Below, piece by piece: positions 1-64,000 of a stretch of 64,000 nucleotides of DNA. Position 1 is the first letter of the stretch. Each line of letters opens with the position of its first letter. The notes below the pieces were generated by a model. The model was not told the DNA's origin and searched no databases. It saw nothing but the letters and a program-made list of their open reading frames with translations. Where the stretch lies: positions 1-64,000 of the forward strand of contig SUSU01000004.1 in the NCBI GenBank assembly GCA_015063225.1, given 5' to 3'. The DNA comes from Thermoplasmata archaeon. GTDB lineage: Archaea; Thermoplasmatota; Thermoplasmata; Methanomassiliicoccales; Methanomethylophilaceae. A program made the position numbers and the translations under genes.

Positions 1-125
1 ATTTCAGATTCGGTCTCCATTTGGTTGTAGCAAACTCATATGGCAGACCACTGTTTTAATTGGGCGGCGTTTCTTCTGGGCTTCCCATGACTTTTTCACG
101 GGCCTCGAACGATTATGAAAAAAGA

Positions 126-145
126 AACGGGGCTTACGCCCCGTT
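126..145 (-). terminator. hairpin terminator of the Sel1 gene
   Basis: AACGGGGC-TTAC-GCCCCGTT inverted repeat followed on the minus strand by a T-rich tract, just 3' of the Sel1 ORF. Confidence 0.6.
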
Positions 146-165
146 AAAGACAATGGTTTGAGAAA

Positions 166-876
166 TCAGGCCATCTTCTCGTGGACGAGATCGATGTAAC
201 CCTCGACGTTGGGAACACCCATGTTCCTCGCCTTCTGGAAATACTGAAGGGCCTTGTCGAGGTCCTGGGGGACCCCGTCGCCATCCAAATAGATGATACC
301 CATGTCTGCTACAGCCTCCCCGAGGCCGGCATCGGCCGCCTTCTTACAGAGCTCCGCGGCCTTCCTAAGGTCCTTGTCCACGCCGTATCCGTTGTGATAC
401 ATGTGGGCGAGGCAGAACGTAGCCTTGTCGACCCCGAGGTCGGATGCCTTCTCGTAGAGGCTGCAGGCGTGCGCATAATCGACAGCGACACCATGCCCCC
501 TCTCGTACATGCATCCGAGGTTGTAGATGCCCTCGGGATATCCTGCGGACGCGGCTGCCTCGAACCACTCAAAGGCCTTGTCCGCGGATTTCTGGACCCC
601 GTTGCCCGTGTAGAACATGAGGGCGACCTCGTTCATGGCGGAGGGGTTACCCTGCCTCGCTGCCTTCATGAAGCACTTTAGCGCCTCGGGGCGGGACGCC
701 GAACAACCCTTGCCGGAGAAGTACAGCTTGGCGAGGCGAACCTGAGCCTCAGGGTTGCCGTCAGCCGCACTAGTGGAGAAATGCTCGAATGCGCCCTCGA
801 AATCGAATGCTGTGAGGGCATCGAGCCCGGCTTTCAGTTCGGGATCCTTCATGTACGAAGCGGAGTCATAGGCCAT
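166..876 (-). CDS. Sel1-like (tetratricopeptide-type) repeat protein
   Basis: Repeated A.R.GN..A...VA..Y..G.GV..D...A..W...AA motifs (e.g. AARQGNPSAMNEVALMFYTGNGV). Confidence 0.9.
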   Translation of the reverse strand: MAYDSASYMKDPELKAGLDALTAFDFEGAFEHFSTSAADGNPEAQVRLAKLYFSGKGCSASRPEALKCFMKAARQGNPSAMNEVALMFYTGNGVQKSADKAFEWFEAAASAGYPEGIYNLGCMYERGHGVAVDYAHACSLYEKASDLGVDKATFCLAHMYHNGYGVDKDLRKAAELCKKAADAGLGEAVADMGIIYLDGDGVPQDLDKALQYFQKARNMGVPNVEGYIDLVHEKMA

Positions 877-920
877 GTTATCGAGGGGTTAACTCAATCC
901 GTCCAATAAAAAACGATTGC

Positions 921-1421
921 TCACAGGTCACGACCGAAGACGATATCGTCCCTAACGACGCCCTCGGCAAGCTGCTCGAACTCCCTCCTGATCTCGGTGA
1001 ACCCGTTGCGGACGTAGGTCCCCTGGGCCTTCTCGTTGCCGCGGAACACGTAGAGGTATGCGTAGGTCGCGCCCTCTCCGCGCGCGAGTTCCATGATCTC
1101 GTTCAGGGTACGGGAACCGATGCCGCGGTGCTGGAATTCGGGGCGGAGATAGAGTTTGCTGATGAGCAGCATCCCGTCGGGACCGATGAGGAAAGCGAAC
1201 CATCCGACGTCCTCACCGTTCTCGAGGATGTATCCCATCCGATAACCCTGGCTCATCATCTCCCCCAGGTGGGCGACGCTCACCCAGGAGTCGAAGATGT
1301 AATCGGCGGAACGGGCATCCATCAGAGGGTAGAACGTATGCCTCCATATGGGGCGGGCGAACTCCCTCAGTGCGGGGATCCCTCCCTCGTCTATGAAACG
1401 CAGATGGCCTTCCGTTCTCAT
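921..1421 (-). CDS. GNAT family N-acetyltransferase
   Basis: ORF with acetyl-CoA binding motif LYLRPEFQHRGIGSRTLNEIMELA. Confidence 0.85.
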   Translation of the reverse strand: MRTEGHLRFIDEGGIPALREFARPIWRHTFYPLMDARSADYIFDSWVSVAHLGEMMSQGYRMGYILENGEDVGWFAFLIGPDGMLLISKLYLRPEFQHRGIGSRTLNEIMELARGEGATYAYLYVFRGNEKAQGTYVRNGFTEIRREFEQLAEGVVRDDIVFGRDL

Positions 1422-1457
1422 CGGTCGGGGATTAACGGCTCGGAGTATAAGGGGATA

Positions 1458-2453
1458 TCACTCCCACTTCTCCTTGATGCCCTGCTCCTTGTCGTGGGAG
1501 AGCTCGGCCTCCATCCTCTTCTTGGAGAACAGGACGGAGTCCATGAACGCCACCCAGATGACCTCGACGACGATGGATGCAGCGATGGCGACCATGGCGT
1601 TGCCGATCATCGGGCCCACGAGCACGCTGGTGCAGAGGGCGATGGCGATTCCCTTGTTCTTGTAGGAGATCATGAGGATGTCAGTGACACGGGTGGACCA
1701 GGAGATGCTGGCCTTCCTCTCGATAGCCTCGGTCCCGAGGCCGAGACCGATGTCGCGGAGTGCGGCGATGATCATGAACACGATGAGGACGGTCATGCCG
1801 GCACCCACGAAGTTGGTGGAACTGACGGAGAGCCAGACGAGGAATGCGATGGTGCAGTTGAGGACCACGGCCATGATCGTCTTGTCGATCTTGAAGCGGG
1901 TGAACAGCCTCGATACGATGAGCGGGACACCAATGAGCTCGATGACGGTGATGACCACATCGGTCATGTCCACGACCTCGCCGAGGGTCAGCCAGATGAT
2001 GAAGGGGATCCAGGCGAGGGCGACCACGTAGACCACGATGGTGGAACGGAGCGCGTGCTCCAGGTCTCCGCGGAGGATGAGGGACAGGGGTCCGACGGAA
2101 CCGGCGAAGGGGGTCGCGGCGATGAAGACCAGACCGACGGCGTAATCCTCGTAGCCGTCGACGTTGCGCAGCAGGAAATAAGCGATGAGGGGGATGGTAG
2201 AGGCGACCACGAGTCCGAGGATGATAGCCCTAAGGACGGACTTGTAATTCTTCACGGGGTTGAGGTCCTTGTAGGGGATCCTCGACATCGTCAGCGTGAG
2301 CATACACGCGAGAAGGAACACGGTGGCCTTGCTGCGGATGTCCGGGGTGAGGACGTCCGAGGGGAATATCCCCGACATGTTCGTAAGGATGGATACCACG
2401 AGGGCAAGGCCCATCATGAACGCGGTGCTGCACACTAACGTGATGGCTTTCAT
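1458..2453 (-). CDS. BASS/ACR3-like membrane transporter (bile acid:Na+ symporter superfamily)
   Basis: Multi-TM protein with AATPFAGSVGPLSLILRGD and internal repeat-like topology; start taken at MKAITLV. Confidence 0.55.
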   Translation of the reverse strand: MKAITLVCSTAFMMGLALVVSILTNMSGIFPSDVLTPDIRSKATVFLLACMLTLTMSRIPYKDLNPVKNYKSVLRAIILGLVVASTIPLIAYFLLRNVDGYEDYAVGLVFIAATPFAGSVGPLSLILRGDLEHALRSTIVVYVVALAWIPFIIWLTLGEVVDMTDVVITVIELIGVPLIVSRLFTRFKIDKTIMAVVLNCTIAFLVWLSVSSTNFVGAGMTVLIVFMIIAALRDIGLGLGTEAIERKASISWSTRVTDILMISYKNKGIAIALCTSVLVGPMIGNAMVAIAASIVVEVIWVAFMDSVLFSKKRMEAELSHDKEQGIKEKWE

Positions 2454-2502
2454 GCTACCGGCGCACACGATAAATGATAATTATTTAATGTTTGTCGATA
2501 AA

Positions 2503-2715
2503 TCAATCATCGTCCTCGACGAACTCCAGTATGTCTCCGGGCTGGCAGTCCAGGGCCTTGCAGATCCCATTGAGGGTGCTGAAGCGGATCGCGCTTATCT
2601 TACCGGTCTTGATGTTGGAGAGGTTGACGTTGGTGATGCCCACCTTCTCGGCGAGCTCGTTGAGCGTCATCTTCCTGTCGGCCATCACTCTGTCGAGACG
2701 CAGAATTATCGCCAT
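2503..2715 (-). CDS. small Cro/CI-type HTH transcriptional regulator (YozG-like)
   Basis: MADRKMTLNELAEKVGITNVNLSNIKTGKISAIRFSTLNGICKALDCQPGDILEF. Confidence 0.9.
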   Translation of the reverse strand: MAIILRLDRVMADRKMTLNELAEKVGITNVNLSNIKTGKISAIRFSTLNGICKALDCQPGDILEFVEDDD

Positions 2716-2719
2716 GTTA

Positions 2720-3232
2720 TCACAGGGTGTGGTCGGACTCGTCCTGGAGGACGGCCCCGTAGCGGACGATCAGAGCGAAACAGTACAGGACGACGGATAT
2801 CAGGATGCATCCGAAGAACACGAAGGCCACCATGGCGATGCTGTCGGATGCGGCGGCGGAGAGGGCGAGAAGCACGACGGACATGACCAGATAGATTTTC
2901 GAGAGGAGGATTATCACGCCGGTGTTGCGGTCGTTGAAGGGACTGTGCTCGTCGCGGACAGAGACCATCAGCAGATACACGGCGTAGACGGTGACGATAC
3001 CGAGAGCGAGTATCGCGACGATCTTGAAGAGGGCCGCCCAGGTGGCGAGGTCCTCTGGCGAGTCGAGACCGGTGACCGTCCTGAGGATGTCCCCCATGCC
3101 GTCCGAGAACACGGAACCTATGCCCAGCACGAGGGTGGCGATGAGCAGTGCGGCCACCGCGAAAATGCCCGCGAACATCACCTTGGAGGCGTATTCGCAG
3201 ATCCTCTTGAGGGTATGGAGGTCCCCTTTCAT
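2720..3232 (-). CDS. DUF2975-like membrane protein
   Basis: Four-TM protein directly upstream of a YozG-like regulator, a common pairing. Confidence 0.7.
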   Translation of the reverse strand: MKGDLHTLKRICEYASKVMFAGIFAVAALLIATLVLGIGSVFSDGMGDILRTVTGLDSPEDLATWAALFKIVAILALGIVTVYAVYLLMVSVRDEHSPFNDRNTGVIILLSKIYLVMSVVLLALSAAASDSIAMVAFVFFGCILISVVLYCFALIVRYGAVLQDESDHTL

Positions 3233-3307
3233 ATTAAGGGTGAATAACTATCAGCATTTATCGTTTTTCGATAAATCCAAATATACTTCGTCAACATCGG
3301 GTCCCCC

Positions 3308-4228
3308 ATGGCAGATGTCAAGCCCGTGAAATCCGGATGGTTCAACCTTTTCCGTCCCTGGACTCTTCACGGCGCCGTCGTTCCCGTGGTACTCGGAGGC
3401 GCAGTCGCCTGGAAGGACGGCATCCTCGAGTGGTGGATCTTCATCCTCGTCCTGATCTGCGGATGTCTCCTGCAGTCGGTCGCAAACATCCTCAACACCT
3501 ACGGCGATTTCGTCAAGGGCACCGACACGGCTGAGAACCACACCCGCTCCCCCGAACTCGTGGACGGGACGCTCACGCCGAAGAAGGCCTTGATGGCAGG
3601 GCTGGCCTGCATGGCGGTCGTGGCGGCATGCGGCCTGCTGTTCATCTGGCACATGCCCGATACGGAAGCACGCATCGGCATGCTCCTGTTCGGCATCGCG
3701 GGCCTCGGAGGGGCCGCCATGTACACCGTGGGCGCCTCCTATAAGTACCACGGACTCGGGCAGGCCGGGGTGTTCTTCCTCATGGGTATCCTGATGCCCA
3801 TAGGTACCTACTACACCATGGAGGGAACGTTCAGCTGGGAACCCATCATACTCGGTCTCCCCAACGCGTTCTCCATCACCGCCGTCCTCGCCGGGAACGA
3901 GGTCAGGGACTATTACGAGGACAGGAAATCCGACGTCGGCACACTATCCGGAAGGATGTCTTACGAATCCGCGATGAAACTCTACCTCGCCGAGAACACT
4001 ATCACCATGGTCCTCGCCATCGCCCTTACGCTCATCGGCATGTTCCCGCTGTCGTGCCTCATCGTAGTGATAAGCCTGTGGGACCTGAAGAAGGTATTCG
4101 ACAACAGCAGGCTCGCCCCCACCGACCCGGGCTGCAACCGCCTGCTCGTCCCCAAGGCGTTCACATACAACTGGCATTTCGGTGCCGTCCTCGCAATCGG
4201 GTATATTATAGGACATCTGTTTCTCTGA
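3308..4228 (+). CDS. UbiA/MenA-family prenyltransferase
   Basis: Multi-TM, NTYGDFVKGTDTAENHTRSPELVDG and NEVRDYYEDRKSDVGTLSGRM (Asp-rich motifs). Confidence 0.85.
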   Translation: MADVKPVKSGWFNLFRPWTLHGAVVPVVLGGAVAWKDGILEWWIFILVLICGCLLQSVANILNTYGDFVKGTDTAENHTRSPELVDGTLTPKKALMAGLACMAVVAACGLLFIWHMPDTEARIGMLLFGIAGLGGAAMYTVGASYKYHGLGQAGVFFLMGILMPIGTYYTMEGTFSWEPIILGLPNAFSITAVLAGNEVRDYYEDRKSDVGTLSGRMSYESAMKLYLAENTITMVLAIALTLIGMFPLSCLIVVISLWDLKKVFDNSRLAPTDPGCNRLLVPKAFTYNWHFGAVLAIGYIIGHLFL

Positions 4229-4237
4229 GGTGTTGAT

Positions 4238-4996
4238 ATGACGGAAGAGGTCAAGGAAAACGGTACGCAGTTCGAAGGCAAGGAGACCTACGTCAAGGAC
4301 GTCTTCACCGAGATCGCATCCTACTACGACGAGATGAACGAGATCATGAGCATGCACACCATCGAGAAATGGCATGCGTACATGATGAAGCTCGCCGGCG
4401 ACATATCCGGGAAGAGGTGCATCGACATCGGCACCGGTACCGGCAGGATAGCGTTCCACGTCGCCAAGTGCGCCGGGCCCGAGGGCACCGTCATCGGTGT
4501 GGATCTCACCCCCGCCATGGTGGACCTCGCCAAGGAACAGCAGACCAAGGAGGGACTCCCCACCGTCATCGACTTCCAGGTGGGGAACGCACTCGACCTC
4601 CAGTTCGAGGAGGGTTCCTTCGACCTCGCCACCTCGGGATACATGCTCAGGAATGTAACGGACATCCAGAAGTGCCTGTCCGAGATGTACCGCGTCCTCC
4701 GCCCCGGAGGAAAGGTCGTGGTCGCCGAGATGGCCACCCCCGACAACAGGGTCATCCGCTACTTCTACAACCTCTACATGAACAAGAGGGTCAGGAGGAT
4801 CGCCCGCAAGTACGACAAGGGAGAGTCCATCGACGGCAGGCAGCCCGCCTACGATTGGCTCGCCGACTCCATCAAGGGTTTCCCCCACGGTCAGGTGATG
4901 GCGGACAAGTTCTCCGCCGCGGGATTCAAGGATGTTAGGTACCACAACAAGATGTTCGGTGCCTGTTGCATCTACGAAGGCACGAAGCCGCTCTGA
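4238..4996 (+). CDS. UbiE/MenG-type SAM-dependent methyltransferase
   Basis: CIDIGTGTGRIAFHVA..., GYMLRNVTDIQKCLSEMYRVLRPGGKVVVAEM; 9 bp downstream of MenA-like gene. Confidence 0.85.
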   Translation: MTEEVKENGTQFEGKETYVKDVFTEIASYYDEMNEIMSMHTIEKWHAYMMKLAGDISGKRCIDIGTGTGRIAFHVAKCAGPEGTVIGVDLTPAMVDLAKEQQTKEGLPTVIDFQVGNALDLQFEEGSFDLATSGYMLRNVTDIQKCLSEMYRVLRPGGKVVVAEMATPDNRVIRYFYNLYMNKRVRRIARKYDKGESIDGRQPAYDWLADSIKGFPHGQVMADKFSAAGFKDVRYHNKMFGACCIYEGTKPL

Positions 4997-5063
4997 ATCC
5001 GAATCCGCGGCAGTCCGGTCTTCAGCAGAATACATCTCCAGCGTACGCCAACCCTACACAATA

Positions 5064-5177
5064 ATTAGACATAATCAAACCAGGTCTAATAGTTGGTCTT
5101 ACTAATTGTTGTACTGTTTACAAATTCTATTAATATGTCAAGGCCAAGCCCGCGTTGGAATTATCAACCAATTCCAA
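5064..5177 (+). promoter_or_regulatory. regulatory/leader region of ABC importer: ATTAGAC-N13-GTCTAAT (5064-5090) and TTGGAATT-N7-AATTCCAA (5155-5177)
   Basis: Two inverted repeats upstream of ATG at 5191; the second lies immediately 5' of the start codon. Confidence 0.5.
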
Positions 5178-5190
5178 GAAGGTTTTGATT

Positions 5191-6540
5191 ATGGACAGCA
5201 AAGCACTGATAGCCATCGTTGTCGTCGCTATCGTTGTCGTCGCCGGCGCGGCCGCAGTGGTAATCGTCGGGAACGGATCGAGCAGCAGCTCCTCCGACAA
5301 TCCCGTCGACTGCAAACTGAGGGTTCTCGGCAACGCCAACAACGACAACTACCTCGACAAGGACGATGTCAGCTTCATTCAGGATATCGCCGACAAGGGC
5401 GCCTGGGACAGGAAGACCTATCCCCTCGCCGACGCCAACAACGACGGTATCGTCGACAGCTCCGATGTGGCCCTCGTGAACAAGTTCCTCGCCGGGACCT
5501 CGTCCACCATGTACTACCTCGACTGGAACAACACCGTCAGCTCCGTCCAGTACCCCCTCTCCAGCGTCCTCGGCACCTCCTACGGGATCTACACCGAGTT
5601 CAGCACCGGTCTCGACATGGGTATCATCCTGGGCATCTACGACAAGTTCACCTACATGGCGAACGGCGACATCGGACCCTCCGACCTCGACACCGCCATG
5701 TACCCCAACGCCGACAAGCTTACCCAGGTGGGCATCAAGAGCCCCGGGCTCGAGGCCATGTACTCCGGCGGCGTCCGCATCCTCACCGGGGACCCCAAGT
5801 TCCTCGGAGGCTACGCAGATGATGCCGAAGATCTCGGATTCACCGTAATCAAGCTCCCCGAGAACCGTACCATCAACGACGTCGACTGCATCGACACCCT
5901 CGTCACCCTCGGTGTCATGTTCAACCTCCAGAACAAGACCGCCGACTTCATCGACTTCTACGAGAGGGTCACCACCAAGATTGCCAACGCCGTCGAGAAG
6001 GCCGATGTCAAGGCTCTCAGCTACGTCATCCCCTACACCGCCCCCGGCTACCTCCCCGAGATCTACGTGGACGCCCACGGTTCCGGTTCCATGGTCACAT
6101 CGGACGTCACCCTCCTGGAGATGCTCCCTGTCAAGTCCAAGATGAGCACCACCGCCGTGGACGGTTTCGACAAGGTCGATGCCGAGTCCATCGTGGCCCT
6201 CAACCCCGACCTGTTCGTGGTCAGCATGTTCGGATACTCCAGCAGCAAATCCTACACCGCCGACCAGATCAAGACGATCTTCAAGGACTTCGTCGAGCTC
6301 GGGTTCGACAAGTCCGCTGCCGGGAAGAACGGCATGGTCTTCGCCATGCCCTTCGAGAACTGCTCCCTCGCTGGCATCTCCACCATCCTCGTCCTCGCCT
6401 CCATGATCTGGCCCGACGAGTTCAACTCCGGGGACGCCTGGGACATGATGCAGGAGTACTACGACAACTTCACCAACTTCAAGGGAGACGTGAAGGAGTC
6501 GAAGTTCGCTCCCCTGAGCTACACCGCCCTCAAGGGCTGA
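5191..6540 (+). CDS. membrane-anchored ABC transporter substrate-binding protein (iron/siderophore/cobalamin class) with N-terminal dockerin type I domain
   Basis: N-terminal TM; paired Ca-loop repeats GNANNDNYLDKDDVSFIQDI...ADANNDGIVDSSDVALVNKFLAG; then periplasmic-binding domain; followed by FecCD permease and ATPase genes. Confidence 0.85.
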   Translation: MDSKALIAIVVVAIVVVAGAAAVVIVGNGSSSSSSDNPVDCKLRVLGNANNDNYLDKDDVSFIQDIADKGAWDRKTYPLADANNDGIVDSSDVALVNKFLAGTSSTMYYLDWNNTVSSVQYPLSSVLGTSYGIYTEFSTGLDMGIILGIYDKFTYMANGDIGPSDLDTAMYPNADKLTQVGIKSPGLEAMYSGGVRILTGDPKFLGGYADDAEDLGFTVIKLPENRTINDVDCIDTLVTLGVMFNLQNKTADFIDFYERVTTKIANAVEKADVKALSYVIPYTAPGYLPEIYVDAHGSGSMVTSDVTLLEMLPVKSKMSTTAVDGFDKVDAESIVALNPDLFVVSMFGYSSSKSYTADQIKTIFKDFVELGFDKSAAGKNGMVFAMPFENCSLAGISTILVLASMIWPDEFNSGDAWDMMQEYYDNFTNFKGDVKESKFAPLSYTALKG

Positions 6541-6549
6541 AACCATTCA

Positions 6550-6567
6550 GTGCCCCTCCGGGGGCAC
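6550..6567 (+). terminator. intercistronic hairpin between SBP and permease genes
   Basis: GTGCCCC-TCCG-GGGGCAC perfect inverted repeat. Confidence 0.45.
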
Positions 6568-6590
6568 ACCCCACCTTAAAGGCGGTGCAG

Positions 6591-7733
6591 ATGGAATTCA
6601 AGAGCAACATCGACGAAGATATCCTGTTATGCGACGACGTCCGCAACTCGGTCAACACCTGGACCGCAGACGTGACATCGGACGGACGCTTCGCTGACAC
6701 ACTGGACAGATACAACCGCACCGCTAGGATGAAGGTGCTCCTGATCCTCGCCCTGATAGCGGCGGCCGCGCTGGTCACCGTGTTCTCCCTCCAGTACGGA
6801 GAGATAAGCACCGGCGTTATCGGTACCCTTCAGATCCTCTGGGACAACATGTTCGGGAACGCGGATTACGACGATTACATCACGCATTGGACCCTCTACA
6901 GGACCCCGCCGATTATCGGAGCGGTCATCGGAGGGGCGGGTCTGGCGATCTGCGGTGCCGTCATGCAGAGCGTGCTCCGCAACCCCATGGCCGACCCCTA
7001 CACCACCGGGATATCCTCCGGCGCATCCTTCGGTGCGGCGGTGGCCATCACCTCCGGGGCCCTCCTCGCGGAGATCCCCAGCCTCACGGTCCTCCTCGCC
7101 TTCGTCTTCGCGATGATCCCCGTCCTCGTGATCCTCGGGATATCCAAGATGACGAACGCGGCACCCATCACGATCATCATGACCGGTATCGGCGTCATGT
7201 ACATATTCAACGCCGGGACCAGCATCATCCAGCTCAAGGCGGGCAGCTCGTATACCGCCGCCTTGGAGAACTGGCTCATGGGTAACGTGCAGCTCGTCGA
7301 ATGGGGCGACCTCCTGCCCATGGGCGTCATAGTCGGAGCGGGCATCATAGTCTCCATGTTCCTCGCAAACAAGATCAACGTACTCTCCACCGGCGACGAG
7401 AACGCCAAGGCCATGGGCATCGACGCGGACAGGCTCCGCATCGTCTGCATGGTCCTCACCGCCATAGTCAGCGCCGGCGTCATCAGCTTCACCGGACTCA
7501 TCGGATTCGTCGGATTGGTCTGCCCGCACATCGTGAGGATGTTCGTCGGCGCCGACAACAGATACCTCATACACGCCTCCGCCGCCTTCGGTGCGGCTCT
7601 GATGGTAGCGGCGCACCTAATAGGGAAGAACATCATATCACCCACGATTATCCCCGTGGGAATCATCATGTCCTGCATCGGAGGACCGGTGTTCATATGG
7701 CTGGTCGTCCGCAGGAACAAGAACACGTGGTGA
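6591..7733 (+). CDS. FecCD/BtuC-family ABC transporter permease
   Basis: Multi-TM; GLAICGAVMQSVLRNPMADPYTTGISSGASFGA; GFVGLVCPHIVRMFVG. Confidence 0.95.
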   Translation: MEFKSNIDEDILLCDDVRNSVNTWTADVTSDGRFADTLDRYNRTARMKVLLILALIAAAALVTVFSLQYGEISTGVIGTLQILWDNMFGNADYDDYITHWTLYRTPPIIGAVIGGAGLAICGAVMQSVLRNPMADPYTTGISSGASFGAAVAITSGALLAEIPSLTVLLAFVFAMIPVLVILGISKMTNAAPITIIMTGIGVMYIFNAGTSIIQLKAGSSYTAALENWLMGNVQLVEWGDLLPMGVIVGAGIIVSMFLANKINVLSTGDENAKAMGIDADRLRIVCMVLTAIVSAGVISFTGLIGFVGLVCPHIVRMFVGADNRYLIHASAAFGAALMVAAHLIGKNIISPTIIPVGIIMSCIGGPVFIWLVVRRNKNTW

Positions 7734-7737
7734 TACG

Positions 7738-8544
7738 ATGACGGTACTCGAACTCAAGGACGTCGATTTCGGCTACGACGAGGGACACATCGTCCTCCAC
7801 GACATCAACCTGACCATCAGCGAACCGGGGCTCTACTGCATCATCGGTCCGAACGGTGTGGGGAAGTCCACCATGGCGAAATGCGTGAGCAAGATCGTCA
7901 ACCCCCTGAACGGGGAGGTCCTGATCAACGGGAAAAACATCTCCCACATGTCCCACAAGGAGGTCTCCCAGGTGGTCGGATACGTGCCCGCATTCTCGCA
8001 GGACGTGTTCTCCATGTCCGTGGTGGACACCATCATGGTCGGAAGGCACAACCACCGCAGATGGGGCTCCCGCGAGAAGGACCTCGAGATGGTGTACAAG
8101 GCGATGCGCATCATGCGCATCACCGACCTCGCGGACAAGAAGTACAACTCCCTGTCCTCCGGTCAGCACCAGAAGGTCTCCATCGCGAGGGGCCTCGTGC
8201 AGGAGACCGAGGTCCTCATCCTCGACGAGCCCACCGCCAACCTCGATGTGAAGTTCCAGGTCTACGTGATGGAACTCCTGAGGGGGATAGCGGAGAAGCT
8301 CGGGATAATCATCCTCACCATCTGCCACGACCTGAACGTCACCGCGAAGTACTCGCACAAGGTGATAATGCTCGAACGCCCCGGCAGGATCTTCGCCTAC
8401 GGTACGCCGGAGGAAGTCCTCACGCCGGAGAACATAGAGAAGGTCTACGGCATACGCGCCCGCGTCGTGAACGAGGGCGAGTTCGGCGTCCCGCTCATCA
8501 TCCTCGGCTCGCCGATAATGGATGACGAGATAGACGGAATCTGA
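7738..8544 (+). CDS. ABC transporter ATP-binding protein (FecE/BtuD-like)
   Basis: Walker A GPNGVGKST, signature LSSGQHQKVSIARGL, Walker B VLILDEPTANLD. Confidence 0.97.
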   Translation: MTVLELKDVDFGYDEGHIVLHDINLTISEPGLYCIIGPNGVGKSTMAKCVSKIVNPLNGEVLINGKNISHMSHKEVSQVVGYVPAFSQDVFSMSVVDTIMVGRHNHRRWGSREKDLEMVYKAMRIMRITDLADKKYNSLSSGQHQKVSIARGLVQETEVLILDEPTANLDVKFQVYVMELLRGIAEKLGIIILTICHDLNVTAKYSHKVIMLERPGRIFAYGTPEEVLTPENIEKVYGIRARVVNEGEFGVPLIILGSPIMDDEIDGI

Positions 8545-8556
8545 TAACAAACCATT

Positions 8557-8606
8557 GAGCCAGGTATGTTGAATAGTTAAATAACTTTTATAACATACTT
8601 GGCTTT
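8557..8606 (+). promoter_or_regulatory. operator/promoter: AGCCAGGTATGTT...AACATACTTGGCT inverted repeat followed by TTTATATAT TATA box
   Basis: 13-bp arms with one mismatch; aligns gap-free with 18208-18262. Confidence 0.6.
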
Positions 8607-8705
8607 ATATATTTACAATGCATAGCAAGTACCATGGTGTTCCTTTCCCGAAGAAAAGGCACTTCTGACTCAATCCTTATGAACGATTCCCGACATCGCG
8701 GCCAC

Positions 8706-9245
8706 ATGTCCAAGAAGGTCACGGTCATCTCCACAAGCCTCCGTAAGGGTAGTTTCTCCGAAGAACTCGCACGTTCGTTCGCTAAAGGAGCCGAGAAAGC
8801 GGGCAACGACGTGTCCTTCGTCACCCTCAAGGACAAGACCATAGGATTCTGCACCGGCTGCAACGCCTGTCAGAAGAAAGGCAGATGCGTGATCAAAGAC
8901 GATGCCCCGGAGATCGTCGAGGAGATCCGCACCTCCGATGTAGTCGTGTGGGTCACCCCCATCTATTACTACAGCTGCTCCGGGCAGATGAAGACCCTCA
9001 TCGACCGCGCAAACTCAATCTACGCCTCGGATTACTCCATCAAAGACGTCTACCTCATCACCACCTGCGCGGACGAGAACGAGGAGGCCATCGAGGGGAC
9101 GCTCAAGGTCCTTCAGGGATGGGTCGACTGTCTCGAGGGCACTCGCATCGCAGGGACGTTCACCGCCACGGGCCTGCCCATCTCGGAATCCCTCGATGAC
9201 ACGGATTTCCCCGAAAAGGTCTATCAGATGGGGAAGAAGGTCTGA
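8706..9245 (+). CDS. flavodoxin-like NAD(P)H-dependent FMN reductase
   Basis: KKVTVISTSLRKGSFSEELARSFAKGA; FCTGCNACQKKGRCVIKDD; VVWVTPIYYYSCSGQMKTLIDR. Confidence 0.9.
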   Translation: MSKKVTVISTSLRKGSFSEELARSFAKGAEKAGNDVSFVTLKDKTIGFCTGCNACQKKGRCVIKDDAPEIVEEIRTSDVVVWVTPIYYYSCSGQMKTLIDRANSIYASDYSIKDVYLITTCADENEEAIEGTLKVLQGWVDCLEGTRIAGTFTATGLPISESLDDTDFPEKVYQMGKKV

Positions 9246-10040
9246 TCAGAAATACAGTTCCGGACGCCTCTTGTCCAGGAAATAGAGGTTCTTCAGATTG
9301 CCCTGGTTCCCTTTCCTTATCAGTTCCATGGGCGTCGGATCCAAATCCGCTGTCAGAACGCATTCTTCCCCGTACCTCTCCGCGAGGATATTGCCTCTGG
9401 GGTCGAGGATGCAGGCCCCGCCATAGAACATGGTGCCGAACCCGTTCCCCCCTACGAGGTTGCACGAGGCCACGAAAACCGTATTATCGTAAGCCCTCGC
9501 AGGCAATACGCGGTCCCACGTCTCTTTCCTCCTTGCCGGAGGAAGGCTCGATGCGTGCGGCATGAGGATGAGGTCTGCCCCCTTCAGGGCATATGTGGTG
9601 GTTATCTCGGGGAAATGCGATTCCCAGCAGATCTGGAATCCCAAAGTCGCATGGCGGGTGCGGATGACGTCAAGGGTGTTCCCGGACTCCATCGCCATCT
9701 CCTCCCTGAACCCAAGATGGGTCTTGCGGTGGACACCCACTATCCTTCCGTCTTCGGCCACGACGTGTGTGATGTACTTCCCACCCTCCGCTATCCCGAA
9801 ACAGATGCAATTGCCGTTCTCGGCAGTGGCGTCCACCAAATCGGTGACGGGGGAGGAATCGAGCACCTGTCCGTAGTGCGAACTCATCGGCATGGCGTAC
9901 CCTGGGACGACCATCTCGGGAAAACATACGATATCCGAGTCGGGACATCCATGGAAGATGTCCAGTATCCTACGCCTATTGCCGACGATGTCACCGACCT
10001 TGGAGGCGCAGCACACCATCGACAGGCGGAGATTGTCCAT
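9246..10040 (-). CDS. carbon-nitrogen hydrolase (nitrilase superfamily)
   Basis: CFPEMVVPGY, HRKTHLGFREE, LGFQICWESHFPE = E-K-C triad motifs. Confidence 0.9.
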   Translation of the reverse strand: MDNLRLSMVCCASKVGDIVGNRRRILDIFHGCPDSDIVCFPEMVVPGYAMPMSSHYGQVLDSSPVTDLVDATAENGNCICFGIAEGGKYITHVVAEDGRIVGVHRKTHLGFREEMAMESGNTLDVIRTRHATLGFQICWESHFPEITTTYALKGADLILMPHASSLPPARRKETWDRVLPARAYDNTVFVASCNLVGGNGFGTMFYGGACILDPRGNILAERYGEECVLTADLDPTPMELIRKGNQGNLKNLYFLDKRRPELYF

Positions 10041-10090
10041 GTTCGAAAGGAGGTTTTTCTCGGATAAAGCACCTGCGGAACTACAATAGT

Positions 10091-11053
10091 TCACCGTTTG
10101 AACTGCTTGCTGACGTCCCCGTACTGTGTATAGTCGAAGAACTCGTCGATCCTCGGGGCGTCCCTGCCCTTCAGGTCGATGATCTGATCGTTCTCGGATA
10201 TCCCCCCGTAGAGGATCTCCGATTCGGGGTCGTAGACCCTCGAGCCCCTCGCATCACCTTTCGCACGGTTCGCATAGCAGTAGACACAGTCGTGGGGGCA
10301 TGTATCGTAAGCCCCGATGTCGATGTTCTTCACGCATCTGCATCCGTCCCTCAGGGGCGTGGTCATCTCCTCGAAGGGGACGTCGATGCGCCTCATCTGA
10401 CGGCTGTCAATGCACCCGCGGGGCTCGATGCCCCACCTGGTGAGGTCGTAGTGGGGACAGCAGTACGTCAGCTCGATCCCGTGCTTGTCCGCTATGGGTT
10501 TTATGGCTTGAGCCAGAGCATCCATTTCGCTGTGGGTCACGGACCTGAACAGATCCTCCTTGCCGGCGAGTTTCGGATGTATCTCCACGAAACTGAATAT
10601 GCATCTGCGGGTGTACCCCTCGAGCTCCCTGCACAAGAGTTCGAACTTCCTCCTGTGGTAATCCACATCGATGTACCTGTTCATCAGGACGGGGTCGTAC
10701 CTCCAGAGGCACCTGTCAGGGCCTATCCTGTCGGATATCTCCCTGAACGATTCCGCCACATCCGCCTTCGACGGCACCCGGGGTTCGAGGTCCTTCCCGT
10801 ACGGGGTGATGGTGACCTCGAACATGTACATGTGCCCCATCGAACCGATCTCCTTCAGATGTGGGATCAAGGGGGCGGGGTTCTTGGTCACGAAGACGAG
10901 GGCGTCCACGTTCCTGCGGGTGAGGTCTATCCTGTACACCAGAGGGTTGTACATGGGATTGCGCACCAGACAATAACCGGCACGAAGACGGTTCATCAGC
11001 CATTCGGAGTGGAACGCGGGGATGTCCGTCCTCCTGCTGGCGCTGATGATCAT
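10091..11053 (-). CDS. DUF1848-like (radical SAM-type) protein
   Basis: MIISASRRTDIPAFHSEWLMNRLRAGYCLVRNPMYN...; CPHDCVYCYAN cysteine motif near C-terminus. Confidence 0.8.
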   Translation of the reverse strand: MIISASRRTDIPAFHSEWLMNRLRAGYCLVRNPMYNPLVYRIDLTRRNVDALVFVTKNPAPLIPHLKEIGSMGHMYMFEVTITPYGKDLEPRVPSKADVAESFREISDRIGPDRCLWRYDPVLMNRYIDVDYHRRKFELLCRELEGYTRRCIFSFVEIHPKLAGKEDLFRSVTHSEMDALAQAIKPIADKHGIELTYCCPHYDLTRWGIEPRGCIDSRQMRRIDVPFEEMTTPLRDGCRCVKNIDIGAYDTCPHDCVYCYANRAKGDARGSRVYDPESEILYGGISENDQIIDLKGRDAPRIDEFFDYTQYGDVSKQFKR

Positions 11054-11105
11054 GCGTCTTCGATGGTAGGGAACGATAAAGTAATATCGTCCCGATTCGG
11101 GAAAC

Positions 11106-11573
11106 ATGGAGGAGAGGAGGATAGGTACCTTCCTGACCATCATCGGGAAGGTCAGCGTCGTCGCGGACAGGAACAGCGTGCTCGCCGTCTACCTCCCCTC
11201 GGACAACCTCCCGAACATAGAATCGGGGACCACCCCGGTCATGGAAGAGGCCATCGGGGAGATCTCCGAATACCTCAACGGCTCGAGGAAGGTCTTCACC
11301 GTGCCCGTTTCACCGGAAGGTACGGAATTCCAGAAACTGGTGTGGGATGCCATGACGGACATACCCTACGGATCCACCGCATCTTACGGGGAGGTCGCGG
11401 AGTACATCGGACACCCCCGCTCCGCCCGCGCCGTGGGCACCGCCTGCGGCTGCAACCCCATACCCATAATCATCCCCTGCCACAGGGTGGTCGCCTCGAA
11501 CGGCCTCGGGGGGTACTCCGGCGGACTCGCGATAAAGAAGAAGCTCCTGGAGATAGAGAGGACGTTCAGATGA
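11106..11573 (+). CDS. ogt: methylated-DNA--protein-cysteine methyltransferase
   Basis: GTEFQKLVWDAMTDIPYGSTASYGEVA; IPCHRVVASNGLGGYSGG active-site PCHRV. Confidence 0.95.
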   Translation: MEERRIGTFLTIIGKVSVVADRNSVLAVYLPSDNLPNIESGTTPVMEEAIGEISEYLNGSRKVFTVPVSPEGTEFQKLVWDAMTDIPYGSTASYGEVAEYIGHPRSARAVGTACGCNPIPIIIPCHRVVASNGLGGYSGGLAIKKKLLEIERTFR

Positions 11574-12271
11574 CGCCCGAGGAGTTCAACCGCCTGATGG
11601 AGGAAAACAGGGACGACAGGTTCTGCGAGTTCACGTCGAAGATCCTCAACACCCCCCTTGAAGTGATCGGGGTGCGCATGCCCGTGATGAGGGCGGCCGC
11701 CAAATCCATAATCAAGGAGGATTGGGAGGGTTTCATCTCCCAGCCCACCACGAGTTACGAGCATTGCCTGGTCAAAGCGCTCGTCCTCGCCACCGCGAAG
11801 ATGCCCCCCATGGAGAGACTGGAAAGGACCAAATCCTTCATCCCGGAGATCCGCGACTGGTCCGTGTGCGATACGTTCTGCGGCGCGTGGAAGGAGAAGG
11901 GTGCGGAGGACGCCCTGTGGGATTACTGCGTCTCCCTTCTTGATACCGGGAAGGAGTTCCCCATGCGCGTCGGAGCGGTCATGATGATGGACAAGTTCAT
12001 CGATGATGCCCATATCACGAAGATGCTTGGACTCCTCACAAAGGAAAGAGCCAGCACCGGCTATTACTGGGACATGGGATGTGCGTGGGCGCTCTCGTTC
12101 TGCTACATAAAGTATCCCGACATGACGGAGGAGGAGATATTCTCGGGGAGGCTCACCCCGGAAGTCCTCAGGATGACCGTCTACAAGGTTCGCGACAGTT
12201 TCCGCGTGCCGGATGACAGGAAGAAGGCACTGAAGGAACGCTATCGGGCGTTCAGAACTTCGACAGCCTGA
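11570..12271 (+). CDS. AlkD-like DNA alkylation repair protein (HEAT-like)
   Basis: GVRMPVMRAAAKSI; IRDWSVCDTFCGAW; VMMMDKF; ATG overlaps ogt stop. Confidence 0.85.
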   Translation: MTPEEFNRLMEENRDDRFCEFTSKILNTPLEVIGVRMPVMRAAAKSIIKEDWEGFISQPTTSYEHCLVKALVLATAKMPPMERLERTKSFIPEIRDWSVCDTFCGAWKEKGAEDALWDYCVSLLDTGKEFPMRVGAVMMMDKFIDDAHITKMLGLLTKERASTGYYWDMGCAWALSFCYIKYPDMTEEEIFSGRLTPEVLRMTVYKVRDSFRVPDDRKKALKERYRAFRTSTA

Positions 12272-12815
12272 CAATCTCGTCCATAATGATGTCGCGGTTC
12301 TCGTTGCCGAGCCTCGCGCCCTTCCTCTCGAGGAACATCCAGTCCTTGGCCTCGACCCTCTCCTTCAGGGCGGGGGAGGTGACGGCGATGACCCTTCCCT
12401 CGGGGAGGATGTCGGCGTCGAGTATCATCTCGACCATGTGGCGGGGCAGACAGAGGATGATCCTGTCGAAGGTGGAAGTGGTCTTGAATATGGTCCCGAT
12501 GAAATCCTTCCTTAACTGGAGGTCCTCGTACATCTCCGGGGTGGAGGCGACCTCCTCGGCGGGGTACTTCATGACGGTGTAATCCGCGGGGATGAAACCG
12601 TAGCGGCTGCTGACGATACCAAAGGACACCGTGCACAGGGGAGTGCCGTCCTCCTTCTTCGCGAGGTCGAGGTCCCTGACGAGGTTCTTAACCTCCTGGC
12701 ACCTGCCGCCGAAGAGTTCGTATGCGGAGCAGATCCCGTCCTTGAGGAAGACGGTGGAATCGTTCGTGATGACGAGGACGAGAGTGGGGACTTTGGGGAA
12801 GATCTTGTCCTTCAT
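12252..12815 (-). CDS. conserved hypothetical protein in the hypA-hypD operon
   Basis: ORF starts 1 bp after the hypD stop; no family recognised with confidence. Confidence 0.75.
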   Translation of the reverse strand: MKDKIFPKVPTLVLVITNDSTVFLKDGICSAYELFGGRCQEVKNLVRDLDLAKKEDGTPLCTVSFGIVSSRYGFIPADYTVMKYPAEEVASTPEMYEDLQLRKDFIGTIFKTTSTFDRIILCLPRHMVEMILDADILPEGRVIAVTSPALKERVEAKDWMFLERKGARLGNENRDIIMDEIVRLSKF

Positions 12816-13898
12816 TCAGAGTTTCCCCCTGAAGCGGTAGGCGATGTTGCAGTTGCCCTCGGCCGATACCATGCAGGGGCCCTTGGGAGAGGTGGGCTTG
12901 CAGGCGGTGCCGAAGAGAGGGCACTGCTCGGATGAGATGATGCCTCTGAGGACCTCTCCGCAGGAGCAGCCATGGGCCTCCTTCTCCACCAGCGGGGTCT
13001 TCGCGAGGATGTCCTCGAACTGCTTGGTGGCGTCGTGGGCGGCGAACTCGGGTTTGAGGGCCATCGCGGACTTCTTGATGACGGGGAATCCCCTCCACTC
13101 GCGGTCCACGGGGGTGAACACCTCCTCCAGGATCGCCTTCGCCTTGGGGTTGCCGTCCTGTTTGACGACACGGGAGTACTCGTTCTCGATCTCGTGCCTG
13201 CCCTCCTTGACCTGCTTGGCGAGCATGTAGCATGACATCAGCATGTCGAGGGGCTCGAAACCGCAGACGACCTGCGGGATGTGGTTGACCGTGGAGAACT
13301 TCTCGAAGGGGGTGACACCGGTGATGACTGCCACGTGTCCGGGCTCGATGAGACCGTTGACCTTGATCTCGCCCATCCCCAGGATCTCGTCGATGCAGGG
13401 GAGGGTGTAGCGGTGGCAGGAGTAGATGTAGAAATTCTCGGGGACGTCCCCTTTCAGGAGGGGGACCCCGGTGGAGGGGGCGGTGGTCTCGAAACCGACG
13501 CCGACGAACACCAGGGGCTTCCCGGGCTGTTCGCGGGCCATCCTCACGGCATCCTCGATGGAGTAGACGATCCTCACGTCCGCTCCCTCGGCACGGGCAT
13601 CGAAGAGAGAGCCGATGGTGGTGGGGACCCTCATCATGTCGCCGAAGGCGGTGACTGTGATGCCGGCGCGGGCGAGGGTGATGGCATCGGCGACCTCCTT
13701 GGAGGTGGTGACGCAGACGGGGCATCCGGGCCCCTGGTGGACCTCAATGCCGGCCTCGGCGAGCATGGGTGTGAGACCGAAGCGGACGATGGTGTCCTGA
13801 TGGGTACCGCAGATGTGCATGAATCTGCACTTGACGTCCAGTTCCTTCATCTTCCTGACGATTTTGGCAGCCGTCTCGGCGTCTCTCAATTTGACCAT
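12816..13898 (-). CDS. hypD: hydrogenase maturation protein HypD
   Basis: FMHICGTHQDTIVRFGL; GPGCPVCVTTSKEVADAI; GVGFETTAPSTG. Confidence 0.97.
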   Translation of the reverse strand: MVKLRDAETAAKIVRKMKELDVKCRFMHICGTHQDTIVRFGLTPMLAEAGIEVHQGPGCPVCVTTSKEVADAITLARAGITVTAFGDMMRVPTTIGSLFDARAEGADVRIVYSIEDAVRMAREQPGKPLVFVGVGFETTAPSTGVPLLKGDVPENFYIYSCHRYTLPCIDEILGMGEIKVNGLIEPGHVAVITGVTPFEKFSTVNHIPQVVCGFEPLDMLMSCYMLAKQVKEGRHEIENEYSRVVKQDGNPKAKAILEEVFTPVDREWRGFPVIKKSAMALKPEFAAHDATKQFEDILAKTPLVEKEAHGCSCGEVLRGIISSEQCPLFGTACKPTSPKGPCMVSAEGNCNIAYRFRGKL

Positions 13899-13899
13899 T

Positions 13900-14277
13900 T
13901 CATTCCTCCTCGATGTCGAAGGACTCTATGCGGCAGCTGCTGCCGCCGGTGACCTCGACCTTCCCTCCGCACTCGGGACAGGAGAGCAGGGGGATCGCAT
14001 GGGACAACTCGTCCCCGAAATCCACGCTCTTCGCGGGTCCCTCGAAACCGCACGCGTGGCAGCGGAGCTCCACGGGCTCGTGTTTGATCGTGAGCTTCGA
14101 ACCCTTCATGATGTTGGAGTCGGTGAGGACCTCCCACGCGAACTGGAGCTGTTCCTCTCCCAGCTGGGTGAGATCGCCGATGACTATGGTTACCTCGTTT
14201 ACCTTCGTCACCTTGTACTTCTCAAGCTCGTTGAGCACAGCGTCAACGATGTCTGCCATCACGGAGGCTTCGTGCAT
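13900..14277 (-). CDS. hypA: hydrogenase nickel insertion protein HypA
   Basis: MHEASVMADIVDAVL (His2 Ni ligand); CHACGF...CPECGG zinc site; start re-set to ATG at 14277. Confidence 0.95.
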   Translation of the reverse strand: MHEASVMADIVDAVLNELEKYKVTKVNEVTIVIGDLTQLGEEQLQFAWEVLTDSNIMKGSKLTIKHEPVELRCHACGFEGPAKSVDFGDELSHAIPLLSCPECGGKVEVTGGSSCRIESFDIEEE

Positions 14278-14345
14278 ATCGGGCGTGTATCTCGCGTGCA
14301 TTAGATAAATATGCGCTGGCGGCTGCGGACGGACAGAAAATGCAT

Positions 14346-15005
14346 TCAGAGGGACGACTGTCCGTACTGGCACATATCGCGGACCATGCATTTCGCACAG
14401 CGGGGATGGTTCGGGATGCAGCACTCCTGTCCGTGCCTCACCAGATACCTGTTGATGTCGCTCCATCTCTCCCGGGGGGTGATCTCCATGAGGGCGTACT
14501 CCGTGGATTCGGGGTCCTTGGTATGGACGAGCCCCATGAGGTTGCTGATGCGGTGGACATGAGTGTCGACACACACAGAGGGTATGCACATCGCATAGGA
14601 ACGGACGCAGGCGGCGGTCTTCCTGCCCACCATCGGGAGCTTACACATCTCCTCGGTGTCCTCGGGCACCTTCCCTCCGTACTCGTCGATGAGCATCCTG
14701 CAGCAGGCCACGATGGCCTTCGCCTTCTGCTGGGGGAATCCCGCGGGACGGATCAGGGCGGCGACCTCGTCCACATCGGCATCCGCGATGGATTCCATCG
14801 TGGGATGGGCGTTGAACAGGTTGTCGGAGGCCTTCCTGGTGTTGTCGTCCTTGGTCCTCTGGGAGAGGATGGTGGCGATGAGAACGTGGAACGGATCGCA
14901 GGGCCACTCGGGATTCAGACCCTCGGAGTTCCTCCCGGGATATGCCCCTCCGGTGTAGACCTCGGACATCCTGTCCAGGATCACAACGATGTCCTGCCCA
15001 TCCAT
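14346..15005 (-). CDS. nth: endonuclease III
   Basis: HhH LPMVGRKTAACV...VDTHVHRISN; C-terminal 4Fe-4S CCIPNHPRCAKCMVRDMC. Confidence 0.95.
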   Translation of the reverse strand: MDGQDIVVILDRMSEVYTGGAYPGRNSEGLNPEWPCDPFHVLIATILSQRTKDDNTRKASDNLFNAHPTMESIADADVDEVAALIRPAGFPQQKAKAIVACCRMLIDEYGGKVPEDTEEMCKLPMVGRKTAACVRSYAMCIPSVCVDTHVHRISNLMGLVHTKDPESTEYALMEITPRERWSDINRYLVRHGQECCIPNHPRCAKCMVRDMCQYGQSSL

Positions 15006-16243
15006 CTAAGCGCCTCCTCCGCCATGTAGAAAGATCCCGTCACGAGGACGGTGTCCCCGTCCTTCCTGATCTCCTTCGCCCTGTCGAGAGCCTCGGCGAC
15101 CGTGGGTGCAGACTCCGCATCGGGACAGTATTTCCTCATAAGAGCCAGAGTACCATCAAGGGGGTTGGCGCGCTCGCATGACGGAGCGGTAACTATGACC
15201 TTTGACGACACTCCCGACAGATATCTGCAGACCTCCTCGACACTCTTGTCCGACAGTATGCCGAACACGAGGATGACCTTACCGTAAACTGCGGATACAT
15301 CCGCCGACAGGCACGCCACCCCGGCGGCCGTGTGGGAGACGTCCACCACGAAACCGTCCGGATAGCGCTCCATGCGGCACGGCCACCTGACCGATGAGAG
15401 GCCCTCGTCGAAATGTCCTTTGACATCATCGGCGAAAGGCAGCTGCTCAAGGGCGGCCATCGCCAATGCGGCGTTCCTCGCCTCGAAGCTCCCCGGTATG
15501 GATACGTAGTGCTCGTGGCGTCCGTAATTGAACAGGACGCCTTCCTTCCCGAGTTTCGATACCTCTATCTTCCCACCGTCGACGACGGTGAGCGGGGAAC
15601 CCGTCTCCTCCGCTTTCCCACGGATGACTTCCAATGCCTCTCCGGAATTGATTGTGACGCAGGGCACGCCGGGCTTGATGATACCCGCCTTCTCCCCGGC
15701 TATCTCCCTGACGGTGCTGCCCAGGTACTGAACGTGCTCGATGCTGATGTTCGTGATGACGCTGACGAGGGGGGTTATCACGTTGGTGGCGTCGAACCTC
15801 CCTCCCATCCCGACCTCGATGACGGCGATGTCCACCTCCTGCCTGCGGAAGTACTCGAACGCAAGCGCAGTGGTGGCCTCGAAGAAAGTGCAGGAGAATC
15901 CGCTCTCCCTCATATCCTCCGCGAAATGCCTTATGCCTCCCAGGAGATGGTCGACCTCCTTCTGCGGGATGGGCTCGCCGTCCACGGTTATCCTCTCGGT
16001 GAAATCCATGATGTGGGGGGAGGTGTACAGCCCCACCTTCAGTCCGGAGGCGCGGAGGATCGATGCCATGATGGAACATGTGCTCCCCTTGCCGTCGGAC
16101 CCCGCCACGTGTATGCACGGGTAGGCCTTCTGGGGATCGTCCATGCGGCGCAGGAGCTCGGTTATGTTCTCAAGACCGAGTTTTATTCCGTTCACTTGGA
16201 GCCCGTACAGCCAATCCATGCGCGATGCGATCTTCACGACCAA
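14981..16243 (-). CDS. folC: folylpolyglutamate/dihydrofolate synthase-like Mur ligase (FolC family)
   Basis: AGSDGKGSTCSIMASIL; LYTSPHIMDFTERITVDGEPI; EVGMGGRFDATNVITPLVSVITNI; EKAGIIKPG. Confidence 0.85.
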   Translation of the reverse strand: MVVKIASRMDWLYGLQVNGIKLGLENITELLRRMDDPQKAYPCIHVAGSDGKGSTCSIMASILRASGLKVGLYTSPHIMDFTERITVDGEPIPQKEVDHLLGGIRHFAEDMRESGFSCTFFEATTALAFEYFRRQEVDIAVIEVGMGGRFDATNVITPLVSVITNISIEHVQYLGSTVREIAGEKAGIIKPGVPCVTINSGEALEVIRGKAEETGSPLTVVDGGKIEVSKLGKEGVLFNYGRHEHYVSIPGSFEARNAALAMAALEQLPFADDVKGHFDEGLSSVRWPCRMERYPDGFVVDVSHTAAGVACLSADVSAVYGKVILVFGILSDKSVEEVCRYLSGVSSKVIVTAPSCERANPLDGTLALMRKYCPDAESAPTVAEALDRAKEIRKDGDTVLVTGSFYMAEEALRWMGRTSL

Positions 16244-16288
16244 AGGGACACCTTCGCACTCTCAATCGGGACTGCCGATAAAAATTTG

Positions 16289-17065
16289 TCACTTCGAGAG
16301 TTCGGAAACGAGCTGATTGTACTCGATACCGCGCTCCCTGCACACGGCCTTGACCGCATCGAGGATCCCGGACCCGTACTGCGCGGCCTTCTTCGGGCGG
16401 GAAGCGAGGAATCCGAATCCAAGATCCTCTGCGGCATCGCACAGGAGTCTCTTCCTGTCCTCGGGACGGGGACGGATATCCTGCGGAGAGAGGGTTCCCA
16501 CGAAGGAGGTCACCCTTTCATCGAGGTACGGACGGAGCAGGGTCTTTCCAAACGCGGACGCGATCCTCTCCTCGTGGGGGAATGTCTCCGACCAGTAACG
16601 GTCGGTATCCTCCTTCATGCGGTTCCTGAGTTCTTCATTGGGGACGCCGACATACTTGTTGTATCCTCCGAAGACCTCATCGGCACCGGTGCCTCCGATC
16701 ACGTATTCCTCGAAACATCCGCGCAGGACACAGAACAGAGGGGACGAGAATGCTAACATGAGAGGGTTCGTGCAGCCGGTCACCCTCATCTGGTCCTCTA
16801 CTACAGATATGGCGTCGGTGACCTCGATGACCTCCAACACTGCCCCCATCTCGGCTGCCGCACTCTCGGCGGCGGCGATGTCATGACACCCGAGAACGCC
16901 GGCGACGTAGAACGTGACGGATTCCGCATACCTCATCGACAATCCGCCGATGAGGCCCGAATCTAGACCCCCGGAGAATGCAACGGCAACCTTCTTCCCG
17001 GAAACGAGTCCGCGCACCACATCATCGATTATGCCAGATACGGTTTCCGGGGAACCCATGACCAT
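16289..17065 (-). CDS. asparagine-synthase-related PP-loop ATPase (stand-alone, no glutaminase domain)
   Basis: VAVAFSGGLDSGLIG PP-loop; GGTGADEVFGGYNKY; ATG at 17065 chosen. Confidence 0.8.
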   Translation of the reverse strand: MVMGSPETVSGIIDDVVRGLVSGKKVAVAFSGGLDSGLIGGLSMRYAESVTFYVAGVLGCHDIAAAESAAAEMGAVLEVIEVTDAISVVEDQMRVTGCTNPLMLAFSSPLFCVLRGCFEEYVIGGTGADEVFGGYNKYVGVPNEELRNRMKEDTDRYWSETFPHEERIASAFGKTLLRPYLDERVTSFVGTLSPQDIRPRPEDRKRLLCDAAEDLGFGFLASRPKKAAQYGSGILDAVKAVCRERGIEYNQLVSELSK

Positions 17066-17117
17066 GCATCCTCCAAGGACGATATAACACTTATACGCGA
17101 AAAACGTGACATGTCCC

Positions 17118-17606
17118 ATGAAGGCAATCGTCATCATCCTCGCCGCGATAGTGATTGCCGCCGCAGGCGCTGCCATCGTCCTAATCGGCCATGACGGAGA
17201 CAATGATAACGGAAAAGACGGCGGAGATAACGATGGCGGACAGCCGGAGAAGGTGGACGGCGTGATGAAACTGACGATTGATGGCGTGAACGTGCCTGTG
17301 ACATGGAACGATAACGCATCCGTGGACACCATCCGCACCATGGCCAAGGACGGCCTCACCGTGAACACCCACAGGTACGGTGGCTTCGAACAGGTGGGTT
17401 CCCTCGGCAAATCGGTGGTCCGCGAAGATTCCTCAGTGACTTCCTCCCCCGGGGACATCTTCCTGTACTCCGGCAATCAGATTGTCTTATTTTTCGGAGA
17501 AAACAGTTACAGCTACACCCAGCTCGGGAAGATCGACCTCTCAGATGGTGAGATAACGGTCCTCCTGGACAAGGAATCCGCGGTTGTGACGCTATATTTG
17601 GAATGA
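17118..17606 (+). CDS. membrane-anchored/secreted cyclophilin-like fold protein
   Basis: N-terminal TM, low-complexity DGDNDNGKDGGDNDGG linker, then MKLTIDGVNVPVTWNDNASV...GDIFLYSGNQIVLFFGENSYSYTQLGKI. Confidence 0.75.
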   Translation: MKAIVIILAAIVIAAAGAAIVLIGHDGDNDNGKDGGDNDGGQPEKVDGVMKLTIDGVNVPVTWNDNASVDTIRTMAKDGLTVNTHRYGGFEQVGSLGKSVVREDSSVTSSPGDIFLYSGNQIVLFFGENSYSYTQLGKIDLSDGEITVLLDKESAVVTLYLE

Positions 17607-17611
17607 TAATA

Positions 17612-17632
17612 CGTATGCTTTATTTGCATACG
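17612..17632 (+). promoter_or_regulatory. inverted repeat CGTATGC-N7-GCATACG upstream of nikR
   Basis: Perfect 7-bp arms, upstream of TATA-like GTTTATACC and the nikR ATG at 17683. Confidence 0.65.
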
Positions 17633-17682
17633 AACAACACTCCGAGCGAATACCGTTTATACCTTACCGCCGATTCAGACGC

Positions 17683-18156
17683 ATGGCTAGATATTCTGCA
17701 GCCGAGAGCAATAACGACGGTGTTACCCGCATCGGTGTTTCGCTCGAACCCGAACTTCTCGCCGAGTTCGACAAGAACATCACCAAGAAAGGCTATGTGA
17801 GCCGTTCTGAGGCCATCAGGGACCTCGTCCGCGACTTCCTCTCCGAGAACGAATGGAAGAACGAGCACGAGCATATGTGCGGCGTCATCACGATGATCTA
17901 CAACCACGACACCACCGGCCTGAGCGAAAAGCTCACCGCGGTGCAGCACGCCCATATGAACACCATCTCCACCACCATCCACATGCACCTCGACCACGAC
18001 CTGTGCATGGAGATCGTAGCCATCGAGGGCGAACTCGGTGACCTGAAGAAGCTCAGCAACGAACTCGGGGCCATCAAAGGCGTCCTGAGGAGCAAGCTCG
18101 TCATGGCCGCCAAGTCCACCGGACACGTCCACTACGTCGGCGTCCGCAACGACTGA
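17683..18156 (+). CDS. nikR: nickel-responsive transcriptional regulator NikR
   Basis: RHH N-terminus RIGVSLEPELLAEFDKNI...GYVSRSEAIRDLVRDF; Ni-site H...HMHLDHDLCMEI. Confidence 0.95.
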   Translation: MARYSAAESNNDGVTRIGVSLEPELLAEFDKNITKKGYVSRSEAIRDLVRDFLSENEWKNEHEHMCGVITMIYNHDTTGLSEKLTAVQHAHMNTISTTIHMHLDHDLCMEIVAIEGELGDLKKLSNELGAIKGVLRSKLVMAAKSTGHVHYVGVRND

Positions 18157-18207
18157 ACTCTTTTTCCAAAGGGCGGATGAAGCCTTATCCGCCCCCAAAT
18201 AATTTAT

Positions 18208-18262
18208 GAGCCAGCAGTTTATTTTTAATCAATAACTTCTATAACATTGTTAATATTATATA
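18208..18262 (+). promoter_or_regulatory. promoter module GAGCCAG-N16-AATAACTTCTATAACAT-N7-ATTATATAC
   Basis: Same elements and spacing as 8557-8612. Confidence 0.6.
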
Positions 18263-18282
18263 CTCATAACACCTATCATTAA

Positions 18283-18480
18283 TCATAGAAAAGGCAGCGG
18301 CTGGGACGATGTTCCCGGGACCGAGACCCGTTTGCAGTCGGGCGGACTCCCGCAAGGGGGGATGAGGCCCTTCTGCCGGTTCGGGTTCGGTTCCTCAGGG
18401 AGCTCCTCCCCACGGGGGGACACCCCCCACCATCCTCCGCAATAGCAGAGGACGTGCTGTCGAATAACGCAAAAAGAATC
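18283..18480 (+). ncRNA. candidate structured ncRNA, unassigned
   Basis: GC-rich segment 25-30 nt after a TATA box, multiple stems (GGGGGG-ACA-CCCCCC; CCTC...GAGG) and possible closing helix GGCAGC/GCTGTC; no convincing ORF. Confidence 0.45.
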
Positions 18481-18481
18481 G

Positions 18482-18503
18482 CCGAGGGGGTTGCCCCCCT
18501 CGG
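18482..18503 (-). terminator. hairpin terminator of the M18 peptidase gene
   Basis: CCGAGGGGG-TTG-CCCCCCTCGG with T-rich tract on the minus strand. Confidence 0.6.
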
Positions 18504-18505
18504 AT

Positions 18506-19930
18506 TCAAATCGTCTTGGGTTTGGCGCAGGCGAAGAAGGCCTTCATCGCCTTGTAGAGCAGGTAGTCGTCCACCTTCGAGGTGACCTCCATGGGGGCGT
18601 GCATCGAGAGCACGGGGACACCCATGTCGATGGTGTCGAGGTTGTGGACGGAGATCTCCACGGCGATGGTCCCTCCGCCTCCGACGTCCACGCGGCCGAG
18701 CTCACCGACCTGCCAGGGTACCTCCGCATCGTCGAGGATGGATCTGAGGTATCCCATGACCTCCGCGGAGGCATCGTTGGTGCTGTACTTCCCGCGGGCG
18801 CCGGTGTACTTGGACACGACGGGGCCCCTTCCGAGGAAGGAGCAGTTGCGGGGCTCGAAGGCCTCGGGCCACGAGGGGTCGACCGCGGCGTTCACATCAC
18901 AGGAGAGGCAGATGGATTTCCTCAGGACGTGGCGGATGCTCACGCCGTAGGGCTCGGCGAGGTCCTCCAGGAAGTCCTTCCAGAACACGGACCTCATCCC
19001 GGTGGGACCGTCGGAGCCGGTCTCCTCCTTGTCGGCGAAGACCATGACTGCGGTAAACTCGGGGGCCTTGGTGTCCAGGAGGGCCTTGTACTGCGCGAAG
19101 CAGCAGACCTTGTCGTCCTGACCGTAGGCGGCGACCATGGACCTGTCGAGACCGAGGTCGCGGGGCTTGTATGCGGGGCATGCGCAGAGTTCGGCGGAGA
19201 GGAAATCCTTCTCCTCGATGCCGTACTTCTCGTTGAGGATGCGCATCATGTTGAGCTTGATCTTCTCCTTGACCTTCTCATCGTCGATGGGCCAGGAACC
19301 GATGAGGATGTTCATCTGCTCGGCGTCGACGGCCTTGTTCATGGGCTTGGAGACCTGGTCCATGGCCAGGTGGGGAAGGAGGTCGGAGATACAGAACAGG
19401 GGGTCGGAGTCGTCCTCCCCGATCCTGACGGTGACGGACTTCCCGTTCTTCAGGGTGACGACGCCGTGGAGGGACAGGGGGATGGTCATCCACTGGTACT
19501 TCTTGATGCCGCCGTAGTAGTGGGTCTTGAAGTAAGCCATGTCGGTGGATTCGAAGAGGGGGTTGGGCTTGAAATCGAGCCTGGGGGAATCCGCGTGGGC
19601 GACGGAGATGCGGACACCCTCGGAGAGGGGCTGCTTCCCCATGATCGCGAGGATGAGGTTCTTCCCGCGGTTGTTGAAGAAGATCTTGTCCCCCGCCTTG
19701 TACTTGGTCCCGTACTTGAACTCTTTGTAGCCGAGCTTCTTGACGAGGGGGATGCAGTAATCCGTGATCTCGCGCTCGGTCTTGTTGCAGAGGAACGCCT
19801 TGTACTCCTCGCCGTAGGCCATGGCCTCATCGAGCAGGCCGGGGGAGGCGGTCGCGACGATCTCCTGTTTCAGGAGGAGCTTCTCCTCCATCTTCTGACC
19901 GGCACTTTTGTCATCTTTCTTGCTTGCCAT
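18506..19930 (-). CDS. M18 family aspartyl aminopeptidase
   Basis: SVAHADSPRLDFKPNP; VFADKEETGSDG; VLSMHAPMEVTSKVDDY. Confidence 0.93.
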   Translation of the reverse strand: MASKKDDKSAGQKMEEKLLLKQEIVATASPGLLDEAMAYGEEYKAFLCNKTEREITDYCIPLVKKLGYKEFKYGTKYKAGDKIFFNNRGKNLILAIMGKQPLSEGVRISVAHADSPRLDFKPNPLFESTDMAYFKTHYYGGIKKYQWMTIPLSLHGVVTLKNGKSVTVRIGEDDSDPLFCISDLLPHLAMDQVSKPMNKAVDAEQMNILIGSWPIDDEKVKEKIKLNMMRILNEKYGIEEKDFLSAELCACPAYKPRDLGLDRSMVAAYGQDDKVCCFAQYKALLDTKAPEFTAVMVFADKEETGSDGPTGMRSVFWKDFLEDLAEPYGVSIRHVLRKSICLSCDVNAAVDPSWPEAFEPRNCSFLGRGPVVSKYTGARGKYSTNDASAEVMGYLRSILDDAEVPWQVGELGRVDVGGGGTIAVEISVHNLDTIDMGVPVLSMHAPMEVTSKVDDYLLYKAMKAFFACAKPKTI

Positions 19931-19991
19931 GCCGGTGCCATCGTTCCGATTGTATTTACGGTTGCGTGGTAACGCGTATGTTAAACGAAAA

Positions 19992-20267
19992 TCATCTGTT
20001 CCTGTCGTATACATTGCGCCGATTATCCACCGTGATGGCCTGCACAATCAACTTTCCATCATCAATGGTACACAGAATGCGATAATCCCCCACCCTGTAA
20101 CGCCAGTAGCTGGCCAACTCGCCCTTGAGTGCTTTTCCATGTATGCGGGGATCATCCGAATCGTCAATGTTCTTCTTGAGCCACTTAAGTATCATCCGGG
20201 CAATTGTCTCATCGAGCTTGTCCAATTGCTTTTGAGCCCTCTCGCTCAACTCGACCTTATAGCCCAT
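19992..20267 (-). CDS. RelE/ParE-family toxin
   Basis: YKVELSERAQKQLDKLDETIARMILKWL...HGKALKGELASYWRYRVGDYRILCTIDDGKLIV. Confidence 0.93.
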   Translation of the reverse strand: MGYKVELSERAQKQLDKLDETIARMILKWLKKNIDDSDDPRIHGKALKGELASYWRYRVGDYRILCTIDDGKLIVQAITVDNRRNVYDRNR

Positions 20268-20478
20268 GATCCCGCATCACTTCGTCAAGAGATTTGGTCT
20301 TGGGATTCTTCAGGAAGATTGCATAGGCCTCATCAGCCGATTTGATGTCGTATTCGTCCTCCAGCTTCTCGAAGAAAGATTCGCGAAGGACCTCGCTGAT
20401 GGTCTTGTTGACCGCAGCGGAATACTGCTCGAGGATCCTCTTCTCCTCATCGCTCATACGTATCGAACAGAATGCCAT
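20257..20478 (-). CDS. RelB-like antitoxin
   Basis: IRMSDEEKRILEQYSAAVNKTISEVLRESFFEKLEDEYD; overlaps toxin start. Confidence 0.88.
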   Translation of the reverse strand: MAFCSIRMSDEEKRILEQYSAAVNKTISEVLRESFFEKLEDEYDIKSADEAYAIFLKNPKTKSLDEVMRDHGL

Positions 20479-20486
20479 CTTTACCG

Positions 20487-20506
20487 TGTGTTACATATGT
20501 AACACA
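20487..20506. promoter_or_regulatory. toxin-antitoxin operator palindrome TGTGTTACATATGTAACACA
   Basis: Perfect 20-bp palindrome immediately upstream of the antitoxin ATG. Confidence 0.8.
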
Positions 20507-20728
20507 TTACTTAAACATAACTCAGCGGCGAAACAAATGGGTTCCTTGTCGATTTGAGTGGAAAGACATCACGGAGCCGATTCCGTTCCGAATGATCATC
20601 GGATCGGAGTACGAGCAGTCGGATCCGATCAGTGTCCGCGATTTACGACCGGTCGGCAGGGATTCCGGATGTTTGTTATAACATCAATAACATTTATAAC
20701 AAGTCAGTATTCAAATATCCGCATCCTC

Positions 20729-21928
20729 ATGTTGCTCATGATGACGACATCCATGCGCACCGTCACATACAGACTCTACCCGAAGAGGGAATATGAGGAG
20801 AAGATGCTCCATTTCCTGGACGGATTGCGCATGGTATACAACCGTCTGGTGGAGATGTGCAGGATATACCTCGGGTTCCGCATGGGTCTTCCGTCGGAGT
20901 TCGACCTGATGGGGATGGCCACCAGGATGAGGCAGGAGGACCCGTGGTTACAGGACATCCATTCCCATTGCTTCGCATCCGTCGCCAAGAGGGTGCATGA
21001 AGCTTTCGTCTCATGGATGAAGATGCATTCCGAGGGGACAGGTTTCCCCCGGTTCAAGAACGATATGATGTTCGATTCGTTCACATACACATACAAGACG
21101 GATTACGGATTCGTAAGCAAGGACTGCGGAAGCGGGATGGAACGCATCCGTCTGGGGATGATAGGCCTCGTGAAGTACTCCAACCCGTACGTCATGGAGG
21201 GGGAGCGCAAGACCGCCACCGTGTTCAGGAGGCGGGTCAACGACCATTACGAATGGTACGTCACCGTAGTGTACGCCCTCGAGGACCTGGGGGAGGATAT
21301 CATGTACCTCGATCCCTCAGAGGGAAGGGACGACGTGGGCCTGGACCTCGGACTGGAGAATCTTGCTACGATGTCCGACGGAACGGTGATCCCCAACGAC
21401 CGTACCTACAGACGGAAGGAGGAAGAGCTGTCCGCCTTGCAGAGGAGACTGTCCGGGTGTGAGAAAGGAACAGCGGAGTACAACAGGATACATGGGAAGC
21501 TGTCACACAAGTACAAGAAACTGAGGAACCACCGCAAGGACATGTTCCACAAGATATCCAGGGAACTGTCGTTGCGTTATGCGGACATAGTCATGGAGGA
21601 CCTGTCCGTCAGGGAGATGGCGGCGGATTCCCCGAAAGGCATGAGGAAATCGTACCGCGATGCGGGCTGGGGCATATTCACGAGGATGACCTGTTACAAA
21701 GTGGAGGAGACTGGTCACAGGGTCGTGTTCGTGAATCCGGCGTACACATCGCAGATCTGCTCGTCCTGCGGCACCCTTGTGCCGAAGGACCTGTCCGTGA
21801 GGATGCATGAATGCCCGCACTGCGGGCTGAGGATGTCCAGGGACAGGAATGCGGCGATAAACATCCTTAACCGTGGTTTGGGGCTGCAAACCGGGGCCGG
21901 TATATGCCCGAAATGCTGTGAAGGGTAA
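20729..21928 (+). mobile_element. tnpB: orphan TnpB (IS200/IS605 OrfB-type RNA-guided nuclease) CDS
   Basis: RuvC D (GLDLGLENLATMSDG), E (IVMEDLSVREM), D (MSRDRNAAINIL); zinc ribbon CSSCG...CPHCG; no TnpA nearby. Confidence 0.93.
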
Positions 21929-21988
21929 TCCCGGAGCGCAGGATTTGACTATGGGTTCCCACCCGAAACGTCAAAGAGCCAACAAATG

Positions 21989-22004
21989 CGACAATCCATT
22001 GTCG
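21989..22004. promoter_or_regulatory. inverted repeat CGACAAT-CC-ATTGTCG upstream of helicase promoter
   Basis: Perfect 7-bp arms ~20 bp before TATA tract TTTTATATATTATAAATA. Confidence 0.5.
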
Positions 22005-22111
22005 AAAAGAACCCTCGCTTGTTTTATATATTATAAATACAACAGGGGAAACGTCTTCGGGACCCAGCCGTTGGCAGGGCTTCCCGCCATTTCACATTCA
22101 ATGGTGTAACC

Positions 22112-23956
22112 ATGACTATATCGAAATTCGAGGACCTTGGAATCTCCCGTGAGGTGTTAAGGGGGATAAGGTCCGCAGGATGGACCGAGCCTACCCCCAT
22201 CCAGGCCGCCGCCGTGCCCATCGGGCTCGAGGGATCCGATCTCCTCGCCCAGGCACAGACCGGTACCGGCAAGACAGGGACCTACGGTTCAATTATCCTC
22301 TCCATGAAGGAGAGCGGCATGTCAGTGCCCTCGGCACTAGTACTCGTACCCACCAGGGAACTCGCCATTCAGGTGACCGACGAACTCGGCGTCCTCGCCC
22401 AGTACAGCGGCCACACCGCGCTCGCTGTTTACGGCGGGGTGAACATCGAGTCCCAAATCAAGAAACTCAAGAAGGGTGTGGACATCATCGTCGCCTGCCC
22501 CGGACGCCTCAAGGACCTCATCGACCGCAAATCCGTGGACCTCACCGGAATCAGCACGGTCGTGCTCGACGAGGCGGACGAGATGCTCAACATGGGATTC
22601 GCACCGAGCGTCAACTACATCCTCGACAGGGTGCCGAAGAAGCGTCAGACGATGCTCTTTTCGGCCACCCTTCCCCCCGAGGTCAAGAAGCTCGCCACCA
22701 AGTACATGATCAACTACCGCGAGGCCCTCGTCTCCAAGGACGAGCCCACCCTCGACCTCACCTCCCAGTTCTTCATCATGACCAACAGGGACTCCAAGCG
22801 CGACGAGCTCGAGACGATTATCAGGGACGGGTTCCCCAAGATGATTGTCTTCTGCCGCACCAAGCGCAAGGTGGATTATCTGGCCCGCAAGCTCCGCCGC
22901 GACGGTTTCTCCGCCGACGGCATCCACGGCGATGTCCCCCAGAACAAGAGGGAGAGGATCATCACCGCCTTCCGCAACGGCGACCTCCAGGTGCTCATCG
23001 CCTCCGACCTCGCCTCCCGCGGCCTCGACATCGACGGCGTCGACGTCGTCGTGAACCTCGACATCCCCACCGACCCCGACACCTACATCCACAGGATTGG
23101 CAGGACCGGCCGCGCCGGGCAGCCCGGGAGGGCGATCACCTTCGTCAACGACGAGGACGTCCCCGCCCTCAACGACATCGAGAAGAAGGTCGGACGCCGC
23201 ATCGTCGAGCTCGACCACACCTCTCCCGCCTACGACAACCCTCCGCCCGCCAGCGTCAAGGAGCGCGGGAAGCAGATCAAGAAGCGCAACGCCGCCCGCA
23301 AGGAGGCCGCCGCCGAGCTCGCCTCCGCGCCCGAGAAGGCCGAGAGCCGCCGCCGCACCGTGGAAGCAGCCATGGAGGGAGGACGCAAGAAGTCCGAGAG
23401 GACCCTCGACGGAGCCCTCGACAAACCCCGCAAAGAAAGGGGTAAGGACAGAGGAGCCAGGAAGCCCGCCGCCAAGCCCGAGGCACAGCAGCCGAGGAAG
23501 CAGAAGGCCGCTCCCGAGAAGAAGAAGCCCGCCATCATCGAGGACGTCTTCGAACGCGAACCCGGATGGCAGGAGGCCCGCAACGAGCGCCGCGAGGGAC
23601 AGACCTCGAAGGCCATCGGATACACCCCGCAGGGCGTCCCCGAGAAGCCCCAGGCGCTGCACGCCTACGTCCAGATCGACAGGGCTCCCCTCCCCGAGAA
23701 GGAGACCACCTGGGACCGCCTCGAGCTCTCCGTGGGTTCCGACGACGGCGCCGACGTGGACAAGCTCACCAGGTTCATCATCAGGACCGCAGGCATCGCC
23801 AGCAAGGACATCAGGAACGTCCACGTCTTCGCGGACAAGTCCCGCGTCCAGGTCATAAGGTACAGGTCGCAGGAGGTCGTGGACGAGGTCTTCGGACAGA
23901 CCTTCAACAACCGCCGCCGCGTCCTCGTGACCAACCTGTCCGACAAGAAGGACTGA
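22112..23956 (+). CDS. DEAD-box RNA helicase with C-terminal DbpA-like RNA-binding domain
   Basis: AQTGTGKT, PTRELAIQ, VLDEADEML, SATLPPE, HRIGRTGRAG; basic low-complexity linker; terminal IRTAGIASKDIRNVHVFADKSRVQV. Confidence 0.95.
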   Translation: MTISKFEDLGISREVLRGIRSAGWTEPTPIQAAAVPIGLEGSDLLAQAQTGTGKTGTYGSIILSMKESGMSVPSALVLVPTRELAIQVTDELGVLAQYSGHTALAVYGGVNIESQIKKLKKGVDIIVACPGRLKDLIDRKSVDLTGISTVVLDEADEMLNMGFAPSVNYILDRVPKKRQTMLFSATLPPEVKKLATKYMINYREALVSKDEPTLDLTSQFFIMTNRDSKRDELETIIRDGFPKMIVFCRTKRKVDYLARKLRRDGFSADGIHGDVPQNKRERIITAFRNGDLQVLIASDLASRGLDIDGVDVVVNLDIPTDPDTYIHRIGRTGRAGQPGRAITFVNDEDVPALNDIEKKVGRRIVELDHTSPAYDNPPPASVKERGKQIKKRNAARKEAAAELASAPEKAESRRRTVEAAMEGGRKKSERTLDGALDKPRKERGKDRGARKPAAKPEAQQPRKQKAAPEKKKPAIIEDVFEREPGWQEARNERREGQTSKAIGYTPQGVPEKPQALHAYVQIDRAPLPEKETTWDRLELSVGSDDGADVDKLTRFIIRTAGIASKDIRNVHVFADKSRVQVIRYRSQEVVDEVFGQTFNNRRRVLVTNLSDKKD

Positions 23957-23968
23957 AATACTGACACC

Positions 23969-23988
23969 GGCCGGGGCCCTCCCCGGCC
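23969..23988 (+). terminator. hairpin 3' of DEAD-box helicase
   Basis: GGCCGGGG-CCCT-CCCCGGCC. Confidence 0.5.
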
Positions 23989-24024
23989 ATCATTTCTCAT
24001 CGATTGAAAAAGAAGAGCCAGACA

Positions 24025-24309
24025 TCAACTGTTTCTCTGGTTCTCGAGGAGTTTCTCCAGGAGCGCAGTGGCGTCCCTGATGCAGTCCGCGCGGACGGTC
24101 TGGGGGAGGTACATGACCTTACCCTGAGTGTAGAGAGTGACCTCCTTCCCCTCCCATTTGTAGACGAGCATCATCTCGTCGCGGGAGACGATCTCGCAGC
24201 CCTCCTTCCTGAGGAACTCCTCGGCCTTCTCCATGTCGAGGTCGAGGATGTCCGCGGAGATGGCCATGAAGGCCTGTCCCCCGCAGAGGCGGGCGGTGGT
24301 GAACCTCAT
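24025..24309 (-). CDS. small conserved hypothetical protein
   Basis: ORF overlapping the upstream kinase gene by 4 nt; EGKEVTLYTQGKVMYLP resembles TBP-fold strands (weak). Confidence 0.65.
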   Translation of the reverse strand: MRFTTARLCGGQAFMAISADILDLDMEKAEEFLRKEGCEIVSRDEMMLVYKWEGKEVTLYTQGKVMYLPQTVRADCIRDATALLEKLLENQRNS

Positions 24310-24839
24310 CTTATCGACCTCAGCAGGTCGGCCGCGGCGGAATGGAAGGATTCCAGGTCGGACATGTTCGGGATCACGTAATCAGCGAGGGCGATGACCT
24401 CTCCGGAGCCCCATCCGAGTTCGCGGGAATCCCTCTCCCTGAACTCCTCGGGGGTGGCGGGCGCATCCGCGCGGGCGCGTTTCACGAGACGCTCGTAACG
24501 TACGGACGGGGAGGCGTGCACAGCAATGACGGTCACATCGCCGCCAAGGGCGATGAAGGTCTCGATCTCGCTGCGGGAACGGCATCCGTCTATCAGACAC
24601 AGATCACCGTCGCCGGCCTTCCCCATGACCCTCTTGGCCCAGATGTCGGCTCCGAAACGCTCCCTCTCGCGGGTGGCGAACTGCCCGACCGAAAGCCCTT
24701 CGGACTCCGCACCGGAGGATGCGTAGCACTCACGCACCACATCCCCCATGCGGACAAACGGGATCCCCATGCCCGTGGCGGCGGTGAGGAGCTCCTCCTT
24801 GCCGGCGCCGGGCATGCCGGAGACTACGATGAGCTTCAT
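24306..24839 (-). CDS. dephospho-CoA-kinase-like P-loop nucleoside kinase (UPF0200-type)
   Basis: VVSGMPGAGKEELL; FVRMGDVVRE; LIDGCRSRSEIETF; ATG at 24839. Confidence 0.8.
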   Translation of the reverse strand: MKLIVVSGMPGAGKEELLTAATGMGIPFVRMGDVVRECYASSGAESEGLSVGQFATRERERFGADIWAKRVMGKAGDGDLCLIDGCRSRSEIETFIALGGDVTVIAVHASPSVRYERLVKRARADAPATPEEFRERDSRELGWGSGEVIALADYVIPNMSDLESFHSAAADLLRSIR

Positions 24840-25312
24840 CTCAGATGCGCCGAGATGTTGGTGAGGTCGCGGTCGCAGTACATGCAGCGCAGCTTCGGGG
24901 GGCAGCGGGACTCCACGAAGAAACGGGAGGACACGGGTTCGCCCTTGTTGGTGATGCAGTTGGGGTTGCTGCACCTGACGAGCCCGACGACGGTGTCGCC
25001 GAGGCGGACGCTGTACTTGTCAGCCACGTAGTAGTCGCGGATGATGGAGATGGTCGCCTGGGGGGCGATGAGGGCGATCTTGTCGGCAGCCTCGGAGTCG
25101 ATCTCCATGTCCTCGAGCTTGACGATGTCCTTCCACTTCATCTCCTCGTGGGAGGTGGCGACGTGTATTCCGATGGATATGGTGGAGTCAATGTTGTCCT
25201 CGTTGACACCGAGGATCTTCAGGACGTTGAGGGCCTGACCGCTGGTGATGTGGTCGATGACGGTACCGTTCCTGATCGGGGGGATCTTGATTTCCTGAGG
25301 TTCGGGACTCAT
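24836..25312 (-). CDS. pyrI: aspartate carbamoyltransferase regulatory subunit
   Basis: GTVIDHITSGQALNVLKILG; zinc site CSNPNCIT...CMYCD-type cysteines. Confidence 0.97.
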   Translation of the reverse strand: MSPEPQEIKIPPIRNGTVIDHITSGQALNVLKILGVNEDNIDSTISIGIHVATSHEEMKWKDIVKLEDMEIDSEAADKIALIAPQATISIIRDYYVADKYSVRLGDTVVGLVRCSNPNCITNKGEPVSSRFFVESRCPPKLRCMYCDRDLTNISAHLR

Positions 25313-26241
25313 TGCATCTCACCTCCGAGAATGGCGCAGAGGATGGCCATCCTCACGGGCACGCCGTTGAAGGCCTGCTGGAAGTAGCGGGCGTGGGGCG
25401 TGCTGTCGACCTCCGTGGCAATCTCGTTCACGCGGGGCAGGGGGTGCATGATGATCATATCGTCCCTGGCGCTGCGCAGGAGGTTGTTGTCTATGCGGTA
25501 GGTGTCGGCGACCTTCTGGTACTCGGCGGGGTCGGGGAACCTCTCCCTCTGGATCCTGGTGACGTAGAGCACGTCGGAATCAGAGATGACGTCCTCGATG
25601 TTGTCGGTCTGCTTCTTCAGGCATCCCTTCTCCTTCAGGCGTCCGACGATGTCGTCGGGCATCTGCAGAGACTCGGGGGCGACGAGTGTGAGGTTGACCC
25701 CGAACATGGTAAGGGCCTGAGCGAGGGTGTGCACGGTGCGGCCGTACTTCAGGTCGCCGAGCAGGGTGACGTTGAGGCCGTCGAGGGAACCCTTGGCCTC
25801 CTTCATGGTGAAGAGGTCGAGCAGCATCTGCGTAGGGTGCGAGCCGGCACCGTCGCCGGCGTTGATGACGGGGTTGATGGATACGTCCGCGGCGAGGCGG
25901 GCGGCGCCCTCGTAGGGGTGGCGGAGGACGATGACGTCGCAGTAGGCGTCAACCATGCGGATGGTGTCCGCCAGCGTCTCGCCTTTCGCGATTGAGGTCA
26001 TGGACATCTCGGAGACGTCGATGACGTCGCATCCCAGCCTGTGGGCGGCGCTCTCGAAAGAGAGCTTGGTGCGGGTGGAAGGCTCGAAGAACAGATTTCC
26101 GAGTATGCGTCCGTCGAGTGCGCGGTGCACCTTCTCTCCGAGTGCATAAGGCACCATCTGTTTGGAGAGGTCTAGGATGTACTCGATGTCCTCTCTGCTG
26201 AGGTCGCGGATGGAAACGAGATCCTTATCGTAGAAGTCCAT
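25309..26241 (-). CDS. pyrB: aspartate carbamoyltransferase catalytic subunit
   Basis: FFEPSTRTKLSFESA; VLRHPYEGAAR; MHPLPRVNEIATEVD. Confidence 0.98.
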   Translation of the reverse strand: MDFYDKDLVSIRDLSREDIEYILDLSKQMVPYALGEKVHRALDGRILGNLFFEPSTRTKLSFESAAHRLGCDVIDVSEMSMTSIAKGETLADTIRMVDAYCDVIVLRHPYEGAARLAADVSINPVINAGDGAGSHPTQMLLDLFTMKEAKGSLDGLNVTLLGDLKYGRTVHTLAQALTMFGVNLTLVAPESLQMPDDIVGRLKEKGCLKKQTDNIEDVISDSDVLYVTRIQRERFPDPAEYQKVADTYRIDNNLLRSARDDMIIMHPLPRVNEIATEVDSTPHARYFQQAFNGVPVRMAILCAILGGEMQ

Positions 26242-26326
26242 GCTCCCCGTATCGCAGATTAGGATTTTAAACAGTCGCGGGCGCCTGCGCACACTATTTA
26301 AGGAGGTCGGCTTTCGTCGTCTCATC

Positions 26327-28018
26327 ATGCTAGACGTCAACTTCCGTTCCCAAAGGGGCCGCGTATGCCGCTATTCCTCAGACGGGCGCTCGCTCGATAC
26401 CCCCGCCATGCTCCCCTGGGGCCCCGATTTCGATTCGTGCGTGTTCGAAAGCGGGAACGGCAGAACCGTCAGGATCTGCGGAAAGGAGGTCTCCGTGGAT
26501 CCCAAGTTCCTCACCACCCCCTCGTCCGGCGAGAAGGCCCCCGTGATGTGCAAGGACGGCATGGCCGTCCTCCGCCTCCCCGTGAACGGCGACGAGATCA
26601 TCCCCGACGACTGCGACGTCGTCATCGTCCCCAACGCCTACGAGATACGTGAGAACTTCCGCACGCTGGTGGATCAGACCGTAAGAGCCAGACAGGCCAC
26701 CGGATACGGAAGGATGCTAGTCATGCTCGGCGTCGCCGACCCATCCAACGCCGCGTTCCTGACCTACATGGGAGTGGACGTCGTGGACGAATCATTCGTC
26801 CGCACCGCAGGGGACAACGGCTACCACACCCTCGCCGAGGGCACCGTCTACGTCGGTTCCGACTGCTCCCCCGCCAACTCCGCCGAGCTCAAGACCGAGC
26901 TCTCCAAGGCATCCACCTTCATCAAGGCCGGCAGGCTCAGGGAACTCGTCGACCAGAGGTCCTTCTCCCGCGCCGACAACGTCGCCGCCCTGAGGATATT
27001 CGATTCCGACTACTACGACTTCCAGGAGGAGGGCTTCGCCGTCAACGCCGGCAGGTTCTCCTGCAACACCGTACAAGCCCTCCGCAGGCCGGACATCGTC
27101 CGCCACGAGAACAGGATGAGGGATTGGTACGTGCCCCCGGAGCACAAGAAGGTCCTCCTTCTCCTGCCCTGCAGCGCGAAGAAGCCCTATCACATCTCCC
27201 GCACCCACAGGATGTTCGGTTCCGCGATCCACACCGGCCCCTGGGACACCCTCGTGCACGAGGTCATCATCACCTCGCCCCTCGGAGTCGTGCCCCGCGA
27301 GCTCGATGCGTTCTACCCCGCCAACGCCTACGACATCCCCGTCACAGGGGAGTGGAAACCCGAGGAGAAGGCGAGGATCGCCCGCATGCTGCAGGACCTC
27401 ATCTCCAAGGGACATTACGAGAAGGTCATCTCCCATCTCGGCGAGGACGACGAACTGGTGAAGGACGTCTGCCCGGAGATGGTATCCACCTCCGTCGGCG
27501 ACAGCGTGTCCCCCGCATCCCTCGATAATCTGGACAGGGCCGTCCGCGAGATGACCAAGGACTGGAAGGCCCTCGACTGGAACACCGACAGGAAGGAGTG
27601 CGTCCGTTCCGCCCTCACATACCAGTTCGGGAAGGAGGTCGCGGACGCCATCATGGACGAGAAGACCTCCGCCACCGGCAAATACCCCTACTGGAAGGTC
27701 TTCCGCGAGGAGGGTTCCAAGAAGATCCAGCTCGGGATGCTCTCGGCGGAGAGGGGCATGTTCTCCCTCACCCCGGACGGCGCCCGCATTCTCGCCGACA
27801 AGGGGGTCGCCATGGTGGAGACCACAGATGACTTCCCCATCAAGGGCAGCCTCTACGCGGTAGGCGTCGCCAAGGCCGACCACTCCATCCGCGAGGGCGA
27901 CGAGGCGGTGATCGTCTTCAACGGCACCGTCAAGGGTGTCGGCGTCGCCATGATGTGCGGTGCGGAGATGGAACAGGCCAAACGCGGTGTCGCCATCAAG
28001 ACCCGCCACAAGATATGA
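26327..28018 (+). CDS. arcS: archaeosine synthase alpha subunit-like (TGT-like domain, DUF5591, PUA)
   Basis: VLLLLPCSAKKPYHISRTHRMF...VIITSPLGVVPRELDAFYP; C-terminal PUA domain. Confidence 0.85.
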   Translation: MLDVNFRSQRGRVCRYSSDGRSLDTPAMLPWGPDFDSCVFESGNGRTVRICGKEVSVDPKFLTTPSSGEKAPVMCKDGMAVLRLPVNGDEIIPDDCDVVIVPNAYEIRENFRTLVDQTVRARQATGYGRMLVMLGVADPSNAAFLTYMGVDVVDESFVRTAGDNGYHTLAEGTVYVGSDCSPANSAELKTELSKASTFIKAGRLRELVDQRSFSRADNVAALRIFDSDYYDFQEEGFAVNAGRFSCNTVQALRRPDIVRHENRMRDWYVPPEHKKVLLLLPCSAKKPYHISRTHRMFGSAIHTGPWDTLVHEVIITSPLGVVPRELDAFYPANAYDIPVTGEWKPEEKARIARMLQDLISKGHYEKVISHLGEDDELVKDVCPEMVSTSVGDSVSPASLDNLDRAVREMTKDWKALDWNTDRKECVRSALTYQFGKEVADAIMDEKTSATGKYPYWKVFREEGSKKIQLGMLSAERGMFSLTPDGARILADKGVAMVETTDDFPIKGSLYAVGVAKADHSIREGDEAVIVFNGTVKGVGVAMMCGAEMEQAKRGVAIKTRHKI

Positions 28019-28187
28019 GACCGATAATCGGCGAAAATCGGGCAGTAATCGGCCACCTCCCCCGTTCGCAGATATATACCCTAGACGGGAATATGGTCAA
28101 TAGAGGCGGTCGGCAACTATCCCTCCGAACCGTCTTGGGTCCGGGTCTAATCCCATTCTATCCCTCCCCGGGCCCTTCCCACCCTTC

Positions 28188-29051
28188 TCAGTCCTTCTCA
28201 GAGGAGTCCTCGAGGTCGACCGCCTTCATGAAACGGTAACTGAACAGCAGACCAATTACGAACAGCACGGCGGAGACCGCGAGCTCCACGGGATCGGAGA
28301 CGTAATCCACGGAATAAGCCAGAACCGCGACGATCGAACCGACGGTGAGTCCCAGGATCAGGAACATGGTGCTCCCGTGATGGTCCTCGAGGGCCAGATG
28401 GATGAGCTTCGAGAACAGGAACACCGCGACGAGCCCTCCCAGGAGCATGATGCAGAGCTCGGTGACCTTCAGGTCGCCGACGATCTCGGTGAATGCCGCG
28501 AAGTAGCCGATCGAGATCAATAAAGTGGAATGGCTGAGGCCGGGTAGCATCATGGAGACGATGACTATCATCCCGATGACGAATAGGATCACGCACCCCA
28601 CCGCATCAGTGCCGACCTCGACGTCGTCCATCCCGCCGAAGTGGTCGACGAGGATCATGACGGCCATCACCGCCATTCCGACAGCGAACGCCAACCACTC
28701 CGCGGATGTCGTCTTTGCACCGTCACCCTTGGCGGAGGCGTAAATCATCGGGACCTGTCCGAGGATCAATCCTCCGAAGAACATCATGCATTCCGCCGGA
28801 TAGTCGTCGATGAGGATGTTGAGCACCTTGGCGACGAGGACGGTACCTATCAGTACACCGATCAGAAGAATCATCAGGAAGGCGAAGTCCTTGCGGATCC
28901 ATTTCCTGAGATAGGCCATATCGCGGATGAGGCGTTCGTATATCCCGAACGCTACACAGACGGTCGCACCGCTGATGCCGGGCAGCATCGAGGCGATTCC
29001 CGCGACGATGCCCATGGCGAGTTCCTTGATGCTGGTGACGGCCGAGACCAT
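28188..29051 (-). CDS. DUF368 membrane protein (polyprenyl-phosphate transporter family)
   Basis: GIVAGIASMLPGISGATVCVAFGIYERLI; MLPGLSHSTLLISIGYF. Confidence 0.88.
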   Translation of the reverse strand: MVSAVTSIKELAMGIVAGIASMLPGISGATVCVAFGIYERLIRDMAYLRKWIRKDFAFLMILLIGVLIGTVLVAKVLNILIDDYPAECMMFFGGLILGQVPMIYASAKGDGAKTTSAEWLAFAVGMAVMAVMILVDHFGGMDDVEVGTDAVGCVILFVIGMIVIVSMMLPGLSHSTLLISIGYFAAFTEIVGDLKVTELCIMLLGGLVAVFLFSKLIHLALEDHHGSTMFLILGLTVGSIVAVLAYSVDYVSDPVELAVSAVLFVIGLLFSYRFMKAVDLEDSSEKD

Positions 29052-29131
29052 GCGCCCCCATCCCCATCCCCCCTATTTATCGCCTATCACGCGCGGGATT
29101 CTATTATATCCAGCCTACGATTAGCCGCCCC

Positions 29132-29695
29132 ATGGACTTCGTCACGGTATTCCTCATAGGAGTGGGACTCGCCATGGACGCTTTCGCCGTCTCCGTGTGC
29201 AAGGGCCTCGCCGTGAAGACCCCGTCCGTGAAACACTATCTCCTGGTGGGACTCTGGTTCGGAGCGTTCCAGTTCGTGATGCCGGTCATCGGGTTCTACA
29301 TCGGATCCGCGTTCTACGACTCCGTATCCTCCTATGCGTACATCATCGCAGTCGCCCTTCTGCTCCTCATCGGGGGCAACATGCTCAGGGAGGCCCTCAC
29401 CAGGGGGGAGGACGAGGAGGTGGACGGGGACATGGGCCTCGTCACGATGTTCATCCTCGCGGTCGCCACCAGCATCGATGCGTTCGCCGTCGGCATCAGC
29501 TTCGCCATGGACGACACGGACATCCTCACCGCCTCCGCCGTGATTGGGATCGTGACCTTTGCCATCAGCATGGCGGGGATGAGGATCGGCTCTGCAGTCG
29601 GCAACATCGTCGGCAACAAGGCGGACATCATCGGGGGAGTCATCCTCATAGTCATCGCGGTCAAGACCGCCCTCGAGAACCTCATCCTCTCGTGA
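29132..29695 (+). CDS. mntP: manganese efflux pump MntP-like
   Basis: GVGLAMDAFAVSVCKGLA; ATSIDAFAVGISFAM; GSAVGNIVGNKADIIGGVILI. Confidence 0.95.
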   Translation: MDFVTVFLIGVGLAMDAFAVSVCKGLAVKTPSVKHYLLVGLWFGAFQFVMPVIGFYIGSAFYDSVSSYAYIIAVALLLLIGGNMLREALTRGEDEEVDGDMGLVTMFILAVATSIDAFAVGISFAMDDTDILTASAVIGIVTFAISMAGMRIGSAVGNIVGNKADIIGGVILIVIAVKTALENLILS

Positions 29696-29767
29696 TCGGA
29701 CATCTGGCTCATTCACGGGAATCGAAAATAAGGTGCCGTACGGATGAGGAGATTGTAGAAAGATGAG

Positions 29768-29840
29768 TGCAACCGTCGGGATTCGAACCCGAGTGGCAAG
29801 CTTGGAAGGCTTGAATCCTAACCAGCTAGATTACGGTTGC
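29768..29840 (-). tRNA. tRNA-Gly (UCC)
   Basis: Full cloverleaf: GCAACCG/CGGTTGC acceptor, CAAGC-CTTCCAA-GCTTG anticodon arm (TCC), TCGGG-TTCGAAT-CCCGA T arm. Confidence 0.97.
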
Positions 29841-29949
29841 AGCGAAATCGCCAATTGGCCGAACGTATATAACACTAACCCCGGCGCGGTACACAAAAAC
29901 ACGCGTGCGCGCGTGGGTTTATTATTAGGTTAGCAGATAGCCCTGGCGA

Positions 29950-32900
29950 ATGACAGAGGAACACCCGGTTTTCGCCACGAAGAACGAAGCGGATCTTTGG
30001 ATGGCAATCGCCCGCGCCCAGAAACAGACCAAGAAGGAGAAGCGCGAGAAGATCGTATCCAATGTGCTCCGCAGGGTGGAGACCGGCAAGGACCCCATTT
30101 CGTCCGCCATCCTCTGCAAGCTCATCCTCATAGTCAACGAGGTCGAGGCCGACGGATGGCAGCAGGACATCTCCGACCTCGTGGACAAACAGAAGGAGGG
30201 GGAGGTCAGGGCCACCCTCACCGCCGCCTCCGTCATGTCCAACAGGACGTTCCTCGCCGAATCCTACAAGTTCCTCAACAACGCCAACGACACCGCAGAC
30301 GTCGCCACGTACAACCGCGTCCGCGCGGAGGTGCTCTACACCGCGGGCAAGATCGACGAGGCGTTCAGATGCATCGTCACCTCGCTCACCAGCGATTCGC
30401 TGAACGAGGACTCCTACGCCATCGCCCAGAGGATCAAGGGAGGCAACAACTGGCAGCCCCTCTGCGCCATCGAGCGCATGGCCGCCGGACTCCCCTACAC
30501 CACACCGGACGATGACAACAACAGCATCGAGATGGGACTCTTCCGCATCTACCGCGAATGGTACGAGGGCGACCGCGAGAACGCCAACCGCATGCTCGTG
30601 AACTCCGAGGGCTACCGCAGCGGCGACACGAACTTCCTGCTCCTCAGCGCCCGCATGGCCGCTGGCCGCGGCGAGTACGCCATCGCCCGTTCGGTCTACG
30701 ACTCCATCGTCAAGGAGATCACCACCGACGTCTGCGTCCTCTGCGAATCCGCCAACGCGTATCTCGAGGGGGACGACCCCGACACTTCCGCCGCCATGTC
30801 CCGCTTCCGCGACGCGGAGCGCATAGACCCCACCAACCCCCGCATCGCCCGCGGACTCGTCCGCACCTACCTGTTGATGGGGAAGAACACCGAGGCCATC
30901 GAGGCGCTGAAGCTGTTCCTCAAGACCGAGTTCGCCGAGAAGGAGGATTTCAACCTCGCGGCCTCCGTCCTCGCCGAGATGGGCTCGTGGGCCGAGGCCA
31001 CCGAGGTCGCAGACCGCATCCTCATCACATACCCCGACGACTCCTCGTCGTACATCATCAAATCCCGTGCCGCGGTCGCGGACGGCGACATAACATCGGC
31101 CCTCAACCACGCCAAGACCGCCTGCCGCTGCGACAAGAAGGATGCCGAGGCCCTCGCACAGCTCTCCCGCTGCCTCCTCCTGATGAGGCACACCGCGGCC
31201 GCAGCCAAGGCCGCCCACAGGGCCGTGTCCATCAACGACCGTTCCCTCTTCGTCCTCAGGGCGGCGCTCGAGACCTGCCGCGAGACCGGCGACAAGGATT
31301 CCGCCGTCGAGGTCTGCAGGAAGATCATCGTCCTCGATCCGGACGACGAGGCGGCCCTCGACATCCTCAGGAACGCCCAGATGGAGACCATGGTCCGCGA
31401 ATCCGCGGATTCGGAGGTGTCCATCGAGGCCGCCGACGCCAAGGAGTTCATGGTGCTCACCAAGAAGCTCCTCGCCGAGAAGCGCTACCCCGAGGTGGAG
31501 AGGATGTGCCGCGACAACATCGACAGGTTCGGCGACTCCGCTGAGTTCAGGCGCATCAAGGGCAACGCGGAATACGGCATCGGCGAATACGTCAAGGCCT
31601 CCGCTTCCTTCGCATCGGCCGCGGTCATGAATCCCGATTCCGCGGAGATCTGGCACTCCAAAGGTCTCGCCGACGAGGGGTTCCACGACCTCGAGTCCGC
31701 ACTCGAGGCCTACAACCGTGCGGTCCTTCTCGACATGAAGAACCCCCATTACTGGATCTCCCGCGGATGCGTGCTCCAGGCCAAGGGCGACGATGTCGGT
31801 GCCGTGGAATCGTTCAACCGTGCCATCGAGATCGATCAGACCGCCCCCTATCCCCTGGTCCGCAAGGCCGCCATCCTCGCCAACTACGGCCGTTACGCGG
31901 ATGCGCTCGTCTTCGTGGACATGGCCGAGTCGGCCGACCCCAACAACAGGAGCCTCAAGGTGCTCAGGATGAAGATGTGCCTCATGTCCGGCCGTTACAA
32001 CGACGCCGCCGACATCGGACGCAACCTCATCGCCGCCGAGGACGACACCGAGATCACCGCCGACCTCTCCAGGGCCGAGATGGAGATCGGGAACCTCTCC
32101 GGCGCCCGCGACCGCGTGGAGGGCGCGCTCATAGCACACCCCGAGGACCTCCACCTCCTGACCGCCGCCCGCGACATCTACCTCAAGATGGATGACCAGG
32201 AATCCCTGGTGGACACCTGCCACAAGATCAACACCCTCGACCCCTACGACCGCGAGACCATGAAGATCATGGCCGACGCCCTGATGAAGAACGGCCGCGG
32301 GGACGAGGCCTCCGTGCTCTACGAGAACCTCAACCGCTCCCCGGCCAAACCCGCCGACGCCCCCAAGGTGGAGAACGCGGGACCGGACACCGACAAGGAC
32401 TCCCTCTTCGACATCGCCCAATCCATGCTGAAGGTCGGCGACGTCAACGGGTCCGGAAGGAACGCGGACAAGCTCCTTGAGCTGGATCCGGACAACGAGG
32501 ACTACATCCTCTTCCGTTCCCGCGTGTTCGAGAAGGCCGGCGATGTCCTCGCCGCCGAATCGTTCCTGAGGGACTACCTCCGCCACAACCCCGACTCCGT
32601 CCGCATCACCGAGGCGTTCGGAGACCTCAAGGCCGGACAGGGCGACCATACCGAGGCCGTCTCCAACTACATCAGGTGCCTCGAATCCGTCAACCCCCAG
32701 AACAACCCCGGCTACCGCGCCCGCCTGCTCGTGAAGCTCGCCCGCTCCCAGGAGGCCATGAAGGCGCGTCCGGCCGCCATCCGCAGCTACAGCGAGGCCA
32801 TCCAGCTCAACCCGAGGGACACGGATTCCGCCCGCGTCCTCACCCAGCTCCACCTCATGTCCGGCGACAAGGAGAGCGCCCTCAACACCATCATGGGTGC

Positions 32901-33630
32901 CCTCAACGTCGAGAAGAGCGCCGCCAACTACGCCATCAAGGCGCAGGTGTGCCAGATGCGCAAGGATACCGAGGGAGTGAAGGACGCTTACCGCGGATTC
33001 CTCCGCTTCGACAACCCCGCACCCGAGGACACCATGAGGGTGATCACCGCACTCAACTCCGTCGGTCTCCGCAAGGAGGCTGAATCCCTGAGGGGGCACT
33101 CCGAATCCGTCCGCCACACCGAGACCAGGGACGCCGATTCCGGCGTCACCCCCGCCGTCAAGAGATGCGCGGAGCGTCTCATGCGCCGCGCGTACATGCA
33201 GGGCACCGACATCAACAACCCCTCCATCAGGGACAACAGCGACGTTGACTCCGACCTCGCGATCGCGGCCCTGGAATACCTCAAGGACATCCCGCTCTAC
33301 GGTGAGATCATCACCGAGCTCCCCGAGTTCGCCCGCATGGAGACGCTCACCTACAACATCGTCGCCGCGCCCCGCAGCCGCGGAATCGAGTCGGTCACCG
33401 TGGAGACCGCCTATGTGGCCGGTCACGCCAAGGACGCCGACGAGGCGAAACTCCTCGTGGCTTACATCAACTCCGCCAAGGTGGCGGACATCATGCCCGA
33501 CAAGATCGACCCCTCCCTGAGGAAAGCGGCGGAGAGCTACACCAGGCCCGTCCCGGTCCCCCAGATCATGAAGGACTGCGTCTGCGGCATAATGGCGGCG
33601 AGGATGATCCAGTCCTGCATAGCTCAGTAA
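29950..33630 (+). CDS. large tetratricopeptide-repeat protein (1226 aa)
   Basis: Many TPR units, e.g. AEIWHSKGLADEGFHDLESALEAYNRAVLLDMKNPHYWISRGCVLQAKGDDVGAVESFNRAIEID. Confidence 0.93.
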   Translation: MTEEHPVFATKNEADLWMAIARAQKQTKKEKREKIVSNVLRRVETGKDPISSAILCKLILIVNEVEADGWQQDISDLVDKQKEGEVRATLTAASVMSNRTFLAESYKFLNNANDTADVATYNRVRAEVLYTAGKIDEAFRCIVTSLTSDSLNEDSYAIAQRIKGGNNWQPLCAIERMAAGLPYTTPDDDNNSIEMGLFRIYREWYEGDRENANRMLVNSEGYRSGDTNFLLLSARMAAGRGEYAIARSVYDSIVKEITTDVCVLCESANAYLEGDDPDTSAAMSRFRDAERIDPTNPRIARGLVRTYLLMGKNTEAIEALKLFLKTEFAEKEDFNLAASVLAEMGSWAEATEVADRILITYPDDSSSYIIKSRAAVADGDITSALNHAKTACRCDKKDAEALAQLSRCLLLMRHTAAAAKAAHRAVSINDRSLFVLRAALETCRETGDKDSAVEVCRKIIVLDPDDEAALDILRNAQMETMVRESADSEVSIEAADAKEFMVLTKKLLAEKRYPEVERMCRDNIDRFGDSAEFRRIKGNAEYGIGEYVKASASFASAAVMNPDSAEIWHSKGLADEGFHDLESALEAYNRAVLLDMKNPHYWISRGCVLQAKGDDVGAVESFNRAIEIDQTAPYPLVRKAAILANYGRYADALVFVDMAESADPNNRSLKVLRMKMCLMSGRYNDAADIGRNLIAAEDDTEITADLSRAEMEIGNLSGARDRVEGALIAHPEDLHLLTAARDIYLKMDDQESLVDTCHKINTLDPYDRETMKIMADALMKNGRGDEASVLYENLNRSPAKPADAPKVENAGPDTDKDSLFDIAQSMLKVGDVNGSGRNADKLLELDPDNEDYILFRSRVFEKAGDVLAAESFLRDYLRHNPDSVRITEAFGDLKAGQGDHTEAVSNYIRCLESVNPQNNPGYRARLLVKLARSQEAMKARPAAIRSYSEAIQLNPRDTDSARVLTQLHLMSGDKESALNTIMGALNVEKSAANYAIKAQVCQMRKDTEGVKDAYRGFLRFDNPAPEDTMRVITALNSVGLRKEAESLRGHSESVRHTETRDADSGVTPAVKRCAERLMRRAYMQGTDINNPSIRDNSDVDSDLAIAALEYLKDIPLYGEIITELPEFARMETLTYNIVAAPRSRGIESVTVETAYVAGHAKDADEAKLLVAYINSAKVADIMPDKIDPSLRKAAESYTRPVPVPQIMKDCVCGIMAARMIQSCIAQ

Positions 33631-34946
33631 TCGGTCATCTCGGACTTCATGAACTCGCGCAGCAGGCATGTTGCGTAATTGCCCTTGGGAAGGCTGAACG
33701 AGAGACGGTAAGAGTTCTCGCCTATCTCCGTCTTCAGGTCCTTGACCGGGCAGATGAGTTCCCTGCGGGAACCCGTGGACGAGCAGTGCGGGAGTTCGGG
33801 GATGATGAAATCCTCCGCGGACAGTCCCGTCTTCTCGATGATCCCGTGCTCAATCTCCCCGGGGACGCCTTCGGCCATGATGCCGTCTCCTCCGAAGAGG
33901 ACGTGGGTGACATACGCCCTGCCGAGCTTGATCTGCCTCTCCGCAAGGTCGATGTTCTTCGAGGTCACGAGGACAGGTTCCTCGTGCTTGGGGTTCCCGT
34001 CGATATCGATGGGAACCACCACATCCCCCACCACGGGGCGGTTGAGGGGGAGCCCGCGGGAGATACGCTCGCTGAGCATCAGGTTGAAAAGATACGATTG
34101 GTAGGCGTGGACGAACATCATCTGAAGGTTCGTCGGCAGCTCCTTGACCGCCCCCTCCCAGTCGCCGGGGTTGTTGGAGATGTATGCGACCATGGCCGCC
34201 TCGAACCCCATGAAGTCGGGCATGTCCTTGGCGTACTGCCCCCAGTCGTCGGTGGCGGCAAGGAGCTTCCTCATCTTGTCCGCCTCGGTCTCCTTCTCCT
34301 CGGAATAACGGGGAGGGTCGCAGACGTAGCACTTGACGGCGCCCTCGATGTCGCCCCTGACGATGAGCTCCCCCACCTTGTGGGTGATGGGGCGGACGGC
34401 CCCGAACCTCTGGACCCCGAAATAATTGGGGAATCCTCCGGAGGCCTTTATGTCCGCCATGACGCCCTCGGTGATCGCGGAGACCTCCTCCGGCGTCTTG
34501 TCCACCTTGGTCACGCGGATGCCGAAACGGTTGCCGATTAGATCGCCGATGGCCATGCCGCGGCGAGCGGTGTACGCATCCGATATCGAAAGGTCCTGCA
34601 GCTCCACCTTCGACAGCTTGTCGGGCGGACACATGAAGGACATCAGCTGGGTGGTGACCGCCCTCTTGTCCTTAGTGCCCGCGAAACCTATGCGGTCGCG
34701 GGACATGCCGAGCTGGCGGGCGAGGAGACGGACCATGCGGTTGGTCTCCCAGTTGCGGGCGGTGACAGTGGCGATGGTGAACTTGCCGTCGTCGAACGCG
34801 GGAGGACGGGATGAGATCTCATCCACCACGAAATCCTCCGCGGTCTCCTTGAGACGTCCTCCGGTACCCTCGGCGGAGCTCAGGTAGTAGAGCATGCCGA
34901 CCTCCGCCTCGGCGGTGCGGCAGGGACTGAAGGGCATCTGCTTCAC
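33624..34946 (-). CDS. truD: tRNA pseudouridine(13) synthase TruD
   Basis: FVVDEI; IGFAGTKDKRAVTTQ; GGFPNYFGVQRFGAVRPITHKVG. Confidence 0.97.
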   Translation of the reverse strand: MKQMPFSPCRTAEAEVGMLYYLSSAEGTGGRLKETAEDFVVDEISSRPPAFDDGKFTIATVTARNWETNRMVRLLARQLGMSRDRIGFAGTKDKRAVTTQLMSFMCPPDKLSKVELQDLSISDAYTARRGMAIGDLIGNRFGIRVTKVDKTPEEVSAITEGVMADIKASGGFPNYFGVQRFGAVRPITHKVGELIVRGDIEGAVKCYVCDPPRYSEEKETEADKMRKLLAATDDWGQYAKDMPDFMGFEAAMVAYISNNPGDWEGAVKELPTNLQMMFVHAYQSYLFNLMLSERISRGLPLNRPVVGDVVVPIDIDGNPKHEEPVLVTSKNIDLAERQIKLGRAYVTHVLFGGDGIMAEGVPGEIEHGIIEKTGLSAEDFIIPELPHCSSTGSRRELICPVKDLKTEIGENSYRLSFSLPKGNYATCLLREFMKSEMTDY

Positions 34947-35194
34947 TGAAGGCCGGCGAAGATCTGCTTGACGGATTCGGCGGCCTTCTTGACTGCCTCT
35001 TCCGGGGTACCGGCGCTGACCTTGACCTCGAGGACGTGGTCGTCGAGGTCGGGGTGGTCGACGATGTACCTGGCGAAAACGACGTTCTTATCCTGGTTGA
35101 GAGCCTCGATGATGGGTTCGATGATGGTGGAGTTGGGTTCCTTCAGGCCGAACCTGACGACGTTCTCTTCCTTCTTCAGGACGTAAATCTGCAT
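34943..35194 (-). CDS. rpoL: DNA-directed RNA polymerase subunit L
   Basis: NVVRFGLKEPNSTIIEPIIEALNQDKNVVFARYIVDHPDLDD-type Rpb11 sequence. Confidence 0.85.
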   Translation of the reverse strand: MQIYVLKKEENVVRFGLKEPNSTIIEPIIEALNQDKNVVFARYIVDHPDLDDHVLEVKVSAGTPEEAVKKAAESVKQIFAGLQ

Positions 35195-35310
35195 ACCCGC
35201 TCCAATGTGGACATTATTTTAAAGCTTTGTTAAGGAATGCGCGCGGGCACAACGACCTGAATCGGTACGGCTTCGCACACGATTGCGACATCTGGCTCAT
35301 ACGCCGTGCA

Positions 35311-37110
35311 TCACTCGTCTGCATCCATGTCCCCGTCCGGGTCGGAACCGTCCCTCTCGCCCTGGAGGTCGTAGAACTCCTTGACCTCCCCGACGGTGGT
35401 GCACTGCTCGGGATCCTTGTCGTCCCTGACCCTGCCGGTGAACCTGGGGAAGCGGAGTCCGAGACCGGCACCCTCCTTGACCGCACCGTAGGCGGCGGTG
35501 TGGATGGGGCTGATGCTGATGTCCGCGGCGGTCACCTCGAGGACGACTCCGGGGATGAACCACACATCGGGGACCATCTCGGCGGACACCGAGGACGGTT
35601 TCCCCTCGGATTTGAAGGATTCGAGCATGCCGGGGAGGGTCGCCAGGAAGGCGTCGTCGAACCCCGTGCCAAGCTTGCAGGTGGTGTACCATTTGCCCGA
35701 ATCGGGGTCGTATGCGGCCATCAGCAGGGCGCCGTAAACACCGGCCCTCTTGCCCATGCCGTAGAAGGCACCGACCACGGCGAGGTCGAAGGTATCAACG
35801 AGAGCCGCGGTGTAATCCTTCTTGTATTTGATCCAAAGGAACCCTCTGGCTCCTGCCTTGTAGATGGATTCGTCGGCGAGGGATTTCGCCATGATGCCCT
35901 CGCAGCGGGAGGCCACGGAACGGTCGAAGAACTCCTGTGCGCCCTCCGGCGAATCCACTATCGTCTGTTCCGAATAGCCCACGCGGTCGAAGCCGTCCGC
36001 TTTGGAGAACACGGACTCCAACTTCGCCCTCCTCTCGGGATAGGGCACCATGGTGTAATCGTTGCCGTCGTAATACAGCAGGTCGAAGAGGAATATCCTG
36101 ACGGGAACCGCCTCGATGGCGGAGCTCATGTCGTTCTTGCGGCGCCTGTGGGTGACGTTCTGGAAAGGCTGGATCTGCCCGGTGGTGGGGTCGAATGCGA
36201 CGCATTCCCCCTCGACGATGGCCTCCCTCCCCATCAGCTGGGCCTGAAGGGATTCGCCGACGTCGGAGAAGTTGTCCGAAAGGTCCTCGAGGCGGCGGGA
36301 GTACATCCTGACGCCTCCGTCCTTGCTGATGTGGGCCTGCACCCTGATACCGTCGTACTTGTATTCGAACGCGCAGCGGCCGCCCATCCTCTCCATGATG
36401 TCCGGGAGAGAACGGAGGCGTTCCGCGAGCATGACCTTGATGGGTGAACCGACCCTGACGGCGATCTTCCTGACCCCATCGAGCCCCTCCCCGGCGAGGG
36501 TCTCCGCCACGAGACCCATGTCGCAGGTGATGTTGTACGCCCTCTCGATCTCGGGGCGGTCCTCACGGGTGGCGAAAGCGGAGGACAGGGCATCCATGAC
36601 GGTCATCGCGCCCGCGCCGACCCTCATCCTGCCGGTGACGATGCGGCAGAGGTAGCGTGCTTCCAGGGGACCGGAGTCGTGCAGCAGGCGGGAGAGGATC
36701 TTCATCTTCTTGTCCTGCGAGTCCTTCCCCGAGGCCGCCTCGATCTCCGCAAGGGAGCGCAGGACGTTCTCCAGGGTGAGGGGTTCGGAGAAGAGTGTCA
36801 TCTGTTTCTTCTTGGCGATGAGTGTCTCCGCCACGGCACCGGGGTCCCCGGTGGCGATGGCCATCTCGTCCACCTTCTTCTGGTCCACTCCCGCTACAGA
36901 TGAGATCGCACGGAGGACGAGCTTGTCGGCCATTCCGAACTCGCGGGAATCGTATTCGGGGTGAAGTCTCCCCGATGACAGGTTGATGACCGCTCCCAGC
37001 TCCCCGACGGGGACGGAGCGGAAGAGCTCTGCGAGGATGGCCGCCATCTCCAGACGTCCGCCGGTGGACTCGACCCTGTCGAAAAAGCCGGCTATCTCCT
37101 CGAAGCGCAT
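35311..37110 (-). CDS. lig: ATP-dependent DNA ligase
   Basis: Nucleotidyl Lys motif EYKYDGIRVQAH; VEGECVAFDPTTG; RCEGIMAKSL; WIKYKKDY. Confidence 0.97.
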   Translation of the reverse strand: MRFEEIAGFFDRVESTGGRLEMAAILAELFRSVPVGELGAVINLSSGRLHPEYDSREFGMADKLVLRAISSVAGVDQKKVDEMAIATGDPGAVAETLIAKKKQMTLFSEPLTLENVLRSLAEIEAASGKDSQDKKMKILSRLLHDSGPLEARYLCRIVTGRMRVGAGAMTVMDALSSAFATREDRPEIERAYNITCDMGLVAETLAGEGLDGVRKIAVRVGSPIKVMLAERLRSLPDIMERMGGRCAFEYKYDGIRVQAHISKDGGVRMYSRRLEDLSDNFSDVGESLQAQLMGREAIVEGECVAFDPTTGQIQPFQNVTHRRRKNDMSSAIEAVPVRIFLFDLLYYDGNDYTMVPYPERRAKLESVFSKADGFDRVGYSEQTIVDSPEGAQEFFDRSVASRCEGIMAKSLADESIYKAGARGFLWIKYKKDYTAALVDTFDLAVVGAFYGMGKRAGVYGALLMAAYDPDSGKWYTTCKLGTGFDDAFLATLPGMLESFKSEGKPSSVSAEMVPDVWFIPGVVLEVTAADISISPIHTAAYGAVKEGAGLGLRFPRFTGRVRDDKDPEQCTTVGEVKEFYDLQGERDGSDPDGDMDADE

Positions 37111-37140
37111 ACCGACATGTAGCGTGGCGGGGATATAAAA

Positions 37141-38691
37141 TCAGAACCCGAAGAGGTCGGTCTGTCCGCGGGGGAGCCCGCGTTTCTTGGCGAGGTCCCT
37201 GCGGAGCAGTTCGAGGCCGTCCCTCATCTGCTGCTCCTTGCGCCTGCTCGCCTGCTCGGTGACCTCATCCAAGGTTCCCGCGGCGATGAGGACGTACACC
37301 TCGCCGTCGTTCTTGCGGCCGGTCCTCCCCCTCCTCTGGATGGTCCTGATCTCGGATGGGACGGGTTCGTAGAATATCACGGCGTTCGCGGAGGTGATGT
37401 CCAGACCCTCCTCCCCGACGGAGGTTGAGACGACGACGTTGTACCTCCCCTCGCGGAAATCCGACAACGTACCTATCTGCTCCTTCTGCTTCTGCCCGCC
37501 GTTGGACTGCCCTATTAATTTGCATACCCTGGCACCATCCACCTTGGCGAGCTTCTCCGATATCACGTCGCAGGTCTCGCGGTACTGCGTGAAGACGATG
37601 ATCTTGGAGTCCGCGGACCCGTCGAGGACCTTCGACACGAGCCCCATGATCCTCGATACCTTGGGGTGTTCCACCGGGCTCTCGAGGGTTATCCGCCTCA
37701 TCTCCTGATATTTCGGCAGGGCTACGAGCTCCCTGTCGGCACGGGAACCCCCCTCCCCCTCGGCATCGGCCTCGATCCTTCCGAGGTACGAGCGGAGGAC
37801 GGACATACCCTGCGTCTCCGCGTAGTCGATGGCCTTCAGGAGCTTGATGCAGATCGACTGCACGGTGAGCCCGCGGAATATCGTCTTGGTCCTCTCCCCC
37901 CTCGCCAGACGGCTCTGGAGGGACTGACCGATGGAGAGCAGGTGCTTGGTGGAGGCGGGCCAGTTGGGGTTCACCACGAGACGCATCGCCAGCAGCTCGC
38001 CGAAATACTCGTCGAGGAGCTTCTTCAGTATCGCGGAGATGTCCAGCAGGTCCTTGGGCATGTTCACGCAGATGCGGTTCACGTAGGTGTCGTGTACGTA
38101 CGGTGAGACGTCGGGATCCTCCTCCGTGCGCACGAATATGTCCGTAAGGGAGAGGTTGTCGCAGATCTCCTCGACCTTCTTCAGGTCGGAGCCGGGAGAG
38201 GCGGTCATACCCATGGATATCGTTCCCGGGAGGACCCGGGACGCCACGTCCACGTAAGCGTATCCCCCGACGGCCTTGTGCGCCTCGTCGTAGATGACGA
38301 GGCCGAAGGGGGAGAGGTCGTACCTCCCGGACTCCAGGTCGTTGGCGATGCACTGGGGGGTGCTGATGACGAAATCCCCCTGCGAGATCACCTCGGCGCG
38401 TTTGTCGGGGGTCATGCTCCCGTTGAGGAGGACGACGGAATATCCGTCGAGGAAGGACGAGAAGAACCCCTCGTGCTGGTCGACCAGGGGTTTCGTGGGC
38501 GCCATCATGAGCACCTTCTTCCCCTTGTTCAGCACGTGGGCGGCCACCCTCAAGGCGATGGATGTCTTCCCGAGAGCGGTGGGGAGGATGACGAGGGTGT
38601 CGCTCCCGATACAGGCCTTGGCCGCCTGCGCCTGATAACGGCGGTCCTCGAGCCTGTCCCTGACTATTCCGGGAACGTCCACGTACTCCAT
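37141..38691 (-). CDS. Hef/MPH1-type superfamily 2 helicase without nuclease domain
   Basis: LPTALGKTSIALRVAAHV, VIYDEAHKAVG, MTASPGSD, QRRGRTGRKNDG; C-terminal QTDLFGF; ATG at 38691. Confidence 0.92.
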   Translation of the reverse strand: MEYVDVPGIVRDRLEDRRYQAQAAKACIGSDTLVILPTALGKTSIALRVAAHVLNKGKKVLMMAPTKPLVDQHEGFFSSFLDGYSVVLLNGSMTPDKRAEVISQGDFVISTPQCIANDLESGRYDLSPFGLVIYDEAHKAVGGYAYVDVASRVLPGTISMGMTASPGSDLKKVEEICDNLSLTDIFVRTEEDPDVSPYVHDTYVNRICVNMPKDLLDISAILKKLLDEYFGELLAMRLVVNPNWPASTKHLLSIGQSLQSRLARGERTKTIFRGLTVQSICIKLLKAIDYAETQGMSVLRSYLGRIEADAEGEGGSRADRELVALPKYQEMRRITLESPVEHPKVSRIMGLVSKVLDGSADSKIIVFTQYRETCDVISEKLAKVDGARVCKLIGQSNGGQKQKEQIGTLSDFREGRYNVVVSTSVGEEGLDITSANAVIFYEPVPSEIRTIQRRGRTGRKNDGEVYVLIAAGTLDEVTEQASRRKEQQMRDGLELLRRDLAKKRGLPRGQTDLFGF

Positions 38692-38760
38692 TGTGACGCA
38701 ATCCCGTCCCGACGTTATAAAGACTGTCGGGGGGTGCCCGATTATCGGTCGAAAAAGGAA

Positions 38761-38778
38761 CCGGGGGCGGACCCCCGG
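38761..38778 (-). terminator. hairpin terminator of the IscA-like gene
   Basis: CCGGGGG-CGGA-CCCCCGG then TTCCTTTTT on the minus strand. Confidence 0.6.
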
Positions 38779-38795
38779 TAAGGAATTTGAACAGC

Positions 38796-39128
38796 TCAGG
38801 AGGAGCCGCAGCCGCCGCCACAGGAGGCGCAGCCGTTGAAGTTGGGGTTGCGGATGGAGAGTCCGGTACCGAAGTTGGGGTCGTCCACGAACTCGATCAC
38901 GCACTCCTCGAGAGCCTTGGAGGTCTCGTCGTCGTAGAACATCTTGAAGCTCTTGGCGGACTCGTCGACGGTCTCGCCCTCCTGGGCCTCCTTCTGGAAG
39001 GACATCCCGAACTGAGGGCCGGAGCAGGCGTAGCCGGAGAGGTAGACCTTGATTCCCCATCCGACCTTCTGGTTCTTCTCCAGGAGTTCGTCGATGAATT
39101 TCTCAGCGTCTTCGGTAATCTGTACCAT
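38796..39128 (-). CDS. HesB/IscA-like Fe-S biogenesis protein
   Basis: MVQITEDAEKFIDELLEK...VYLSGYACSGPQFGMSFQ...NFNGCASCGGGCGSS. Confidence 0.88.
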   Translation of the reverse strand: MVQITEDAEKFIDELLEKNQKVGWGIKVYLSGYACSGPQFGMSFQKEAQEGETVDESAKSFKMFYDDETSKALEECVIEFVDDPNFGTGLSIRNPNFNGCASCGGGCGSS

Positions 39129-39178
39129 AATCCACTCCAATATATGATGGTATAAAAAAGGTATCAACTAACATCTTT

Positions 39179-39574
39179 TCAGTGGTCGGGTTCCTCGTAC
39201 TCGATACCGAACTGCCTGGCATATTCGCGCAGACCGTAGGATTGGCTCCGAGTCATGCACATGAACGAAGCTATCTGAAGGGCCTCCAGAACCTCCTCCG
39301 AGGTGGCCCCGGCGGCCTTCGCGTAGGCCATCTGGGCCTTCAGGCAGTACTCCCCGGACAGGGATGCGGCACAGGCCATGGCGATGAGCCTGCGGGTCTT
39401 GATGTCAAGGGCGCGGCCCTTGGACTTGAAGAGCGAATCGGAGACGTCGAACGTCGGACAGAACATGTCGGGCTGGACGCTGAGGATCTGGTTGACGGGA
39501 GGGACGGAACCCGTCACGGCCTTCACGGCATCCAGACGTTTCTTCGCATCATCTTCGGAGTAATCGGAGAACAT
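39179..39574 (-). CDS. carboxymuconolactone decarboxylase/AhpD-family protein
   Basis: LDIKTRRLIAMACAASLSGEYCLKAQMAYAKAAGATSEEVLEALQIA. Confidence 0.85.
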   Translation of the reverse strand: MFSDYSEDDAKKRLDAVKAVTGSVPPVNQILSVQPDMFCPTFDVSDSLFKSKGRALDIKTRRLIAMACAASLSGEYCLKAQMAYAKAAGATSEEVLEALQIASFMCMTRSQSYGLREYARQFGIEYEEPDH

Positions 39575-39720
39575 GCACAGAAAAACGGCTGGAGGATTTA
39601 TAAACCCGAGTCCGGAGGGAACGGACTTGCGGCATGTATGTTGCGTGCGATGGGATTGCAATACTGTCCTTTTATTATTGAGAAGACGAACACTCCCCGC
39701 GGACCTTCCGCAGGGATAAC

Positions 39721-40431
39721 ATGAACCCCGAACAGAGATTGGACACTATCGTGAGAGAGGTTGGAGAGAAATACGGTTTCGAATCGATCGGCGCGGAATT
39801 CGAAGGTTTCCGGAACATGGTCGTCAAGTGGAGGAGGACCAACCGCTGGATCCGCTTCAAGGTGTCGGACTACCTCGCGGACGCGCCGGACGAAATCTTC
39901 CAGTCCCTTGCGCGCGTGCTCTTCCAGCAGATATCCAGGGAACGCGACAAGTATCCCGAGGACCTTCTGGCGTGGCTGACCGACCCCTCGTTCTGCCTCA
40001 GGAACAGGGAAACCTACCTGACCCGCAGCCCCGAACTTACCGGGGATTCCAAGGGATGCTACAAGGACCTGCAGGATTCGTATGCGAGGCTGAAGGAACA
40101 GGGACTCGTGAAGGACGACCCCGACATACTCATCTGCTGGAACCAGACCGCCAGGCCCGAGACCCCGTCGTACTACTCCGTACTGATGAAGACCGTCGCC
40201 CTGACGGACCTTCTCGACGACCCCTCCGTACCCGATTATGTGCTAGACTGGCTCGTTTACCACGACCTGTGCATCGTGCAGTCCGGATACAAGCCGTACG
40301 CGGTCAAGAGGACGGTACCGATCAAGGTCGCGAGGAGGTATCCGAAGATGACCGAGGCGCAGGAGTTCCTGGACTGGTTCCTGAAGGACGTCATCGACAG
40401 CTGCGAATGCGAGGAGGACGAGGAGGATTAA
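39721..40431 (+). CDS. conserved hypothetical; possible degenerate zincin metallopeptidase-like protein
   Basis: VPDYVLDWLVYHDLCIVQSGYK at the position where zincins carry HExxH. Confidence 0.7.
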   Translation: MNPEQRLDTIVREVGEKYGFESIGAEFEGFRNMVVKWRRTNRWIRFKVSDYLADAPDEIFQSLARVLFQQISRERDKYPEDLLAWLTDPSFCLRNRETYLTRSPELTGDSKGCYKDLQDSYARLKEQGLVKDDPDILICWNQTARPETPSYYSVLMKTVALTDLLDDPSVPDYVLDWLVYHDLCIVQSGYKPYAVKRTVPIKVARRYPKMTEAQEFLDWFLKDVIDSCECEEDEED

Positions 40432-40499
40432 GAATTGTCCCCCGCGCACTAACACACCTTCTCATCGTCCGCCGATGACGGCGGCCTCGGGGCACTGAC

Positions 40500-40685
40500 T
40501 GATGCGGGGGGTATGTGTCGGATCCCGCGTTGGCTTCCGGTCATCGCATACGGCGACGCGCCGCGCTACCGCAAGAGCCCAACATAGTTGGGACGGGACC
40601 GCTGTCGGCCGTTCCGTACGCGTCCGGGACTGACGTCCCCTGGGTCGGAGCGGTCGTATATCCACATCCCCCCGCGTTGATAAAC
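40500..40685. ncRNA. candidate structured RNA in the acd upstream intergenic region, strand unresolved
   Basis: CCCAAC-ATA-GTTGGG and GGGAC-TGAC-GTCCC hairpins; long-range GCGGGGGG(T)ATGT / ACATCCCCCCGC closure; no credible ORF. Confidence 0.35.
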
Positions 40686-40720
40686 GTTGCCCCGGAGGCC
40701 CGCGAAACACGGACCCCTTC

Positions 40721-40815
40721 TACGAATTTCGTAATTCACAGGACGGATTACGGATTTCGTAGCGATTTAGGCGGATTCGTTATCGGATTTTCGCATTGTT
40801 TTTACGAAATTCGTA
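40721..40815 (+). promoter_or_regulatory. operator cluster: TACGAATTTCGTA, TACGGATTTCGTA, TACGAAATTCGTA
   Basis: Three copies of TACGRA-n-TTCGTA (40721-40733, 40749-40761, 40803-40815) upstream of TATTATAAAT box (40841-40850). Confidence 0.75.
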
Positions 40816-40873
40816 GAAATACGTCAATAAACGTGATTACTATTATAAATGCGTAGTAGTTGCCCGACAATTA

Positions 40874-42973
40874 ATGAAGGAATTTCTCAATCCTCAGTCC
40901 GTAGCCGTCATCGGTGCTTCTGCCGATGAGACCAAACTCGGCGGAATGCTTGTGAAGAACATGCTCGACGCCGGTTTCGACACATCCAAACTCTTCCCCA
41001 TCAACCCCAAGGGCGGGGAGATCATGGGCCTCAAGGCCTACGCCAACATCAAGGACGTCCCCGAGCACGTCGATGTCGCCGTCATCTCCGTCAAGAGGGA
41101 TTTCGTCATCCAGGCGGTCAAGGACTGCGCGGATGCCGGAACCAAGTTCGTCTCCATCCTGACCGCCGGGTTCAAGGAGGACTCCCCCGAGGGAGCCGCC
41201 CTCGAGAAGGAGCTCGCCGCCGTCGGAAAGGAGAGGGGCGTCCGCATCATGGGTCCGAACTGCTTCGGAAACATGAACATCAGTGCCGGTGTCAACTACA
41301 CCTTCTCCCACATGGTCCCCAAATCCGGTAACATCTCCATCATGTCCCAGTCCGGGGCCGTCGGATCGTCCATCCTCGACTGGTTCATCACCAGCGGTGT
41401 CGGACTCGCCAACTTCTCCACCTTCGGTAACAAGTGCGACGTGGAGGAGGCCGAGGTGCTCAAGTACTACGCCGAGGACCCCAACACCAAGGTCATCGGA
41501 ATGTACGTCGAGGGCATCAGGGACGGAGAGGCCCTGCTCGAAGCCGTCGAGAACATGAAGGTCAAGAAGCCCATCGTCATCTTCAAGAGCGGAAAGACCG
41601 AGGCCGGTTCCAAGGCGGCTTCATCCCACACCGGATCCATCGCCGGTTCCGACGCCATCAACAACGTCGTCTTCAAGAAGCTCAACATCTTCCGCGCCTT
41701 CGACCTAGACGAGATGTTCGACGCCCTCCTGATGTTCTCCTGCTGCCCGCCCATGCACAAGGACGGACTCGCCATCATCACCAACGCCGGAGGTCTCGGA
41801 GTCATGTCCGCCGACGCCGCCTGGACCGCTCAGAACGTCCACGCCGCCAAGCTCGCCGACTCCACCATCCAGAGCATCATCAACGACATGCCCAAGGTCG
41901 CCGGCCTGACCAACCCCATCGACATCAGGGGAGATGCCGCGCCCCAGGACTTCAAGATCGCCATCGACAATGTGGTCAAGGACCCCGACGTGGGCGGACT
42001 CGTCATCATGGGTTCCCCCCTCGACACCGCCGACCTCGTCAACGTCGCGAAGCTCCTCGCCGAGATCAAGGACGACATCCCCTACCCCGCAGCCGTCTGC
42101 TTCGCCGGCGGAAAGAAGTGCGGTGACGCCAGCGCCATCCTGAAGGAGGCCAGGTTCCCCGTCTACCCCACCCCCGACAGAGCTGTCCGCGCCATGGACA
42201 TCATGCGCAAGTACTGCAAGGGTCTCGAGAAGGGCCACACCCCCATGCAGGTCCCCAAGACCGACGGCGCCCGCTCCAAGGTCAAGGCCATCATCGACGC
42301 CGCCATGAAGGAGGGCAGGTACTCCCTTACCGAGTCCGAGGGTAAGAAGATCCTCGACGCATACGGAATCGGAGTCCCCGGCGAGGCCACCGTGACCTCC
42401 GCCGACGAGGCCGCCAAGGAGGCCGCCCGCATCACCTTCCCCGTCGTCATGAAGATCGTCTCCCCCGACATCATGCACAAGTCCGATATCGGAGGAGTCG
42501 TCGTCGGAGTGAAGGACGAAGCCGCCGCGAAGGCCGCCTTCGAATCCATCATGAGCAACTGCAAGAAGAACGCCCCCGACGCCAAGCTCGTCGGTGTCTC
42601 CATCCAGCAGATGGTCTCCGGTCAGGAGGTCATCCTCTCCATGATGAGGGACGCCCAGTTCGGAGCCGTCGTGTCCTTCGGTCTCGGCGGAATCTTCGTC
42701 GAGATCCTCAGGGAGATCTCCCAGGTGCTCTGCCCCATGACCGAGGAGGAGCTCGATGAGATGATCACCTCCACCAAGGCGTTCAAGCTCCTCAACGGAG
42801 CCCGCGGACAGGCCAAGGCCGATATCGCATCCGTCAAGGACGCCATCAGGCGCATCGCCCTCATCGCCGCCGAGAACCCCGAGATCAAGGAGATCGAGAT
42901 CAACCCCGTCCTCGTGGGCCCCGACGGAAAGGGCAGCTACGCAGTCGACTGCGTCTGCACCCTGAACCACTGA
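40874..42973 (+). CDS. acetate/acyl-CoA ligase (ADP-forming), fused alpha and beta subunits
   Basis: FLNPQSVAVIGAS; IMSQSGAVGSSILDW; SSHTGSIAGSDA; C-terminal ATP-grasp SLTESEGKKILDAYGIGVPGEATV...EIEINPVLVG. Confidence 0.95.
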   Translation: MKEFLNPQSVAVIGASADETKLGGMLVKNMLDAGFDTSKLFPINPKGGEIMGLKAYANIKDVPEHVDVAVISVKRDFVIQAVKDCADAGTKFVSILTAGFKEDSPEGAALEKELAAVGKERGVRIMGPNCFGNMNISAGVNYTFSHMVPKSGNISIMSQSGAVGSSILDWFITSGVGLANFSTFGNKCDVEEAEVLKYYAEDPNTKVIGMYVEGIRDGEALLEAVENMKVKKPIVIFKSGKTEAGSKAASSHTGSIAGSDAINNVVFKKLNIFRAFDLDEMFDALLMFSCCPPMHKDGLAIITNAGGLGVMSADAAWTAQNVHAAKLADSTIQSIINDMPKVAGLTNPIDIRGDAAPQDFKIAIDNVVKDPDVGGLVIMGSPLDTADLVNVAKLLAEIKDDIPYPAAVCFAGGKKCGDASAILKEARFPVYPTPDRAVRAMDIMRKYCKGLEKGHTPMQVPKTDGARSKVKAIIDAAMKEGRYSLTESEGKKILDAYGIGVPGEATVTSADEAAKEAARITFPVVMKIVSPDIMHKSDIGGVVVGVKDEAAAKAAFESIMSNCKKNAPDAKLVGVSIQQMVSGQEVILSMMRDAQFGAVVSFGLGGIFVEILREISQVLCPMTEEELDEMITSTKAFKLLNGARGQAKADIASVKDAIRRIALIAAENPEIKEIEINPVLVGPDGKGSYAVDCVCTLNH

Positions 42974-42983
42974 AACACTCAAC

Positions 42984-43007
42984 ACCGCCGTCCTCCGGGG
43001 CGGCGGT
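42984..43007. terminator. hairpin between acd and the convergent acyltransferase
   Basis: ACCGCCG...CGGCGGT; duplicated at 45624-45647. Confidence 0.6.
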
Positions 43008-43033
43008 CCCCCTTTCATATCGTTCTTTCGGGG

Positions 43034-44164
43034 TCACTCCGCGGAACGTCCCCTGCCGATTGCGGCCCTGATGCGCTCCAGCAGGACGGGGCCGTACACG
43101 CAGATCGCCATGCATATGACCATGGTTGCGAAGAAGATCAGGACCTTGTCCGACGAGATAAGCTCCGCAGGGAGCCAGTCGTCAGGACCGAAGGTGAAGA
43201 ACGGGATCGTTAAGAAAGCGACGACGAAACCGTGGAACAGCAGGATGCCGAAAGTGTGCCTGCCGATGGATGATAAAAGTCTCGTTACCGGCCGTACCTT
43301 CACCACGATTGCCGCCATGCAGAGATAGGCCGTGTTGATCAGCAGCACTTCAACAAAGTACGAAAGGAACGAATATCCTCCGTACTCCCCGTAATACGCC
43401 CGGGTAATCTTGGTGCCGGGCGGGAATATGGCGACCAGGATGATACCGGCGGCAAGAGAGCCCAGGAACAGGGCCCAGAACCTCCAGGATCCCCATCTGA
43501 AATCCTGGACCCTCTCGATGAGCCTGACCTTGGCGGCCATCGCACCCGCCATCATGAAGGATGCGGCCGCGAGGGAGATATGGGCGTAGAACGGGAGCCC
43601 GTACGGATACAGCTCCCTGAGGGCACAAGCGGCCACGACCAACACGGCCAGGGCGGCGATGGAACGCTTCCAGTCGTCGATGACATGATCCGCGAGGGCG
43701 TAGAAAACGACGAATGCGACGAGCATGGCCCAGATGTAATAGTATCCGATGCAGTTCATGCATCCCGACCACGTGACTCCGCTGTCCAGGGGCACGAACG
43801 ACTTGTTGAGGGCCATCCCGAGAGACAGTGCATTGACGAAATCGTCCGAATCCACGTTCTGTCCCCACACCACGCACCAGACGTAACTGAGTGCCGTGAT
43901 CACGACCGTACATACCGTCAGAGCAACGGCCAGCTGGAAGAAACGCTTCTTCATGTTAGCGACGAAACCCCTGCCGGGACGGTAGAAATAACCCGAGAGC
44001 AGCATGAATCCGAAAAGCCCGAGGAAGAGGCACTGGAAGATGACGGGAGACTCGGAATCCCCGTTCATGGCAAACAGCACGTGGGTCAGGACGACCAATG
44101 TTATCACGACGCCTTTGAAGATGTCCACGAGGGATAGTCTGCTACCGGCCTCCGATTCCTCCAT
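43034..44164 (-). CDS. acyltransferase-3 family membrane protein (paralog 1)
   Basis: RLSLVDIFKGVVITLVVLTHVLF...LLSGYFYRPGRGF; multi-TM; ATG at 44164. Confidence 0.85.
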   Translation of the reverse strand: MEESEAGSRLSLVDIFKGVVITLVVLTHVLFAMNGDSESPVIFQCLFLGLFGFMLLSGYFYRPGRGFVANMKKRFFQLAVALTVCTVVITALSYVWCVVWGQNVDSDDFVNALSLGMALNKSFVPLDSGVTWSGCMNCIGYYYIWAMLVAFVVFYALADHVIDDWKRSIAALAVLVVAACALRELYPYGLPFYAHISLAAASFMMAGAMAAKVRLIERVQDFRWGSWRFWALFLGSLAAGIILVAIFPPGTKITRAYYGEYGGYSFLSYFVEVLLINTAYLCMAAIVVKVRPVTRLLSSIGRHTFGILLFHGFVVAFLTIPFFTFGPDDWLPAELISSDKVLIFFATMVICMAICVYGPVLLERIRAAIGRGRSAE

Positions 44165-44269
44165 ATCTGGTAATAAAACAGATGATATTACAATCTTTAG
44201 CAACAAGGCTGCTGAACTGAGCGATAACCCTCCGGAAAGCATGATTCCCGCTCCGGCCACGGAACGGAT

Positions 44270-45385
44270 TCAATCCTTGTTTCTGACTCCTTTCAGGCGC
44301 TCCAGGACCGCAGGGCCGCATATGCAGATCACCAGACAGATGACCACGGTGACGGCCGCGATGGCCGTCCTCGGCACGACCCCGAGCTCCTCGGGCAGCC
44401 ATACGGTCCTCGACAGGGTGTAGAAGGGCATCACCATCATGGCAGCGATCGTTGCGTGGAGAAGGAGGAGTCCGAGAGAGTGCTTCCCGCAGACGACGAA
44501 GGCGTCGCTCAGCAGGGGGATCCTCGAGAAGAACGTACAGAAGTACATCATGAACACGGACGCAACGACCGCCTCGACATAGTAGGGGACCGCGGAATAA
44601 CCGCCGTAATCGCCGAACATCATCTGTTCGAACCTGATGTTAGGCGGCAGGAGGAAGACCAGGACGAGGGACACCGCCATGCTCAGAATCAGCGGCACCC
44701 AGTATCTCCACGACCTCCATTCCAGCGAATCGATGCGCTCGAGGACGCCGTACTGCTTGAAGGCGGACCCGGTGAACATGAACGCGGCACCAATCATGGA
44801 CAGGTGGAAGTAGAACGGGAAGGTGTACGGATACAGTTCCCTGTAGGCGATGGACATGACGATGAGGGCCGCGATGAGGGCGATCCTCAGGCGTATGTCC
44901 TTGCGGACACGACCCTCGAGAGCATAGAATATCACGAATGCACCGATCATGAGCCAGAGGAAGTAATATCCGATACCGTTGCCGCAGAATTCCCATGTCG
45001 TCGGGGTGTCGAGGGGATCGAAGGCCTTGTGCAGGCTGAACATGAACAGGAAACCGTCGTAGAGGTCGGAGGGGTGGATGGGCTGTCCCCAGAGAGCGGC
45101 CCACAGATAGCTGATGACCGTGAGGGCGACACAGCAGATAACCAAGGCCAAGAGAAGCACGGTGACGCGTTTCTTCATGTTCTCGGCGAAACTCCTCTCG
45201 GGCCTGTAGAAGTATCCCGATATCATCAAGAACACCATCAATCCAAGATACAGGGTCTGGATGACCGCGTTGGGGGAACCGACATCGGATTTCGTCGCGA
45301 AACAGATGTGGCAGAAGACGATGATCAGAATCGCCACGCCTTTGAAGACATCGATGGACCTTACGCGGGCAGTATTCCCGTCCAT
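44270..45385 (-). CDS. acyltransferase-3 family membrane protein (paralog 2)
   Basis: VRSIDVFKGVAILIIVFCHICF...MISGYFYRPERSFAENMKKR; ATG at 45385. Confidence 0.88.
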   Translation of the reverse strand: MDGNTARVRSIDVFKGVAILIIVFCHICFATKSDVGSPNAVIQTLYLGLMVFLMISGYFYRPERSFAENMKKRVTVLLLALVICCVALTVISYLWAALWGQPIHPSDLYDGFLFMFSLHKAFDPLDTPTTWEFCGNGIGYYFLWLMIGAFVIFYALEGRVRKDIRLRIALIAALIVMSIAYRELYPYTFPFYFHLSMIGAAFMFTGSAFKQYGVLERIDSLEWRSWRYWVPLILSMAVSLVLVFLLPPNIRFEQMMFGDYGGYSAVPYYVEAVVASVFMMYFCTFFSRIPLLSDAFVVCGKHSLGLLLLHATIAAMMVMPFYTLSRTVWLPEELGVVPRTAIAAVTVVICLVICICGPAVLERLKGVRNKD

Positions 45386-45480
45386 GCGGGAGTAACCGAC
45401 AATACCTGTTAAAACAGTAGTCCAAGGAACACAGTCACGGGGATGATCCCCGATAGGACAGATCCCGGTTCCGTAAGGGG

Positions 45481-45614
45481 CCGCCATCAGGCGCATCTCC
45501 GTCATCGCTGCCGAGAACCCCGAGATCAAGGAGATCGAGATCAAACCCGTCCTCATGGGCCCCGACGGAAAGGGCAGCTATGCGGTCGACTGCGCCTGCA
45601 CCCTGAACCACTGA
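45481..45614 (+). pseudogene. duplicated 3' fragment of the ADP-forming acyl-CoA ligase gene
   Basis: Encodes AIRRISVIAAENPEIKEIEIKPVLMGPDGKGSYAVDCACTLNH*, near-identical to the end of the 40874-42973 product, with no 5' part. Confidence 0.93.
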
Positions 45615-45623
45615 AACACTCAA

Positions 45624-45647
45624 ACCGCCGTCCTCCGGGACGGCGGT
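45624..45647. terminator. duplicated hairpin terminator
   Basis: ACCGCCGTC-CTCCGG-GACGGCGGT; counterpart of 42984-43007. Confidence 0.6.
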
Positions 45648-45672
45648 CCTCTTTTATCGGAACTTCACTGGC

Positions 45673-46806
45673 TCATTCGGAAGGGTGTTCGACGCCGACC
45701 CCGAGTGCGGCCCTGATGCGCTTCAGCACGGCGGGACCGTACATGCAGATGGCCAGACTCACTATGAGGGTCGCGAATGCGAGGACGACCCTCATGGACA
45801 TGCCGAGGTCATCGGGCAGCCATACATCCCGAGACAGCGTATAGAATGGCATGACCATCATGGCAACGAGAGAACAGTGGAGCAGGAGCAGTCCGAGCGA
45901 ATGCCTGCCGCAGACGATGAGGAAACCGCTGAACACGGGGATCTTCGATACGATGACGCACATGTACATCATGAATACGGATGTCACGAGGGCCTCGAAG
46001 TAGTAGGGCACCGCGGAATAACCGCCGTAATCTCCGAATATCATCTGGTCGAAACTGATGCCGGGCGGCAGGAAGAATACGAGCACCAGGGAAATAACGA
46101 GACTCAGAAGGAACAGCGCCCAATAACGAGGGGATTTCCATTCGAACCTATCGATGTATTCGAAGACCCCGTACTGCTTGAGTGCGGATCCGGTGAACAT
46201 AAACGCGGCACCCATCAGGGACAAATGGAAGAAGAACGGGAAGATGTACGGATACAGCTCCCGGTAGGCGATGCTTGAAGCGATGAGGATCGCTATGACT
46301 GCGATCCTCAGACGGATGTCCTTGCGCACACGGCCCTCCAAGGCATAGAAGATTACGAAACCGCCTAACATGAGCCAGAGGAAATAATACCCTACGCCGT
46401 TACCGCAGAAGCTCCAAACCGTCGGAGTATTGTCCAGGGGATCGAATGCCTTGTGGATGCACAACATGTAACTAATCCCCCCGGGCAGGTCCGACGGCTG
46501 GATCGGCTGACCCCAAAGGACCGCCCACCCATAGCTTATGACGGGGAGGGCGAAACAGCAGATGAGCAAAGCCACGAGAAGAACGCTTATGCGTTTCCTC
46601 ATGTTATCGGCGAAACTCCTGTCGGGCCTGTAGAAATAGCCCGATATCATCAGGAACACCATCAACCCGAGATACATGTCCTGGATGATGATATTGGGGG
46701 TTCCGACACCCGATCTGGCGACACAGACGTGGCAGAATATGATGACAATGATTGCCGCACCCTTGAAAACGTCGATGGATCTGATGCGGGACGTACTCCC
46801 GTCCAT
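45673..46806 (-). CDS. acyltransferase-3 family membrane protein (paralog 3)
   Basis: IRSIDVFKGAAIIVIIFCHVCV...MISGYFYRPDRSFADNMRKR; ATG at 46806. Confidence 0.88.
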   Translation of the reverse strand: MDGSTSRIRSIDVFKGAAIIVIIFCHVCVARSGVGTPNIIIQDMYLGLMVFLMISGYFYRPDRSFADNMRKRISVLLVALLICCFALPVISYGWAVLWGQPIQPSDLPGGISYMLCIHKAFDPLDNTPTVWSFCGNGVGYYFLWLMLGGFVIFYALEGRVRKDIRLRIAVIAILIASSIAYRELYPYIFPFFFHLSLMGAAFMFTGSALKQYGVFEYIDRFEWKSPRYWALFLLSLVISLVLVFFLPPGISFDQMIFGDYGGYSAVPYYFEALVTSVFMMYMCVIVSKIPVFSGFLIVCGRHSLGLLLLHCSLVAMMVMPFYTLSRDVWLPDDLGMSMRVVLAFATLIVSLAICMYGPAVLKRIRAALGVGVEHPSE

Positions 46807-46843
46807 ACCACGTAATGCAGAATTCGAGATAAAAACGGCACTG

Positions 46844-48457
46844 TCAGGAATCCTGGAGGGCCCTGTAGTCGATCTTCCCCACCTTGGTCTTCGGAAGGGT
46901 GTCCACGAACTCATATTCCCTGGGTTTCGAGTAGGCGCTTATGTTCGACCTCATGAACGCCCTCAGCTCGTCACGGGTCTCGTCCGTCGGGGGCACTCCG
47001 TCAGCGAGGACCACGAAGGCCTTCACCTTCTCCCCGCGGAACTGGTCGGTGACGCCGATGACGCAGCATTCGCTGACGAGGGGGCTCCTGCAGAGGGTGT
47101 TCTCGACCTGGGCGGGGTACACGTTGTAGCCGGAGGTGACAATCATGCGCTTGAAACGTCCCTTGAAAAGCAGGTATCCGTCGGCATCCTTCTCCCCGAT
47201 ATCACCGGTATGGAGCCAGACATGTCCGTCAGGGTGTTCCATGAACACCTTGTCGGCTGTCTCGGACCCATCCAGGTAGCCCGCCATGAGCGAGGGGCCG
47301 CGGATGCATATCTCCCCCTCCGTACCGTCGGGGACCTCATCAGCAGTACCAAGTCCGACGATGCGCACCTCATGGTCCGCCAGAGGGAGACCGACCGAAT
47401 CCTCCCTGTATTCACCCTTGGGCATGACGGCGACTGCGGCCACTGTCTCGGTGAGCCCGTATCCGACCTGTACTCCCGCGGCGCCGTGTTCCCTGAAGAA
47501 TGCGTTCATTTCGCGCAGGTCGGAGACGGACATCAGGTCCCCTCCACAGAACATGACGCGGATGAACGACAGGTCGGACGAGGCCAAGAACGGATTCTCC
47601 ACCATCTTCTTGAACAGGGAGGGCACACCGATGATGGCATCGATCCTTTTCTTGACCACGGCCTTGCACACGGAATCTATGGTGAACGTCGGCATGAGGA
47701 TGCACTCGACACCGATGCACAGCGGCGCATGGATGCAGGTACACAGACCGAACCCGTGGAAGAGGGGCATTATCGAAAGAACACGCGATACCTCGGAGAT
47801 ATCGATGAGCCCGAGCATGCAGGACATGGATGAGTTGATCGAACGGTTAGTGTGTACCGCACCTTTGCTGGTACCCGTCGTCCCTCCCGTATAGAGGACC
47901 ACCGCAGTGTCTTCCGGAGACGTGTCTGGCTCTGTTGCAGGAGCGGTCGGACCGACCCACGCTACGACCGAGTCGGAATAGCTGATCCTTAGCCTCTTCC
48001 CGACGGTCGCCAAACGTTTGAGCGGCGGAAGCATGGTGTAGGGGGAGACGGGCATCACGAAGGACAGGCCGTTATCATCGCCGGGTTCCGGGAACGAACC
48101 TAGGAGGGAATCAAGGATGATCGCGGCCTTGCAATCCGAATCCCTCACGTAGAACGACAGTTCGTTGGGGGACGAAAGCGGATGGACCATCACGGAAACC
48201 GCTCCGATGCGGTTGACGGCGTAGAACGCTATCAGCGCCTGAGGGATATTGGGGAGGCATATCGCCACCCTGTCTCCGCGTTTGACGCCCAGATACGTCA
48301 AACGGTCAGAGAAGGAGATGATATCCGCATACATGTCGCCGCAGGTGCGCCTGCTCCCGAGAAAATCGTAAGCGGGCGATGATGGATGGTCTTGGAACGC
48401 CTTCTTCAGCGCCCCGAATATTGTCAACCCGCTCACATCAGTATCCATCGTCGTCAA
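46844..48457 (-). CDS. AMP-forming acyl-CoA synthetase/ligase
   Basis: VVLYTGGTTGTSKGAVHTN; GYGLTETVAAVAVMP; HTGDIGEKDADGYLLFKGRFKRMI; PKTKVGKIDYRAL. Confidence 0.95.
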   Translation of the reverse strand: MTTMDTDVSGLTIFGALKKAFQDHPSSPAYDFLGSRRTCGDMYADIISFSDRLTYLGVKRGDRVAICLPNIPQALIAFYAVNRIGAVSVMVHPLSSPNELSFYVRDSDCKAAIILDSLLGSFPEPGDDNGLSFVMPVSPYTMLPPLKRLATVGKRLRISYSDSVVAWVGPTAPATEPDTSPEDTAVVLYTGGTTGTSKGAVHTNRSINSSMSCMLGLIDISEVSRVLSIMPLFHGFGLCTCIHAPLCIGVECILMPTFTIDSVCKAVVKKRIDAIIGVPSLFKKMVENPFLASSDLSFIRVMFCGGDLMSVSDLREMNAFFREHGAAGVQVGYGLTETVAAVAVMPKGEYREDSVGLPLADHEVRIVGLGTADEVPDGTEGEICIRGPSLMAGYLDGSETADKVFMEHPDGHVWLHTGDIGEKDADGYLLFKGRFKRMIVTSGYNVYPAQVENTLCRSPLVSECCVIGVTDQFRGEKVKAFVVLADGVPPTDETRDELRAFMRSNISAYSKPREYEFVDTLPKTKVGKIDYRALQDS

Positions 48458-48538
48458 CCGGCTCTCGCGTGCATGACAAATACACGCTTATGACTATATC
48501 CAACAACCATTCTATAAAAGTACGGCAATCCCGCGCCC

Positions 48539-49339
48539 ATGACTTCAGAACTCATCTTCGTCGGACTCGGCCTAAGCGGCACCGGCGGAATGACGGTATC
48601 CGCCCTTGAGGCCCTCCGCGAATGCGACAAGATCTACGGGGAGTTCTACACATCCAGCGTCATCGGCGCCGAGGTATCCGACCTCGAGAAGGCCATCGGC
48701 AAGAAGATCAACATCCTTTACCGCGCCGACGTCGAGGAGGGGCAGTCCGTGATCGAGGACGCGAGGCAGATGAGGGTCGCTTTCATAACCGCCGGGGACA
48801 CCATGCTCGCCACCACCCACGTGGACCTCCGCATACAGGCAAAATATGCCGGGATCCCCGTCCGCATCTTCAACGGAGTGTCCATCTTCTCCGCCGCACC
48901 CACCGCCTTCGGGCTCCAGCCCTACAAGTTCGGCAGGACCGTCACCCTGCCCTTCCTGGAGATGAACTACCAGCCCAAATCCCCCTACGACCACATCATG
49001 GAGAACAAGAAGAGGGGACTACACACCCTCATCCTTCTCGACATCAGGGCCGAGGAACTCCGCTACATGACCGCGAAGGACGCCATCGAGTGGCTGCTCG
49101 CAGGCGAGGAGAAATGGCAGGAGGGGCTGATCACCGACAAGACCCTCCTGTGCGTGGTCTCCCACGCTGGCGCCCCCGACCAGAAGATCGTCGCCGGTTA
49201 TCCCCGCGACCTCCTCCAGATGGACCTCGGCGCTCCCCTGCAGTCCCTCGTCCTCCCCGGAAACCTCCACTTCATGGAGGCCGAGGCACTCGTCGATTTC
49301 GCCGGCGCCCCCGAGGAGATCATCCAGGATGAGGACTGA
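48539..49339 (+). CDS. dph5: diphthine synthase
   Basis: LIFVGLGLSGTGGMTVSALEALRECDKIYGEFYTS; AFITAGDTMLATTHVDLR. Confidence 0.95.
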   Translation: MTSELIFVGLGLSGTGGMTVSALEALRECDKIYGEFYTSSVIGAEVSDLEKAIGKKINILYRADVEEGQSVIEDARQMRVAFITAGDTMLATTHVDLRIQAKYAGIPVRIFNGVSIFSAAPTAFGLQPYKFGRTVTLPFLEMNYQPKSPYDHIMENKKRGLHTLILLDIRAEELRYMTAKDAIEWLLAGEEKWQEGLITDKTLLCVVSHAGAPDQKIVAGYPRDLLQMDLGAPLQSLVLPGNLHFMEAEALVDFAGAPEEIIQDED

Positions 49340-50340
49340 TGGCGAAGTGCATCCGCGTCCCCAAGTCCGAGGCGGAGAAGGCCCGCCGCACCGCGATAGA
49401 TGCGGACATGCTCGACCTCGGCTACCGCATAGGTTCCGAGGACGGTTTCATCCTCATCCCCGTGAAGGGGGATGTGGAGGGATACGAGACCGTCGAGGCG
49501 GACCTCCGCCCCCAGGAGAGGCACGTCACGGATTACCGCGTGGCCGTGAAGGGTATCCCCGAGGAGCTCAGGGATTCCCTCCCCTCCTCCTTCGACATCG
49601 TCGGCGACATAATCATCATGAAGTTCCCCGACGAGCTCGTCCCTTACGAGAGCTACATCGGCGAGGCCCTCCTCGCGGTCACCCCGAACATCCGCGCCGT
49701 CTTCAGCGACGGAGGGGTGAAGGGGGAGTTCAGGATCAGGGAGCTGGAACGCATCGCCGGGACCGGCGACGCCGTCACCATACACAGGGAGAACGGTGTC
49801 CGCCTGCAGACGGACCCCTCCGTCGTCTACTTCAACCCCCGCCTCTCGGGAGAAAGAGCCAGGGTGGCTTCCCTTGTCAAACCCGGAGAGATCATAATCG
49901 ACATGTTCGGGGGCGTCGCACCCTTCGGATGCGTCATATGCAGGAACTCCGAACCGGAGACGGTCTACTCGATCGACCTCAATCCCGAATGCCTCCCGTT
50001 CGCTCAGGAGAACGCACGTCTGAACAAGATAACCAACCTGGTCCCCATGTGCGGGGACTCCACCGCCCTCATCAAGGACCTCCCCCCTGCGGACAGGATA
50101 ATCATGAACCTTCCCCAGATGGCCGATGCCTTCCTCCCCGATGCACTCGCCCACATCAAACCCTCGGGAGTCGTCCACATGCACATGGTGCTGGAACGCG
50201 ACGAGGTTGAGGATTACAAGGCGGACCTGTCCGAAAAGATGGCGGAGAAGGGCTTCGCCATCAACATCGAATCCTGCATCGAACTGAAGAACTACTCCCC
50301 CACGAAAGGGGTGTACGTCTTCGATATCCGCCCGGCCTGA
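49339..50340 (+). CDS. trm5: tRNA (guanine37-N1)-methyltransferase (Trm5-like)
   Basis: VVYFNPRLSGERARVASLVKPGEIIIDMFGGVAPFG; IIMNLPQMADAFL. Confidence 0.92.
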   Translation: MAKCIRVPKSEAEKARRTAIDADMLDLGYRIGSEDGFILIPVKGDVEGYETVEADLRPQERHVTDYRVAVKGIPEELRDSLPSSFDIVGDIIIMKFPDELVPYESYIGEALLAVTPNIRAVFSDGGVKGEFRIRELERIAGTGDAVTIHRENGVRLQTDPSVVYFNPRLSGERARVASLVKPGEIIIDMFGGVAPFGCVICRNSEPETVYSIDLNPECLPFAQENARLNKITNLVPMCGDSTALIKDLPPADRIIMNLPQMADAFLPDALAHIKPSGVVHMHMVLERDEVEDYKADLSEKMAEKGFAINIESCIELKNYSPTKGVYVFDIRPA

Positions 50341-50829
50341 TCAGGCGTTCTTGGGCCTGAGGGTCACGCCGGTCTGGTTCTGATAGTGACCGGAACGCTT
50401 CTCGTAGCTCTTCTCGGATGGAGAGGACATGGTGTGGAACACCAGCTGGCAGTACCTCTCGCCGATAGGGATCTCCACCTCGGAATCGGAACTGTTGTAG
50501 GAACCGAGGGTGAGCGTGCCCTCGAAACCTGCATCCACCATCCCGAACGCGGCGATGACGCCCTTCCTGATCCAGGAGGTCCTCAGCCACAGGTTGCCGC
50601 ACATGTCGTCGGGGAACCTCACCCTCTCGACGGTGGAGACGTAGAACATGGTCTTGGGAGGGATCCTCACTACCTCCTCGTCTGCACCGTGGATGACGCC
50701 GTTGATGGATATCTCCGCGACACGGACGTCGTATCCGTTGGGAGTGAGGCTCTTGTCGTTCCAAGGGGAGACGCCGAGGCTGCCGTCATCTACTGCTTTC
50801 ACGATATCGCGGTCGGAGAGGATGGTCAT
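50341..50829 (-). CDS. dcd: dCTP deaminase/dUTPase family protein
   Basis: MTILSDRDIVKAVDDG; LTPNGYDVRVAEI; FGMVDAGFEGTLTL; PIGERYCQLVF. Confidence 0.92.
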   Translation of the reverse strand: MTILSDRDIVKAVDDGSLGVSPWNDKSLTPNGYDVRVAEISINGVIHGADEEVVRIPPKTMFYVSTVERVRFPDDMCGNLWLRTSWIRKGVIAAFGMVDAGFEGTLTLGSYNSSDSEVEIPIGERYCQLVFHTMSSPSEKSYEKRSGHYQNQTGVTLRPKNA

Positions 50830-50862
50830 GAAGGGTGCATCAGCCAATCCCAATAATACCTT

Positions 50863-52149
50863 TCACCGGAACCGGTGGTGGCGAGACACGGCCTCAAGGA
50901 CGGATTCGAGCAGAGATACAGTTCCTCCGAGGCCAAGAGTCGGCGCGGGATCGATGTTGACCGTCCGGACCGGAGGGCGCTCTATAACCGCATACTCCAG
51001 GGCGGAGCCCCTCTCCACGGCCGCGGAACAGACGGGACCCGAGGAGATGATGATGTCCGTCTCCACCGTCTCGGGTTCGTCGGAGACGGGAATCCCCAGG
51101 AAATCGAGGTAATCGCCGAGCATCCTATCCCATGAATCGCCGCCGGTGCAGCGGATGCCAACGGGAATCATCCCGAGGTACCCGTACAGGAAACGGGCGA
51201 TTGCGTAAGCGGTCGAACCACCGCATTCCAAAGCGAACGTCCTGCCCTTCGGGAGGGAGTGACGGGCCTCCATCCTCCTGATCTCCCCGGCGGCTGCGAC
51301 CCTCTTCCCATGTATAAGAGCCAGAGCGGGGGATGGGTCCTTTTTCAGACATCCGCATACGCCCTTCACCCACGTCTCCAGGGCATCGAACCCGATAGGC
51401 GCGCCGTCGGGACTTACGAAGGACGGGACCCCGTAATCGGCAGAATATCTTGCGGCTATCGCATCCCCGTACTCGGGATATATGGGGACTATAAGCTCGG
51501 CATCCGCGGAGCGGCGGATGTCGTCGGTGCCCCATCCGGCCCCGATGCACATGTTCACCTCGATCCCGCAAACACCGAGGAGGGAGGTGAGGTCGGCGAT
51601 GGTGTCCTCCCAATTGAGGTGCGTTATCGATATCCCCGTGAGGTTCACCCCCTTCCTGGGGCCCTTGCAGTCGGGAGCAACCACATCGAGGATTCTCAGC
51701 ACACCGTCCTGGAACCCCTCGGCCTCCGTACCGGAATAGACCGGATGGTCCATCAGGACCAGGGGGATGTCGGACTTCACGGCCGTGAGGTCCTCTCCGA
51801 CCAGCGATGCTCCGGGGGAGTTGATGATCGATATCAGTTTGGGGCGCATGCCCTCGACGAACCCGACGAGCTCCTTCAGGCGCTCGGGGGCCCCTGTTAT
51901 GAACGTCCCCATGTCGAGATAGGTGCATGGGACGCGGGGCTGTCCGAAGAAGTAATGGGCGCCGCTGAAGAGGGGATTGCGGCCTGAGGGCGCCTCCGGA
52001 ATGCCGCGGAAGTAGCAGTCTTCCATCAGCGATGAGGGGTAGAGCTTGCACCCGGACGGACCGTGGATGACGGTGTATCCGTCGGATACGCCCTCGAAAG
52101 CGGCCACCGAACCGATGAAACTCTCCGGGAACTCATTCTCCAGCGACAT
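50863..52149 (-). CDS. nitrogenase component-1-like (NifD/K superfamily) protein
   Basis: [62 protein letters not shown]; start overlaps the upstream fusion ORF by 17 nt. Confidence 0.85.
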
Positions 52150-54295
52150 CTTTCCTCCATCCTTCTGAACCGGGAGCGAGTATGCTCCTGGCGATCGAAT
52201 CCATCAGTGCCTTCCCGGCGAACGGGTCGATGCCCGCGGTTATGGGGATGCGGGCCTGGAACACGGCCGGCCCGAGGTCCATCGGCACCATGGACATGAG
52301 TATGTCAGGTGATGACGCACGAATGGATTCGAGGACACGGGGAATGTCCTTCTGCGAGAATATCTCGAACCCTTCGGGAATCAGAGACGAGTCTAGGTCC
52401 CTGGAGTAATCGGGACGGTTGAACACGTATCCCGCCGTCAGCTCCACGCCGCAGGCGTCCATGGCCTCCAGGATCCACGACACGTCGCGGGTCATCGAGA
52501 GTAACACGGCGCGCTTGCCCTCGAGGAGGGAACGGTGCCCAGAGAACATCCCCCCGAACTTCTTCTCCATACGTGCCAGGAGTTCCCCGGCCTCCTTCTC
52601 TTTATGGAAGAATGATGCCACGCACCCAATCCATTCCCTGGTCCCGGCGAGACCGCCGCGGACGGGTACGGGGAGCGTCTCCATCCCGTATTCGTCCTCC
52701 AGGAAGTTGCAGATCTTCTCGGAGAACTTGTCCGTGTTCATGCGGAGATTGGCGGCGGCGTTGGGGGCGTTGCGCATGTCTTCCATGTCTGATATCCCCG
52801 GGAGGACGCAGTTCACGCCTATCCCGATCTCCTTCAGCAGCCCGGTGATGAGTTCAATCTCGTTCATCACCTCGGTGGCCATGGTCTTGCAGCCCACCAG
52901 GTTGACCGTGTCCGGAACGGTACTCCCCCTGACGGAGAACTTCCCGAGCATCCCGACGGCGGCGTCTATCACACCCTGCATGTAATCGCCGGTAGCATTG
53001 CCGTCCTCGGCCAGGAGCAGCACGGACACTCCGGGGTGTTCAGATTCCGCAGTAGTGCATATCTCGGCCACATCGTCACCCATTATCCCCGGGGCGCACC
53101 CGGTGATGACGACGATGTCCTTCGCACCGGCGGCTATCCTTGCCTCCAGGGTGTCCTTCAGGACCCTGTTCCCTCCGAACACCATATCGCTCTCCTTCAT
53201 GTCGGTGGAAACGATGTCGAGGTCGAGATAGCTCGGAATCGTGCGGCGGTTGTTCTTGATGAAACCTATTGTGCTGAGACCCGCCAACTGCACGGTGAAG
53301 TGGGCGCAGTTGCGGGTGGAGTGGAGGATGACGGACAGCCCCCTGACGGACGAACAGGTGGCGGAGGCCCCCGAGAACGCGCATCCCCCGAGGGGCTCGC
53401 CGAAACTAAAATTGCGCGAGGAGTAAGGCAGCCTCTTCTTCGGGGCCTCGTAAACGACCTTGGTCTCCTGCACGGAATTGGAATAGCTGGCTCTTCCCAG
53501 TATCAACATCTCGAGCTCGTGTTCCTCGAGGAAATGCGCGGTGTATCTCTTCTCCCCCGCGACATATTTCGCTAGTTCCCTGAACGTGCCTGCAACGTCG
53601 GAATCCGGGAATGCTTCGACAACCGTCCTCCCCTGTTTCTCGGCCTCCATGAATATCTCGGAACGGCCGATCTTGGCGACTACGGGCACCCCCACCGCCT
53701 CCGAGAAACGCCTGACGCGGTCATCCTCGGCTGGATCCCCGCGGCTGTTGAAGATTATCCCGCCGATCCTGTCGGGGTCGTAATTGGATGTCCCGCGGAG
53801 GATGTTGTTGGCGGCATAGATAGACATGAACTCCCCGGACGTGACTATGTAGACGGTGTCCGCGTATCCGTTCCTCATCGGGACCGCGAATCCCCCGCAG
53901 ACCACGTCCCCGAGGACGTCATAGAGAACCATGTCCGTACCTACGGAATCGGCACCGAGCTCGTTCAGGAGGTCGAATGCGCTGATGATCCCCCTCCCGG
54001 CGCAACCTATCCCGGGTTCGGGACCGCCGGCCTCCACGCAAAGGCACCCTTTGTACCCCTCGGAGACCACTCCGGAGAGGACCCTCTCGGACGGCGGCAC
54101 GCTTTTCAGATAATCCAGGACGGTGGTCTGTTCCCTCCCGCCCATGAGTCCCCTGGTGGAGTCGTGTTTCGGGTCGCATCCGATCTGCATGACCCTTATA
54201 CCCATGTCGGAGAGGGCGGCGGTCAGATTGGAGGACACCGTGGATTTGCCGATGCCCCCCTTGCCGTAGACCGCTATGCGCCGTACCATACGCAT
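52133..54295 (-). CDS. fused NifH-like Fe protein + nitrogenase component-1-like domain (720 aa)
   Basis: N-terminal [25 protein letters not shown] and [11 protein letters not shown] (Fe-protein Cys ligands); C-terminal [31 protein letters not shown] and [13 protein letters not shown]. Confidence 0.9.
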
Positions 54296-54377
54296 GGAGA
54301 TTTAATCCAACCGATAAAAGGATTCCACCTCGCGCGCGTACCTATATAATCTCCAGCATTATCCATCCATCCATCAC

Positions 54378-55487
54378 ATGAAAACAGTCCCGAGGAAAGA
54401 ATTGGCGGGCCTTGGCTCCACCGTGCACGGCGGTCAGGGGTGGAGGTACTCCGGAGTGGAGGACTACAGCCAGAACCTCAATCCCGCAGGAATGCCTCCC
54501 GGCCTCCCGGAGGCCATCGCAGCGGCCACATCGAATTTCACCCACTATCCGGATGCAGACTGCACCGAACTCCGCAGGAAGATTGCGGAACACCACGGCC
54601 TTTCCGCGGACAATATCACAATGGGTGCAGGTTCCTCGGAGATCATCCGCGACTTCCCGTTCTCGTTCATCGACCCCGGCGACAGGGTGCTCGTCCCCCG
54701 CCCTTCCTTCGCGGAGTACTCCCAGCAGATCCTCCTGGCGGGAGGGATCATCGACTACATGGACCTGGGACCGGAGAAGAACTTCCACATCGACATCGAA
54801 GAGGTCCGCAGACGTCTCGGTTCCGCGGAGTACAAGGCGATGTACGTCTGCAACCCGAACAACCCCACGGGAAGAGTCGAGAACAGGAGGACGCTCGAGG
54901 AGATCGCCCGCGAATGCGAGAAGCACGGGACCCTCCTCTTCCTGGACGAGACCCTCCTGGAGCTCGTGGACAGCGAACCGGAGGTCTCCCTCATCCCCAG
55001 GATCGCCGACCACCCCAACGTCATCATCGCCCGCTCCTTCACCAAATCCTTCGCCGTCCCCGGTATCCGCGTCGGATACGGGATCTCGAATCCGGGGATT
55101 ATCGCCGAGATGCAGAAGACCCGCCTGCCGTGGAACATCGGCACCATGGAACAGGCCGCCGCCGCGTTCATGACGGACAACTTCGGGTTCGTGGAGAAGG
55201 CCGCCCGGGATCTCAGGGAGGAAGCACCCCTTTTGTTCGGCGAGCTGAAGGAAGCGGGACTCCCCCTGGAGAAGGATACCGAGTCATTCTTCCACTTCAT
55301 GGACCTCTCCCCCACCGGGATTTCCGTCGCGGATTTCATCGCCGAGATGAAATCGAGGGGATTCATGGTACGCGACTGCGCATCCTTCGGATTCCCGACA
55401 TATATACGCTTCTGTGTCAAGGACCGCGGACGCGACAGCCGTTTCGCGAAGGCGGTGGGCGAGACCCTCGCCAAACTCAAACGGTGA
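54378..55487 (+). CDS. cobD: L-threonine-O-3-phosphate decarboxylase-like (CobD/HisC family)
   Basis: HGGQGWRYSGVEDYSQNLNPAGMPP; PLP Lys ARSFTKSFAVPGIRVGY; followed by cbiB. Confidence 0.85.
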   Translation: MKTVPRKELAGLGSTVHGGQGWRYSGVEDYSQNLNPAGMPPGLPEAIAAATSNFTHYPDADCTELRRKIAEHHGLSADNITMGAGSSEIIRDFPFSFIDPGDRVLVPRPSFAEYSQQILLAGGIIDYMDLGPEKNFHIDIEEVRRRLGSAEYKAMYVCNPNNPTGRVENRRTLEEIARECEKHGTLLFLDETLLELVDSEPEVSLIPRIADHPNVIIARSFTKSFAVPGIRVGYGISNPGIIAEMQKTRLPWNIGTMEQAAAAFMTDNFGFVEKAARDLREEAPLLFGELKEAGLPLEKDTESFFHFMDLSPTGISVADFIAEMKSRGFMVRDCASFGFPTYIRFCVKDRGRDSRFAKAVGETLAKLKR

Positions 55488-55492
55488 TCCCG

Positions 55493-56536
55493 ATGGAACT
55501 GTGGGCGGACGCCGTGCTCATCCTCATCGCGACCCTGCTCATAGACCGCTATATCGGAGATGTCCCCAACAGATACCACCCCCTCAGGTGGATGGGCAAC
55601 CTCCTGACCGCCATCGACAACCGCATCAGGAACAGGACCTCATGGTCCGCCACCGTCCTCGGGTTCCTGTCCTATCTCCTCGTCCTCCTCCTCTTCGGCC
55701 TCGCCGCGCTCATCATCACGGATGCCGTGAGGCACGTCTTCTCGGGCATCCTCAAGTTCGAGCTGTTCGGACAGCACGGCGACCTCGGGGAGATCCTGTG
55801 GATAATCGTCACCGGCCTGCTGGTGAAGGTCTGCTTCGCGCTGTTCGCCTTCCGCAGGTTCTGCGCACCCATCCAGGAGGACCTCCGCCGCGGCGACACC
55901 GATGCGGCGGCCGAGAAGACGCAGATGATGGTCAACAGGAAAACCGCGGGCATGGACGAGGCCCATATCACATCGTCCTGCTGCGAGACGGTCTCCGAGA
56001 ACCTGGTGGACAGTGTGCTCTCGCCCCTGATGTACTACGGCATCCTCGGGATGTTCGGCGCCGTCCTCTTCAGATGCGCGAACCTCATGGACGCCATGTG
56101 GGGACGCAGGAACGAGAGGTACAACATGATCGGGCACTTCCCCGCAAGATGGGACGACGTGCTCGGCTTCATACCCTCGAGACTGTCGCCCCTCTTCGTC
56201 GGTTTCGCCGCCTGGCTCATGAGGATCAAAGGCAGGAGGCCGGCCACCAGGGCCGCCATCAGGGAACATAAGAAGACCCCCTCCCCCAACAGCGGATGGC
56301 CGATGACCGCCACATCCGCGGCCATGGGGATCTCCTTCGAGAAGGAGGGAGTCTACGTGATGGGCGAGGGTCCCCTGCCCTCGATAGACGACGTCATGAG
56401 GTGCTGCCGCCTCATCGAACTGACGTCGGTGATATTCGCAATCGTGATCGTGCTGCCTCTGTCCGTCCTGTTCGGGGTGCATGTGCAGATCGTCATGGAG
56501 GACTTCCTCCACTCTCTCATCTGGGTGTTCCGATGA
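55493..56536 (+). CDS. cbiB: adenosylcobinamide-phosphate synthase
   Basis: LLIDRYIGDVPNRYHPLRWMGNLL; SSCCETVSENLVDSVLSPLMYYGILGMFGA; start re-set to ATG 55493. Confidence 0.93.
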   Translation: MELWADAVLILIATLLIDRYIGDVPNRYHPLRWMGNLLTAIDNRIRNRTSWSATVLGFLSYLLVLLLFGLAALIITDAVRHVFSGILKFELFGQHGDLGEILWIIVTGLLVKVCFALFAFRRFCAPIQEDLRRGDTDAAAEKTQMMVNRKTAGMDEAHITSSCCETVSENLVDSVLSPLMYYGILGMFGAVLFRCANLMDAMWGRRNERYNMIGHFPARWDDVLGFIPSRLSPLFVGFAAWLMRIKGRRPATRAAIREHKKTPSPNSGWPMTATSAAMGISFEKEGVYVMGEGPLPSIDDVMRCCRLIELTSVIFAIVIVLPLSVLFGVHVQIVMEDFLHSLIWVFR

Positions 56537-57645
56537 AATACGTCAAGAGCTACGAAGTAATGGAGGAGCCGAACCACATGGGCACCGCCGTCATCCGCTT
56601 CAGCGAGATGATGGAGGTCCTCAGTTCGGCCCCGCGCAACGGGGGGCACACCCTCACGGATACCGTGTTCATCATGCAGGTCCCCCACGACTACAGCGAC
56701 GGGGACTACGTCCGCGACCTCGAGAACAAGAGGCTGCAGTACGGTCTCCCCGAGCACGCGGTGGGCTTGATGACCGCCGCCGAGGTGAAATACGTCTTCT
56801 CCGCCACCGATTCCGAGTACGACGGGTGCGAAGCCTTCGTCGCCTGCACCGCCGGGGTCACCAACGCCGTCTGCGCCGGAGAGCCCCTCACCGACTGGGA
56901 GGCCAAATCCGCCCGTTCCGCGGAAATCTACCGCATGCTCATATCGGGCACCATCAACACCGTCATCGTCTCCCCCATCCCCCTCACGGACGCGGGGAAG
57001 ATCAACCTCCTTATGCCCGCCATCGAGGGCAAGGCCATGGGCATGCACGACTGCGGATACAGGGAGACCGGGACCACGTCCGACGCGGTCGTCATCGTCT
57101 CCCCCGTGAACGGGGATAAGAAACCGTTCGCCGGGACCGGGACCCCCCTCGGCATCGCCGTAGCCCGCGGAATCAGAAAGACCCTGAAGGAATGCCTCCG
57201 CAAGAGGGGAGAGCATCCGGAGGGCACCGACACCAGCACGATGCTGAAGAACGAGGGCGTCACCACCGACCACATATGGGAGTGCGCGGAGGCCCTCGGC
57301 ATGAACGACGACCTCAAGGACATGTTCTACGAGACCCTCGAGAACATGGGCGCCGACCCCGACATCTGTTCGGTGGTCATGGGAGCGCTGTTCTGCGCGC
57401 ACCAGGCGGAGAAGGACGCGGTCTACGGGATGTACGAAGGGGACTTCCCCCTCAACCTCGTGGACGGCTCGATGGCCTCCTTCCTGGCGTCGCGTATATC
57501 AGAGGACCGCGGTAGGGACCGCGTCACCGATCTGATGAGCATAGCTCCCCTTAACGATACACAACTGGCCGAACACATCCAGCTGCTGGTCTACGGACTC
57601 GTGGCCGGTGTGGTCGGATACATCACGGGGTATACCGATGAGTGA
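56533..57645 (+). CDS. cbiZ: adenosylcobinamide amidohydrolase
   Basis: VGLMTAAEVKYVFSATDSEYDGCEAFVACTAGVTNAVCAGEP; GTGTPLGIAVARGIRKTLKE; ATG overlaps cbiB stop. Confidence 0.9.
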   Translation: MKYVKSYEVMEEPNHMGTAVIRFSEMMEVLSSAPRNGGHTLTDTVFIMQVPHDYSDGDYVRDLENKRLQYGLPEHAVGLMTAAEVKYVFSATDSEYDGCEAFVACTAGVTNAVCAGEPLTDWEAKSARSAEIYRMLISGTINTVIVSPIPLTDAGKINLLMPAIEGKAMGMHDCGYRETGTTSDAVVIVSPVNGDKKPFAGTGTPLGIAVARGIRKTLKECLRKRGEHPEGTDTSTMLKNEGVTTDHIWECAEALGMNDDLKDMFYETLENMGADPDICSVVMGALFCAHQAEKDAVYGMYEGDFPLNLVDGSMASFLASRISEDRGRDRVTDLMSIAPLNDTQLAEHIQLLVYGLVAGVVGYITGYTDE

Positions 57646-58816
57646 AGTTATTAGAGAAGATAACGACGACAACGGATCCTCGGTCGCCGACATGTACAGT
57701 GTCAAGACGGCCGAGCCTCAGGCACCGGCCGAAGAGAAGGCCGAGGTGCAGGAGACCCCCGCTGTCGAGACCGCAGCCGCAGAGGCTCCCGAAGAGACCG
57801 CCAAGGTGAGTGGGACCCCGGCCGCGGAAGCGCAGGAAGAGACCTTTACCGCCACCTCCGTGTCGGTTCAGGATGAGACCCCCGATAACGGGGAACCCGA
57901 GGAATCTTCCGAGAACAAGAAAGAGAGGAAACCCTCCGAGTTCGTCGGAGGGATGATACCCGCCCTGAAGGGCATGATCTCCTTCTTCACCATCTTCCGC
58001 CTGCCCATCGGCGAGAGGGAGATGAGGGACATGGAAACCAAGTTCTGGCTCGTTCCCATCGTGGGACTGCTACTCGGACTCATCGTGTTCGCGGAGTGTT
58101 TCATCTTCGGACTCCTGAACTTCGGCTCCGCTACGCAGGCGCTCATCGTCCTCGCGACCGTGTACGTGCTCTCCAAGTTCCTGCACTTCGACGGTCTCGT
58201 CGATTTCGGGGACGGCATGGTCTGCTCCTCCGCCGACCGCGAGGACCACATCCGCGCCCTCAAGGACAGCCGCATCGGCGCCGGAGGACTCGGCGTCGCC
58301 CTGATCACCGTGCTGCTCTCCGTCTACCTCCTCAGCGAGGTCGGATGGGGACTCCGGATGGGATTCATCCTCAACCTCGGGGAGAACCCTAACGGCTGGT
58401 GGATTTCCGTCGCATTCGTCGCCCTCGCCCTCGAGGTCCTCATCAAGAACGCCATGGTCGCGGCCGCCGCGTTCGGAACCCCCGGCAACGGGATGGCCGG
58501 ACACCAGGTGGAATGCACCAACATGGACTCCATAATCAAGTCCACCGTCCTGACCGCGATCATCGTCGGCATCGTCACCGCCCTGTACTACCTCTTCGCG
58601 AAGGGGAGCGCTACCGGCCTGCCGGTCATAACCGCGGTCATCGTGGTCCTCTACATCCTGGGAATCGTCATGTCCGTCCTCAGCGGATGGCTGATGGCCC
58701 GCCTCGCCAACAGGACCTTCGGGTTCGTCAACGGCGACGTCCTCGGCGCTACCAACGAGATTGCCCGCGTGATTATCCTGTTCATGGCCCTCGTCATACT
58801 GGGAGCAGCGGCCTGA
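57638..58816 (+). CDS. cobS: adenosylcobinamide-GDP ribazoletransferase with acidic N-terminal extension
   Basis: LHFDGLVDFGDGMVCSSADREDHIRALKDSRIGAGGLG; ~110-aa E/A/P-rich N-terminus. Confidence 0.93.
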   Translation: MSEVIREDNDDNGSSVADMYSVKTAEPQAPAEEKAEVQETPAVETAAAEAPEETAKVSGTPAAEAQEETFTATSVSVQDETPDNGEPEESSENKKERKPSEFVGGMIPALKGMISFFTIFRLPIGEREMRDMETKFWLVPIVGLLLGLIVFAECFIFGLLNFGSATQALIVLATVYVLSKFLHFDGLVDFGDGMVCSSADREDHIRALKDSRIGAGGLGVALITVLLSVYLLSEVGWGLRMGFILNLGENPNGWWISVAFVALALEVLIKNAMVAAAAFGTPGNGMAGHQVECTNMDSIIKSTVLTAIIVGIVTALYYLFAKGSATGLPVITAVIVVLYILGIVMSVLSGWLMARLANRTFGFVNGDVLGATNEIARVIILFMALVILGAAA

Positions 58817-59412
58817 TGGAAGTACTGATCAACGCCGGAGGTAAAGGCACCCGTATGGGTGCATGCGGAATCGAGAAACCGATGCAGATCGTCGGTGACA
58901 GGCCCACCGTGGGCCGCGTCGTCGACGCCATGCTCGGGGCGGAGACCGTGGACGGAATCCTGGTCTCCGTCAGCCCCAACACCCCGAAGACGGAGGAGTA
59001 CCTCCGCGGCAGGGGGATAGAGACGATCCGCACCTCCGGCGACGACTTCATGATGGATATGAGGGAATCCTTCTCCGTCATGAAAGGGGAGTACGTCATG
59101 GTCTGTCCGTCCGACGTGCCCCTGATAACATCCGAGAGGATCGATTACTGCGCATCCCGTTTCGAACCCTCGATGCAGTCGATGGTGGTGATGGTGGAGG
59201 CGGAGCTCGTCCGCTCCCTCGGCATCATCCCGTCGTACGCCTGCGACGTGGACGGGAAGGAGTACGTCCTCTCGGGCCTCTCCGTCATGGACAGGGAGGC
59301 CACCATCGCCGGGGACTACCTCGGCGAATACCGGCTGCTCACCGATTTCAAGGAACTAGCCGTGAACGTCAACACCCCCGGCGAGCTCGAGCTCGCCAGG
59401 AAGATGTGCTGA
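58816..59412 (+). CDS. cobY: adenosylcobinamide-phosphate guanylyltransferase
   Basis: MEVLINAGGKGTRMGACGIEKPMQIVGDRPTV nucleotidyltransferase N-terminus; TGATG overlap with cobS. Confidence 0.9.
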   Translation: MEVLINAGGKGTRMGACGIEKPMQIVGDRPTVGRVVDAMLGAETVDGILVSVSPNTPKTEEYLRGRGIETIRTSGDDFMMDMRESFSVMKGEYVMVCPSDVPLITSERIDYCASRFEPSMQSMVVMVEAELVRSLGIIPSYACDVDGKEYVLSGLSVMDREATIAGDYLGEYRLLTDFKELAVNVNTPGELELARKMC

Positions 59413-61797
59413 TCATTCCTTCTTGGTGCTCTTCTTCGCCTTGGAGGAAGCCGCCTTCCTGGGGGACTTCTTCTTCTCCACCGTGACGGTGATGACCCTT
59501 CCGATCCTGCTGTCGGAGGACCCGGACGACTCGGTGCGCGAGACGGCGCGGCGGACGGGCTTCGACGGGCAGTCGGGGTTGATGCACTCGTTGTCCGAGG
59601 ACGTCTTGATCGTGGGCGCTCCGCAGACCGGACAGGGCGCGTCCGCAGGCACGATGTTGCCGCGGGGGCGCAGGGGGTAGGTCTGGGAACATGCGGGCCA
59701 CGAGGAGCATCCCGCGAAGCGCTTTCCGGCCTTGGAGTACATGACCCTGATGGTTCCGGTCTTGCAGGTGGGGCAGGTACCGAGGTTCGTCTTGACGGTG
59801 TTGGAGGAGCACTTGGGGTCGATGCACTGCATCTCCGGGGGCACTCCCCTGCGGATGACTTTGATCTGTGCCAGACCGCAGACGGGACACTTCTCGTCGG
59901 TCATCTGGACCATCGCGCCCTTGGGGATGGGGTAGGCCTTCTTGCATTCGGGATAACCGTTGCATCCGATGAACGACCCGTTCTTGGACTTCTTGACGGT
60001 GAGGTTGTTGCCGCAGTCGGGGCAGATGCCGACGAACTGCTGCGTCCTGAGGGCGGACTTGATCTCGTTGCCCACCTCGTCCCTGTTGGCGTTGATGGCC
60101 ACGGCGGCGGTGTTGAGCATATCCTGCGATTCGGCGACGACCTCCCCGAGGGACCTCTCGCCGGAGGCGATCTTGAGCATGTCCTGCTCGAGCCTAGCGG
60201 TCATGGCGGGCTCGGCGATTCCCCCTCCGTTCTTCTCCAGGGCCTTGACGAGGGCGATTCCGGAGGCGGTGGGGGTCAGATAGTTGCCCTGAACGTAGTT
60301 GCGGGTGTAGAGCTTGCCGATGATGTCGTGGCGGGTGGACTTGGTCCCGAGCTGGAGCCTGTCCATCTCCTGGATGAGGGAACCCTGGTTGTAGCGGTAC
60401 GGGGGCTTCGTCTGGCTCTCGTCCTCGGTGATGCTGCGGACATCCACGGAATCACCGGTCTTCATCTCGGGGAGACGGACCTCGGTGGACTTCAGGTACT
60501 TGCCGTAGTAGGCCTTCCAGCCCTTCTCCTTGATGATGTACCCCTCGGCCTCGAAGGGCTCCCCTTCCACATCGATGAGGACCTTGGAGACCTCGGCGAC
60601 AGCGTTGGGGGCGACGGTGGCCATGAAGCGGCGGGCGATGAGTTCGTAGAGCTTCCACTTATCCCCCTTGAGCTTGGCCTGCGTTGCGCCCGCGGTGGGG
60701 TAGATGGGGGGATGGTCGGTGGTCCTCCTCTTACCGCGGGACGGGGAGATCTTGTCCTGTTTCAGGAGCGTTGCGGCCTCCTCCTTGAACTCGCCCTCGC
60801 CGAGCCTCTCGAGGACACCTCTCAGGGAGAGGGTGCGGGGATATTCGGTGTTCTCGGTCCTGGGGTATGAGATGTAACCGCTGGTGTAGAGGTCCTCGGC
60901 GATCTTCATGGCCACGGACGGCGGGATGCCGATCTTGTTGGCCTCGACCTGCATGGCGGTAGTGTCGAACGGAGGGGGACGGTACTCGTCCTTGAGACCC
61001 TTCTCATAGGATGAAACGGTGCCGGTCTTCGCATCCTTGACCTTGTTGAAGATGGCGTCCGCCTCCTCCTTGTCCCATATCTGTCCGCTGGTGTGTGCGC
61101 CGCGGAAAGCGAGCATGCCGAAACGGCCGTTGATGTTCCAGTAGGGGACGGGGACGAAGTTCTCTATCTCCTCGTGCCTGTCGACGAGGAGCTTGAGCGT
61201 GGGGCTCTGCACGCGGCCCACGGAGAGGAAGTTCTTGCCGACCTGGTCGGAAGAAAGAGAGATGAGGCGGGTGAGGACTGCGCCCCATGCGAGATCGATG
61301 ACCTGACGGGCCTCCGCGGCCTCCGCAAGCCTGATGTCGGGCTCCACGAGGTTGTCGAAGGCCTGCTCGACCTCGCCCTTGGTGAGAGCACTGAACTTGG
61401 CCCTGCGGACCTTGGACATGTCGATGCCCGCGGCGTTGACGGTCTCCATTCCGATGAGCTCTCCCTCGCGGTCGTAGTCGGTCGCGATGATGATCTGGTC
61501 GGAATTGTCCGCGAGCTCGGAGATCTTGGAGAGGATGGATTTGACCTTGACGGTCTTCACCGGGGGCAGGTAGATGAGCTGCTCGGGCGGGATGGACTTC
61601 CAGTTGGCGTACTCGCTGGGGTAGTCGGGCTCGATGATGTGCCCGCGGAGGGAGACGACGTTGTAGGAATCGCCCCCGCGCTCGAAACTGATGATTGTCA
61701 CGCCGCCTGCGGACGCGGACTTGGAGGTCCCGTCGGAAAGAATGGTGGCGATCCTGCGTGCAGCATTTGCCTTCTCGGTGATTATGAGAGTCCTCAT
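59413..61797 (-). CDS. topA: type IA DNA topoisomerase with C-terminal zinc fingers
   Basis: MRTLIITEKANAARRIATIL; GYISYPRTENTEYP; multiple CxxC zinc-finger repeats; Lys-rich tail. Confidence 0.97.
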   Translation of the reverse strand: MRTLIITEKANAARRIATILSDGTSKSASAGGVTIISFERGGDSYNVVSLRGHIIEPDYPSEYANWKSIPPEQLIYLPPVKTVKVKSILSKISELADNSDQIIIATDYDREGELIGMETVNAAGIDMSKVRRAKFSALTKGEVEQAFDNLVEPDIRLAEAAEARQVIDLAWGAVLTRLISLSSDQVGKNFLSVGRVQSPTLKLLVDRHEEIENFVPVPYWNINGRFGMLAFRGAHTSGQIWDKEEADAIFNKVKDAKTGTVSSYEKGLKDEYRPPPFDTTAMQVEANKIGIPPSVAMKIAEDLYTSGYISYPRTENTEYPRTLSLRGVLERLGEGEFKEEAATLLKQDKISPSRGKRRTTDHPPIYPTAGATQAKLKGDKWKLYELIARRFMATVAPNAVAEVSKVLIDVEGEPFEAEGYIIKEKGWKAYYGKYLKSTEVRLPEMKTGDSVDVRSITEDESQTKPPYRYNQGSLIQEMDRLQLGTKSTRHDIIGKLYTRNYVQGNYLTPTASGIALVKALEKNGGGIAEPAMTARLEQDMLKIASGERSLGEVVAESQDMLNTAAVAINANRDEVGNEIKSALRTQQFVGICPDCGNNLTVKKSKNGSFIGCNGYPECKKAYPIPKGAMVQMTDEKCPVCGLAQIKVIRRGVPPEMQCIDPKCSSNTVKTNLGTCPTCKTGTIRVMYSKAGKRFAGCSSWPACSQTYPLRPRGNIVPADAPCPVCGAPTIKTSSDNECINPDCPSKPVRRAVSRTESSGSSDSRIGRVITVTVEKKKSPRKAASSKAKKSTKKE

Positions 61798-61870
61798 CGC
61801 CCCTAATTAAGGGACCGCCTATATAATTTTAATTTTAAAGAATAACTCATATCCCAAATCGGCAGGAATA

Positions 61871-62422
61871 TCAGAATTCCTCTTCGAAAGGCGCCTGTTT
61901 CCCCTCGAAATAGTTCCTCAGGACATCCTCCTTGACGGTGTTGCAAAGGACGTACGCGGCATCGTTGCCGTTGGACTGGTACGCGAGGAGCGCGTCATGT
62001 GCCAGATAGGATACGATGCTGTGATCTCCGGACGTGAAATAGGTACTGGCGACGCAGAACTCCGTGAGCATTCCGCAGAGGATGATGGTCTCAACGCCGA
62101 GACCGTGAAGCTTGTCCGCAAGCTCGGTCTGCTTGAAGCAGCTCATGTTCTCCTTGGGGACGATGATGTCGGAGGGTTCGACCTCCAGACCCTGCAGCCA
62201 TTCCTCCGAGTCCTCGCCGTCGTATCCGGTATGGCTCTTGCCGATGTAGCGGATGAATATCACGGGCATGCCGTATTCCCTGAATAGGCGGGCGTATCTG
62301 TTGATGCCTTTCACGGCTGCATCGCGTTTGGAATCCCAGTCGGGAGAGGGTATGGTGAACTTGCGCTGGGGGTCCACCACGACCAGCGCCAGCTTCTTCC
62401 CCCAAACCTTGTCAACGATCAT
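61871..62422 (-). CDS. isochorismatase-family cysteine hydrolase
   Basis: LALVVVDPQRKF; CFKQTELADKLHGLGVETIILCGMLTEFCVAST. Confidence 0.92.
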   Translation of the reverse strand: MIVDKVWGKKLALVVVDPQRKFTIPSPDWDSKRDAAVKGINRYARLFREYGMPVIFIRYIGKSHTGYDGEDSEEWLQGLEVEPSDIIVPKENMSCFKQTELADKLHGLGVETIILCGMLTEFCVASTYFTSGDHSIVSYLAHDALLAYQSNGNDAAYVLCNTVKEDVLRNYFEGKQAPFEEEF

Positions 62423-62427
62423 TTTTC

Positions 62428-63111
62428 TTATTCCTCCTTGAGCCCGCCCTCGGCGGTTATGGTACAGACCTTCACGGGGATGTCCTTCCCGGATGCCTTC
62501 ACGGCCTCCGTGACCGTCCTCACGAGGGCGGAGCAGCACGGGACCTCCATACGGGTCACGGTCACGCTCCGTATATCGTGCATGGAGAGGATGTCGGCCA
62601 TCTTCGACCAGCATTCCGGAGGGTCCAGTTTCGGACATCCGACCAACACGGCCCTCCCTTTGATGAACCTCTCGTGGAAGTCCCCGAAGGCGTATGCGGA
62701 ACAGTCGGCGGCGACCAGCAGGTCCGAGCCGTCGAAGAACGGCGCCGAGCTAGGCACGAGCCTGAGCTGCACGGGCCACTGCGACAGTCTCCCGGGCACG
62801 GGCCCGGAAGGGCCTTCCGCGTCGTTGCGGACGATGCGGCGGACACCCGAACCCGGACAGGCCATCGGGATCCCGGATAGTGCGGGAGCGGCCTTCCCGG
62901 GATCCGAGAACGGTTCCGCCTCCCTCTCCTCGATGGTTATCGCCCCGGCGGGACATGCGGGAAGGCAGGCGCCGAGACCGTCGCAGTGGGCCTCGTTGAC
63001 GAGGACCGCCTTGCCTCCGATCATCCGGATGGCGCCCTCCTCGCAGGCCTCCGCGCACAGTCCGCAGCCCGTGCACTTCTCCGCATCGATCCGCACTATG
63101 TTCCGTTTCAT
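62428..63111 (-). CDS. 4Fe-4S ferredoxin-domain protein
   Basis: CTGCGLCAEACEEGAI and CDGLGACLPACPAGAITIEE. Confidence 0.92.
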   Translation of the reverse strand: MKRNIVRIDAEKCTGCGLCAEACEEGAIRMIGGKAVLVNEAHCDGLGACLPACPAGAITIEEREAEPFSDPGKAAPALSGIPMACPGSGVRRIVRNDAEGPSGPVPGRLSQWPVQLRLVPSSAPFFDGSDLLVAADCSAYAFGDFHERFIKGRAVLVGCPKLDPPECWSKMADILSMHDIRSVTVTRMEVPCCSALVRTVTEAVKASGKDIPVKVCTITAEGGLKEE

Positions 63112-63203
63112 GTCTACACCTAAAGCAGGGATGTATCATCCATTCCCGATTAAGACTTACCGTGCGGATTATCTCATAGAAGCGCACTCGGGGTGGCGAT
63201 AAC

Positions 63204-64000
63204 ATGGCCGATCCCGCAAAAGCGAAAGAGTACTACGAGAGGGGAATGTCCCATTACAGCGGTAAGGGCGCGGAGCGCTCCTACAAGGAGGCCCTCAAGT
63301 GGTTCCGTGAGGCCGCGGGACAGGGTTCGGCGGACGCCATGTACATGATGGGCGTCATGAACACCGACGGCAAGGGTCTCGACAAATCCAACAAACGTGC
63401 CGTCAAATGGATGATCAAGGCGGCCGACAACGGCCATGTGGAGGCCATGCGCATCGCCGGGAACTGCTACTGTCATGGGGTTGCCGTGGAACAGAACGAT
63501 GCGAAGGCCGCCGAGTACTACAGGAAGGCCGCGGAGAACGGCGACTTCTCCTCCATGTTCTCCCTCGCATGCTACCTCTTCAGCGGGGAGGGAGTGGAGG
63601 AGAACAACGACGAAGGGCTCTCCTGGCTCAACAAGGCCGTCGATGCGGGTTACGCCCCCGCGATGTCGAGGATCGCAGAGATGCACCGCTACGGCCTCGT
63701 GGTCGAACAGTCCTATCCGAAAGCGGTGGGATTCTATGAATCGGCCGCTTCCAAAGGCGACGGGACCGCCATGCTCTCGCTCGGGGAGATGTACCTCGGC
63801 GGGGAGGGCGTGGTTCAGGATGCCACCAAGGGTGCGGAATGGATCACCCGCGCGGCCGAGGCCGGAAGCGCCGATGCCATGTATACGCTCGGGGAGATGT
63901 ACCTCCGCGGGGACGGCGTCGCCGAGTCGAAAGAAGATGGCATCAGGTGGCTTAAGGCGGCCTCCGAAGCAGGGAACATCATGGCGAAGATGGCCCTGGA
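63204..64000 (+). CDS. Sel1-like repeat protein, truncated by the window end
   Basis: Open frame from ATG 63204 (MADPAKAKEYYERGMSHYSGKGAERSYKEALKWFREAAGQGSADAMYMMG...) to the last base; absent from the ORF track. Confidence 0.92.
   Translation, partial: MADPAKAKEYYERGMSHYSGKGAERSYKEALKWFREAAGQGSADAMYMMGVMNTDGKGLDKSNKRAVKWMIKAADNGHVEAMRIAGNCYCHGVAVEQNDAKAAEYYRKAAENGDFSSMFSLACYLFSGEGVEENNDEGLSWLNKAVDAGYAPAMSRIAEMHRYGLVVEQSYPKAVGFYESAASKGDGTAMLSLGEMYLGGEGVVQDATKGAEWITRAAEAGSADAMYTLGEMYLRGDGVAESKEDGIRWLKAASEAGNIMAKMAL

Follow-up and report, generated by a model that had tools for sequence, protein, structure and literature searches.

The window, a 64,000-nucleotide stretch of DNA from a Methanomassiliicoccales archaeon (mcrA present; closest named-species relatives Methanomethylophilaceae, Methanoplasma and Methanomassiliicoccus), carries a gene in which a NifH-like Fe protein is fused to a NifD-like domain, followed by a gene for a NifK-like partner. 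This pair, referred to as HD–K, raises the question of which substrate it might reduce and whether it serves F430 synthesis or another pathway.

The fusion itself is already known, from reports of 2012, 2014 and 2024; what appears to be new is its corrinoid context and the likely job that goes with it. NifH–NifE-like fusions followed by nifN-like genes were mentioned for Archaea, Firmicutes and Deltaproteobacteria by Dos Santos 2012 (PMC3464626), as "data not shown" and outside the tree; Borrel 2014 (PMC4153887) lists a "fused nifH/nifE", and the fusion is described in Methanomassiliicoccales, with both forms in Methanosarcinales and Methanomicrobiales, in PMC11237513. The arrangement found here, a NifH fused to a NifD/E-like domain and then a NifK/N-like gene, is that of the 2012 report, and the fusions mentioned in all three very probably belong to the HD–K family or one containing it. 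None of the three offers a phylogeny, a ligand pattern, a corrinoid setting or a function, all of which are addressed here, and in the literature searched, which leaves most subscription journals outside, the fusion is nowhere linked to CobN, CbiZ or corrinoids.

The gene pair

A first-pass annotation of the DNA had claimed a 720-aa H–D fusion with a complete Fe-protein module, overlapping by 17 nt a 428-aa component-1-like partner. Both open reading frames are present as described, and the shared segment is exactly 17 nt (52133–52149), both genes lying on the minus strand:

52133–54295, minus strand: H–D fusion gene, 720 aa, NifH-like plus NifD-like domain (ORF call, Pfam)
53501–54283, minus strand: Fe-protein (H) domain, residues 5–265 (Pfam)
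53384–53500, minus strand: inter-domain linker, about 39 aa (Pfam domain borders)
52292–53383, minus strand: NifD-like (D) domain, residues 305–668 (Pfam, alignment)
50863–52149, minus strand: K partner gene, 428 aa, NifK-like (ORF call, Pfam)

In Pfam, Fer4_NifH matches residues 5–265 of the fusion (E 7e-88) and Oxidored_nitro residues 305–668 (E 1e-54), and the K partner gives a full-length Oxidored_nitro match (E 5e-32). The Fe-protein module is indeed complete, with its P-loop beginning at residue 11 and its two cysteines at C98 and C133; the cysteines of the D domain are C305, C330 and C400. A second, divergent pair of fusion and partner (698 and 430 aa; L009) is found on contig C5 of the same genome. 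Elsewhere in the window, 43034–46914 encodes three paralogous membrane proteins in tandem (408, 428 and 413 aa) that look acyltransferase-like by eye.

Distribution of the fusion

Uninterrupted H–D frames of 700–830 aa occur in many of the 119 genomes sampled for the order Methanomassiliicoccales, often several in each, single-contig assemblies included. The K partner is present in 71 of these 119 genomes (44 of the 73 near-complete ones), in up to 8 copies per genome, and in the wider phylum outside the order it was seen in one genome only, as a weak match in an apparent nif cluster. The fusion recurs in dozens of genomes, in Methanomassiliicoccales with 1–8 copies each and also in Methanosarcinales. 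Of 188 genomes of the latter order, 33 have a match at E<1e-30 and 21 of these reach E<1e-160; Methanococcoides, Methanolobus, Methanomethylovorans and Methanosarcina are among the named hosts. An artefact of sequencing or assembly that joined two separate genes, which the first-pass annotation had itself considered, would fit the split appearance of some relatives (L126, L079) and an in-frame TAG in the HD gene of the congener G018, but intact fusions of this length in dozens of independent genomes, the single-contig G011, G036 and G054 among them, reduce its probability to practically nil, and this reading was dropped.

The TAG of G018 (L075) is a single codon within the D domain, in a fusion that is intact elsewhere, at a position where the window protein has Glu. 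Methanomassiliicoccales are known to encode pyrrolysine, so the codon may either be read through or be plain nonsense. A genome often holds several diverged HD–K pairs, up to 8 of them (L066, L059, L068, L078 and others), and the importer and exporter sets beside the paralogues differ, as if each might serve a different ligand. In the congener G007 the second pair (L094: HD 10613–12760, K 9306–10616), whose partner resembles the deep-branching L066 type, lies directly downstream of what appear by eye to be FpoN/M/L-type membrane subunit genes.

A search of plasmids gave no HD fusion among the matches listed, which were ordinary nif/bch homologues and Nostoc vnfEN-type genes only. On the Nostoc plasmid NZ_CP040273 (L150:8045–11302) two "nitrogenase component 1" genes, probably VnfE/VnfN, stand right behind vnfD–vnfK, and the second of them is among the best plasmid relatives of K (21% identity).

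Phylogeny and structural models

In a maximum-likelihood tree of D and K sequences with NifD/K/E/N, VnfD/K/E/N, BchN/B/Y/Z, CfbD and Mar-like references (the last assigned by synteny, not assay), the fusion D domains group together (split support 99), as do the K partners (100), and all references fall outside both groups. All H domains are in a single clade (100) that excludes CfbC, NifH, BchL and BchX. D and K have diverged together, as their trees mirror each other (r = 0.90 for 27 pairs; best of 5000 shuffles 0.33). The trees place the pair neither with BchX/BchY/BchZ, support for how the K clade is related to the Bch subunits being weak, nor with the Mar-like D and K, whose Treponema/L100–L103 clade is separate. 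Judged by these trees, HD–K is a distinct nitrogenase-like family, separate from CfbC/CfbD, NifDKEN, DPOR, COR and Mar-like enzymes. The first-pass annotation had likewise set the system apart from F430 synthesis and had asked for a phylogeny; a placement of both proteins inside the CfbC/CfbD clades, which it named as evidence to the contrary, was not observed for H, D or K.

Structure and profile searches had also been proposed. For the former, AlphaFold models of D (pLDDT 82) and K (pLDDT 88) were built from alignments of the window sequence and the fetched loci. The 11 best PDB matches of the K model are all DPOR BchB (TM 0.77–0.79), and BchB is also the closest by profile. The D model is about equally close to NifD/VnfD, Mar and BchB (TM about 0.65), and the best PDB match of the D profile is NifE. 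The best NCBIfam match of the H domain is CfbC (NF033200), at 322 bits below the cut-off of 402, and the CfbD profile TIGR03282 scores 26 bits, below its cut-off of 268.

Cluster-ligand site

A closer inspection of the alignment at the cluster positions showed that the equivalents of NifD C62, C88 and C154 are cysteines in all 34 D domains (C305, C330 and C400 in the window protein). At the three matching P-cluster positions K has Asp/Glu, Cys (31/31) and Pro; the cysteine, C34 in the window protein, is placed at the position of NifK Cys95 and BchB Asp36 and is the sole canonical ligand position kept in K. The [4Fe-4S] ligands and the P-loop of the H domain are invariant in 33 of 33 fusions. 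D has no equivalent of the FeMo-cofactor ligands Cys275 and His442, both of which a nitrogenase would have, and in place of the six P-cluster cysteines of nitrogenase (three in D and three in K) there are three in D and one in K. Nor does K have the Asp36 that marks the B subunit of DPOR. BchY/BchZ show a 3+1 pattern in the same alignment, BchZ having a cysteine where BchB has Asp36. Read from this alignment, the HD–K interface pattern is the 3+1 of COR, that is, three cysteines from D and one from K, and no FeMo-type cofactor.

The earlier description of the partner as cysteine-poor falls short, since the one canonical P-cluster position left in it supplies the interface cysteine expected of a COR-type 3+1 site. 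The PRVPC cysteine that had been taken for a cluster motif does not have that role in the alignment: K C75 (51925–51927), the cysteine of PRxPC, is conserved in 94% of the K partners, but lies off the P-cluster ligand positions and at no known cluster position.

An activity on N2 or on a C–S compound, of the nitrogenase or methylthio-alkane-reductase type, is scarcely conceivable: such enzymes share only superfamily membership with HD–K, the cofactor ligands are missing in D, the Nif and Mar-like sequences lie in other clades, and no nif or sulfur-assimilation neighbours were seen. Both readings were ruled out on the missing ligands and the separate trees. Somewhat less remote, though still very unlikely, is a NifEN-like scaffold or metallocluster carrier that would be coupled to metal transport rather than act as a catalyst. 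The NifE match of the D profile and the frequent ABC transporters nearby would suit such a carrier, and a link to metal transport was suggested for other NifEN-like genes near ABC transporters (Dos Santos 2012, PMC3464626); D, however, has no equivalent of the FeMo-cofactor cysteine, the neighbours are tetrapyrrole enzymes, and no NifB-type genes were seen at the loci examined.

Relation to F430 synthesis

The assembly of the window (91.5% complete) contains mcrA and cfbE, and cfbC and cfbD are absent from it, the HD–K pairs being its only nitrogenase-like proteins over cut-off. The first-pass annotation had called for a check for separate cfbC/cfbD genes, and relatives have both while this assembly has neither, so that of the two findings it had named as speaking against its reading the lack of another cfbCD is seen in this assembly, and the phylogenetic one is not. 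Together with CfbC as the top NCBIfam match of the H domain, under the cut-off as it is, this gap could be taken to mean that HD–K is the F430 reductase of the lineage, replacing CfbC–CfbD and acting on Ni-sirohydrochlorin a,c-diamide. We consider this very unlikely. H and D lie outside the CfbC and CfbD clades; CfbD is of a single-subunit type, whereas HD–K has a distinct K that adjoins HD in nearly all loci and co-diverges with D; and CfbD over cut-off is carried by four congeners (G007, G018, G026 and G051, all 99% complete) and by most HD–K genomes. Relatives have a complete separate cluster CfbC–CfbA–CfbE–CfbD–CfbB away from HD–K, which is not linked to cfbA, cfbB or cfbE. Since separate cfbC/cfbD are carried as well, HD–K is not the F430 system of these relatives, and since several near-complete mcrA genomes are without both CfbD and HD–K, the two systems do not replace each other. 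Membership in CfbCD was ruled out by the trees and the curated cut-offs, and a role as general CfbCD substitute by the coexistence of CfbD and K in most genomes and the absence of both in others.

In the window's own genome (G000) cfbE, on contig C7 at about 39150–40343 (L157:9150–10343), adjoins a UspA gene as it does in the full cfb locus of G007. The contig is unbroken on both sides of cfbE, which suggests loss of cfbC/cfbD rather than a gap; loss, relocation into the missing 8% and dependence on outside precursors are all possible. Seven further genomes with mcrA and at least 98% completeness (G002, G003, G008, G012, G023, G027 and G055) matched neither PF00142 nor TIGR03282 at E<1e-20; they are apparently without cfbC/cfbD, and dependence on F430 precursors or another route is possible for them.

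Gene neighbourhood

The HD gene of the window is divergent from a cobD–cbiB–cbiS–cobS–cobY operon, a layout kept in the congeners L045 and L048:

54296–54377: divergent intergenic region of 82 bp between the HD gene and the corrinoid operon
54378–55487, plus strand: CobD-like PLP enzyme (threonine-phosphate decarboxylase), 220 bits, below the cut-off of 290
55493–56536, plus strand: CbiB (PF03186, 248 bits)
56296–57645, plus strand: CbiS, adenosylcobinamide amidohydrolase / alpha-ribazole phosphatase, 273 bits, over the cut-off of 250; true start probably downstream of the ORF start at 56296
57608–58816, plus strand: CobS cobamide synthase (PF02654); translation may begin further downstream than 57608
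58816–59412, plus strand: MobA-like nucleotidyltransferase in the CobY position

A search for cobalamin riboswitches in the window, in L061 and in L118 found none, which counts against the corrinoid reading proposed below. The operon of L202 in Methanosarcinales has the order ArsR/SmtB-type metalloregulator, CbiZ, ChlI, ChlD, BtuF, BtuC, BtuD, HD, K, CbiK, CobN, in which the three Btu proteins are a BtuF-type binding protein, a BtuC-type permease and an ATPase, and CobN scores over the curated cobaltochelatase cut-off. Shorter versions are present in L200, L206 and L218, and L217/L118 have an additional AP-endonuclease-2-type TIM barrel, below Pfam's cut-off, of the superfamily of the cobamide-remodelling enzyme CbiR (PMC7733943). 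In Methanomassiliicoccales (L060, L061, L107 and others) the order BtuFCD–CbiZ–ChlI–ChlD–HD–K comes with CobN, an ABC-2 exporter and an isochorismatase-like hydrolase, and the same partners are seen in L060, L061, L066, L107, L133 and L134. The lipoproteins that follow K in Methanoplasma loci were set aside as cobalamin-binding candidates, having no Pfam match.

Neighbours were counted at 45 Methanomassiliicoccales loci and, for comparison, at 40 control loci of 20 kb taken from these genomes or from close relatives. Of the 45 loci, 26 have a FecCD/BtuC permease no more than 8 kb away, as does 1 of the 40 controls (p=9e-9). At least one of five corrinoid/chelatase families is present at 30/45 loci and at 4/40 controls (p=5e-8). 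These Fisher values are optimistic, as the loci are related and not phylogenetically independent. The ABC-2 permease is found in 17/45 loci and in none of the 40 controls, CobN in 8/45 and 1/40. None of the five families is near the remaining 15 of the 45 loci or, by inspection, near the C5 pair, and 11 of 20 Methanosarcinales loci, a separate K subgroup, are without such neighbours. Corrinoids may therefore not be the substrate of all paralogues, and those in other contexts may use other tetrapyrroles.

The commonest neighbours are importers of the PF01497/PF01032 type, a family that also moves siderophores and haem and for which NCBIfam gives no specific substrate. HD–K might accordingly supply iron by reductively freeing the metal of a ferric siderophore or haem that the cell has imported, which we regard as unlikely, though less so than a role in F430 synthesis. 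The ABC-2 exporters would suit it, but ferric siderophores are not known to need ATP-driven, nitrogenase-type reduction. The relatives of CobN do include the haem de-chelatase HmuS (PMC12583661); against this, CbiZ, CbiS, CbiK and a CobN over the cobaltochelatase cut-off point to corrinoids.

Proposed function and mechanism

The reading that we favour, with moderate confidence, is that HD–K would be an ATP-driven reductase of COR/DPOR type that acts on a tetrapyrrole taken up from outside, probably a corrinoid, as part of salvage or metal exchange. The first-pass annotation had named no substrate; we infer its identity from the conserved neighbours, which point to an imported tetrapyrrole and make a corrinoid the likeliest candidate. 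The H domain, presumably a dimeric P-loop ATPase with a bridging [4Fe-4S] cluster, would take up electrons, probably from ferredoxin, and ATP hydrolysis would drive them to a single cluster at the D/K interface, expected to be [4Fe-4S] and bound by three cysteines of D and one of K, as in COR. Because there is no FeMo-type cofactor, the electrons are proposed to pass to a bulky substrate in a D/K cavity, as in DPOR, COR and CfbCD. This substrate would be an imported tetrapyrrole, most probably a corrinoid, reduced at the ring or at the central metal. CbiZ/CbiS may trim the nucleotide loop or remove the lower ligand during salvage, and CobN–ChlI–ChlD and CbiK may handle metal exchange or re-metallation. 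The tether would raise the local concentration of the Fe protein, with docking either intra- or intermolecular.

A narrower version, put forward tentatively, is that the electrons reduce the corrin ring or the cobalt so that CobN–ChlI–ChlD and CbiK could remove, exchange or reinsert the metal, allowing methanogens to salvage foreign, metal-free or wrong-metal corrinoids. We know of no precedent for enzymatic metal exchange in a corrin.

To our knowledge, all characterised nitrogenase-like tetrapyrrole reductases serve (bacterio)chlorophyll or F430 synthesis. HD–K, a group tied to B12-type transport and cobaltochelatase genes in two methanogen orders, would if correctly read be a third separate group, with a COR-type site, and would extend this chemistry to corrinoids. 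It would also give a role to the CobN homologues of archaea, reported to be of unclear function (PMC12583661), and a reason for the recurrence of H–D fusions in methanogens. Corrinoid salvage bears on gut and rumen methane, because methylotrophic methanogenesis depends on corrinoid proteins. The covalent tether also bears, as an experiment of nature, on whether every cycle of electron transfer requires dissociation of the Fe protein.

Comparison with known systems

By sequence, HD–K shares with COR (BchX with BchY/BchZ) the two-component, ATP-dependent organization, the 3+1 cysteines and the lack of a FeMo-type cofactor; unlike COR it forms its own clade, has H fused to D and is surrounded by corrinoid, not bacteriochlorophyll, genes. 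With DPOR (BchL with BchN/BchB) it has in common the BchB fold, to which K is nearest in structure and profile, and class I chelatase H/I/D-type genes beside it, as bchH/I/D cluster with bchLNB. However, DPOR has Asp36 where K has a cysteine, its BchL is separate, and HD–K is without photosynthesis genes. CfbC/CfbD is likewise nitrogenase-like, found in methanogens and active on a tetrapyrrole, as HD–K is proposed to be, but CfbD is a single NifD-like subunit with another cysteine set, belongs to separate clades and coexists with HD–K in most relatives. The class I chelatases HmuS, CobN and ChlH stand in a different relation, the CobN relatives being operon neighbours, that is, partners and not homologues of HD–K.
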